Made by a program: the position numbers and the translations under genes | In this document: piece after piece, positions 1 through 40,208 of the stretch | How positions within the stretch are numbered: the stretch's first letter is position 1 | Layout of the letters: each line of letters begins with the position of its first letter | The notes under the pieces: model-generated | What the model was told of the DNA's origin: nothing | The model's database searches: none | What the model saw: only the letters and a program-made list of their open reading frames with translations | Origin: Verrucomicrobiia bacterium | Lineage (GTDB): Bacteria > Verrucomicrobiota > Verrucomicrobiia > Limisphaerales > UBA11358 | Assembly (NCBI GenBank): GCA_030038175.1 | Contig: JASHPN010000019.1 | Coordinates: 1-40,208, forward strand | Direction of reading: 5' to 3' | Length of the DNA stretch: 40,208 bases

Positions 1-519
1 CAATGGCTCGTCGGCACGTCGCGAATGCTCGAATCCGATTTGCCGCCGCCAGTCGTTTGCATGGCCATGTTGCGCAGCCTTGACCAGGACTTGTTTGCGC
101 CGCCCAATGTCATAGGCTGGGACGGCGGGGTGAGCTGGATTACAACCAACACGCTGCTCGCGCGCTACAACGAGGCGGCCACGCTCGTGTCGGGCACGCT
201 CCAGCCGCTCGCCGGCGCCGATTTCAGCCCCAAAGGAAATGGTAAAAAAGGTCCGAACGCCGAAAAGCGAATGGAAAAAATGGCCCAACGCATGAGGATC
301 GGCGGCGTGGACGTGGACAAACTATTCACGCCCGACGAGCGCCAGGACAAGGATTTATTGGTAGCCACCGTGGAACACCGGCTCCTGCAATCGGACTTGA
401 GCGACGATCAGGAAAACGCCCTGCGCGATTTTCTGAACTCGCGCACCCAATTGAACGACTCGGACATCCTCACCGTCATCCGGCTGGTCATGGCAACACC
501 GGACTATCAGGTCACTTGA
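1..519 (+). CDS. DUF1800 family protein, C-terminal part
   Basis: This is the 3' end of a gene that begins before the window; the frame is open from base 1 (caa tgg ctc gtc) to the stop at 517-519. About 172 residues are visible. The stretch FAPPNVIGWDGG followed by W-I-T-T-N-T-L-L-A-R-Y-N is the C-terminal signature of DUF1800 proteins. These are large, probably exported proteins of unknown function, common in Planctomycetes and Verrucomicrobia. They are usually encoded directly upstream of a DUF1501 protein, which is the arrangement here (54-nt gap, same strand). A lysine-rich linker at about residues 78-95 interrupts the domain. The family call is firm; the biochemical role is not known. 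Confidence 0.85.
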   Translation, partial: QWLVGTSRMLESDLPPPVVCMAMLRSLDQDLFAPPNVIGWDGGVSWITTNTLLARYNEAATLVSGTLQPLAGADFSPKGNGKKGPNAEKRMEKMAQRMRIGGVDVDKLFTPDERQDKDLLVATVEHRLLQSDLSDDQENALRDFLNSRTQLNDSDILTVIRLVMATPDYQVT

Positions 520-573
520 TCATTTTGAAATTTGAGTGATGAGTTGTGAGTTTTTAAGTGAAAGGGAAAAGAT

Positions 574-1911
574 ATGAAGAATGAAATTACACTCCGAACG
601 CGCCGCGAGTTTTTGCGGACCACGGTGCTGGGCAGCGCGCTGTCCTGGACCGTGCCGGCATTTCTGGCCAACACGTTCGCCGCGCTGCAAAGCCAGGCCG
701 CCGATTCCGCCACCCAGGCGGTCACGGGCAAGGACGGAACGATTCTCGTCGTCCTGCAAATGGCCGGCGGCAACGACGGCATCAACACCGTGGTGCCTTA
801 CTCGAGCGATTATTATCACAATGCGCGCCCCCACATCGGCCTGCCCGCTGACAAAATTTTAAAAGTGAATGATAATGTCGGATTTCACCCGGCCATGACG
901 GGTTTCAAAAACCTCTACGATTCGGGCAACCTGGCCGTTGTCCAGGGCGTGGGTTATCCAAACCCGAACCGCTCGCATTTCCGTTCAACGGAAATCTGGC
1001 AGACGGCGAGCGATTCGGACAAGTTTGAAAAGTACGGCTGGATTGGGCGTTATTTCGACAATGCCTGTTCGGGATGCGACCCCGCCGTGGCCGTGGCGGT
1101 TGAACAACAATTGCCCCAATCGTTCTTCTCGCACACCGGCAAGGGCGTGTGCATGACCAATCCGGAAAATTATCGCTTTATGCCCGGCGACCATCCGCGT
1201 CCCGGCCAAACGGACATGGTGGAAGCCTCCTACGAAAAACTGAACGACATTGATATGACCCCGGCGGATCAAAATTCCGGCGGCAGTATCGGCATGCTCG
1301 CCAGCGCCAAGCCCATGACCGGCGGGCGCGCCGTGGATTTTATCGAGCGGATGGCGCTGGATGCGCAACTCAGCTCGACCGAAATCCGGTCCATTGCCGC
1401 GCGCGGCCAGAATCAGGTTAATTATCCGGCTTCGCAGCTTGGCAACTCTTTGAAAATGGTGTCCAAGCTCATCGGCGGCGGGTTGCCGACGCGCATTTAT
1501 TATGTTTCGCAGGGCGGCTATGACACCCATACCAACCAACTGCCCACGCAACAGCGGTTGCTCGCCGATCTGGGCGATTCCATGAAAGCATTCGTGGATG
1601 ATTTAAAGGCCCAGGGCAATATGCAGCGTGTTTTGGTGATGACTTTCAGCGAATTTGGCCGCCGCGTTTCCGACAATGCCAACGGCGGGACGGACCACGG
1701 CGCCGCGGCGCCCATGTTCATCGTTGGGAACAAAGTGAACGCGGGGTTGCTGGGGGCTTATCCCAGCCTGGCGCCCCAGGATTTGTTCGAAGGCGACATC
1801 AAGTATAACGTGGATTTTCGAAACGTCTATTCCGCCGTGCTGGAAAACTGGCTCAAGACACCGAGCGTGCCGATATTGGGCCGGCAATTCACGCCCCTGC
1901 CGGTGGTCTAA
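574..1911 (+). CDS. DUF1501 family exported protein
   Basis: A 445-residue protein with a twin-arginine signal near the N-terminus (TRREFLRTT followed by a hydrophobic stretch), so it is probably exported folded through the Tat system. Family markers are the early GGNDGINTVVPY segment, SHFRSTEIWQTA in the middle, and TFSEFGRRV...TDHG near residues 355-375. DUF1501 belongs to the alkaline-phosphatase/sulfatase-like fold group; the conserved Asp/His residues fit metal binding, but no substrate is established. The ATG at 574 follows a purine-rich stretch (aaagggaaaagat). It forms a two-gene unit with the DUF1800 gene upstream, and a strong terminator follows 27 nt after the stop. Confidence 0.9.
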   Translation: MKNEITLRTRREFLRTTVLGSALSWTVPAFLANTFAALQSQAADSATQAVTGKDGTILVVLQMAGGNDGINTVVPYSSDYYHNARPHIGLPADKILKVNDNVGFHPAMTGFKNLYDSGNLAVVQGVGYPNPNRSHFRSTEIWQTASDSDKFEKYGWIGRYFDNACSGCDPAVAVAVEQQLPQSFFSHTGKGVCMTNPENYRFMPGDHPRPGQTDMVEASYEKLNDIDMTPADQNSGGSIGMLASAKPMTGGRAVDFIERMALDAQLSSTEIRSIAARGQNQVNYPASQLGNSLKMVSKLIGGGLPTRIYYVSQGGYDTHTNQLPTQQRLLADLGDSMKAFVDDLKAQGNMQRVLVMTFSEFGRRVSDNANGGTDHGAAAPMFIVGNKVNAGLLGAYPSLAPQDLFEGDIKYNVDFRNVYSAVLENWLKTPSVPILGRQFTPLPVV

Positions 1912-1938
1912 CTAGGAATTTGTGGGGTTGGTCCAAAG

Positions 1939-1975
1939 CCGCCTGAGACTGTAGAAGCCTCAGGCGGTCTTTTTT
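1939..1975 (+). terminator. rho-independent terminator after the DUF1800/DUF1501 unit
   Basis: Perfect 9-bp stem, CCGCCTGAG (1939-1947) with CTCAGGCGG (1959-1967), an 11-nt loop, then a T-rich run (tctttttta). It separates the DUF1501 gene from the YebC-family gene. Confidence 0.9.
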
Positions 1976-2041
1976 ATTTTAACCTTCAATGCCAATGATT
2001 GCAGGTACTCACGGAATGGATTAAAGTTCCAGTTCACGATT

Positions 2042-2764
2042 ATGGGTGCACAATGGAAACAAGCCGGGCGCGAAGCGAGCGCGCAGAAAAAGGGCCAACT
2101 GGTCGTCAAACTCGTCCGCGAAATCATGGTCGCGGCCAAGCTGGGCGGCGCGGATCCCGATCTCAACCCACGCCTGTTTGTCGCCGTTGAAAAAGCCAAA
2201 AAAGCTTCCGTTTATAAGGACACCATCGAGCGCGCCATAAAAAAAGGCGCGGGTATCGGCGAAGAAAAAGTGAATTATGAAACCGTTATTTACGAAGGAT
2301 TTGCCCCGCACAAAGTCCCGGTGGTCGTTGAGTGTTTAACCGACAATCGCAATCGCACCGCGCCGGAAATTCGGAATCTCTTCAAGGCCGGCTCTTTGGG
2401 CCAGCCGGGCAGCGTCGGCTTTTTCTTCAACCACCTTGGCGTCGTCGAAGCCACACACACGGACGCCAACCGTGACGCGGAGGCGGACGCGATTGAAGCC
2501 GGCGCGCAGGAAATCGAGCCGCTGGAGGCCGAGGAAGTTCCCGACGGCCAAAAAGGCGCGAGGTTCCTCACGGAAATCAAAGATCTCGATCAGGTTTCCA
2601 AAGCGTTGAAAGCCGCCGGCTGGAACGTCATCGCTTCGGAAATCCGATACGTCGCAAAGAATTTCACGGAAGTTTCCCCGGCGCACCGCCAGGAAGTCAT
2701 GGATTTCCTCCAGGCGCTGGACGATCACGATGATGTGCATCGCGTCTATGCGGCGATAAAATGA
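2042..2764 (+). CDS. yebC: YebC/TACO1 family protein
   Basis: A 240-residue protein with the family layout: an N-terminal three-helix domain (GREASAQKKGQLVVKLVREI), the segment DTIERAIKKGAG, and the two alpha/beta domains starting at YEGFAPHKVPVVVECLTDNRNRT. The usual MAGHSKWANIKH start is replaced by MGAQWKQAGREA, a variant I recall in a subset of family members. YebC proteins were long annotated as transcriptional regulators (PmpR type). More recent work links them to ribosome function on difficult peptide stretches, and the sequence does not decide between these roles. The gene lies alone after a terminator and converges with the flavoprotein gene 5 nt downstream. Confidence 0.93.
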   Translation: MGAQWKQAGREASAQKKGQLVVKLVREIMVAAKLGGADPDLNPRLFVAVEKAKKASVYKDTIERAIKKGAGIGEEKVNYETVIYEGFAPHKVPVVVECLTDNRNRTAPEIRNLFKAGSLGQPGSVGFFFNHLGVVEATHTDANRDAEADAIEAGAQEIEPLEAEEVPDGQKGARFLTEIKDLDQVSKALKAAGWNVIASEIRYVAKNFTEVSPAHRQEVMDFLQALDDHDDVHRVYAAIK

Positions 2765-2769
2765 ACGGC

Positions 2770-3996
2770 TCAGGATGCCATTGCTTTTCCAGCGAGCCAG
2801 CCGGTCGTCCAGGCGGCTTGAAAATTGAAACCGCCGGTGATTCCGTCAACGTCGAGCACTTCGCCGGCAAAAAACAGGCCGGGGCACAGTTTGCTCTCCA
2901 TGGTTTTAAAATTAACCTCGCTTAAATTAACGCCGCCGCAGGTCACAAATTCATCTTTGTTCAGGCTCTTTCCCGTGACGGGAAATTCCGAACGGAACAA
3001 TTGTTGCCCCAAACCGTGTTGCGCAACGCGTGAAAAATCCGACCAACGGGTTTCCCTGGCGATTCCGGCGGCCAGAACGATTTGTTCCCAGAGCCGGGCG
3101 GGCACAGGGGCAACCGGTGAATTGATGATCCGTTTGGCGGGCTGCGAATTTCGGCGCGCCTGAAAGTGTCCCGTCAATGTTTCGGCATTCACATCAGGCA
3201 GCCAATTAACCTGCAGCGGGAATGAATAATGCATCGCGTGCAATTCGCGCGCGCCCCAGGCGGACAGGCGCAAAATCGCCGGCCCGCTCAAACCCCAATG
3301 CGTGACCAACAGCGCGCCGCGCTGGCGAAGTCCAATCCCCGCCACGGAAACCTCAGCGTCCTCGACCGAAATCCCGGCGAGCGTTTTCAGCCATGGCGTG
3401 GCAATATGGAAGGTGAACAATGACGGAACGGGCGGTTCCAAACGGTGGCCCAGCGAAACGGCCAATTGTCCGAGTGCGGGCGTGCGGCAACCGCCGGTCG
3501 CCAGCAGCAATCTGTCGCAGGTCAATTTCTCACCTCCGGAAAGGGCGATTTCAAATCCGCCTTCGGATCGTCGGGCAACCGTTTCAACGGCGCAATTGGC
3601 CTTTAGTTTTACTCCGGCACGGCGGGCGGAATTCAGCAGGCAATCAATGATGGTTTGCGAAGAATCGGATACGGGAAACATCCGGCCATCATTTTCAATT
3701 TTCAATTTGACGCCCCGGCTTTCGAACCAGGCGACCGTGTCGCGCGCCTGAAATCGCGCAAACGCGGAAATGAGGGGGCGTTCGCCGCGCGGGTAACGTT
3801 TCGCAAATTCGCGCGCATCAAAATTGGCGTGAGTCACATTGCACCGACCGCCGCCGGAGATTTTTACCTTGGCAAGAAAGTGTGCCGTCTTTTCCAGGAT
3901 GAGAATCTCTGTGCCCTTATTCATTTCGGCGCAGGCCAGGGCGGCAAAAAATCCCGCCGCGCCGCCCCCTGCAATCACAATGTGCTTCGCATCCAT
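2770..3996 (-). CDS. HI0933/YhiN (BaiN-like) family FAD-dependent oxidoreductase
   Basis: A 408-residue flavoprotein. Residues 5-16 carry the Rossmann dinucleotide-binding motif (IVIAGGGAAGFF). KISGGGRCNVTHAN near residue 45 is diagnostic for the HI0933 family, LLLATGG lies in the middle, and the C-terminal flavin motif GLFFAGEVLDVDGITGGFNF is intact. The family includes BaiN and RdsA-like proteins; most members are uncharacterised, so no substrate is assigned. It is cytoplasmic, with no signal peptide. It converges with yebC and diverges from the SRPBCC gene across a 130-nt intergenic region that must hold both promoters. Confidence 0.92.
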   Translation of the reverse strand: MDAKHIVIAGGGAAGFFAALACAEMNKGTEILILEKTAHFLAKVKISGGGRCNVTHANFDAREFAKRYPRGERPLISAFARFQARDTVAWFESRGVKLKIENDGRMFPVSDSSQTIIDCLLNSARRAGVKLKANCAVETVARRSEGGFEIALSGGEKLTCDRLLLATGGCRTPALGQLAVSLGHRLEPPVPSLFTFHIATPWLKTLAGISVEDAEVSVAGIGLRQRGALLVTHWGLSGPAILRLSAWGARELHAMHYSFPLQVNWLPDVNAETLTGHFQARRNSQPAKRIINSPVAPVPARLWEQIVLAAGIARETRWSDFSRVAQHGLGQQLFRSEFPVTGKSLNKDEFVTCGGVNLSEVNFKTMESKLCPGLFFAGEVLDVDGITGGFNFQAAWTTGWLAGKAMAS

Positions 3997-4126
3997 CGGT
4001 GTAAACTTGCCAAAGAATCCCCGCCCAATCGCCTCAAAAATATATTTGAAATTGTTGTCCGGAACCGGTTTCTTTGTTCGTTATAGTGACGAAAACAGCA
4101 ATATGAATCATTAACCAGGCGAAAAT

Positions 4127-4576
4127 ATGTCAAATACCGTCCGTTTGCATCGTGTGCTCCGTGCGTCGCCGGAGAAAATCTATCGGGCCTTCCTGGATGC
4201 CGCGGCCCTGGCCAAATGGCTGCCGCCGAACGGTTTCACCGGCAAGGTCCACCATTTGGACGCCAAAGTGGGCGGCGGTTATAAAATGTCCTTCACGAAT
4301 TTCGGCACGGGCAAGAGCCATTCGTTCGGTGGGACCTATCTGGAACTGGCGCCGTACGCGCGTATTCGGTATTCGAACAAATTCGATGACCCAAATATGA
4401 AGGACGACATGCAAACAACGGTGACGTTGAAGGAGGTATTGTGCGGGACGGACCTCACCGTCGTGCAGGAAGGGATTCCCGCGGCCATTCCCGCGGAAAT
4501 GTGCTATCTCGGCTGGCAGGAATCGCTCGCGCTTCTCAAAGAATTGATCGAGGTGGAAATTCCGGATTCCCCGTAA
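4127..4576 (+). CDS. SRPBCC (AHSA1/START-like) domain protein
   Basis: A 149-residue single-domain protein. The start HRVLRASPEKIYRAFLDAAALAKWLPP is the typical first strand and helix of the AHSA1/CalC branch of the SRPBCC superfamily, and the end (GWQESLALLKELIE) is the long C-terminal helix that closes the hydrophobic cavity. Such proteins bind hydrophobic ligands or act as stress or chaperone accessories; nothing here identifies a ligand. The ATG at 4127 is preceded by aggcgaaaat, a modest ribosome-binding site. It diverges from the flavoprotein gene, and a gene-free stretch follows it. Confidence 0.85.
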   Translation: MSNTVRLHRVLRASPEKIYRAFLDAAALAKWLPPNGFTGKVHHLDAKVGGGYKMSFTNFGTGKSHSFGGTYLELAPYARIRYSNKFDDPNMKDDMQTTVTLKEVLCGTDLTVVQEGIPAAIPAEMCYLGWQESLALLKELIEVEIPDSP

Positions 4577-5019
4577 AATACAACCGTATGATCATCCGAT
4601 CACATTTCAGCCGAATAGCGGCCAAACGGTTTTAACCCGGACACTGTCCGGCAAAAGAAATGGGGCCGGAGAAATCTTCGGATTGCTTCTCAATGGCGAC
4701 CAGATGATTGACAGCCAGTTTGACAAAGGACTGGCGCAAATGAAATCCGTGGTGGAAGCCGCCGTCAAAACGGTAGTTCATGCGTAGGCTGGAGATTTGG
4801 GCCTCGGAGTCTCGGCTGATTTTGAGGTCGCTCTTGTCATGAACCGCCATTGGGGCGCGGCATTCATGCCGCTTCAACGTTCGACAACCGGGATGCCAAT
4901 GTATTCGGTCGTCTCACAACGTCGTGCGCCGAAGCGACCTGAAGGTCGCGCTCCAATACGTCGCCCGACGATTCGTAACGGCAGACGACAGCATCGGTTC
5001 CCAGGCTTCAATGCGCATT
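4577..5019. other. gene-free stretch with palindromes and a possible gene remnant
   Basis: 443 bp without a convincing gene. It contains the perfect interrupted palindrome CCGGACACTGTCCGG (4637-4651). Both strands have open frames over about 4640-4790: plus-strand frame 0 ends ...KSVVEAAVKTVVHA at a TAG near 4787, and a minus-strand 81-codon frame spans 4632-4877. Neither has a recognisable family, ribosome-binding site or full-length domain, so I treat them as chance or as a decayed gene. The right half holds the REP-like hairpins listed separately. Confidence 0.5.
4857..4949. repeat. pair of REP-like palindromes
   Basis: Two perfect short hairpins lie 61 bp apart: GCGGCAT-TC-ATGCCGC (4857-4872) and GCGACCT-GA-AGGTCGC (4934-4949). 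Each has 7-bp arms and a 2-nt spacer, inside an otherwise empty intergenic region. The design (short, GC-rich, near-symmetric, extragenic) is that of dispersed REP-type elements. I recall similar strings in other Verrucomicrobia, but this cannot be checked here, and only one copy of each is in the window. Confidence 0.55.
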
Positions 5020-7284
5020 TTATTGTTTAACCGCATCATACGAGGGCGGCGCCGCATCCGGCCCGCTACCCCATGCCGAAGGTTTGCCGCTCAGGTCGAA
5101 ATCCAGGGTTGCGCCGTGGGACAACGCCGACCAGGGGAGCCAGAGGCGCGGATAGTCCTGACCGTTCAATTTTAAACTTTGGACGTAACAGTTGTCAGGC
5201 CCGGCATTATGGCCGTTGATTTGAATGGTCGCGCCGTTCTCCAGATAGATCGCCGTTTTCGCAAAGACGGGACTGCCGATGACGAAGCCGGCGATGCCGG
5301 GGATTTCCGGATATAGTCCGAGTTGCGAGAAAACGTTCCAGGACGACAGTGCGCCGGCGTCGTCATTGCCGGGAATGCCGCGCGGTTCGGCGACGAACAG
5401 TTCGCTCTGGATGCGGCGGACCACCTTTTGCGTGTGCGCGGGCGCCCCGGCAAAGTCATAGACCCACGGCGTTTCCTCGCACGGTTCATTGCCCATGTAG
5501 GCGGTGGCGCCGCCAAATCCTGAGTTCAAATTCGTGAAAAATTTGTCCAGGCGGGCGACCGCCTTTTCGTTCCCGCCCATTTTCTCAATCAATCCTCCCA
5601 AATTAAAATTCACCATCCAGACGTATTGGACCGGCGTTCCTTCGACAAAACCCTTTTTCGCGGTCGGCGAAAAATCATCAAACCATGCGCCGTCCGCGTC
5701 GCGCGGACGCAGCAGGCCGGTAGAATCATCGAATAACTTCTCCCAATTTTGCGCCCGGTTTTGGTATTCGATGGATTTTTGCGGATCACCCAGGGCTTTT
5801 GCATATTGCGCCAGGGCGAAATCATCGTTGCAATATTCCAACGTCACTGAAACGGCCCCGGGCACATAGCCGAGCGTGAGATAATCTTTCAGGCCGCGCC
5901 GAACCTCGAATCCATCTGAAGTCGTGCCCGGCTGCGAAGCGCCTTTATCCATGGCCGCCAGCGCTCGCTCAGTCTTGAAATGATTTGCGCCAAACGCAAA
6001 CGCCGAAGCGATGATGGCGTCATCGCCGTCGCCGACCATGCCGGCGGAGTTTCGGTTGACCTGTTCCCAACGCGGCAGGCCGCCGCCATTGGGGCGGGCC
6101 GCGGCGTCCTGTTGCGCGTAGTTGACCAGGGATTGCGCGATGTCGCTCACTTCATCGGGCGACAATAAGGAAATGAGCGGCGCGAGCGAACGGTATTGGT
6201 CCCAGGCGGTAATATTTTGATATTGATGATGGCGGGAGCGAACGCGATGAATTTTTCCGTCCATACCCGGGTACTGCCCGTTGACGTCGTCCAAAAGGGT
6301 GGGATGGATATAGGAGTGATAGAGTGACGTGTAAAATGATTGTTTTTCGCTGATAGTCCCGCCCTCAACCTGGATCCGGCCCAGTTCACGGTTCCAAAGC
6401 GCGTCCGCCGCGTGCCGCACCGCGTCGAAGTCCCAGCCCGGATTTTCCCGTTTTAGATTTTTCCTCGCATTTTTCAGGCTCACAAACGAAATTCCCACGC
6501 GGGCCTGCACGACCGGATTGGTCGCGGTGTCGAATGTTAAAATGGCGCCGCAATTATTTCCCGAGGAGTTATGATCGCCGATGGCATTGCCCAGCCACGT
6601 TTTCGCGCTTTGAAAGGGCCGATCAAACTCGGCGATAAAATAAATTTTAAACGCACGCTGCTTTCCGCCAATCGTATCGTTGCAGGAACCCGTCACTTCA
6701 TTGCCTTTGATCGAAATTGAACCGCTGTCCGAATTGATGCTGGAAGCGTGAATGAGCAGGCCGGAGAACGACGACGCCGGAAAAGTAAAGCGGGCCATGC
6801 CCGTGCGCGCCGTCGCGGTCAATTCGGTGACGATGCCGTTGTCCAGCTTGACGCGATAGTAACCCGGCACAGCCACTTCATTGGCGTGCGAGTAGGTCGC
6901 CGCGAAGGGAGTCCAGTCGTCGTCCGGCGCGGTGGTGACCGGCTGGACCACCGGCATGAAGGGAAAATCCATTAGATACATGACGGCGCGCCCGCTGAAA
7001 TGGGTAAGGCTAAAATCAAGAATCGTCGGATCATAATAGGCGTAGCCGCCGGCGTTGCGCGCGATTTGCGTGGTGTCCGGGCTCCAGGCCACCATGCCAT
7101 GGGGACAGACGGCGCCGGGATACGTATTTCCGGCGGCCGCTTTTGGGCCGGAGCGCAACGCCGGGTCAGCCGGGGCCGTTCCGATGAGCGGATTGACGTA
7201 TTGCGTCGCGTTATAGTCCGGCGCCGCGGCGGCAAAGAATGGAAATCCAAGGCAAAGGGCCAGAGTCAGTTGATGCATCTTCAT
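5020..7284 (-). CDS. secreted GH92 family glycoside hydrolase (alpha-mannosidase type)
   Basis: A 754-residue protein, a normal length for GH92. A signal peptide covers about residues 1-20 (MKMHQLTLALCLGFPFFAAA). The N-terminal beta-sandwich starts with YVNPLIGT and carries G-N-T-Y-P-G-A-V-C-P-H-G-M, then LTHFSGRA. The C-terminal (alpha/alpha)6 part has the hallmark GNDDAGALSSWNVFSQLGLYPEIPG. GH92 enzymes are calcium-dependent exo-acting alpha-mannosidases that trim mannose from glycans or mannans. Linkage specificity cannot be read from the sequence. The gene lies 114 bp downstream of the sugar operon on the same strand, which makes mannose a candidate input for the mannose/lyxose-type isomerase there (inference). 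Confidence 0.92.
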   Translation of the reverse strand: MKMHQLTLALCLGFPFFAAAAPDYNATQYVNPLIGTAPADPALRSGPKAAAGNTYPGAVCPHGMVAWSPDTTQIARNAGGYAYYDPTILDFSLTHFSGRAVMYLMDFPFMPVVQPVTTAPDDDWTPFAATYSHANEVAVPGYYRVKLDNGIVTELTATARTGMARFTFPASSFSGLLIHASSINSDSGSISIKGNEVTGSCNDTIGGKQRAFKIYFIAEFDRPFQSAKTWLGNAIGDHNSSGNNCGAILTFDTATNPVVQARVGISFVSLKNARKNLKRENPGWDFDAVRHAADALWNRELGRIQVEGGTISEKQSFYTSLYHSYIHPTLLDDVNGQYPGMDGKIHRVRSRHHQYQNITAWDQYRSLAPLISLLSPDEVSDIAQSLVNYAQQDAAARPNGGGLPRWEQVNRNSAGMVGDGDDAIIASAFAFGANHFKTERALAAMDKGASQPGTTSDGFEVRRGLKDYLTLGYVPGAVSVTLEYCNDDFALAQYAKALGDPQKSIEYQNRAQNWEKLFDDSTGLLRPRDADGAWFDDFSPTAKKGFVEGTPVQYVWMVNFNLGGLIEKMGGNEKAVARLDKFFTNLNSGFGGATAYMGNEPCEETPWVYDFAGAPAHTQKVVRRIQSELFVAEPRGIPGNDDAGALSSWNVFSQLGLYPEIPGIAGFVIGSPVFAKTAIYLENGATIQINGHNAGPDNCYVQSLKLNGQDYPRLWLPWSALSHGATLDFDLSGKPSAWGSGPDAAPPSYDAVKQ

Positions 7285-7398
7285 AATAAACGCCGCAATG
7301 ATTTAATCGGTCTAAAGATTGTCCGGCAATTATCGTCCTTGGCAATCGCATAGTGTTCAACTAGCGGTGGCATGTTTATGCCATGGGGAGCCTGACGC

Positions 7399-8478
7399 TT
7401 AGGCACTCTGGCGGGCGGCGCCACGGACCTGTTGGAGCCGCAAGCCGCTTTGCGCCAGCGCGAAAAATCCGGCGATGGCCAGCGGCAAGGTGATGGAAAC
7501 GAAAACAACCAGGGCAAAACCCGCCGCTTCGGATTTGCCGACGCCAAAGAAAGTCAAACCAGCCACGACAAACAATTGAAACATCCCGACCCCGGCAGGC
7601 GTGCTGGGAACGCAAGTTCCCAAATAGCCCACGAGAAATATCGCCAGGCTCACCGGGAACGGCAGGTGAAGATTGAATGCCCGTAAAAAACCCAGGAATG
7701 CCGCCGCCTGGATTGCCAACTTCAAGAGCGACAAGCCGAGGATCGGAATCAGCACACCGGAACGGACGATGTCCCGGACTCCATCAGTTAAACGCCGGAA
7801 AGCGAATTGAATTTTCTGAAAGGAGGTTCGACCGGCCGGAATGCCGGGATCCGGGCGCAGTCGTCTTCGGCGCAAGACAACCCATGCCGTCGCCGCGGCG
7901 CCGGCCAGAACAATGGCTCCAAAGATGTTTGCGGCCCGAACCACGCCTGGCGGCAGCGGCAGCGAAAGCGCGGCCAAGCCAATTCCGGACGCCAGCCAAA
8001 TGCCGTCCCAAAGCCGTTCCAGGATCAGGGACGGGAAAATGGAAATGAGACTGACATTCATCCAGCGCGCGGCGAGGATGCCGCGCACCAAATAGCCCAG
8101 TTGCAAGGGTAAGACATCATTGGCAAAGCGCCCCGCGAAGACTGCCTGGGCGGCCCGGCTGGGCGAAAGCCGGCCAACCGGCCGAAGCAATAATTGCCAT
8201 TCGCAGGCCACACAAAAATACGCCAGAAATTGCAATCCAATGCAGATTATCCACAGCCCCCAACGAACGTGTGCCATGCCTTCAAAGAATGGGTCCCAAT
8301 AAATGTTATGAAAAACGCAAAACAGGCAAATGCCGGCCACCAGGTAACTCGCCGAGATTCGAATCCATTTTCCCTTTGTCCCCGATTTTACGATGGGAGC
8401 GGGGCTGGGGCCGTCCTTCCCGGCTCGAATTGGGGCCGGCACAGGCCGCTGGCGATTGTCCGCTGGCAAAACCTCCAT
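7399..8478 (-). CDS. lysylphosphatidylglycerol synthase-like (UPF0104/AglD type) membrane protein
   Basis: About 359 residues with roughly eight hydrophobic segments after a proline-rich cytoplasmic N-terminus. Family features are RFANDVLPLQLGYLVRGILAA in the second quarter and VGYLGTCVPSTPAGVGMFQ near the C-terminus; the PAGVG-type loop marks the LPG_synthase_TM / UPF0104 family. Members are related to the MprF flippase domain and to AglD, and take part in transfer or flipping of polar lipids. There is no aminoacyl-transfer domain, so this is the membrane part only. The ATG at 8478 is chosen; an in-frame TTG at 8514 would overlap the PfkB gene by 11 nt. It is the last gene of the sugar operon, and its link to the metabolic genes is unexplained. 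Confidence 0.8.
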   Translation of the reverse strand: MEVLPADNRQRPVPAPIRAGKDGPSPAPIVKSGTKGKWIRISASYLVAGICLFCVFHNIYWDPFFEGMAHVRWGLWIICIGLQFLAYFCVACEWQLLLRPVGRLSPSRAAQAVFAGRFANDVLPLQLGYLVRGILAARWMNVSLISIFPSLILERLWDGIWLASGIGLAALSLPLPPGVVRAANIFGAIVLAGAAATAWVVLRRRRLRPDPGIPAGRTSFQKIQFAFRRLTDGVRDIVRSGVLIPILGLSLLKLAIQAAAFLGFLRAFNLHLPFPVSLAIFLVGYLGTCVPSTPAGVGMFQLFVVAGLTFFGVGKSEAAGFALVVFVSITLPLAIAGFFALAQSGLRLQQVRGAARQSA

Positions 8479-8503
8479 TGCACATATACTAAGTTCGATC
8501 GCC

Positions 8504-9541
8504 TCAATTTTCAATAATGTTGAAGCCGGACTTTTTTCCCAAGGCCAGACATTGTTTCCACGGCATCAATCCTTCGGAGGCCGTCGGGGACTTTAAACAG
8601 GCGGCGGCGGCGCAGACGCCCAACTCCAGCGCCTCCGGCCAGGGCATATCGTGATAGCGCGCCAGCAAAACGCCCGCCGCGAGCGCATCGCCGGCGCCGA
8701 CAGTGCCTTGAATTTCGTGGCCGGGTAAATTCACCGAACCTTGCGCCAGGCATTCGCCGTCGTCGGTCGCGGCGACCACGCCTTCGCGAAAGTGCAGCAC
8801 AACCGTTCCCCGAACGCCCAGGCCGCGGATGGCTTGCGCCATGTCTTTTGCCCAGGCCGCGTCAAAATCTTGCGGTGCGTCTCCATTGAGCAATTGCGCC
8901 GCTTCCCATTCATTCAAAAACAGGATGTCCAGATGCGGCAAACACGGCACGACCTGCGCGCGCAACTGTAGATTCGGCGCGCTGACCAAATCCGCAGCAG
9001 TGGTCATTCCGGCCGCTCGCGCCTGTTTCAGCAAACGTGCGGAAGCGTTCGTGCCGTCAGCCCCAACGGCATCCAGTCCAGGCAAAAATCCAAGATAACC
9101 AAGGCAAAACACTTTCGCGGATAACGATGCCGGCGATGGCAAATCCTGTTCGCTCAATTGTTCATTCGCGCCGGAGCAGTAAAAAAAAGTCCGCCGGCCG
9201 GAATTTTTTTCCGTCATTACGTCGGTGAAACTGGTCGGGAATTTCGCGGTCGCACGCAGCCCGATGTCGTCAATTTTCAATTCACGGCAGCGCCCGCGGA
9301 TAAAGCGGCCATTGGCGTCGTCGCCGATCAAACCGGCGGCGAACCGCGGGCAGGAAGGATCCAGTGCGGCGAGGTCGGAAAGAAGGTTGAACGCAAATCC
9401 GCCGTTGGCCATCTGGTGCTGCTCGATGCGCGCGAGCGTTGACGGTTCGGGCCAGCGGTCAATACGCTTGACGTGGTCCACGATCCAATGCCCGGCGGCG
9501 AGCATGCCGCGGCGCGCTTCACCCTTTTGAGGAACATTCAT
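8504..9541 (-). CDS. PfkB/ribokinase family carbohydrate kinase
   Basis: 345 residues from the ATG at 9541. That ATG is preceded by GGGAG about 7 nt upstream and overlaps the isomerase gene by 23 nt; an open extension to 9646 has no such support. The N-terminal NGGFAFNLLSDLAAL...FAAGLIGDD corresponds to PfkB signature 1, and GTVGAGDALAAG contains the anion hole and catalytic base (D285). PfkB enzymes phosphorylate sugars or nucleosides using ATP. Because a sugar isomerase lies directly upstream and an aldolase-like gene heads the operon, a ketose or keto-acid substrate is likely (inference). The exact sugar cannot be assigned. Confidence 0.9.
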   Translation of the reverse strand: MNVPQKGEARRGMLAAGHWIVDHVKRIDRWPEPSTLARIEQHQMANGGFAFNLLSDLAALDPSCPRFAAGLIGDDANGRFIRGRCRELKIDDIGLRATAKFPTSFTDVMTEKNSGRRTFFYCSGANEQLSEQDLPSPASLSAKVFCLGYLGFLPGLDAVGADGTNASARLLKQARAAGMTTAADLVSAPNLQLRAQVVPCLPHLDILFLNEWEAAQLLNGDAPQDFDAAWAKDMAQAIRGLGVRGTVVLHFREGVVAATDDGECLAQGSVNLPGHEIQGTVGAGDALAAGVLLARYHDMPWPEALELGVCAAAACLKSPTASEGLMPWKQCLALGKKSGFNIIEN

Positions 9542-10115
9542 GATCGCGCTCCCAAAGCAGGCGCGCTGCCGGCGGCTCGTCCTCGCTGATTCCCGGAAAA
9601 CGCCCGATGTTTGGGTCCACAAAGAAATTGTCGTTCGCGTCGTCATTGGCGGTGGACACTTCGCCGATGACGGCTTCCGGGCTTTCGGGCCAAAAGGCGT
9701 GATAGACGCCTGGCTCGATGGTCACGCGTTCGCCCGGTTGCAGAATGAGCGGTTCGCCGGAGTGGATTTTCACCACATCGCCATTGCGCAACATCGCAAA
9801 GGACTCTCCCTTGCGCGTGCGTTCGGGGTGGCCTTTCCAGAGTTCGATCGCCAGCCGGCCACTGCGGCAGATAATGTCCTCCTTTTTCTGCCGATGCGCG
9901 TGCATGGGCGTTACCTGATGGAATTTGGAATACATGAGCTTTTCGCAGTATTCCCGCTGTTCCGTGAGGTTGACCAAGACCAGCCCGACCTCGGCGAATT
10001 TGCCCAACCCGCAATCAGTGACATCCCAGCGCGGGCGCGGGGGCAGCGCCCAGCCGGAGGATTGGAAACAGCGCATGGCGTCTTTCAAAGCCTGGTTAAT
10101 TTCGGATCGTTTCAT
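9519..10115 (-). CDS. D-lyxose/D-mannose-type sugar isomerase (cupin, DUF1498)
   Basis: A 198-residue single-domain cupin. The metal site is visible as TPMHAHRQKKEDI (two histidines and a glutamate) and a later histidine in PGVYHAFWPE, matching the D-lyxose ketol-isomerase family of E. coli and phages. Known members interconvert D-lyxose/D-xylulose and D-mannose/D-fructose with a divalent metal. The ATG at 10115 lies 3 nt after the enolase stop, so translation is probably coupled. Within this operon it would supply the ketose for the PfkB kinase. An uncharacterised specificity is quite possible, because the family is small and few members have been tested. Confidence 0.85.
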   Translation of the reverse strand: MKRSEINQALKDAMRCFQSSGWALPPRPRWDVTDCGLGKFAEVGLVLVNLTEQREYCEKLMYSKFHQVTPMHAHRQKKEDIICRSGRLAIELWKGHPERTRKGESFAMLRNGDVVKIHSGEPLILQPGERVTIEPGVYHAFWPESPEAVIGEVSTANDDANDNFFVDPNIGRFPGISEDEPPAARLLWERDHECSSKG

Positions 10116-10118
10116 AAT

Positions 10119-11420
10119 TCAACTGTGGTGATTTCGAAAAATTCGCTGAAAAATGTCCGCGCCATAGAACTGCGCGCTGCCGGCCAGTTGGCGCTCAATG
10201 CGAATGATTTGATTCCATTTGGCCATCCGTTCGCCGCGGGAAAAAGAGCCGACTTTGAGCTGGCCCGCGTTCGTGGCGACCGCGAGATGCGAGATGAACG
10301 CGTCCTCGGTCTCCCCGGAACGCGCGGAAATGACCGGCAGCCAGCCGGCCTTTTGCGTCAGCGTTATCGCCTGGAGCGTTTCCGTAACCGTGCCGATTTG
10401 GTTGGGTTTGATGAGCACCGCGTTGGCGACTTTCTTTTCCATGCCGGATTGAATGCGCCGCAAATTCGTCACGAACAGGTCGTCGCCGATGATTTGCACG
10501 CGCGCGCCCAGTTGATTGAAAATCATCTTCCAGCCGTCCCAGTCGGTGTCCGCCATCGGGTCTTCGATGGAAATGATCGGATATCGCGCGCACCAATCGG
10601 CGAGCAACGCTGAAAATTCCGCCGTCGAAAATGTTTTTTGTTCCAGCGCGAAATGATAAGTCCGGGTCTTTTCATCAAATAAATCGCTCGCGGCGATGTC
10701 CAGTGAAATGGCGGCGTCGCGGCCCGGCCGATAACCGGCGGACTCGATGGCCTCGACGAGCAATTGCAACGCTTCTTCATTCGTCTTAAATGCCGGCCAA
10801 TAGCCGCCTTCATCGGCCACGCCGCAAAAGACGCCGCGCCGTTTCAAAATATCGCCCGCCGCATGATAAACGTTGTGCGTGATTTCCATCACTTCGGCAA
10901 ACTCACGCGCGCCGGTGGCGATCAATAGAAAGTCCTGCACGTCCGTCCGCCAATTCGCGTGCGCGCCGCCGCCAATGATTTGAATTTCCGGCAGCGGCAA
11001 AAGCGTTCCGCGATTGCGCCCAAGATAAACAAACAGCGGCTCGCCGCGCGCCGCTGCCGCCGCGTTGGCGGCCGCCATCGAGACGGACAAAATCGCATTT
11101 GCGCCAAGCCGGCTTTTGTTTGGCGTGCCATCCAGCGCAATCAGGGCCTCATCCAGGCCGCTTTGGTCAAACACGTCGCGTCCGTGCAATGCCGGAGCAA
11201 TCACTTCATGAACATGGGCAATGGCTTTGAAAACCGATTTGCCCCGAAACCGCTTCGCGTCGCGGTCGCGCAGTTCCAACGCTTCAAATTGGCCGGTGGA
11301 GGCGCCGGACGGGGCCGCGCCGCGCCCGCGCGCGCCGTTTTCCAAAACAATTTCCGTTTCGATGGTCGGGTTGCCCCGTGAATCGAAAATCTGGAAGGCG
11401 GACAGGGAGGCGATCTTCAT
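10119..11420 (-). CDS. eno: enolase-family protein with an altered active site
   Basis: 433 residues with the complete enolase fold. Visible counterparts of yeast catalytic residues: the serine loop APSGASTG (38-43), H154 (GGAHA), E204 (VADEGG), metal ligands D241, E286 and D313, base K338 (LIKPNQIGT), R368/S369 and K389. The invariant histidine of the H-R-S-G-E-T-E-D motif (yeast H373) is alanine here (A367, SARSGETED), and the glutamate like yeast E168 is D163. Overall it is divergent from housekeeping enolase (LPLPEIQIIGGGAHA instead of the usual P-M-M-N-I-I-N-G-G). Its start overlaps the APH-like gene by 4 nt (ATGA). It is likely an operon-specific paralogue that dehydrates a 2-phospho-acid, 2-phosphoglycerate or a relative. 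Confidence 0.85.
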   Translation of the reverse strand: MKIASLSAFQIFDSRGNPTIETEIVLENGARGRGAAPSGASTGQFEALELRDRDAKRFRGKSVFKAIAHVHEVIAPALHGRDVFDQSGLDEALIALDGTPNKSRLGANAILSVSMAAANAAAAARGEPLFVYLGRNRGTLLPLPEIQIIGGGAHANWRTDVQDFLLIATGAREFAEVMEITHNVYHAAGDILKRRGVFCGVADEGGYWPAFKTNEEALQLLVEAIESAGYRPGRDAAISLDIAASDLFDEKTRTYHFALEQKTFSTAEFSALLADWCARYPIISIEDPMADTDWDGWKMIFNQLGARVQIIGDDLFVTNLRRIQSGMEKKVANAVLIKPNQIGTVTETLQAITLTQKAGWLPVISARSGETEDAFISHLAVATNAGQLKVGSFSRGERMAKWNQIIRIERQLAGSAQFYGADIFQRIFRNHHS

Positions 11421-12400
11421 TTCTTAAACCGGCACAAGCAACTGAACCATGAATTGGATATGGCGCGCAGCGAAAAATTCCCCTCCGGCAAATTCGCCTG
11501 CACAAATTCGCGGACGAATTGCTGTCGCGGCGAATCCAGGTACTCCACCGGCGATTTTCCGTCCACTCTCGCCAGCATCAGCATCAGCAACAGGCGGGCG
11601 GCGCGCGATTCAAGTTCCGGCGACGGCCGTACGGTTTGGTACGCCGACCAGAATTTTTCAATCATCACATTCATTCCAACGTCGCCCGGCGCGTGCCACA
11701 ACGATTTCAGAAAAAAATGATTCAGCAAAGACGCCAGGTCGAACGTCGGGTCGCCAAACCAGGCGCACTCGCAATCCAGCAACACCATGCGGTCGCGATC
11801 CACCAGAATGTTTTTCGGAGTGAAATCGCCGTGGATCAGGCATTGGCGCGTGCCCGCCAGCCGCACGGCTTCAGCCTCGAACAGCGGGTGCAGCGCCGGA
11901 TATTTCGCCCCGGTCGCCAGCAAATACGGTTCGATGCGGAGTTGAAAAAAATTCGGGGCCGTCTGGAACTGCAGCGCCGCCGCGTCGTCGCCGTCGGAGT
12001 GCCGGTGAATTTGCGCCAGCAAATTTCCGGCGCGCGCGGCGTCGGCTTTTCCCTCCAGCAGCAGTTTTTTCCAGTTGGTGAAGCCGCTGTTCAAATATTC
12101 CATCGCGAAATAATTGTCGTTCGCGGAGCAATGCCGCAGGGCCGGCACGGCCTGCGGGAGGAATTGCGCGACGTAGCGGATAAATTTCCACTCGTGCCGG
12201 TTGCGGTTGACATCGGCGAACCAGTCGGCCTGGACGTTCAGTTTTGCCATCGCGCGCTTGACGACGAATCGTTCCGCGCCGTCTTCGACCAGAAAAATCT
12301 CGCCGGAAACGCCGCCGGCCATCGGGACCAGCCGCGCGTTGGGGGCGCGCACGACGCCGTCGCGCCGCAGCAATTCAAGAAATGCGCCGGGCCCGTTCAT
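11417..12400 (-). CDS. APH-fold small-molecule kinase (phosphotransferase enzyme family)
   Basis: 327 residues from the ATG at 12400, which lies 1 nt after the aldehyde dehydrogenase stop; a TTG at 12418 is possible but unsupported. The kinase signatures are FVVKRA (ATP-binding lysine about residue 48), IHGDFTPKNILVD (catalytic aspartate about 192, metal-binding asparagine) and LLDCECAWFGDPTFDLA (metal-binding aspartate about 209). This fold phosphorylates hydroxyls of small molecules such as choline, hexosamines, methylthioribose or aminoglycosides. The metabolic operon makes antibiotic resistance unlikely. Between an aldehyde dehydrogenase and an enolase-like enzyme, a hydroxy-acid such as glycerate is an attractive substrate (inference, not shown for any family member I know). 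Confidence 0.82.
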   Translation of the reverse strand: MNGPGAFLELLRRDGVVRAPNARLVPMAGGVSGEIFLVEDGAERFVVKRAMAKLNVQADWFADVNRNRHEWKFIRYVAQFLPQAVPALRHCSANDNYFAMEYLNSGFTNWKKLLLEGKADAARAGNLLAQIHRHSDGDDAAALQFQTAPNFFQLRIEPYLLATGAKYPALHPLFEAEAVRLAGTRQCLIHGDFTPKNILVDRDRMVLLDCECAWFGDPTFDLASLLNHFFLKSLWHAPGDVGMNVMIEKFWSAYQTVRPSPELESRAARLLLMLMLARVDGKSPVEYLDSPRQQFVREFVQANLPEGNFSLRAISNSWFSCLCRFKK

Positions 12401-12401
12401 T

Positions 12402-13880
12402 TCAAAGCGGCCGCGCAATGGTTTGCGGCCGCAAATAATCGAAAAACGTTTGAGGGCTGTTCACTCCGCCGCCGAAGCCGCTCAAGTTGATGCCGCCGTA
12501 CGGCAGGCCGTAGGCGAATACGTTGTGCGCGTTGATCCAGCTATTGCCGGCGACCATTTTTTCCGCGACGCGCGCGGCACGCTTCAAATCGGAACTCCAG
12601 ACGCTGTTCGCCAAACCGTAGTCGAGGCGATTGACCAGATCAACGGCGTCATTCTCATCTTTGAACTTCAGCAGAAACGCGCTCGGCCCGAAAATTTCCT
12701 CGCGGCAGCAAACGTTTTCCGGCGATCCGGCGAGCAGACTCGGTTGCACATAAAAACCGTTTTCATGGCCGGACGGCACGGCGTTGCCGCCGGGCAGGAT
12801 GACTTCCGCGCCCTGCCTGACGCCGTCTTCCAAATAGCGCAGCACGCGCCGGCGTTGCGTTTCGCTCACGAGCGGGCCCATTTGCGTTTCGCGGTCCGTG
12901 CCCGCGCCAATCTTTGTTTCCTTGAGCGCCGCGACGGCTTTGTTCACCAGTTCATCGTAAATTTTTTCATGCACGAGCCAGCGCGTGGCCGTGCAGCAGA
13001 CCTGGCCGGTATTCAACGTGATTGCTCCGGCGAGCTTTTTCGCGGTTGCTTCCACGTCCAGGTCGTCGAAAACCACCGCCGCGCCCTTGCCGCCGAGTTC
13101 CAGCTTGCACGGCACGAGATTGCGTCCGCAAACCTCGCCGATTTTTTTGCCAACGTCGGGCGAGCCGGTGAACGACATGCGCTTGATTTTCCGATGGCTC
13201 GCCAGCGCGGCGCCCGCCGATGGGCCTTCGCCGATCACGAGGTTGATAACGCCGTCAGGAATGCCGGCTTCCGCGGCGAGTCGCGCGGCAAAGACCGAAC
13301 TCAAGGGCGTGACTTCGGAAGGTTTGACGACGACGGTATTGCCCGCCGCCAGCGCCGGGGCGATGCCCCAAAGCAGCAGGGTGAACGGAAAATTCCATGG
13401 AAAAACATAACCGCAAACGCCATAAGGCGCGGAATGAGTGCGCGCCTCGATATTTTTGATGGCCAGCGGAACGTCGTAATGCGCGTGCGCGGACAGATCG
13501 GCAAAGTAACGCAGACATTCGATGCCGAAGGGAACGTCGAAACCTTCCGCCGCCGTGATCGCTTTGCCGACATCGAGCGATTCAATCAAGGCGAGGTCGG
13601 CGGCATATTTTTCCAACTGTTCCGCGAAGCGATGCAATTTGACCGCGCGCTCGTTGGGAGACAACGCCGACCACGCGGGATACGCTTTCCACGCGGCCGC
13701 GACCGCTTCGTCAATTTCCGCCGCGCCGCCCATTGCGACAGTGGCAAGCGTCGAACCATCCGACGGATTCAGGACGCGCGCGGTCGCGCCGCCGGCGCCA
13801 GGTTTAAATTGCCCGCCTATGAAATGTTGGACCGGCGAGCTTAAAAATTTCGAAACGTTTTGTGTCAATTGGGCATTCAT
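12402..13880 (-). CDS. NAD(P)+-dependent aldehyde dehydrogenase
   Basis: 492 residues, full length for the ALDH superfamily. It has the cofactor-domain motif PWNFP with N162, the general base E261 in LELGGKG, the catalytic cysteine C295 in TGQVCCTATR, and EEIFGPSAF in the catalytic domain. It oxidises an aldehyde to the free acid and has no CoA- or phosphate-specific features I can recognise. It starts 4 nt after the aldolase-like gene and ends 1 nt before the kinase gene. The order aldolase, dehydrogenase, kinase, enolase suggests the aldehyde is the non-phosphorylated half released by the aldolase, such as glyceraldehyde or lactaldehyde (inference). Cytoplasmic, no signal peptide. Confidence 0.93.
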   Translation of the reverse strand: MNAQLTQNVSKFLSSPVQHFIGGQFKPGAGGATARVLNPSDGSTLATVAMGGAAEIDEAVAAAWKAYPAWSALSPNERAVKLHRFAEQLEKYAADLALIESLDVGKAITAAEGFDVPFGIECLRYFADLSAHAHYDVPLAIKNIEARTHSAPYGVCGYVFPWNFPFTLLLWGIAPALAAGNTVVVKPSEVTPLSSVFAARLAAEAGIPDGVINLVIGEGPSAGAALASHRKIKRMSFTGSPDVGKKIGEVCGRNLVPCKLELGGKGAAVVFDDLDVEATAKKLAGAITLNTGQVCCTATRWLVHEKIYDELVNKAVAALKETKIGAGTDRETQMGPLVSETQRRRVLRYLEDGVRQGAEVILPGGNAVPSGHENGFYVQPSLLAGSPENVCCREEIFGPSAFLLKFKDENDAVDLVNRLDYGLANSVWSSDLKRAARVAEKMVAGNSWINAHNVFAYGLPYGGINLSGFGGGVNSPQTFFDYLRPQTIARPL

Positions 13881-13884
13881 AATT

Positions 13885-14934
13885 TTATCGGCTTTCGCCG
13901 TAACTTAATACCGTATCGGTCAATTTCAAATCATCATCCAGCGCGCGCCGCGGCGGGATCGCGCGTTTTTGCAATGCGCCGTGGTAGGCCTTGACCGCTT
14001 CTTTGGCGGAAATCTCGCCGTCCGCGATCGCGCGCAGAAGCGTGATGAAACTCAGTGGCTCCTCGGCATCCTTGATTTTGCGGCCGAATAACGCCACGCG
14101 CGCGCCGTGTTTTTGCGCGTCGGCAAGCAGTTTGAAAGCGTCATACGTCGTGCCGCTGCTGCCGCCGAGCACGCCCACAATCACCGAAGGGTCGTAGGCG
14201 GCGAGTTCTTCCAGGGCGCGCGGGCCGAAGTAGGGAATTTTAAGAAAGGCCGGCCGCCCCGCCGGGGGCACGCCGGCGAGCATCCGGCAAACGCTGTCGT
14301 TGACGAACGCCGGAATTTCTTCGGGCCGCAGACCGGCATCCACATTCGGCGGGAGGACTTCGAGGAAATAATGGAAATGTTTTCGCTCCGCTTCGGCGCG
14401 AAATTCTTTGAACGCCAGCATGGATTCGTAATCGGCGCGCGTTTGATTGTTGAAGGTGATCGAGTAAAGGCCGAGGTTCACCACGGGTTCGGGGTGTGGC
14501 GTGGCATTGCCGCCGCCATGGGCAGTGAGGCTGCCGTATTGTGCCTCTTCGATAAAACCGCTGGCGAAGGGCAGCGAGGGATGCTCGCGATAGCGCGCGC
14601 CGCGCACGCACCAGACGTCGGTCGTGTCATTGATGCGCACCGCGGGCGTGACCTCCAATGAATCGAAGAGCCGTTCGTGATGCGCCAGCGAACTCATCGT
14701 GGAAATTGAGGCAAGTATGATGTCCACGATCCCCTGGCGCGCAACCGCGCGAATTTGCCCGTGAAATTCCGGCATGGTGCGAAACCGCGCGCCGGTCGCG
14801 GGCGCCGGATAAACCTGGCCCGGACTGGGCACGCCCCACCCCATGTCGGCGTCGCGCGCATCGGCCAGGACAAATTCGCGACTCGAAGGATTTTCGCGAA
14901 GGCGCTGCAATTTTTGGATTAATACCGGCTTCAT
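13885..14934 (-). CDS. class I aldolase-like TIM-barrel protein
   Basis: 349 residues, first gene of the sugar operon, ATG at 14934. I do not recognise a well-characterised subfamily. The order of strands looks like a class I aldolase barrel: GIVDIILAS and VNLGLYSITFNN early, HYFLEVLPPN in the middle, FLKIPYFGPRALEELA with a lysine on a beta-strand (Schiff-base candidate), then VIVGVLGGSSGTTYDAFKLL and ARVALFGRKIK, which resemble the phosphate-binding ends of LacD/fructose-bisphosphate-type barrels. The location next to an isomerase, a PfkB kinase and an aldehyde dehydrogenase supports cleavage of a ketose phosphate. A DeoC-like or other lyase activity is not excluded. Confidence 0.6.
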   Translation of the reverse strand: MKPVLIQKLQRLRENPSSREFVLADARDADMGWGVPSPGQVYPAPATGARFRTMPEFHGQIRAVARQGIVDIILASISTMSSLAHHERLFDSLEVTPAVRINDTTDVWCVRGARYREHPSLPFASGFIEEAQYGSLTAHGGGNATPHPEPVVNLGLYSITFNNQTRADYESMLAFKEFRAEAERKHFHYFLEVLPPNVDAGLRPEEIPAFVNDSVCRMLAGVPPAGRPAFLKIPYFGPRALEELAAYDPSVIVGVLGGSSGTTYDAFKLLADAQKHGARVALFGRKIKDAEEPLSFITLLRAIADGEISAKEAVKAYHGALQKRAIPPRRALDDDLKLTDTVLSYGESR

Positions 14935-15046
14935 TCTTGGCTGCCGTAAAATTACGATAAAATTCGGAAAAGACCACTATTGGCTTGCAAAAGATACATA
15001 CGCAATTAACACGCCGATTCTATTCGCGGTCTCCCAGCGCCATAAC

Positions 15047-15186
15047 CTCACGCAAAGGACGCAAAGGACGCAACGTATTTCTCACCAGGAACCTTCTGAA
15101 AACACCTCACCCAATGGTTGCCGGGACCGGCGGTAAAATATTGCTTCCGATTCTACTCTTTGCGGCCTTGGCGGCCTTTGCGTGAG
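15047..15186. repeat. CGCAAAGG repeat element with inverted ends
   Basis: In the 256-bp gap between the sugar operon and the AraC gene, CTCACGCAAAGG (15047-15058) and CCTTTGCGTGAG (15175-15186) form perfect 12-bp inverted ends. Inside each end are 9-bp tandem units: CGCAAAGGA twice on the left, and TTTGCGGCC, TTGGCGGCC, TTTGCG on the right. The ~115-bp interior has no recognisable gene. A related unit lies at 16224-16254 on the other side of the AraC gene. Confidence 0.7.
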
Positions 15187-15190
15187 AAAT

Positions 15191-16159
15191 TCAATTATAT
15201 GGTTGCGCCTTCGGCCCAAGCCGGACAGCCCCATGCGTTCCCAGGCGGATCAAAAATTCGCGGGCGTGCTGTTCCTGCATTTGTTGCGTCTGGCTGCGAA
15301 ATTCCGTCGGCGTCAAGCGGGTGATTTCGCGAAAGCGGCGGTTGAAATTGGCCAGATTGTTGTAACCACATTGGAAGGCGGCCTGGGTAATGGCGATTTT
15401 TTGACCGGCCAGAAGCGCGCATACTTTCGCCACGCGCAGTTCATTCAGATACCTTTGGAAGACCCGCCCGACGCGCGACTTGAACCAGCGGCTGAAGGCC
15501 GGCGGCGACATTTTCACCCCCGCCGCGGCATGCGCTTGCGTGATGGGCTCGGCAAAATGATCCTGAATCCATTCCAGCAGCCGTTCCACGCGCTGGTCCG
15601 GATCGGTCAAGTCGCCCGCGGTGTGCGCGCCGTTTAAAAAACGAAACGGCGCGTGCAGCAGCCGTTGAAAAATGGCGAGAAATTGGATCAGGCTTTCAAA
15701 TGAATGCGCCGGCTGCGCCGCCAGGGCTTCAATTTGTTCGCCAATTTGCCAGGCCGCCGGACCGGTGAATTTGACGCCGCGCGCCGATTGCGCCAGAAAA
15801 CGATTTAGCTTCCGAACTTCCGGCAGTTGCCAGAAGGCTTCGCTCCAATGCCTCGGCAAAAATTGGATGACCGACCATTCGGCTTCCGCCGGTTGGTCCA
15901 GGGCCGAGGCCCAGGTATGCGGCAGCCGGCTGCCCAGCAAAACTAAATCGCCGGCTTCAAATCGTTCAACGGATTTGCCCACGTAACGCAAACCGCAGCC
16001 CTGGCGAATCCAAACCAATTCCACCTCGTGATGATAATGCCACAGGAAATGAAACGTCGGCTCGCGGTAATGGCTGACCATGAAGGCGTGCGACTCGGCT
16101 TCCGGCAGCGGCACCAGGCGCGGTTGCCGGCTCACTTCGGATTTGGAAACGATTCGCAT
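15191..16159 (-). CDS. AraC-family transcriptional regulator with N-terminal cupin
   Basis: 322 residues from the ATG at 16159 (a TTG lies 6 nt upstream). The N-terminal cupin sensor shows FHFLWHYHHEVELVWIRQG and FEAGDLVLLGSRLPHTW, the form common in sugar-sensing AraC proteins. The C-terminal double helix-turn-helix runs from HFAEPITQAHAAAGVKMSPPAF to ITQAAFQCGYNNLANFNRRFREITRLTPTEFR. It lies directly upstream of, and on the same strand as, the aldolase/ALDH/enolase operon, so it is the best candidate for its regulator (inference). It is separated from that operon by the CGCAAAGG repeat element. Confidence 0.9.
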   Translation of the reverse strand: MRIVSKSEVSRQPRLVPLPEAESHAFMVSHYREPTFHFLWHYHHEVELVWIRQGCGLRYVGKSVERFEAGDLVLLGSRLPHTWASALDQPAEAEWSVIQFLPRHWSEAFWQLPEVRKLNRFLAQSARGVKFTGPAAWQIGEQIEALAAQPAHSFESLIQFLAIFQRLLHAPFRFLNGAHTAGDLTDPDQRVERLLEWIQDHFAEPITQAHAAAGVKMSPPAFSRWFKSRVGRVFQRYLNELRVAKVCALLAGQKIAITQAAFQCGYNNLANFNRRFREITRLTPTEFRSQTQQMQEQHAREFLIRLGTHGAVRLGPKAQPYN

Positions 16160-16223
16160 CAGCAACGCATCACGTTATTTATGTATGGGGCATTTGCAAA
16201 TGAATATCCGATGTTTCTCCGGG

Positions 16224-16254
16224 CTCACGCAAAGGGCGCAAAGTTCGCAAAGGG
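16224..16254 (+). repeat. tandem CGCAAAGGG units
   Basis: CTCA followed by three 9-bp units, CGCAAAGGG (16228-16236), CGCAAAGTT (16237-16245) and CGCAAAGGG (16246-16254). It belongs to the same family as the element at 15047-15186, and the two bracket the AraC gene. After it comes a low-complexity ggattaatggatttatggatgaatgg run (16262-16290); no gene is visible between 16160 and 16395. Confidence 0.7.
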
Positions 16255-16395
16255 AAAGAACGGATTAATGGATTTATGGATGAATGGATTAAACAGAAAA
16301 GGGGGCCGCTCTTCTTCGAGCCGTTTTAGCTCCGATTGACGGACCACAATTCGGGCAGAGTATGGCACACCCTGTGGGGACAGCCGCCGCGTTTT

Positions 16396-17490
16396 TTAAT
16401 CGAACGAGCCCGGGTGTGAGAATCGAAATTTGGTAGGGGTTGAACCGGTTTTTTGTTTGAACAACCGCGAGAAATAATGCACCGACTCCATACCGCATTG
16501 TCTGGCAATCCGGTGAACCGGCAAGTTGGTTTGGGACAGCAGGCGGGCGGCTTTGCGCAGCCTGGCTTGCAAGGCAAACTGGCCCGGTGAAAAACCGGTC
16601 TCGGTCTTGAACAACCGTCGAAAGGCCGAGTAACTCATGTTCAGCCGAGCGGCGAGATGATCCAAATTCTCCTGCCGGGTGGACTCACCAGCGAGCCACT
16701 GCTTGGCTTCTCGAACGACTTCAGCCAGGGCCCGCCCCTCATAGCTCTTTTGTTTCAAGGAGGAAATCACGCACCCGATGGTTTGTGCGGCCAGTGTCCC
16801 GAGCAGGACCTGGTGTTCCGGCGGCTCGTTCCGCAACAGGTCAATGGCTTTGAGAAAAAGGGCCAAGACGTCATCGCGGACACCGATATGCAACAACGGG
16901 CATTCGGGGGTAAACTCCTCACGAGTCATTAGCCGACGTACGTAGTCGCCATTGAATTCAAGCCAGTATTCATCCCAACCCGTGTCGGCCAGCGGACGAT
17001 AGCGATGCCAAACCTGCGGGAACAGAACGATCAAGTCGCCCGCGTGAACCGACTGATTGCCGCTGGGCTTCGACTCGAATACACCGGCCCCGCGGGTAAT
17101 ATAGACAAACTGGTAAGTGGGCAGCGTGCGGCCATGTTCCCACATGAAGTCATGGTCGGGAGGATGGCGGGGCCCACTTGGGGGATAAGGGACTTTTGGC
17201 GGAGTCGCGGCGAATCCAGCCGCGGGGACATACGCTCCGGAAGATTTCCACTCAGGACTGATGGGTATATAACGGAACCAAGCCTTTTTGTCTCGCGCAA
17301 CCAGCCGCCGAATGGATCGGCACGAGGGGTCTTGAATGAGATTTTTGGAACAAGGCGGATTGACCTCAAAAGAGAGATCCACGCTGACCGGGCTCGACTT
17401 TCCGGCGCATCCAGAGGAACGGTCCGGGAATGGGTCCGAGCAAACGCTTTCGTTGGTTGCTTCGTATTGAGTTGGAATAGCGAAGTTCAT
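16396..17490 (-). CDS. AraC-family transcriptional regulator
   Basis: About 364 residues if started at the ATG at 17490; a GTG at 17544 is also open, and the first ~70 residues look unconserved, so the start is uncertain. A cupin-like sensor begins around WFRYIPISPEWKSSGAYV and contains GRTLPTYQFVYITRGAGVFES and AGDLIVLFPQVWHRY. The C-terminal HTH pair is complete (LAARLNMSYSAFRRLFKTETG, then VHRIARQCGMESVHYFSRLFKQKTGSTPTKFR). Proteins of this layout are common in Verrucomicrobia near glycan genes. It lies 153 bp downstream of the response regulator gene, so it could serve either the polysaccharide region or the sugar operon. Confidence 0.88.
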   Translation of the reverse strand: MNFAIPTQYEATNESVCSDPFPDRSSGCAGKSSPVSVDLSFEVNPPCSKNLIQDPSCRSIRRLVARDKKAWFRYIPISPEWKSSGAYVPAAGFAATPPKVPYPPSGPRHPPDHDFMWEHGRTLPTYQFVYITRGAGVFESKPSGNQSVHAGDLIVLFPQVWHRYRPLADTGWDEYWLEFNGDYVRRLMTREEFTPECPLLHIGVRDDVLALFLKAIDLLRNEPPEHQVLLGTLAAQTIGCVISSLKQKSYEGRALAEVVREAKQWLAGESTRQENLDHLAARLNMSYSAFRRLFKTETGFSPGQFALQARLRKAARLLSQTNLPVHRIARQCGMESVHYFSRLFKQKTGSTPTKFRFSHPGSFD

Positions 17491-17593
17491 GTGGCGGATC
17501 GCGATTTTAGCGGCCACCGGGGCACTTGATCTGGCAAAAGACACAACAGGCTGACACGATTGTTTGCTTTGCCAGACAATAACACGGGCGGGC

Positions 17594-17605
17594 TATTTTA
17601 AAATA
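17594..17605. promoter_or_regulatory. 12-bp AT palindrome upstream of the AraC gene
   Basis: TATTTTAAAATA is a perfect palindrome in the intergenic region between the response regulator stop (17644) and the AraC start (17490). It is followed by a near-symmetric CCGGATATACGGG. It may be an operator or part of a promoter; this rests on position and symmetry alone. Confidence 0.3.
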
Positions 17606-17643
17606 CCGGATATACGGGATGTCCGGGCGCGTCCACGGCTTGA

Positions 17644-18399
17644 TCAGGTAAGTCGGATTAGATTTTCCTTAAATGCCTTGGACAGGGCGCTGCCGCGACT
17701 GTGAACATGCAGCTTGGTATAAATATTCCGTAAATGAGTGTCGGCGGTGAAGTAGCTAATTTCCAGTTTCTCGGCAATTTCTTTGGTCGCCAATCCCTGC
17801 GCCATTAACTCCAGAATCTCCCGTTCCCGCCTGGTCAGCCCGTAATTGGACGTCTCCTTCGGCTGCGCCAGGCGGTTGAACATATCGAGCACCGATCTTG
17901 CCACGATCGCCGTCATCGGCGAACCGCCCGCGACGGCTTCGTGGACGGCACTAATGATCCGGGCGGAGGAGTCGGTCTTAAGCAAGTAGCCCGAGGCGCC
18001 CGAACAAATGGCGGTAAACACCTTGTTATCGTCGTGAAAGACAGTCAACATCACAATCTGCGTGGCGGGCGAAGCGGCCTTGATGGTTTTGACCGCCTCC
18101 AAACCGCTCTGCCCGGGCAATTCGACGTCCAATAGCAGAACGGCGGGAAATTCACCCGTCCGCAGGGTTTCCAAAGCGGCTTCGACGCTGGAAAACTGGC
18201 GTGTGCATTTCATTCCGCCGGTTTGGTTGATCACACGGGCAACGGTTTGCCGAAACGGTTGGTGGTCTTCAACGAGCCAGACGCTGACCGGTGCTGGTTT
18301 TAATTTCATCGCCGGCTCCGCCAAATCGTCGGGGGTGATGGCAACACGAGTCCGCGCACCGCCGGGAAGACTCGCCGAGGGATAATCCTGTGCCGCCAT
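17644..18399 (-). CDS. NarL/FixJ-type response regulator
   Basis: 251 residues, ATG at 18399; an internal ATG at 18309 (MKLKPAPVSVW) lies right before the receiver domain and may be the true start. The receiver domain has the acidic pair in WLVEDHQ, the phospho-acceptor D91 in LLLDVELPGQSG, a threonine in VMLTVFHDD and the lysine in YLLKTDS. The output domain is a LuxR-type HTH (LTRREREILELMAQGLATKEIAEKLEISYFTADTHLRNIYTKL). It is transcribed 62 nt downstream of the sensor kinase gene, its probable partner. Likely targets are the glycan genes sharing the 37-bp motif described below (inference). Confidence 0.93.
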   Translation of the reverse strand: MAAQDYPSASLPGGARTRVAITPDDLAEPAMKLKPAPVSVWLVEDHQPFRQTVARVINQTGGMKCTRQFSSVEAALETLRTGEFPAVLLLDVELPGQSGLEAVKTIKAASPATQIVMLTVFHDDNKVFTAICSGASGYLLKTDSSARIISAVHEAVAGGSPMTAIVARSVLDMFNRLAQPKETSNYGLTRREREILELMAQGLATKEIAEKLEISYFTADTHLRNIYTKLHVHSRGSALSKAFKENLIRLT

Positions 18400-18461
18400 A
18401 AATTATTTTGTTGTTGACGCATAAATCTATCTCGCAACGAACCGCGGCCCCAATACCGGAT

Positions 18462-21400
18462 TCACGGGAAGGGAGCCGTGAGGCTGACGATCGTGCCGCC
18501 GGCAGGAGAACGCCGGATTCGCAGGATCCCCTTCATGTCCCGGGCCCGCCGGTGCATGTTCTTGAGCCCCTTGCCCTCGACCGGTTTGTCGGGATCAAAG
18601 CCCGAGCCGTTGTCGCTGATGGACAAGTGAAATTCGTTTGCCTCATATCCCACCTGAATGTCAACGCGCGTCGCCTGAGCATGTTTCACGATATTGTGCA
18701 AGGCTTCCTTGAACAAGGGAAGCACGTTGCGCCGGAACGACAGAATCAACTCCGTCGTTTTGAAATTACCGGTCTGGTGGAAGTGCAATTCGATGCCGAG
18801 CAGATGCGCCCGGGCGGTCGCCTGCAGGCGCGTCACCAGGTCGCTCATCCGGTTGTAGGTGGGGTCAATAAACCAGACGACGTCCCGGAGGGAATCAATG
18901 GTTTGGAGGGCCATCTGCCGGACTTCCTGGCCATCACTGGCGGAGGGATGCTGTTCAATGAATTCACCGAGCAGCGCGATGGTGCCCAACCCCGCGCCGA
19001 CTTCGTCGTGGAGGTCGCGGGCAATCCGCAACCGTTCGCTCTGGAGCGCGCGAATGCGCGAGATGCGGATGGCAAAGACGGTCCACACGAGTCCTCCGGC
19101 CAGCAACACCAGCATGGTTTTGAACCGCCAGGTTTGCCAGAAGAACGGTTGGACGATTAATCCAATCGCGGCTCCGGATCTGTTCCAAACTCCGTCGCCA
19201 TTGCAGGCGGTAACATGAAAAGAGTAAGTGCCAGGCGGGATTGAGCCATAGCCGACGACCCTTCGCTCTCCACCGTAAATCCAGTTTAGATCCAACCCTT
19301 CCATTTTCCATTTGAACCGGACCTTTTCGGGAGCGGAAAGATTCAGGCCGGTGAACTGGAATTCAACGTAATGCCGGCCTGGCCCCAGGCGAAGAAATTG
19401 TTCCGGCTCGCCCGGCCTGCTCGAATCGCCTCCTCCCGGAGCCTCGCGGACCCCCGGCAATTCCCGGTTGAGGCTTCCATCCACCCGCACATTCTCAATC
19501 AAAACGGAGGGAGGCAGGGAGTTGAGGACAAGATCCCTGGGCTGCACCCAGACCAACCCCTTGACCGTGGTGAACCACAAACGACCGTCCTGACCGCGCC
19601 AGCAGCCCGGCTGAAATCCCGAACTGCATTCCACGGTGGGCAAACCTTCGTCCCGGTCATAAACCTCGCAGCGGATGGTCGGTTCTTTTCCATCGGCGAC
19701 TCCGTTCAGGGTTTGGAGATCCATCCTGAAAATGCCACCCCGGGAACCAGCCCAAAGATTTCCCGCGCCGTCAACCAGCATTTGGGAAATGTAGTCATTG
19801 GGCAAACCTTGTTCACTGCCCAGGCGGACGAACTGGCCATCATGAAATCGCACCAACCCGCCGCCCAGGGTGCCAATCCAGAGCGTCCCATTGGTGTCAC
19901 AGGCCAAACACCAGAAATGAGCTTTTGAAAAATTGTCCGGACTTTTGAAAGTTTGAAATTTTCCCTCGCGGTATCTCAGTAAATGGCTGGTTGCCGTGCT
20001 GATCCAAATCGCACCTGTGGCATCCTCCGCGATTCCGGTGACGTGGCAGGGGCTGCCGACTTCGTCAGCTCCAAATTTTTTCAAAGTCCCATCCTGCCAG
20101 CACGCAAGACCGAACTCACTCCCGAACCACATCCGGCCTTGCCGATCCGCAAACAACACCCGCGCGACGGTGCCGATATCGGCCGAGGGAAACGGCCGGC
20201 GCAGGATTCCGTTTTCCCTTACCAATACCCCGCACCGCACCGTGCCAATCCACAAACGGCCGGCGGCGTCGCCACAAACCGTAACATCGAAAATCGGAGG
20301 CCGGGTAACGGCAGACAAATCCAAGGGCGTCATGACCTCGTCCTGCCAGCGGGCCATCAGGCCCGAGCTGGTCCCCACCCAAACAGCGCCGGCCTGAGCC
20401 TCGCAGACCGAACACACGTTTCGGTCCGGCAACACGGCGCTGTCCTGCACCACGTGAAATATCCGCTTTCGCAGCCGCACCAGTCCGCTATTTTCGGTGC
20501 CCATCCAGATATTTCCATCCTTATCCTGAAACCAGCATTTGATTTTTGTGCTGGGCAGGCCGTCCTGCTCGGTCAACTTCTGAATTTTTCCATCGGGCAA
20601 CACATGCCAAACCGCCTCGCCGTAGTTGATGACCCACAAGCCGCCGTCCCGGTCGCCATGCAACTGGAATCCCCCCATCGAAAGTTTGAACTCCAGTGCG
20701 CCGGGCCCGGTGGCCCGGACCCACTGGTGATCCAGCCATTTCCGCAAGCGGCCATTATTCTCCAGCACCCACAAACCGCCGTCTCCGGTGGAGGCCATGT
20801 CGTTGACGCTGAAGCCCGGGGCATTCGTCGGATTGCGATTTTTGAAATGCCCGCCTTCCCGCTCTGCCAACCCCTCGTCCGATCCCACCCAAACATGGCC
20901 CTGGGTGTCCAGGCAAATGGCCGAGATTGCATGGCCCGGTATGCCCGCGTCCCGGGAAAGCGCCGCACCCTGGTTAATCTGAAAACGGCCCAGCCAGTTA
21001 TCGCTCGTCCGATACCAAATGGCGCCGTCCCGATCCATGCAGTAGAATGGCTGGCGGCTGGTCGTGGGCTGGTAGTAAGTCCAAGCCATGGAATTCGAAC
21101 TGGCAACGCCCACCATTAAGGCCACGGTCTGGGACAGACTGGAAGTCAGGATAACCTGGTTGGAATAAACCCCCAGGACCGAACCCAGACGCAGCCTGGC
21201 GCTGGATTGTTCGAGGCGTTTCAAATAAAACCTGCCCCGATTCCAGGCCGTAAGCGACGCGTCTGAAGGACCGATCCACAAGGCTCCGTGCCCGTCCACC
21301 CCCAGGGCCTGGATTTCGTTGGCCCTCAATTCAGGTGTGTTAAACGGGTTAAAGACAGAAAAGCGAATTCCATCGAACCGCGCCAAACCGCCGTGAAAAA

Positions 21401-21620
21401 GCCCGATCCAAAGATAGCCCTCCGAAGTTTGGGCAATGCTCGTCACCTCATTTTCGGGCAGTCCGTCGTCCGCCTGCCAGATGTCCATGATATAGCCATC
21501 GCCACCCCGGGAAATCGTCTGGGCGGACAAAAGCTGCGGCAGGCAAAGAAATACCAAGGCGATTTGAACCAAAACTCGCCCGGCATTGGTCGCAGAGTGT
21601 TGCCCCAAGGCCATGCGCAT
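18462..21620 (-). CDS. beta-propeller (Reg_prop) sensor histidine kinase
   Basis: 1052 residues. After a signal peptide or anchor (about 1-33) come about fourteen propeller blades marked by W-I-G/W-V-G strings (YLWIGLFHGGLARFDG, HVWVGSDEGLAERE, NIWMGTENSGLVRL, TLWIGTLGGGLVRFHDG), enough for two seven-bladed propellers. A Y_Y_Y domain follows (GRHYVEFQFTGLNLSAPEKVRFKWKMEG...), then a transmembrane helix at about 836-854. The kinase part is HisKA_3-like with H871 in RIARDLHDEVGAGLG, and the ATPase has N-box EALHNIVKHA and G-box SDNGSGFD. Related Reg_prop sensors in Bacteroidetes hybrid two-component systems detect oligosaccharides in the periplasm. Here kinase and regulator are separate genes. 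It is divergent to the rhamnosidase gene. Confidence 0.94.
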   Translation of the reverse strand: MRMALGQHSATNAGRVLVQIALVFLCLPQLLSAQTISRGGDGYIMDIWQADDGLPENEVTSIAQTSEGYLWIGLFHGGLARFDGIRFSVFNPFNTPELRANEIQALGVDGHGALWIGPSDASLTAWNRGRFYLKRLEQSSARLRLGSVLGVYSNQVILTSSLSQTVALMVGVASSNSMAWTYYQPTTSRQPFYCMDRDGAIWYRTSDNWLGRFQINQGAALSRDAGIPGHAISAICLDTQGHVWVGSDEGLAEREGGHFKNRNPTNAPGFSVNDMASTGDGGLWVLENNGRLRKWLDHQWVRATGPGALEFKLSMGGFQLHGDRDGGLWVINYGEAVWHVLPDGKIQKLTEQDGLPSTKIKCWFQDKDGNIWMGTENSGLVRLRKRIFHVVQDSAVLPDRNVCSVCEAQAGAVWVGTSSGLMARWQDEVMTPLDLSAVTRPPIFDVTVCGDAAGRLWIGTVRCGVLVRENGILRRPFPSADIGTVARVLFADRQGRMWFGSEFGLACWQDGTLKKFGADEVGSPCHVTGIAEDATGAIWISTATSHLLRYREGKFQTFKSPDNFSKAHFWCLACDTNGTLWIGTLGGGLVRFHDGQFVRLGSEQGLPNDYISQMLVDGAGNLWAGSRGGIFRMDLQTLNGVADGKEPTIRCEVYDRDEGLPTVECSSGFQPGCWRGQDGRLWFTTVKGLVWVQPRDLVLNSLPPSVLIENVRVDGSLNRELPGVREAPGGGDSSRPGEPEQFLRLGPGRHYVEFQFTGLNLSAPEKVRFKWKMEGLDLNWIYGGERRVVGYGSIPPGTYSFHVTACNGDGVWNRSGAAIGLIVQPFFWQTWRFKTMLVLLAGGLVWTVFAIRISRIRALQSERLRIARDLHDEVGAGLGTIALLGEFIEQHPSASDGQEVRQMALQTIDSLRDVVWFIDPTYNRMSDLVTRLQATARAHLLGIELHFHQTGNFKTTELILSFRRNVLPLFKEALHNIVKHAQATRVDIQVGYEANEFHLSISDNGSGFDPDKPVEGKGLKNMHRRARDMKGILRIRRSPAGGTIVSLTAPFP

Positions 21621-21693
21621 ATTGTGCCAAAACTTTACGTTCTATGCCGGGATTGAAAAAGATATTTTTGATTTTGGACTCCGCATCTGTCGG

Positions 21694-21730
21694 TGAACAA
21701 AATGACCTTTTTTGTTGCACTTTTTGGCAA
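21694..21730 (-). promoter_or_regulatory. shared 37-bp upstream motif, copy 1
   Basis: Read on the minus strand it is TTGCCAAAAAGTGCAA, nine purine-rich bases, then TCATTTTGTTCA. It ends 73 nt before the sensor kinase ATG, in the 265-bp divergent region shared with the rhamnosidase gene. It matches copy 3 at 29 of 37 positions without gaps. A further identical 11-mer (GATTAAATTAT on the plus strand, 21799-21809) lies at the same distance as in copy 3. Confidence 0.6.
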
Positions 21731-21885
21731 GCTGCGGCAAACGGCCCAATTTCCCACAGCGATTACTCATGTCTAACTCCAAAGGGAAAGGTTTTTATGA
21801 TTAAATTATTGAAGGCCGGCCGAATTTACCGATAGTTTAGTTCGCGAGCAAGGTCCTCAAGTTGGTCGCACTTAAAAGGCACGAA

Positions 21886-24831
21886 ATGAATCTCCAGAGA
21901 CAATATCATTCCCGAAATACGTCCATGCGGTTATTGCTTGGGGCGCTGTCGGCGGCGGTTATGTATTCCAGCGCGGCGACGGCCGGAGGCATGATGCCGG
22001 AAGCCTTGCGTTGCGAATACCGGATTGACCCGCAGGGGATTGATTCGCCGCAACCACGCCTGACGTGGCGCGTAGCCTCGGCCGATCACGGGGCGCGGCA
22101 AACGGCGTATCGCATTTTGGTGGCGTCAAATCCGGAAGCGCTGGCGGATAATGTTGGTGATTTGTGGGACTCCGGCAGGATCGCAAGCGATCAGACGGTC
22201 AATGTTGTTTATGCCGGCGCGCCGCTCGAATCGCGCGCGCATTGTTTTTGGAAAGTGCGCGTCTGGGACAAACAGGGCCGGGCAAAATGGAGTGAGGCGG
22301 CGAACTGGACGATGGGGTTGATGCAGCCTGGCGATTGGCGGGCGGATTACATTTCTTTCCTCGACACATCTCCGGTTGGGAAGGACCCGGCCCGCCTGGA
22401 TCTGCCGCCGGCGCACCAGTATCGCAAGGAGTTTTTGGCGCCAAAGAAAATCCGGCGGGCGACGTTATACGCGACGGCATTGGGGATTTATGAGTTTTAT
22501 TTGAACGGCCGGCGCGTGAGCGACGCGCGGTTTGCGCCTGGCTGGACCGATTATCATCAAAGCGCCTACTACAATACCTATGACGTCACCCCTCTGATGC
22601 GTCGTGGCCGAAACGCCATGGGAGCCTATGTGGCCGACGGCTGGTATGCGGGGTATCTGGGGTTCGGTTTGTTGGTCGGCGCCGGCACGGAAAAGACGGG
22701 ACGGGACACCTATGGCAAGAGCCCGGCGCTGATGGCTCAATTAGAGGTCGAATATACCGACGGCTCGCGTGAAATCGTTCCGACGGACGAATCGTGGAAA
22801 GTCAGCGGCGACGGTCCGGTGCGGGAGGCGGATTTTTTGATGGGTGAAACGTACGATGCGCGCCGGGAAAACGCCGGCTGGACGGAACCTGGTTTCGATG
22901 ATTCGGGCTGGCAGCAGGCGATTCCCGCCTCCGAAAATGGCAGTGTCCCGGCAACATTCTACCAGGACCAGGACCCGGCCACATCCTCCGGCGATCCCAA
23001 ACTTGTGGGCCGGCCGGTTGACCTCGGTTTTCATCGGCCCGCCCGTCTGGAGGCGTTCCCCGGTGTGCCAGTGAGAGAGGTTCAGAAAATCAAACCGGTG
23101 GCCATCACATCGCCGGGCCCGGGGGTTTATATTTTCAATCTGGGCCAGAATATTGCGGGAGTGGCGCGCTTGAAAGTGAAAGGTCCGCGCGGCACGAAAG
23201 TCCAATTGCGGTACGGCGAAATGCTCTATCCCAATGGCACGCTGATGACGCAGAATCTGCGAAAGGCGCGCGCCACCGACACGTATATTTTGGGCGGAGA
23301 TCCGCACGGCGAGGAATGGACGCCGCAATTTACGTCGCACGGTTTTCAATATGTCGAGGTCACGGGTTACCCGGGCCGGCCGGGCGAGGGCGCGATCACG
23401 GGCATTGCGTTGCAGAGCGACACGCAACTGACCAGCGGATTCGAATGCAGCGATCCGATGGATAACCGGCTCTTTAAGAATATCGTGTGGACGCAACGCA
23501 ACAATTTCATTGATCTGCCGACAGATTGTCCGCAGCGCGATGAGCGTTTTGGCTGGATGGGCGACGCTCAAATCTATGTGCATTGCGCCACGCTTAACGC
23601 AGACGTGGCGGCTTTCTATACCAAATGGCTGCGGCAAGTCATGGAGGCACAACAACCGGATGGCGCATTTCCGGGTTATTGCCCATTTCCCTTTCAGGTC
23701 GGCTGGGATTTCGGCACCGCGTGGTGTGATGCGGGGGTGATCTGTCCATGGACGCTCTGGCAGGCCTACGATGACACCAATATCATCAGCCAATGCTGGC
23801 CCCACCTGGTCCGGTTTATGGAGTGGCGCAAAGCAACGAGCCGGGATTATCTGGGCGTGGTTCACGGGAATGATTGGGGCGATTGGCTGTCGTTCGGCAA
23901 AGAGACGCCGTTGGATTACGTGGATACGGTCTATTTCGCTTATACCAGCCGACTCATGTCGCAGATGGCCCAGGCCATTGGCAACCGGTCCGAAGGAGAA
24001 AAATATGCGGACTGGTTTGGGCACGTCAAAACCGCGTTTGACAAAAAATATCTCCGCCCGGACGGTTCGCTGACTGTGGATACGGAATCCGCTTATGCCC
24101 TGGCACTCTACATGGATTTGATTCCCAACGAACTGCGGGGCAAAGCCGGGGCAATCCTGGCGGACAAAATCAGGTCAGGCGAGACAACGGAGGATTCCGG
24201 CATCACGACGGGGTTCCTCGGCACGCGACCGCTGCTGCCGGTGTTGACCGGCGTTGGACAAAATGATCTAGCCGTGAAGTTAATTCAGAGCCAAAAGTTC
24301 CCGTCGTGGGGTTACGAAGTTGCGCAAGGTGCGACCACCATCTGGGAACGCTGGAATAGTTATACGCGAGAATACGGTTTTGGCGGCAAAGACGGCGCCC
24401 AAAACGCGTCCATGAACTCCTTCGACCACTATTCATTCGGCGCCGTCGGCGAATGGATCCTGAACGACCTTGCCGGCATTCAGCAAGGCGACCCGGGCTA
24501 CCACAAAATCATCATCTACCCGCATCCGCCGGCGCCCGGCCGGAACCGAAACCATCCGCCGATTTCCTGGGTTAAGGCGCATTATAACTCCATTCATGGA
24601 CCGATCGTCAGTAACTGGCGCCGGCTGGCGGACAACTTTGAATTAGAAGTGGAGATTCCTGCCAACACGACGGCCACGGTTTATCTGCCGGCAGCGGCCC
24701 CGGAAAAGATCCGATGCGGCGGGAGATCGCTGGCGGACGCGAAGGGCGTGCAGTTTCTGCACATGGAAAACGGCTGCGCCGTGCTGGCAGTTGAATCAGG
24801 GCGATACCGGTTTGTGGCGAGAACAAACTAA
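21886..24831 (+). CDS. secreted GH78 alpha-L-rhamnosidase
   Basis: 981 residues from the ATG at 21886, which has AAGG 7 nt upstream; a TTG at 21862 is open, and an ATG at 21925 also gives a signal peptide. An N-terminal signal is visible (MRLLLGALSAAVMYSSAATAG). The N-terminal beta-domains begin with LRCEYRIDPQGIDSPQPRLTW, typical for GH78. The (alpha/alpha)6 catalytic domain carries D-C-P-Q-R-D-E-R-F-G-W-M-G-D with the general-acid candidate E553, and IWERWNSY with the general-base candidate E821; a C-terminal beta-sandwich closes the protein. The enzyme releases terminal L-rhamnose from pectin side chains, plant glycosides or bacterial polysaccharide. It is divergent from the sensor kinase gene and probably under its control. 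Confidence 0.94.
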   Translation: MNLQRQYHSRNTSMRLLLGALSAAVMYSSAATAGGMMPEALRCEYRIDPQGIDSPQPRLTWRVASADHGARQTAYRILVASNPEALADNVGDLWDSGRIASDQTVNVVYAGAPLESRAHCFWKVRVWDKQGRAKWSEAANWTMGLMQPGDWRADYISFLDTSPVGKDPARLDLPPAHQYRKEFLAPKKIRRATLYATALGIYEFYLNGRRVSDARFAPGWTDYHQSAYYNTYDVTPLMRRGRNAMGAYVADGWYAGYLGFGLLVGAGTEKTGRDTYGKSPALMAQLEVEYTDGSREIVPTDESWKVSGDGPVREADFLMGETYDARRENAGWTEPGFDDSGWQQAIPASENGSVPATFYQDQDPATSSGDPKLVGRPVDLGFHRPARLEAFPGVPVREVQKIKPVAITSPGPGVYIFNLGQNIAGVARLKVKGPRGTKVQLRYGEMLYPNGTLMTQNLRKARATDTYILGGDPHGEEWTPQFTSHGFQYVEVTGYPGRPGEGAITGIALQSDTQLTSGFECSDPMDNRLFKNIVWTQRNNFIDLPTDCPQRDERFGWMGDAQIYVHCATLNADVAAFYTKWLRQVMEAQQPDGAFPGYCPFPFQVGWDFGTAWCDAGVICPWTLWQAYDDTNIISQCWPHLVRFMEWRKATSRDYLGVVHGNDWGDWLSFGKETPLDYVDTVYFAYTSRLMSQMAQAIGNRSEGEKYADWFGHVKTAFDKKYLRPDGSLTVDTESAYALALYMDLIPNELRGKAGAILADKIRSGETTEDSGITTGFLGTRPLLPVLTGVGQNDLAVKLIQSQKFPSWGYEVAQGATTIWERWNSYTREYGFGGKDGAQNASMNSFDHYSFGAVGEWILNDLAGIQQGDPGYHKIIIYPHPPAPGRNRNHPPISWVKAHYNSIHGPIVSNWRRLADNFELEVEIPANTTATVYLPAAAPEKIRCGGRSLADAKGVQFLHMENGCAVLAVESGRYRFVARTN

Positions 24832-24862
24832 GCGCGGCAAGTGGCCCGATCACGGCCATTGA

Positions 24863-24905
24863 CTTGATACTCTTATCAAGCGGCCGAAGGTCTCCGGCAT
24901 TTTTC
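24863..24905. terminator. possible bidirectional terminator between convergent genes
   Basis: CTTGATA-CTCT-TATCAAG (24863-24880) is a perfect 7-bp hairpin. It is followed by a weaker GCCG...CGGC hairpin and ATTTTTC on the plus strand. It lies between the convergent rhamnosidase and esterase genes, where a terminator is expected. The T-run is separated from the stronger stem, so the call is tentative. Confidence 0.35.
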
Positions 24906-24926
24906 AAGAGGACGATATGATTTCAT

Positions 24927-25913
24927 CTATGGATTCGCCGGCGGGTCACGGAGCACACGCGTTTCCCGCAGCCAGGCTTCGGCCAATTTCGGCCAGCCAC
25001 TGACCGGCCGGCCGATGGCGCGCAATCCATACCCGTGACCGCCCGTCGCAAACAGATGCATTTCCGCCGGAACCCCGGCTTTCTTTAGTGCCAGATAATA
25101 ATCGAGAGAATTTTCGACATGAATGGGGTCGTCCTCCGTCTGCAGCAGAAAGGAGGGAGTGGTGTTGGAGGTCACGGTTAATTCGGGGGTGAGCTGCCAG
25201 GCTTCCTTGCCGGCCAAACCGCCGGGATAAATCAACAGGGCGAAATCCGGCCGACAACTCACTTGATCAGCCTCGTCAACCGGCGAATAGGCACGATGGT
25301 TGAACCGTGTGCTTGCGAGGGCCGCAAGGTCGCCGCCGGCCGAAAAACCAATAATACCGATGCGGCCGGGATCAAGGCGCCATCCGGCGGCGTGGAAACG
25401 AACCAGGCTCAAAGCACGCTGGACATCCTGCATCGGCGCCAGATACGGCGGCCGGGACGGCACGCGGTATTTGAGAAGGATCGCCGTCATGCCAATGGAC
25501 CGGAGCCAGGCGCAAATCTCTGTTCCCTCAAGATCCATCGCCAGAATCTGGTAACCGCCGCCCGGGCACACCACCACTGCCGGGCCGTGAGGCGCGGCCG
25601 AAACGGGCCGGTAGATGGTAAGGTCAGGCGCGCTGACATTGCTGACGCGGAGAATCTTTTTTCCATCCACCAGACGGTTCCCGAAAACGGCGGTTTCCGG
25701 CCGGGCGCGGGCCGAGTCGGTTTGTCCCGGCGGAGTTCCCGGCCAGAGTGGCAGGGACGCGGGTTCGGCAGCGGCCGAAAATGCTAGGAATGCCACCAAT
25801 AGAATTGGCGCGCTTAACATAGACGCGACAATCGCGGCGGCCATCTTCCGGACGAAAAGGCCGGGCGTTTCCGGCGTGCCATGGACCGATTGCGAGATCA
25901 GCTTTTGGATCAT
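24927..25913 (-). CDS. secreted alpha/beta-hydrolase, carbohydrate esterase-like
   Basis: 328 residues; a hydrophobic signal segment lies at about 24-50 (MAAAIVASMLSAPILLVAFLAFSAAAEP). The mature part begins LPLWPGTPPG, a common start of verrucomicrobial/planctomycete BD-FAE-like esterases. The catalytic triad is recognisable: serine in IGFSAGG, aspartate in TEDDPIHVENSL, histidine in GGHGYG; VVVCPGGGYQ forms the oxyanion region. Related enzymes remove acetyl or feruloyl groups from xylan or pectin. The start lies 12 nt after the GH3 stop, so it is the last gene of the LamG-pseudopilin-GH3-esterase operon. De-esterification would help the GH3 and GH78 enzymes reach their substrate (inference). 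Confidence 0.85.
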   Translation of the reverse strand: MIQKLISQSVHGTPETPGLFVRKMAAAIVASMLSAPILLVAFLAFSAAAEPASLPLWPGTPPGQTDSARARPETAVFGNRLVDGKKILRVSNVSAPDLTIYRPVSAAPHGPAVVVCPGGGYQILAMDLEGTEICAWLRSIGMTAILLKYRVPSRPPYLAPMQDVQRALSLVRFHAAGWRLDPGRIGIIGFSAGGDLAALASTRFNHRAYSPVDEADQVSCRPDFALLIYPGGLAGKEAWQLTPELTVTSNTTPSFLLQTEDDPIHVENSLDYYLALKKAGVPAEMHLFATGGHGYGLRAIGRPVSGWPKLAEAWLRETRVLRDPPANP

Positions 25914-25925
25914 GGGGTTCGTTCG

Positions 25926-28460
25926 TCAATTCGGGATCCACTGGTCGCCCATTGTGATATCCCCGGAGAGCTGGATATCCGCGCTCGAGTCGCCCAACTC
26001 GATTTTGTAGTTGCCGGCTATGACGTGCCAGGCCTGGCGCTTGTCATCATAGTACGCAAAATCAGCCGGTTCGAGCGGCAGCGACAGGGTCGCGGTTTCT
26101 CCCGGGTCCAAAAAAATCCTTTGAAAGCCCTTCAACTCGCGAAGCGGCCGTTCAACGGGTGATTTCGGGGGATGAATGTAAAGTTGTGCCACTTCAGCGC
26201 CACTGCGCTGGCCGATATTCTTCAGATCAACCCGGACCATAATCCGGCCGTCGTTTTCAAGCCTCAGGCGGGAGAATTGAAAACTCGTATAGCTCATTCC
26301 GAAACCAAACGGAAATTCGGGCGCCACTCCTTTTGTCAGATAATAACGGTATCCTACAAAGACACCCTCCTTGTAGTACACGAAGTCCTTGTCTTCGCTT
26401 CCAATAGCATGCGAAGGACTTTCCTTCAGATTTTTCGGCCAGGTAAACGGCAGTTTGCCGGAGGGATTGATGTCTCCGAATAATGCGTTCGCCACCGCAG
26501 TTCCGGCGCGGCTGCCGCCGTACCATGCTTCCAGCACAGCAGGAACGTTGTTCAACCATCCGTCCATGGTCAACGGGGAACCGTTGATGAGCACGACGAT
26601 AGTTTTCGGGTTAATCCGGCTCAAGTGGTTGATTATGTCCCTTTGTGCCTGGGGGAAATCCATATTGAGACGGTCGCGCCCCTCGGCATCGAGGCTGTGA
26701 TCTACCCCTCCGACGAAGACGACGCCATCAGCCATTTTGGCCTGCGCGTCAACGGCGGCCATTTCCCGGCGAATGGCCTGTGAATTCCGGGGTTTGGCCC
26801 AATCCAGGCTCAGGAAGGCGTCGCCGGGGCCTTTGTGATATTCCACTTCGAGGAAGAAAGGCTTCCCTTTAACCATTTGAACAATTGCAATGGCTTCGCC
26901 GTTTCCGCGGTCACGCATGGTGACGGCAATCGGGGCGCCATTCGCGTCCGAATACAACCAGGCCTGGTTGTCCGTCTTGACCCGCAAACTATAGGTGCCG
27001 GTTACGGGAGGGAAGATGCAGGCGCAAAATCGGGCGCTGAAATTGTTCGGGTTTATCCGGCTGACGTCCGGCGATTTCATTTCCCAATTGAAATTAAGAT
27101 TGCTTTCCCGGCGCGTTACGGCCGGAGTTCCGCTGATTTCGCCGTTGTAATAATTGGCCAGGAAACCCGGCCGGCCATCCGGCGTTTGCAGATATTTTTC
27201 GTCAATGGGTTCAAACCCGCCCAGCGCATCGCGCGAAATATAGGAAACTTCGATATTTGTTCCCGCTGCTTCGCGGATGCCGTTCAAGACCGTCACTTCA
27301 TCCGGCGAACTGACCCACGAACTCCCGCCCAAACCAGGGAGGCAGAATCTTTGATTTGCATTGGGGCCCAGGACCAGTATTCGCTTGATGGCGCCGCGGT
27401 TGAGCGGCAGGACACGGTTGTCATTTTTTAGCAAAACGAGCCCTTCTTCCGCCGCTCTCAGGGCAATGTTTTGGTGGGCGGCCAAATCAACGGTTCCTTC
27501 CGGTTTGATTCCCCCGGGATCCAGGTTTCCGGCCCAGGCCATGACTCGCAGGATTCTCCGGACTTTGTCGTCAATGACGCTCTCAGGAACCTGTCCCGCC
27601 TTAATTGCCGCGCGCAGCGGTTCCCCGAAAAGCGACTCGTCAGGGCGGGATTGGTTTGAGATATCCAGGCCTGCGAGCGCCGCTTTGACCGCCGAGTGCG
27701 TCCCATTGCCGTCGGTCAAAATGACCCCCTTAAATCCCCAGGTATTTTCCAGGACATCCGTCAAAAGGAAATGGCTATCGCTGCAAAAGTCGTCGTTTAA
27801 ACCGTTGGCCGCGGTCATGATGGCCAGGGCGTGACCCTCCTCCACGGCGGCTTTAAATGCCGGGAAATAAATTTCGCGCAAAGCGCGCTCATCAACCATG
27901 GACATGTAATTGTCGCGATTCCAATCCCGATTGTTGCAGGCAAAGTGTTTGACGCACGCCACCACATGCTGGCTTTGCAGTCCATGGACAAAAGCAACCG
28001 CCAACCGGGTATTCAAATAGGGATCTTCGGTGTAATACTCGAAAAAACGCCCCCCGAGCGGATCCCGATCAATATTCACCGCCGGGCCAAAGAGCATCCC
28101 AATGCCTTTGGCCCGGCATTCCTCCCCCATCGCCGTGGCGGTTTCCTTGATCAATGGAGGATCAAAGGAGGCCCCCAGGCTCAGGCCGCACGGGTACCCG
28201 ACCGGACCATGCGGACCGCGCGGGCCGTCTGACGCGCGCAGGATCGGGATGCCAAGGCTTGGAACCCCGTTGAATCTCGTCGAACCGGCCACGGTCAACA
28301 GCCTGACTTTTTCCTCCAGCGACAACCGCCTCATGACGTCATCCACTCTTTGGTCAATAGATTTGGCAGGGTCCTGATAGACCGGCGTTCCCTGGGCAAA
28401 AGCGGATCCCCCGATTCCCAAACCCAGACTGGCCGCCAGAAAAAGATTGAAACACCTCAT
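25926..28460 (-). CDS. secreted GH3 beta-glycosidase with PA14 insert
   Basis: 844 residues from the ATG at 28460, which is preceded by GAGGGA at good spacing and followed by a signal peptide (MRCFNLFLAASLGLGIGGSAFAQ). The TIM-barrel domain contains CVKHFACNN and the nucleophile D250 in GVILTDGNGTHS. The second alpha/beta domain is interrupted by a PA14 module at about residues 435-560 (LANYYNGEISG...GTYSLRVKTDNQAWLY), as in some beta-glucosidases where the insert shapes the active site. A fibronectin-III-like domain ends the protein (GAEVAQLYIHPP...RPLRELKGFQR). The likely substrate is a beta-linked gluco- or xylo-oligosaccharide. Confidence 0.94.
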   Translation of the reverse strand: MRCFNLFLAASLGLGIGGSAFAQGTPVYQDPAKSIDQRVDDVMRRLSLEEKVRLLTVAGSTRFNGVPSLGIPILRASDGPRGPHGPVGYPCGLSLGASFDPPLIKETATAMGEECRAKGIGMLFGPAVNIDRDPLGGRFFEYYTEDPYLNTRLAVAFVHGLQSQHVVACVKHFACNNRDWNRDNYMSMVDERALREIYFPAFKAAVEEGHALAIMTAANGLNDDFCSDSHFLLTDVLENTWGFKGVILTDGNGTHSAVKAALAGLDISNQSRPDESLFGEPLRAAIKAGQVPESVIDDKVRRILRVMAWAGNLDPGGIKPEGTVDLAAHQNIALRAAEEGLVLLKNDNRVLPLNRGAIKRILVLGPNANQRFCLPGLGGSSWVSSPDEVTVLNGIREAAGTNIEVSYISRDALGGFEPIDEKYLQTPDGRPGFLANYYNGEISGTPAVTRRESNLNFNWEMKSPDVSRINPNNFSARFCACIFPPVTGTYSLRVKTDNQAWLYSDANGAPIAVTMRDRGNGEAIAIVQMVKGKPFFLEVEYHKGPGDAFLSLDWAKPRNSQAIRREMAAVDAQAKMADGVVFVGGVDHSLDAEGRDRLNMDFPQAQRDIINHLSRINPKTIVVLINGSPLTMDGWLNNVPAVLEAWYGGSRAGTAVANALFGDINPSGKLPFTWPKNLKESPSHAIGSEDKDFVYYKEGVFVGYRYYLTKGVAPEFPFGFGMSYTSFQFSRLRLENDGRIMVRVDLKNIGQRSGAEVAQLYIHPPKSPVERPLRELKGFQRIFLDPGETATLSLPLEPADFAYYDDKRQAWHVIAGNYKIELGDSSADIQLSGDITMGDQWIPN

Positions 28461-28492
28461 AATTCCCTCGTTGTAAGACGCCTTGCCGGTTT

Positions 28493-29419
28493 TCAATTTG
28501 CCGCCGCCTGGGTGAAATGACTGGAGACCCAGAAAACATCCTGGTTGTCTGGCACTGCGGTATAGGTGCCGCCGTCATACACATAAATGACGGTCCGAAC
28601 GGCGCCGGGGTTTCGCCAGGGATGAATCTCAGTATGCCCGTCGGCAAAGGCAAACGCGCAGGCATTGCCATGGCACTTGGTCGGCATGTCGTCCCAATGG
28701 GTCTGGCTGGGCAATAGAGCCATGCTGAACGTCCAGTCTCCATCGTTGATCGTGTCCGGGCATTCATCGGTCAGGACGATGACGTCTGCCGGCCCCAGGC
28801 CGATCATTTGGTTGGCTTTGGAGTAGATTTGCCAATTCCCGCTTGCGTTTGGGGCCTTTGCGTATTGATTGAGTTCCCGCTGCGGCCGTGGATCCCCCTG
28901 GAGGTCGATAGTGCCAATCGCGCCGCTCATCGAGTAGCTGCGCACGCGCGGTTGGCCCTGGCCTGGACCGCCGTTCATACAGCTCTGGTCCGCCGGACAA
29001 CGATAGGCCTTCGGGTTGCTGATATCGGCGGCCAACTGGGAATACTTCGGATCCACCAGTACCGGCCAATTGGTGGTGTCCAGGTTGCCATAGGTCATAT
29101 TTCCGATGACCCAATTGGGGATGGTATTGCCATTTTGTGGAGAATCGCCGCCGGGATCGCCCGTACCGCAGTTGATGGGAAAATAGGTGTTGTCGTTAAC
29201 GTACATCAGCCAGCCGGTGACTACTTCGTGCAAATTGTTCATACAGTCGGTTCCCTGCGCCCGCATTTTCGCCTGGTCCAAGACCGGCATCAGCATGGCC
29301 GCCAGTATCGCGATAATGGCAATGACCACAAGTAATTCAATCAGCGTGAAGGCGCACGGGCGCGCCTGGGCGGCCGCCCGCGGTGATCCTGGATTTCCGT
29401 TGTTAACTGTCTTGTTCAT
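28493..29419 (-). CDS. pseudopilin with type IV prepilin signal and C-terminal H-x9-DG-type motif
   Basis: 308 residues. A charged leader ends in [18 protein letters not shown], the prepilin peptidase cleavage and N-methylation site with its hydrophobic helix. The C-terminal segment [20 protein letters not shown] is the ADGH motif seen in the very large pseudopilin families of Planctomycetes, Verrucomicrobia and Lentisphaerae. Such proteins would assemble on or pass through a type II secretion/type IV pilus-like system, but their actual role is unknown. It lies between the LamG giant gene (57 nt upstream) and GH3 (32 nt downstream) on the same strand, which puts it inside a glycan operon. Confidence 0.92.
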
Positions 29420-29434
29420 ATTTCAGAATTCGCC

Positions 29435-29486
29435 ATAGTCCGGCCCCCGAATTTGAGCGCCATGCCCGGGATGGATTACGGACTAT
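29435..29486. repeat. 8-bp inverted repeat spanning the LamG gene stop
   Basis: ATAGTCCG (29435-29442) and CGGACTAT (29479-29486) can pair across 36 nt that include CCCGGG. The hairpin would enclose the end of the LamG gene and lie just before the pseudopilin start. It could be an intercistronic RNA structure setting the ratio of the two proteins, or chance. Confidence 0.35.
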
Positions 29487-32400
29487 AGATTAGGCGGTAG
29501 AAGACGCTGCCGTTGGTGAGGTTGATCGGAACAATGAGCAAGTTGGTGGTGCTGGAACCGCTCACGTTCACCCAATTGGTCCCTAATCCGACGGACAGGC
29601 TGTTGGTCTGCGCCTGCAGCGTCCAGCCTAAATGGTCGGCAGGCCAACTCAACGTCAGTTGATGATTTGGGGTGGCCGAGAAAACGATATTTGTCGGATT
29701 GCTGCTCACGGTCACCGGTTCACTGTTTACGTAGATTGCTTGAATTTGAGCCGCCGTCAAAGCGTTTGTAAAGAGCGCCGCCTGCGCCAGCGCACCGGCA
29801 AAAAATTGCTGGGCATTGGGAACCTGGGTGAAATCGGCGTTGCCGCCCAGAAACAGATGCGCGCTGGTTTCATTAGTCATCACGCCGGTCGCCGCCGCCG
29901 AGTTATTTAACTGCCCGTCCAGATACAGACTGATATTGGTGCCGTCGAAAACTCCCGCTACCTGGTGCCAATTTCCGTCGTTGAACGCTTCCGTTGAACC
30001 AACGGCGCCGCCGCTGTACAGGCTCCACGCGATCAAGCCGCCGGCGGTCATATTCAAGGTCCAGTTTTGCCCTCCGTGACCCATCAGGGTTTGAAGCCGC
30101 AGGTCGGCCGGATAGGCCCGGAACCAGGTCATCACGGCAAACGGTTGGGTCCCCGTGGGATTAAAGGCTGGATCATAGCCGGCGTCCACGCAGGAAATTT
30201 CACCATTGACGGGCGCCGCGACCGTGTTGCTGCCGCCGGCCCCGATGAGAGTGGGGCCACTCACCTCCCCAGGCGTTATTCCCGAAAGGTAGGCGCCGTT
30301 GGGCGCCGCCGAACCGTAGTTGACCGCTTCGGGACAATATAGCGCGCTCACATTCGTGTAGGCCGGGCAGTCCATGCGGTAATACAACAGCGGATGATCG
30401 TTCTCAACGGTTTGGAAATAATTCGAACCTGCGGTGGTCGCGGCCAGGTAGTGGTTCGAGGCCTGCTGGGCGGTGAGCACGTTCGTATAAACCGCCACCT
30501 CGTCCTCATACCCATTGAACGGTCGTATCGGCGCGTTGTTGTTCCACAGGCCGTTGCCGATGGTTAGAGGCGCGCCAGTTTGGATGGTCATGGTGGCATT
30601 GGTCGTTCCCTGGAGAACGCCGTCCAGGTAGAAGTTGACATTGGTGCCGTCATAAGTAAGGACACAATGATACCATTGATTGGGGGCCGGAACGGGATAA
30701 TTGAATTGCTGGTACGCTCCATTTTGCGCGGAATTTCGGAAGATGGCCGCAATCTGTCCGTTGCCGGCAGTAGTCCAGCACAACCGGACGCCGCTCAGAC
30801 CATCTCCCTGGCCCACCAGGTCCTGGGTGGAAAGGCCTTTGTTGGCTGCGTTCATCCAGGCTTCCAAGGTCAGGGGCGGTTGCAGGGTGAGCGCCGGAAC
30901 CTTCCGGGGAACGAACAGGAAGCTGTCGAGGTAGGTGGTGGTGGTTCCCGGAAAATAAACACAAGGGTCGTTGTCGCCGGACGCCGTCAAGGCGCCGGTT
31001 TGGCCAAAGGTCACGTCGGCGGCATTCGTGACCGCGTAATAGGCATTGCCGACTGCGCCCAGCGTGCCGTAGTTGGTTTCCATCGTAACCGCAGCCGGGC
31101 CGTTGGTTTCCTGCAACGGCCAATAGCCCGCCGGATTCAGGGCTAAAATGCTTGCGGCGTATGCGTTGGTCAATTGCGGGAGGCTCGTAAAGGCTGAAAC
31201 GGTGCTGGTGGCCGCGCCAAAGACGTTCGTGATGACCACCCAATAGGCCGAACTGCCGGGAGCTCCGGCGGTCGCCGTATCACTCGCGTTGGTCTGGCCC
31301 GCAAGCGGAGTTCCGGCTTGGTACCATTGATAGCCAAACGGAAGCATTCCATTCGCTGCGATCGCATAAGAGTAGGATTTTCCGGAAACCATGGTGATCT
31401 GGGCGGGCAGATCCTGGGTGATTTGCGGCGGGTTGGTGAAGATCGCCAGCGCCACATACACGTTGGTTGTGCCGTAAGCACCACTCACAGTTAATTCCAA
31501 CTGATCGTTGTTCCAGCCGGCTGGAACGCTGCCAACCGACAGCGTGGCATTGAGCAAATCGCCGTTGGTTGTCCCCAGCACAATATTGGTGCCGCCATGG
31601 ACATCCGACCAGATAAAATTCAGCGGTCCCGTGCCGATGGCTGCCGACGGAATCACCAGCGGACCTCCTCCATTGGTTTCTACGGCAGTCGAGGGCGGTT
31701 GCGTAAAGAATGGCGGGACGCCCGATACCGCATACTGGTCCGCGATTTGGCTGGCGGTCATGGCATAGTTGTAAACCGACACGTCATTGACGTAGCCGTA
31801 AAATTGATACGTGAAGTTCCGTTCGGTCACATCAGCCGCCGCAGCGCCAATCGTCATGGGCGCCGGAGTCTCGTAGATCCCCACGCCATTCGGAATGGAC
31901 GCCTGGCTGGCAAGCCTGCCGTCAATGTACAGATACAACTGGCCATTGGCCTGATCGCACACGCCGGCCAAATGATGCCAGTTGTTATCCAAAGGTACCG
32001 TGTTGCTGGCATCACAAATGTACTGGATGCCGTTCGTGTCACAGACAAAGAAGCGATAATGCGTTGTGGTGGAATCAATGCTTAAGCTGAACTGGTCATT
32101 GACGCCATAGACTCCCTTGGCCACCACGGGCGCGCCGTAGATTTGTCCGCCGCTGTAGCCGTTGGCCCAGGCTTCCACAGTGAACTCTCCGTTTGAGCCT
32201 CCGCTCTCGGCAAAATCCACGCCCTGGATCCATCCGGCCAGGCTGTCAATGAAACTGATGGAGTTTTCGCCAAAGGACGCCGACGTCTCGGTCGGGTCGG
32301 TGGTGGGGTTATAGCCGCCCTGGCTCAGGACCGTATTGGTATAGATGCCGTCGTTGCCGCCTGCATAATCGTGGCAAAGGGCGCCGTCGTTGCCGTCATA

Positions 32401-34662
32401 AAATCCGTTTCCATCGTCCGGCTCATTCAATCGCCAATAGCCGATCGGGTCGCCGGCCAGCACGGCCTGTGGATAGGGCGCTGTGGGAGCGGCAACGACC
32501 GAGACATTCCAAACCGTGCTGGTCACCGAACCCCCGATATTTGTCACAATACAATAGTTCGTGAAGCCGACCTGCAAATTGGTCAACTCGAGGCTGGCAT
32601 TGGTGGCCGCGCCGTCCACCACGCCGTTGGTGAACCATTGATAATCGTAAGGGGCGCTCCCGCTTACGGACAGCGTAAATGTGGGATTCGCGCCGGCGAA
32701 GAGCGTTATCAGGTTGGTATAGCTGACGGGATATTGGCTGACGATAGTCGGAAGCATATTAACGGTAAGGCTGGCCAGCGTGCTGGTGATCGAGCCGTCG
32801 CTGTTGGTGATGACGACGTAGTAATATCCGCTGTCCGCGCTGGTCAGATTTGTCACGGTCAACTGGGAAGTGGCCGAATTGGTGTAGTGAACTACATTGT
32901 CAGACAGTTGAGTCGCGCCGGCATAATTTGAGCTTGTGTTAAAGAACCATTGATAGCCCAGCGGTGCGCTGCCGCCGGCCTGGACGCCGAAATAGATATA
33001 AGTGCCCGGACCGCCATTGACCACGCGGCCGGAAACCGGCTGGCCGGCCACGTAGGGTGCGGTTCCCGAGGCGTTGTAAAGGCTCTGAACTTGCGCTGCC
33101 GTCAGGCAATTGGTGAATAATGCCACCTCGCAGACCTGGCCGGCGAATTGCCGCCCAATCCCCGTCGGATTGTTAGTGTAGCTCGGATCGGCCCCGATCA
33201 ATACGTCCTGCCCCGAGCCGGCGCCATTGGTAAAAACAGCCGCGGTTTTGGTGGCGGCCAGGACGCCGTCCACGTAAAGTGATTCCGTATTGGTTCCATT
33301 ATAGGTATAGAACATTTGGTGCCAGTTGCCATCGTTGTAAACCGTCGTGGAAGCTAGGTCATTGGCCGGCGTGGCCGTGACGGCGCCATTGCCGGAATTG
33401 CACTCAATGATCCCTGCGGGGGTCAGCACAATCTGCCACGAAGAACTGCCGTGACCGACGATGCTTTGCGTCCGGCTATCGGTGGGATTTCCTTGAAACA
33501 TGGCGGTGATGGTAAAGGGCATGCCGTTCGTGGGGCTCGCCTGGAGGAAATTATACGCCAGGGAATTGCCCGCATCAGCAAACGAACTTAGACCATTGCA
33601 AGGCAGCGAATTGGTTTTGGCCAAGCCGCCGGCCGGGATGCCATCGAGATTGTTGGGGCCGGCCGCGGCGCCGGGAGCGGCGCCCGCAGTATAAACGCCG
33701 TTGACCGCGGCGCTTCCGTAGTTCTCCAAAACGGGCAGGGTGTTGGCGGGTGGCGCGGTATAAGCGGGCGCATCCATGTGATAATAGAGCGCCGGGCTGT
33801 CTGCCAGTACGTTCGTCTCGTAAGCCCCGTAAGTGGCCGGAGCCAGCCCGGCATCGTAGTGCTTCACGATGCGGGACTGTGACAATACGTTGGTGTAGAT
33901 CGCCACTTCATCCACGGCGCCGTGAAATGGACGATCAGCGCCGGCGCTTCCCTCCCAAAATCCTCCTCCGATGGTGATGGGAATCCACGCAGTCGGGGCA
34001 AAAGTCTCGTACTTGCCGTTGATGGTGGCAACCACGTTGCCGTCCAGATACATGGTCCAATTCGTAGTTGAATCGCAGGTGACGACGATGTGATACCAGG
34101 TATTGGCCGAAACCGCCCCGCTTGTCAGCGTGACAACGGCGCTGCCGCTTTCCACCAAAACCTCATAGCCGCTGGCTGTGCCTCCATAGGCGATGCCCCA
34201 TCCATTATCATTTGCCGCTCCCGACCCGCCATTTAGCTTTTCCCCGCGCTGGCCGACGATATCACCCGAGGTCCCGGAATATCCGCTGGCCCAGCATTCA
34301 ACCGTAAAGGGAGGCTTCGTGGAAACTTGCGGCGAGGTCAAGGGGATGAGCAAATAATCCGGATTCGCAGCGCCGAAAGCCATTGCCGTATCAGTATCGC
34401 CACTCAGCGCCCCAGTGATTTGGTTGGTGATCCCGCCGCTGGAATTCTCCCACGTGCCAAAATATGCGTTGGCGATACTACCCAGCGTGCCTTCATTTGT
34501 CTCGATTGGCCCCGGCGCCGCCGGTTCGGTTTCGTGCATTGGCCAGTAAGCCACCGGGTTAAGATTGATGATATCGTTGGAGTAAGTTGACTGTGCCTGA
34601 CTGGCAGGCGCCGTCATCAGCACAGCCAGGGACGTGCACGCGAGGGTTTTAATGGCGTTCAT
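29476..34662 (-). CDS. giant secreted LamG/Ig-like modular protein
   Basis: 1728 residues from the ATG at 34662, where a signal peptide starts (MNAIKTLACTSLAVLMTAPASQAQ). The open frame continues to 35226 but overlaps the SGNH gene and a conserved upstream motif. Five concanavalin A-like LamG modules are visible, each starting with a Y-W-x-L/M-x-E or Y-Y-x-M-D string (NPVAYWPMHE, ALYYHMDAPAY, IGYWRLNEPDD, NPAGYWPLQE, LLYYRMDCPAY). Several Ig-like modules lie between (YQWFFNTSS, YQWFTNGVV, YQWYQAGTP). Modules 1-2 and 4-5 look like a duplicated pair. The C-terminal LTLSWPADHLGWTLQAQTN...FYRLIYSP is a beta-domain frequent in verrucomicrobial exported proteins. It probably binds carbohydrate at the cell surface. 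First gene of its operon. Confidence 0.9.
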   Translation of the reverse strand: MNAIKTLACTSLAVLMTAPASQAQSTYSNDIINLNPVAYWPMHETEPAAPGPIETNEGTLGSIANAYFGTWENSSGGITNQITGALSGDTDTAMAFGAANPDYLLIPLTSPQVSTKPPFTVECWASGYSGTSGDIVGQRGEKLNGGSGAANDNGWGIAYGGTASGYEVLVESGSAVVTLTSGAVSANTWYHIVVTCDSTTNWTMYLDGNVVATINGKYETFAPTAWIPITIGGGFWEGSAGADRPFHGAVDEVAIYTNVLSQSRIVKHYDAGLAPATYGAYETNVLADSPALYYHMDAPAYTAPPANTLPVLENYGSAAVNGVYTAGAAPGAAAGPNNLDGIPAGGLAKTNSLPCNGLSSFADAGNSLAYNFLQASPTNGMPFTITAMFQGNPTDSRTQSIVGHGSSSWQIVLTPAGIIECNSGNGAVTATPANDLASTTVYNDGNWHQMFYTYNGTNTESLYVDGVLAATKTAAVFTNGAGSGQDVLIGADPSYTNNPTGIGRQFAGQVCEVALFTNCLTAAQVQSLYNASGTAPYVAGQPVSGRVVNGGPGTYIYFGVQAGGSAPLGYQWFFNTSSNYAGATQLSDNVVHYTNSATSQLTVTNLTSADSGYYYVVITNSDGSITSTLASLTVNMLPTIVSQYPVSYTNLITLFAGANPTFTLSVSGSAPYDYQWFTNGVVDGAATNASLELTNLQVGFTNYCIVTNIGGSVTSTVWNVSVVAAPTAPYPQAVLAGDPIGYWRLNEPDDGNGFYDGNDGALCHDYAGGNDGIYTNTVLSQGGYNPTTDPTETSASFGENSISFIDSLAGWIQGVDFAESGGSNGEFTVEAWANGYSGGQIYGAPVVAKGVYGVNDQFSLSIDSTTTHYRFFVCDTNGIQYICDASNTVPLDNNWHHLAGVCDQANGQLYLYIDGRLASQASIPNGVGIYETPAPMTIGAAAADVTERNFTYQFYGYVNDVSVYNYAMTASQIADQYAVSGVPPFFTQPPSTAVETNGGGPLVIPSAAIGTGPLNFIWSDVHGGTNIVLGTTNGDLLNATLSVGSVPAGWNNDQLELTVSGAYGTTNVYVALAIFTNPPQITQDLPAQITMVSGKSYSYAIAANGMLPFGYQWYQAGTPLAGQTNASDTATAGAPGSSAYWVVITNVFGAATSTVSAFTSLPQLTNAYAASILALNPAGYWPLQETNGPAAVTMETNYGTLGAVGNAYYAVTNAADVTFGQTGALTASGDNDPCVYFPGTTTTYLDSFLFVPRKVPALTLQPPLTLEAWMNAANKGLSTQDLVGQGDGLSGVRLCWTTAGNGQIAAIFRNSAQNGAYQQFNYPVPAPNQWYHCVLTYDGTNVNFYLDGVLQGTTNATMTIQTGAPLTIGNGLWNNNAPIRPFNGYEDEVAVYTNVLTAQQASNHYLAATTAGSNYFQTVENDHPLLYYRMDCPAYTNVSALYCPEAVNYGSAAPNGAYLSGITPGEVSGPTLIGAGGSNTVAAPVNGEISCVDAGYDPAFNPTGTQPFAVMTWFRAYPADLRLQTLMGHGGQNWTLNMTAGGLIAWSLYSGGAVGSTEAFNDGNWHQVAGVFDGTNISLYLDGQLNNSAAATGVMTNETSAHLFLGGNADFTQVPNAQQFFAGALAQAALFTNALTAAQIQAIYVNSEPVTVSSNPTNIVFSATPNHQLTLSWPADHLGWTLQAQTNSLSVGLGTNWVNVSGSSTTNLLIVPINLTNGSVFYRLIYSP

Positions 34663-35009
34663 AACGGTCGTTTCGTTCAATTGTTTGGTTGCTCGATTTG
34701 CCGATCCGTCTGCCAAGCCGCAGATGAATTGTTCGCTCGAACATAGACGACGGAGTTTGCTGGTTCCATTTATAGAAATGACCGGGCCTTTTTTCAATGG
34801 ATAGAATGATTTTTTTCTTTGCACTTTTTGATAATTTATTAAGGATTCTCCTATCCATGACCGCAGGCAGCCATGATTAGCCAGGTTTGATTTTTCCCGC
34901 GGGTTCGGCGCCGCTGCAAACCGGTGCTTGAGGTTGGTCAGGATGAACACCGGATCGAATTTGACGGCGAGGGTATTCGCCGACTCGGCGAGGGTGAGGA
35001 GTTTGGCCC
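34663..35009. other. intergenic region upstream of the LamG operon
   Basis: 347 bp between the SGNH gene stop and the LamG start. It holds motif copy 2 (34798-34834), about 135 nt of probable untranslated leader, and the perfect palindrome TCGCCGA-C-TCGGCGA (34977-34991) just after the SGNH gene. That palindrome lacks a T-run and is not a clear terminator. No separate gene is visible. Confidence 0.6.
34798..34834 (-). promoter_or_regulatory. shared 37-bp upstream motif, copy 2
   Basis: Minus-strand reading: TTATCAAAAAGTGCAA, then AGAAAAAAA, then TCATTCTATCCA. It matches copy 3 at 32 of 37 positions without gaps, and all five differences are transitions. It ends 135 nt before the LamG start codon. 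Confidence 0.65.
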
Positions 35010-37067
35010 TCAAAATCCAGTTGGCAGATAGGGCCGAATCAGTGATGCCCACACAGCGTATCCTTTTTGATTCGGGTGCAGTCGGTCCGGCAGGAATAAA
35101 TCCGCGCGGGGATTGCCATTGGCATCCACCATATGGGAAAAGACGTCCACGTATTCCAGTTCCGGGCCTTTGATCAAAGCGATGCGGCGGTTGACTTCCA
35201 TAATTTCGTTTTTCCATCGATTCCATCGAATCGGGCTGGGTTTGAGGGAAATGAAGAGAACAGGTGTTTGGGGCAATTGTGCGTGGATGGCCGCGACGAA
35301 ATGGGTGTAGTCCGCCACCACGTTGTCCACGGATTCTCCGGCCGCCAGATCATTTTCGCCGTCGTAAAACACGATCATCCGCGGATGATACGGAATGACG
35401 ATCCGACTGGCGTAGGTTGTGCAATCGGCGATGCGCGCGCCGCCAAATCCCCGATCAATGACGGTAACTCCCGGAAAATCCCTGGCGAGGGTCGTCCATT
35501 TCCGAATCGCCGAACTGCCATAAAATAGAACGGCATCCTGCGGGGGTGGCTGGATTTTGTCGTATTTTTCGAATGCGCGGATGGCCGGCTCGAATTTGCC
35601 GTTTTGGGGCGGCATTTGGGCAAATAACGCGGCTGAGCCGAGGGTTACCGATTTGAGGCGGAAATCGCAAGGCGGGTTTGTAGCGGAGAACACATCCAAC
35701 CGCATTTGAATGATTAACCCGCGGTACGTGGGGGAGGCGGCCAGATTAACGGTATAACGGTGAAATCTACCGTCAGGAACGACTCTAAAACTTTGCGCTT
35801 GAGCAGCAGGAAAGCCATTTTGCGCGAGAGACCGCCAGCTTACCGTGGCATTGGTTTGATCCGAGGTGAACGCGGCTTCCAGGCTGAGCCAGGGTATAGC
35901 TTCGGCACGCCTGGCGAATATCGGACTCAATACTTGCGCACGAAGATTCCCAGGATGGATCTCAAGGGCACCCGTAATGGGCCAGCCGCCGTCAGTTGCG
36001 TTGGCATAATACCACCCCTGCCGGTCCCGCTCGAAATCAAACGCCAACGATGGCAACCGGGCTGTTTGGCTATAAACGTAGGCGCGAATTTGCTTCACCG
36101 TGCCCAGAATGACGTCGTATCGGTAATCATAAACGACATTATGGTCCAGAACCTCAGTCCGGTTGGGAGCGATGTAGCCCGTGGGGTCGTCCCTGGCGCC
36201 ACTCGCGCCATGCAAGCCATAGAATCCACCGCTAAAGGCTGCCGTGCCAGGATTCCACACGCCGACGCCCCAGCCTGAGTCATTAACCAGGGCCGCCCAA
36301 TTTTCCGTGGCTGTCCAACTGGCCCAATGCCCATCCACATCCAGGCGCGCAAAAATCTGGGACAGCGCGCCGGTCGTGAAGGGTTTATCACCGCAATATG
36401 TGAGCAATCGCCAATACGGCCCGTTCACATAAACTGCCGGTAATTCCTGGGGACGGGCAGGGTATTGAGCGTGGTCGCCGCGCTCATTTGTCAGCCGGCA
36501 TCGCGCCTGCAATACGGGGCCGTCAAGCTTGAGCCAGACTTCACATTCGCACTTTCCCGGAACATTCTTCAACGGCCATTGCATAGGTACCAGCCTGATG
36601 TATAGTGTGCGGCCGGTGTTTGTGTATTGCAGTACCCTCGACGTGAACCCGAAATCATCGCCCGCCTGGATGGGGTTCCATCCCAGGTGTTCCCAGCCCT
36701 TGGCCAGAGTTGTGCCCGGCGGATGATATGGGACAGGGCCCGAGTAATAGGACAATTGAATTTCCCGGCCCCAGTCGTGGCTGTTGATCACATTCAAGGC
36801 AAGATTGGTAATGGGAGCAAGGTAGGTAATGGCTCCGCCCAGGTTCAAATCAACGCCCAGGCGGATATCATTGTCCTGGATGAAACTCATGCGCGGGAAT
36901 TCCGAAGTTTGGGGTGAGAGATCGGGTGAAGAATTCGCCGCATCATAGCCGGCGCGGGCGCGCGTTACCGGCAGCAATAAAAAAGACGCGGCGGCCATGA
37001 AAGTCAAAAATACCTTTTTATGTTCGTGACGCGTCCGCACGCCGGCCTGCAAAAAGTTGCAATTCAT
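35010..37067 (-). CDS. secreted two-part protein with C-terminal SGNH (GDSL-like) esterase domain
   Basis: 685 residues with a signal peptide (hydrophobic segment about 19-38, FLTFMAAASFLLLPVTRARA). The first ~470 residues are beta-rich and not assigned to a family; the part from about 355 looks like a jelly-roll (LAFDFERDRQGWYYANATDGG). The C-terminal ~190 residues are a SGNH hydrolase: block I FYGSSAIRKW with nucleophile S518, block II glycine in GFGGARIAD, block III asparagine in FYDGENDLAAG, block V D661 and H664 in DRLHPNQKGY. Likely function is removal of acyl groups from polysaccharide outside the cytoplasm. It has its own upstream region with motif copy 3 and precedes the LamG operon. 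Confidence 0.85.
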   Translation of the reverse strand: MNCNFLQAGVRTRHEHKKVFLTFMAAASFLLLPVTRARAGYDAANSSPDLSPQTSEFPRMSFIQDNDIRLGVDLNLGGAITYLAPITNLALNVINSHDWGREIQLSYYSGPVPYHPPGTTLAKGWEHLGWNPIQAGDDFGFTSRVLQYTNTGRTLYIRLVPMQWPLKNVPGKCECEVWLKLDGPVLQARCRLTNERGDHAQYPARPQELPAVYVNGPYWRLLTYCGDKPFTTGALSQIFARLDVDGHWASWTATENWAALVNDSGWGVGVWNPGTAAFSGGFYGLHGASGARDDPTGYIAPNRTEVLDHNVVYDYRYDVILGTVKQIRAYVYSQTARLPSLAFDFERDRQGWYYANATDGGWPITGALEIHPGNLRAQVLSPIFARRAEAIPWLSLEAAFTSDQTNATVSWRSLAQNGFPAAQAQSFRVVPDGRFHRYTVNLAASPTYRGLIIQMRLDVFSATNPPCDFRLKSVTLGSAALFAQMPPQNGKFEPAIRAFEKYDKIQPPPQDAVLFYGSSAIRKWTTLARDFPGVTVIDRGFGGARIADCTTYASRIVIPYHPRMIVFYDGENDLAAGESVDNVVADYTHFVAAIHAQLPQTPVLFISLKPSPIRWNRWKNEIMEVNRRIALIKGPELEYVDVFSHMVDANGNPRADLFLPDRLHPNQKGYAVWASLIRPYLPTGF

Positions 37068-37437
37068 TTTTTGTAATTATTGTTCGTCCAAAACTGCCTC
37101 GATTTCTCCCGATATTTTTGCCGACGAACCGGTATCCGGGCAGGATCGGTAAAATCCGCCGTGCCGGCATCCTTTCACGTTTTCCTGCGTCAACTTCCGG
37201 AGGCCTCCGGCAAGCAGACCGGTCGGGCGCCGACTGCCAGGGAATTTCCGATTACGGTTGCATCCTATAACGCCCGCCGCAGGGGTTCCATGAACAGAAT
37301 GACTTTTTCCTTTGCACTTTCTGATAATCTTCGACGGTCTGTCCAATTCTTCCCGAGAATTGCTTATATATAATTCCGAGAAGACAGGGTTTCACGATTA
37401 AATTATCCGCCCGTTTGGTTTGCAGCCGTTTCAACTC
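37068..37437. other. intergenic region upstream of the SGNH gene
   Basis: 370 bp between the sigma-thioredoxin gene stop and the SGNH start. It contains motif copy 3 (37291-37327), the 11-mer GATTAAATTAT (37396-37406), an AT-rich stretch tatatataatt (37363-37374) and a ~220-nt probable leader. No gene with family support is present; the short frames here are not conserved-looking. Confidence 0.6.
37291..37327 (-). promoter_or_regulatory. shared 37-bp upstream motif, copy 3
   Basis: Minus-strand reading: TTATCAGAAAGTGCAA, then AGGAAAAAG, then TCATTCTGTTCA. It lies 223 nt upstream of the SGNH start codon. See copies 1 and 2 for matches; the central AAAGTGCAA is invariant in all three. Confidence 0.65.
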
Positions 37438-39687
37438 CTATTGACCGGCCAGGGCGCCGGCGACCGTTTCGGTGAGTTCCTGGCCGCGCAGGTCTTTGCC
37501 GATAATTTTTCCCGTGCCGTCGAGGAGAAACGTCATGGGGATCGCTTTAATGCCGAATTTGACGGCGAGTTCGTTGCTCCATCCCCGACCGTCGAAGTAT
37601 TGCTGCCAGGTCATCTCATTCTGAGCCGTAAAATCCAGCAATTTTTGTCTATCCGAGTCAAGGCTGACACCAATAATTTCAAAACCTTTATCGTGATACT
37701 TTTTGTACGCGGCCACGACATTGGGAATTTCTCCAAGGCACGGCCCGCACCAGGTCGCCCAGAAATCTATCAGGACGACTTTGCCTTTGTAATCTGCCAG
37801 GGACAGTGGTTTGCCGTTGACGTCCCTTTCAGTGAAATCCGGAAATTGCGCCCCAACGGCGAGCTGTGCCTGAATTTTCTGCGCCGCCTTTTTCATTGGG
37901 AGAAAAGCAGGACGCGGGCCGGGATGCCATTGAAACCATTTTTTAAAGGCCGGCCAACTTGTCATTGCCGACACGGTTGGCCAGGAATGCGCCCTATACT
38001 CAAATGGTTGTATGGAAGCGCGGGTATCTTTGACTATCACTGAGTTGTTGCTTGAAAGGGCCGGAAACTCAGGAACAAAATTGGCCAAATTACAGCCAGG
38101 GACAAAATTCGTTACGACACAGTGATACACGGCGGCGATATCAAGGTTATTAGAGTCCGTCCCGTGACTTTTGGGCGAAAACATTGTCAGAACAAATTCT
38201 TTGGGGAACACGAGCGAGTTTGTTTCGATGGTACGTGTTACCTGGTAACGCGCCGCGCAATATCCGTGGTTATAGGGGGCAGGCCGGGTAAATCTGCCCC
38301 CGCCGACAACGTTATAGCCGGGATCCATAATATCCAATTCCTTCGGCAGTTTGGGTCCATCCTCGGTTAAAAAAGTGCCGCTCACTGTGTTTGTATCCAG
38401 ATCGACGGTTTCCAAAAAGGGAGCGTCCATGGTGAATGGATTTGTGGGAATACCGTTGAAGAAGTGGCCGGACGCAAAGGCAAGCCACAGTATTTGGGTA
38501 TAAGGAATGGAAACATCCGTGGCTTTTGGCATCGGCCGGGATTGGGCGAAAGCCGCATAGGATGGGTGACCGAAAATATTCGACCATGCCTTGCAAATGA
38601 TGAAGACATCGCGACCATCAGTTCCGGCAGAAATGATGTTGGTTTCCATTCCGCGCGCCATACCTTGAGGCAAGACCCATGTCCCGTCGCGTTTTCTAAT
38701 AGGCATCAAATCCCGGTAATTCCGAAACGCTCCGGTTACCACCAATTCCGGCATTTCGGCGTCTATGTCCATTCTCCATAAACTGCCCGAAACCCAAATG
38801 CTGAAAGACGCAAACCCATTAGTCCGCGAAAGAGTCTCAAAGTAGGAAGAGTTAACCACTCCCTGAATTTCATATGAAGGCCCCGTTCTTTTGGAAGCTG
38901 CAGCGTCTGACGAGGCGATGATGGCAACGCTGCCGGCGAGCAAAATCCCTACGCTTACGGAAATGGCGAATTTCATCTTTACCCAGGTTATCATTTTCAT
39001 GGCCCCATCGGCGAGGGCCAGGGTTGATGCCGAAGCGGCCGCGCCTTTGGCCACGGCCACGGAAGCAACGACTTTCGCCAGCCCTGCCGGCGCGGCGTGA
39101 ACGGAATTGGCCGGGATTATCCCGGCGATGATCGCGGTGGTGGAATCCACCCCGTGTTTGCTGAAAAATTTTCTCAATTTATCCAGGCCTCGCGCCACCC
39201 GCTTTTGTGCCGTACGCTCCTCCACTCCCAGCGCGATGCCCACTTCGCGCAAACTCTTGCCCTCGAAATACCGGAGCAAAATCGCGTCGCGGTCGCGGTC
39301 GCGTAATTGCGCCATGGCCTTATCCAAAACTGGGGCAAATTCATCCCAGGTTGAAACCGATGCGCCTGATTCAGTAACGGATTCCATGGTTGCCTCCTGT
39401 TCTCGAAGTTGGCGACGACGCCGGATTTTTAAAGCGTCGGCGGCGGCGAACCGCGTGGCCTGAAAGAGCCAGCCCGACAGAATGATATTTTCATTCAAGA
39501 ATCCGGCCTTGCGTGAAAGGATGATAAAGACCGCTTGAGTCACATCTTCAGCCAAATGCGGGTCGCGCACCTGCCTGAGCGCCGCCGAATAGACGAGATT
39601 GATATACCGCGTGACCAATATCTCAAACGCGCGGTCTGATTGGCCGGCCACGTAGTCTCGTACCAAGGCCATGTCGTCATTCATCAT
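37438..39687 (-). CDS. ECF sigma factor fused to a membrane-anchored thioredoxin (TlpA-like) domain
   Basis: 749 residues; MM start at 39687/39684. Residues 1-95 are sigma region 2 ([23 protein letters not shown], ..[26 protein letters not shown]). Residues 118-178 are region 4 with its HTH ([41 protein letters not shown]). An Ala-rich linker leads to a transmembrane helix at about 238-258 ([19 protein letters not shown]). About 360 residues of unassigned, presumably extracytoplasmic sequence follow, then a TlpA/ResA-like thioredoxin domain at ~617-745 with W-C-G-P-C (C647, C650) and cis-proline P717. The reading frame is continuous with no sign of a frameshift. Probable role: transcription control coupled to an envelope redox or substrate state (inference). 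No anti-sigma gene is adjacent in the window. Confidence 0.9.
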
Positions 39688-39743
39688 CCATCCAATACAT
39701 GGACGCCAACCGGAAAAGGAGACAAATTAATTCGCGCAAAATC

Positions 39744-39770
39744 CCCTGCTTGCGTGAGCAGGGTTGTTTT
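39744..39770 (+). terminator. terminator-like hairpin
   Basis: CCCTGCT (39744-39750), loop TGCGTG, AGCAGGG (39757-39763), then TTGTTTT on the plus strand. A perfect 7-bp stem with a short U-tract. No plus-strand gene precedes it in this gap, so it may instead be a structure in the sigma gene upstream region. Confidence 0.45.
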
Positions 39771-39794
39771 GAGAAATTCATTGGGAGGATTGCC

Positions 39795-39832
39795 GCCGGT
39801 GTGGCGAAATGGCAGACGCACAGGACTTAAAA
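39795..39832 (+). pseudogene. 5' half of a tRNA-Leu(UAA) gene, cut in the anticodon loop
   Basis: The sequence reads as a tRNA-Leu 5' half: acceptor strand GCCGGTG (39795-39801), D-arm with GGCGAAATGGCAGACGC, anticodon stem CAGGA (39821-39825) and loop CTTAAAA (39826-39832) with anticodon UAA. The matching TCCTG, variable arm, T-arm (GGTTCAAATC type) and acceptor 3' strand do not follow here or in the rest of the window. The break at the anticodon loop next to an excisionase-like gene points to an attachment site of an integrated element. Confidence 0.75.
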
Positions 39833-39953
39833 ATGAAAAATCGGCCATTTCGTGATATTTCACCCGATTTCTTGCCGCACAGTCTTTCTCCTTTATTTTC
39901 AAGGCGAAAGTCATCTTTTGCCCGTCTTTTCAGCGCGAAACATTTCATCCCTG

Positions 39954-39977
39954 AAAGTGGCACACAAAGTGGCACAC
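39954..39977 (+). repeat. 12-bp perfect tandem repeat
   Basis: AAAGTGGCACAC occurs twice without spacing (39954-39965, 39966-39977), directly before the second tRNA-Leu-like fragment. Short direct repeats beside an attachment core are typical arm-type sites for integrase or excisionase; that role is inferred. Confidence 0.7.
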
Positions 39978-40002
39978 GCAGACGCATAGGACTTCCATCC
40001 TG
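39978..40002 (+). other. second tRNA-Leu-like fragment (D-arm end and anticodon arm)
   Basis: GCAGACGCATAGGACTT, then CCATCCTG. Compared with the tRNA half at 39812-39828 it matches GCAGACGCA-AGGACTT with one substitution, and it also supplies the TCCTG that the first fragment lacks. The anticodon loop is changed (CTTCCA instead of CTTAAAA), so it cannot be a functional tRNA. It may be the element-borne copy of the attachment core. A small ATGTT...AACAT hairpin follows at about 40005-40019. Confidence 0.55.
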
Positions 40003-40026
40003 ATATGTTCTAAAAACATAAAATTT

Positions 40027-40208
40027 TCAGATTTGTTTCCGGGACGGAGCTTTGTGCAGTTGAGCGAATTCTCCGGCGGCCGCACGCCGTTGAAATTCGT
40101 TGATGGCCTCGTCGGTGAGGTATTGTCGGCCAGCAATGTTGATGGTCTTTAGCCAGCCCTTTTTTCGCCAGCGCCAGGCCGTGATTGGAGTCACGCCTAC
40201 TTGTTCCA
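40027..40208 (-). CDS. excisionase-like helix-turn-helix protein, C-terminal part
   Basis: The gene enters from the right edge and ends with TGA at 40029-40027, a stop followed by an AT-rich stretch. The visible ~60 residues read E-Q-V-G-V-T-P-I-T-A-W-R-W-R-K-K-G-W-L-K, then TINIAGRQYLTDEAINEFQR and a basic tail. The pattern (helix, T/S-x-x-T-x-W-R-W, a basic G-W-L-K turn, then a beta-hairpin ending in G-R-x-Y-L-T) is that of MerR-like/AlpA-type winged HTH excisionases. The N-terminus lies outside the window. Position 25 bp from the tRNA-like fragment supports a role in element excision, with an integrase expected just beyond. Confidence 0.7.
   Translation of the reverse strand, partial: EQVGVTPITAWRWRKKGWLKTINIAGRQYLTDEAINEFQRRAAAGEFAQLHKAPSRKQI

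Follow-up and report, generated by a model that had tools for sequence, protein, structure and literature searches.

Here we describe a predicted six-gene catabolic operon, A–F, in a 40,208-nucleotide stretch of DNA from a Verrucomicrobiia bacterium (hereafter the window). On balance, its sequence favours the reading that the acid passed from the kinase C to the enolase paralogue D is a three-carbon 2-hydroxy acid other than D-glycerate that would be converted to phosphoenolpyruvate (PEP), since D has lost the side chains that hold the C3 hydroxyl (C3-OH) and the genomes carrying the pair keep a canonical enolase and, mostly, a glycerate kinase. L-glycerate is the likeliest single candidate for this acid, although we put it forward tentatively.

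A compact operon with an enolase paralogue as its fourth gene

As the initial annotation of this DNA stated, seven tightly packed ORFs (A–G) lie on the minus strand between positions 7399 and 14934, preceded by a regulator gene:

A, 13885..14934, minus strand: predicted aldolase, DhnA/LacD-superfamily class I (Schiff-base type), unnamed family (fold model and Foldseek)
B, 12402..13880, minus strand: aldehyde dehydrogenase (PF00171, 490 bits)
C, 11417..12418, minus strand: APH-fold kinase (PF01636, 70 bits)
D, 10119..11420, minus strand: enolase paralogue (TIGR01060, 558 bits; D163, A366, V390)
E, 9519..10115, minus strand: cupin-fold aldose-ketose isomerase, D-lyxose/D-mannose isomerase family (PF07385, 175 bits)
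F, 8504..9541, minus strand: PfkB-family sugar kinase (PF00294, 90 bits)
G, 7399..8514, minus strand: LPG_synthase_TM/flippase-like membrane protein (PF03706, 117 bits)
Regulator just upstream of A, 15191..16165, minus strand: AraC-type (PF12833)

Pfam and NCBIfam searches bear out the gene assignments made earlier for all but A, which has no Pfam match. D is indeed a second enolase copy, with a canonical enolase on another contig of the same genome; however, it is the fourth gene and not, as had been supposed, the last of the operon. Nor is the flippase-like G a conserved member of the set: in none of 16 loci, including locus L020 with all of A–F, does G or the GH92 gene that follows it 114 nt downstream find a match at E 1e-5.

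The A–B and D–E junctions have gaps of 4 and 3 nt, and C and D overlap by 4 nt. C probably starts at the ATG at 12400, which leaves a gap of 1 nt after B; the TTG at 12418 would give an overlap of 17 nt. For F, the likely start is the ATG at 9541 or 9505 rather than 9646; F overlaps G by 11 nt, counted from the TTG of G. The AraC-type protein is a candidate local regulator of the operon; relatives with 26–31% identity lie beside A-type operons in L039, L040, L042, L049 and L106, as well as beside B-C-D in L244.

The gene set recurs in other genomes

The gene-neighbourhood survey proposed in the initial annotation shows that the set recurs in other genomes, and its co-occurrence is therefore more than chance. 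The complete A–F set is found in two genomes only, the present one and that of L020. Loci L040 and L043 combine A-B-C-D with an E-type isomerase and a ketohexokinase, and the planctomycete locus L039 combines A-C-D with a ketohexokinase. Persicobacter has the gene order X-PfkB-AraC-B-C-D beside a non-homologous class II aldolase in place of A, where X is an isomerase-like protein that is present in several of these operons, is absent from the window and has no significant match among PDB sequences. In one low-coverage assembly (G022, loci L021 and L038) C alone is whole, while A, B and D are fragmentary. Because these sets recur, genome context supports a pathway that runs through a ketose 1-phosphate, an aldolase and an acid. 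A literature search, which had most subscription papers outside its reach, found no described pathway with this gene set, with the kinase-enolase pair or with an L-glycerate route.

Isomerase, kinase, aldolase and dehydrogenase

E scores 124.6 bits against the NCBIfam model LyManIsomGneg (NF051472), below its equivalog cut-off of 350, and 104 bits against the E. coli D-lyxose isomerase 3KMH, with the metal-ligand motif aligned and kept. This cupin motif (His, His, Glu, His) is conserved in all 14 aligned E-type rows, among which L026 and L068 represent a single locus. One arginine of the isomerase motif was weighed as a possible anion site, an idea given up since isomerases of operons lacking C-D share it. 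F matches PF00294 only and not the prokaryotic ketohexokinase family PF25270 (cut-off 35 bits), to which the operon kinases of L039, L040 and L043 belong with 143–154 bits. From its family and its counterparts in sister operons, F is proposed to be a ketose 1-kinase.

A is less readily placed. Its NCBIfam matches of the LsrF/DhnA type are weak (19 bits), a profile search of PDB sequences gets to LsrF only at E about 0.5, and A falls within no recognisable sequence family of class I DhnA-type aldolases. Its AlphaFold2 model is nevertheless a TIM barrel (mean pLDDT 88) in which strand 6 (residues 231–233) bears Lys232, a residue invariant in all 27 aligned relatives. DhnA-type class I aldolases carry their Schiff-base lysine on strand 6, and Lys232 is a candidate catalytic residue. 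The best Foldseek matches of the model are the M. jannaschii ADH synthase, LsrF, an archaeal FBP aldolase and tagatose-bisphosphate aldolase. We propose that A is a Schiff-base dihydroxyacetone phosphate (DHAP) aldolase that would act on a ketose 1-phosphate. Proteins about 51–55% identical to A sit in PVM bacterial microcompartment loci. A also draws attention to a DHAP aldolase family, still without a name, that often accompanies microcompartment loci of Planctomycetes-Verrucomicrobia.

In all seven B sequences, the positions of Arg171 and Arg289 of sulfolactaldehyde dehydrogenase (placed by motif) hold Trp and Leu or Phe, and B thus has neither this proposed sulfonate-binding arginine pair nor the His/Asn of other such enzymes. 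The Trp-Asn-Phe tripeptide is common to B and the characterised sulfolactaldehyde dehydrogenase. The pocket of B looks suited to a neutral aldehyde.

D has an altered C3-OH site

D scores well above the TIGR01060 cut-off of 300 bits and keeps the motifs that we take to be those of the metal ligands, the general acid Glu, the catalytic lysines and the phosphate-binding Arg-Ser. At the C3-OH site, placed by motif, the Lys is kept but Glu is replaced by Asp163 and His by Ala366. In the accessible text of two reports on E. coli and human enolase, the corresponding residues (Glu167, His369 and Lys392 in E. coli) hold a hydroxyl mimicking the C3-OH (PMC6863902, PMC6651268). Compared with 30 canonical enolases, all 25 aligned paralogues (the fragments L021, L038 and L044 were excluded) carry the Glu-to-Asp and His-to-Ala replacements, together with Val or Ile in place of Thr beside the second Lys and Gly or Ser in place of Asn in loop 2. 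In a tree calculated without L257, whose match is split in two, and L259, in which no SxRSGE motif was found, and with one X letter removed in each of four rows, the paralogues split cleanly from 31 canonical enolases. A C homologue is present in 32 plasmid records, and the surroundings of 17 of them were also examined; the diagnostic changes are present in 16 of these 17 loci, from bacteria and haloarchaea (the Rhodococcus loci L250 and L254 are near-copies). As judged from these residues, D belongs to an enolase-fold subfamily with an altered leaving-group pocket. A loop-2 arginine (WRT) was dropped as a substrate clue because it is not common to all paralogues.

C and D form a separable pair

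C retains Lys54, the HGD motif (196–198), Asn203 and Asp215, which are invariant in 5/5 sequences. Its model (pLDDT 77.5) is closest to methylthioribose kinase; Pfam matches it to APH and, marginally, to fructosamine kinase, and not to the glycerate kinase classes PF02595 and PF13660, the former of which is encoded elsewhere in the same genome. C is proposed to be a 2-hydroxy-acid 2-kinase.

Across 392 planctomycete genomes, C (counted at E 1e-35) occurs in 29 and the SARSGETED motif of D in 31, and 28 genomes have both where 2.3 would be expected (Fisher p 2.6e-38, genomes taken as independent of phylogeny). In G759, C occurs without the motif. Conversely, three genomes show the motif only; two of them have a C gene beside D that falls under the cut-off, and in the third, G661, C was not found. 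An Enterobacter plasmid (L259) carries a distant C together with an enolase relative lacking the motif. The pair is found in bacteria and haloarchaea, where C is mostly annotated 'aminoglycoside phosphotransferase' or 'phosphotransferase' and D 'phosphopyruvate hydratase'. C–D is thus an independent and widespread pair, and we take it to be a separable two-enzyme module that other bacteria and haloarchaea use in other pathways. Of the carriers, 29 of 30 were shown to have a canonical enolase, and 25 of 27 have a kinase of a classical glycerate kinase family.

The neighbours of C differ between loci. On two Rhizobium plasmids, genes for PEP carboxylase and a 2-hydroxyacid dehydrogenase lie directly upstream of C. 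All three dehydrogenases scanned beside C or C-D outside the window belong to the Pfam D-isomer-specific 2-hydroxyacid dehydrogenases, and another neighbour is PanE-like. TctA-type transporters lie near some C genes, and a GntP-type permease gene separates D and C in L159 (by Pfam) and L156 (by sequence likeness). A wider look around planctomycete C-D genes, and around D genes that stand alone, yields few clues to the acid.

The proposed pathway and the identity of the acid

E would convert an aldose to a ketose, which F would phosphorylate on C1; A would cleave the ketose 1-phosphate, giving DHAP and a neutral 2-hydroxy aldehyde, B would oxidise the aldehyde to a 2-hydroxy acid, C would phosphorylate its 2-hydroxyl, and D would convert the phosphorylated acid to PEP. 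This order of reactions had been suggested in the initial annotation, and it fits the fold of A with its strand-6 lysine, the class II swap in Persicobacter, the ketohexokinases of sister operons and the PEP carboxylase link in Rhizobium. The example acid given there, glycerate, fares less well. Conversion of D-glycerate to PEP via 2-phosphoglycerate is not the best reading, since D is altered and tied to C, the carriers already possess a canonical enolase and, in most cases, a glycerate kinase, and C–D is an independent, widespread pair; the accompanying wording, PEP 'or an analogue', comes closer. We consider it an even call whether C–D is a new enzyme pair, with C a 2-kinase for an acid other than D-glycerate and D performing new chemistry, be it PEP formation or epimerisation. 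Our guess at the order of acids for such a pair is L-glycerate first, then sulfolactate or another C3-substituted acid. With L-glycerate, D may dehydrate the phosphorylated acid directly to PEP or epimerise it to ordinary 2-phosphoglycerate.

Several observations count against the preferred explanation. D keeps the other catalytic residues of enolase and scores above the phosphopyruvate hydratase cut-off; the C–D pairing has the exceptions G759, G661 and L259, and complete A–F sets are limited to two genomes. D-isomer-specific 2-hydroxyacid dehydrogenases usually make (R)-hydroxy acids, and their presence beside C or C-D would favour D- over L-glycerate. Similarly, the D-mannose/D-lyxose family of E and the downstream GH92 gene, of a family known for alpha-mannosidases, point to D-glyceraldehyde. 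These point towards a fructolysis-like route, in which E would turn D-mannose into D-fructose, F would make fructose 1-phosphate, A would release DHAP and D-glyceraldehyde, B would form D-glycerate and C 2-phospho-D-glycerate, and D, a dedicated phosphopyruvate hydratase, would yield PEP. The solved relatives of E, the ketohexokinase family in three sister operons and the row of D-isomer-specific dehydrogenase, C and PEP carboxylase genes on the Rhizobium plasmids are all consistent with it. Yet 28 of 29 C carriers have the altered D despite their canonical enolase and glycerate kinase, the Glu and His side chains that hold the C3-OH are missing from D, and GH92 is not conserved. We consider this route unlikely, although it survives best among the alternatives.

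Elimination of sulfite to give PEP is the reverse of phosphosulfolactate synthase chemistry, and the changed leaving-group pocket of D initially suggested a new sulfoglycolysis as the leading reading: a sulfoquinovose-type sugar would yield sulfolactaldehyde, sulfolactate (B), 2-phosphosulfolactate (C) and, with D eliminating sulfite, PEP. The enzyme classes match sulfo-EMP as far as sulfolactate in the accessible text of a review (PMC12890257), B has the shared tripeptide, and TctA-type transporters occur near some C genes. The sole NCBIfam match of X in 5/5 copies scanned is sulfoquinovose isomerase, which led us to weigh the sulfolactate reading slightly up. These matches, of 88–159 bits, are however far under the family cut-off of 700; X also occurs without C-D in L042 and L106, and is missing from the window. 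The pocket of B, with Trp and Leu or Phe in place of the two arginines, lowered this reading. Among the C-D loci examined, those with annotation list no gene for handling sulfite; the unannotated ones were read by eye. We regard it as improbable. Slightly less probable is an acid of four or more carbons (e.g. a tetronate from a heptulose 1-phosphate) from which D would make a substituted phosphoenol acid: the Glu-to-Asp and His-to-Ala changes would enlarge the pocket at C3 and in two loci D and C are separated by a GntP-type permease gene, but inspection by eye revealed no C4-product partner enzyme beside stand-alone C-D pairs, and the PEP carboxylase linkage points to PEP itself.

Discussion

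If the preferred reading, a C3 hydroxy acid other than D-glycerate, is true, C–D would open a third way to PEP, next to glycolysis and the classical glycerate kinases, and would place an orphan acid, possibly L-glycerate, in metabolism. It would also correct the current phosphopyruvate hydratase and aminoglycoside phosphotransferase annotations.

The operon resembles several known systems in part. Liver-type fructolysis, which consists of ketohexokinase, aldolase B and ALDH/glycerate kinase, similarly employs a ketose 1-kinase, an aldolase yielding DHAP and a free aldehyde, oxidation to the acid and an acid kinase; the operon differs in having other aldolase and acid-kinase families, its own enolase paralogue and a bacterial isomerase in front. 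According to the accessible text of the sulfoglycolysis review, in which the word 'enolase' is absent, sulfo-EMP and sulfo-EMP2 likewise comprise an isomerase, a kinase giving a 1-phosphate, a DHAP aldolase and, as a possible last step, an aldehyde dehydrogenase (PMC12890257), but the B of the operon lacks the proposed sulfonate-binding arginines. The L-fucose/L-rhamnose PVM microcompartment loci hold relatives of A, whereas the 19 window ORFs scanned, all but some small ones up to position 29419, include no shell genes; as far as the accessible text goes, the PVM signature aldolase is a class II protein, different from A (PMC4207490). The Rhizobium plasmid clusters recall the second half of the serine cycle in grouping genes for a 2-hydroxyacid dehydrogenase, an acid kinase, an enolase and PEP carboxylase; they differ in that the kinase is APH-fold, the enolase is of the altered subfamily and the remaining annotated genes have no methylotrophic look. 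Finally, few metabolic enzymes are as conserved as enolase. D shares its family score and its metal-ligand, general acid, Lys and Arg-Ser motifs, but departs from the canonical enzyme in the Asp/Ala, Val/Ile and Gly/Ser changes and in being tied to an APH-fold kinase. An enolase subfamily that shares two active-site replacements across several phyla and is linked to one kinase would represent a new function under a housekeeping name.

Results

Gene set and layout of the operon

Seven ORFs, A to G, lie on the minus strand between 14934 and 7399 of the window, which is one entire contig (40208 bases) of a 431-contig genome assembly. Pfam and NCBIfam scans gave the following matches:

A, class I-type aldolase: no Pfam match; weak NCBIfam match, LsrF-type
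B, aldehyde dehydrogenase (ALDH): 490 bits
C, APH-fold kinase: APH, 70 bits
D, enolase paralogue: enolase, TIGR01060, 558 bits against a cut-off of 300
E, lyxose/mannose-type isomerase: D-lyxose isomerase, 175 bits
F, PfkB kinase: PfkB, 90 bits
G, flippase-like membrane protein: LPG_synthase_TM

The junctions are short or overlapping, as the initial annotation had described together with this gene set: A-B is 4 nt, B-C 1 nt counted from the ATG at 12400, D-E 3 nt, and C and D overlap by 4 nt. The operon does not, as had been claimed, end in its own enolase, since D is the fourth gene. The accompanying interpretation, a sugar catabolic route carrying an acid to PEP or an analogue, holds in outline but missed the main point, namely the altered enolase and its kinase. 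A second enolase of the same genome, on contig C411 (659 bits), has canonical motifs. Elsewhere in the window (17644-28496), genes for a sensor kinase (Reg_prop/Y_Y_Y/HATPase) and a LuxR-type response regulator are transcribed divergently from the gene of a GH78 alpha-L-rhamnosidase; next, on the opposite strand, come genes for an alpha/beta hydrolase and a GH3 protein.

D is an altered enolase

Compared with the window genome's own canonical enolase, D of the window and of four other loci (L020, L039, L040 and L043) share common changes. In a comparison of 25 kinase-linked paralogues with 30 canonical enolases, all 25 paralogues carried E163D, H366A, V or I for T390 and G or S for N150. In a quick 72-row tree, built without bootstraps and including several long-branched rows, one branch (SH-aLRT 84) sets off the 31 canonical enolases and another (SH-aLRT 94) the 40 paralogues; the His/Ala/Gly state requires two changes, the fewest possible with three states. 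Outside both groups lies an odd, very long-branched enolase of the Rhizobium sp. CB3090 plasmid (L245:4530-7266), which follows a GckA-type glycerate 2-kinase gene, reads SGRSGG for SHRSGE and NEF for QEF, and is perhaps part of a second, independent kinase-enolase pairing. At another locus, L233, ~4 kb separate a phosphoenolpyruvate hydrolase-like gene (7881-8768; PF09370, 429 bits) from a SARSGETED enolase paralogue that stands alone.

C and D occur as a pair

Few genomes of the window's phylum have C (4/387, own included, E 1e-40), and it was detected in 29/392 planctomycete genomes (E 1e-35). The SARSGETED DNA pattern marking D-type paralogues occurred in 31 of the same 392, and the two coincided in 28, with 2.3 expected (Fisher 2.6e-38, phylogeny not corrected). 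Genome G759 has C and lacks the motif; the reverse holds, at E 1e-35, for G645, G656 and G661, although in G645 and G656 a C gene does adjoin D. In 8 of the 28 co-carriers C and D are on separate contigs or >100 kb apart.

A C homologue occurs in 32 plasmid records, of which we read 17 loci; these span alpha- and betaproteobacteria, one Enterobacter, Rhodococcus, Persicobacter and two haloarchaea. In 16/17 loci an enolase bearing both SARSGET and QD was located within ~7 kb of C, the Enterobacter locus having none within that distance. A Methylocystis plasmid enolase with no C nearby (L246) is canonical. On an Enterobacter chuandaensis plasmid (L259:7250-9975), a C relative (30% identical) and, adjacent to it on the opposite strand, a 'hypothetical protein' resembling enolase (32% identical) belong to a biosynthetic-looking cluster that also encodes an aminotransferase, a U32 peptidase-like protein, a nucleotidyltransferase and an MFS transporter.

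Recurrence of the set and the nature of A

Relatives of A were found in 17/40 related genomes, own genome counted. The neighbourhood survey that the initial annotation had called for showed A-F to recur complete in L020 (genome G021; 70-84% identity), where G has no counterpart, with partial sets in L039, L040 and L043; in the low-coverage assembly G022 (L021/L038), C is whole and A, B and D are present only as pieces. Several related operons begin with an isomerase-like protein, X:

X, L040:6776-8293, ~505 residues; also in L039, L042, L106 and L244

Gene orders are AraC, X-ketohexokinase-E-A-B-C-D in L040 (Verrucomicrobiota JB024), E-ketohexokinase-A-B-C-D in L043 (Opitutaceae) and AraC, X-ketohexokinase-A-C-D in L039 (Aporhodopirellula aestuarii). 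Pfam assigns the kinases of these three operons to 'Prokaryotic ketohexokinase' (143, 148 and 154 bits); F gave no match to this family in the Pfam scan.

A named-genome scan confirmed 535 A loci, 80 of which (L036-L115) were kept; as locus lengths differ, absence from them is weak evidence. Both C and D occur in 4/80, L038 included, and an isomerase or PfkB relative without C and D together in 16. Microcompartment markers number at least two in 43 and one in 6; the other 11/80 loci belong to none of these groups. A-family aldolases without a Pfam name sit in Planctomycetes-Verrucomicrobia microcompartment loci (L023, L030, many of L036-L115), often adjoining a class II aldolase of described type. 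In another locus (L049:986-7124) PfkB, A and ALDH genes, in that order, precede FAD-oxidase and Fe-S genes resembling GlcD and GlcF; C-D is missing, and this may be a variant in which the acid is oxidised rather than phosphorylated.

Modelled with AlphaFold2 from 27 sequences (mean pLDDT 88, pTM 0.89), A is a TIM barrel. Its best Foldseek matches, at 10-17% identity, include M. jannaschii ADH synthase in DHAP- or FBP-bound form, LsrF, an archaeal FBP aldolase and tagatose-bisphosphate aldolase. The invariant K232 lies on the sixth strand, the position of the Schiff-base lysine in this superfamily. That A is an aldolase is well supported by a Persicobacter plasmid (Bacteroidota; aldolase-X-PfkB, AraC-B-C-D), where the scheme recurs with a non-homologous class II FBP-type aldolase in its place.

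Which acid C and D probably handle

Judged by its neighbours, C-D seems to stand between enzymes that supply a C3 2-hydroxy acid and enzymes that use PEP: aldolase and ALDH in the window; a D-isomer-specific 2-hydroxyacid dehydrogenase adjoining C on two Rhizobium plasmids, together with PEP carboxylase; in Rhodococcus and Sphingobium, such a dehydrogenase adjoining enolase and C; in Paracoccus and Roseibium, SDR, FAH-type hydrolase and sugar ABC transporter; sugar-acid dehydratases, aldolases and IlvC-like reductase in haloarchaea; and PanE-like reductase, GntP permeases and TctA transporter in planctomycetes. As for resident enzymes, the top-scoring enolase has canonical motifs in 29/30 carriers of C-D, the thirtieth (G562) having the paralogue and one enolase fragment that stops short of the motif. 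Of 27 carriers scanned for glycerate kinase, 13 have PF13660 (GckA-type) and 12 others PF02595 (GlxK-type); G021 and G428 have neither.

L-glycerate fits both sides best, but it remains a tentative guess, since the reductase families beside C-D usually give the (R) form. Sulfolactate is an otherwise attractive candidate, kept alive by the likeness between X and sulfoquinovose isomerase: SftI is the sole NCBIfam match in 5/5 copies, at 88-159 bits, far short of the 700-bit equivalog cut-off, and three copies scanned gave no Pfam match over cut-off. The pocket of B offers an indirect test. The places of the proposed sulfonate-binding Arg171 and Arg289 of a sulfolactaldehyde dehydrogenase, found by motif rather than by alignment to that enzyme, are Trp and Leu or Phe, respectively, in 7/7 B sequences; B and that enzyme do have the neighbouring Trp-Asn-Phe tripeptide in common. 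On balance the pocket points to a neutral aldehyde as the substrate of B, which makes sulfolactate less likely. D-glycerate is probably not the acid: were C to make 2-phospho-D-glycerate, the resident enolase could use the product and C would not need D alongside.

Discussion

Neither the pathway nor the C-D pair was found described in the openly licensed literature searched, and we infer all the biochemical steps from family, model, residues and context. Known enolases offer the closest comparison for D. Glu167, Lys392 and His369 of the E. coli enzyme are reported to bind the SF2312 hydroxyl that mimics the C3-OH of 2-phosphoglycerate (PMC6863902), and Glu167 and His371 of human ENO2 to bind the corresponding hydroxyl (PMC6651268). 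In our mapping by motif, the two positions replaced in D are these C3-OH-binding Glu and His.
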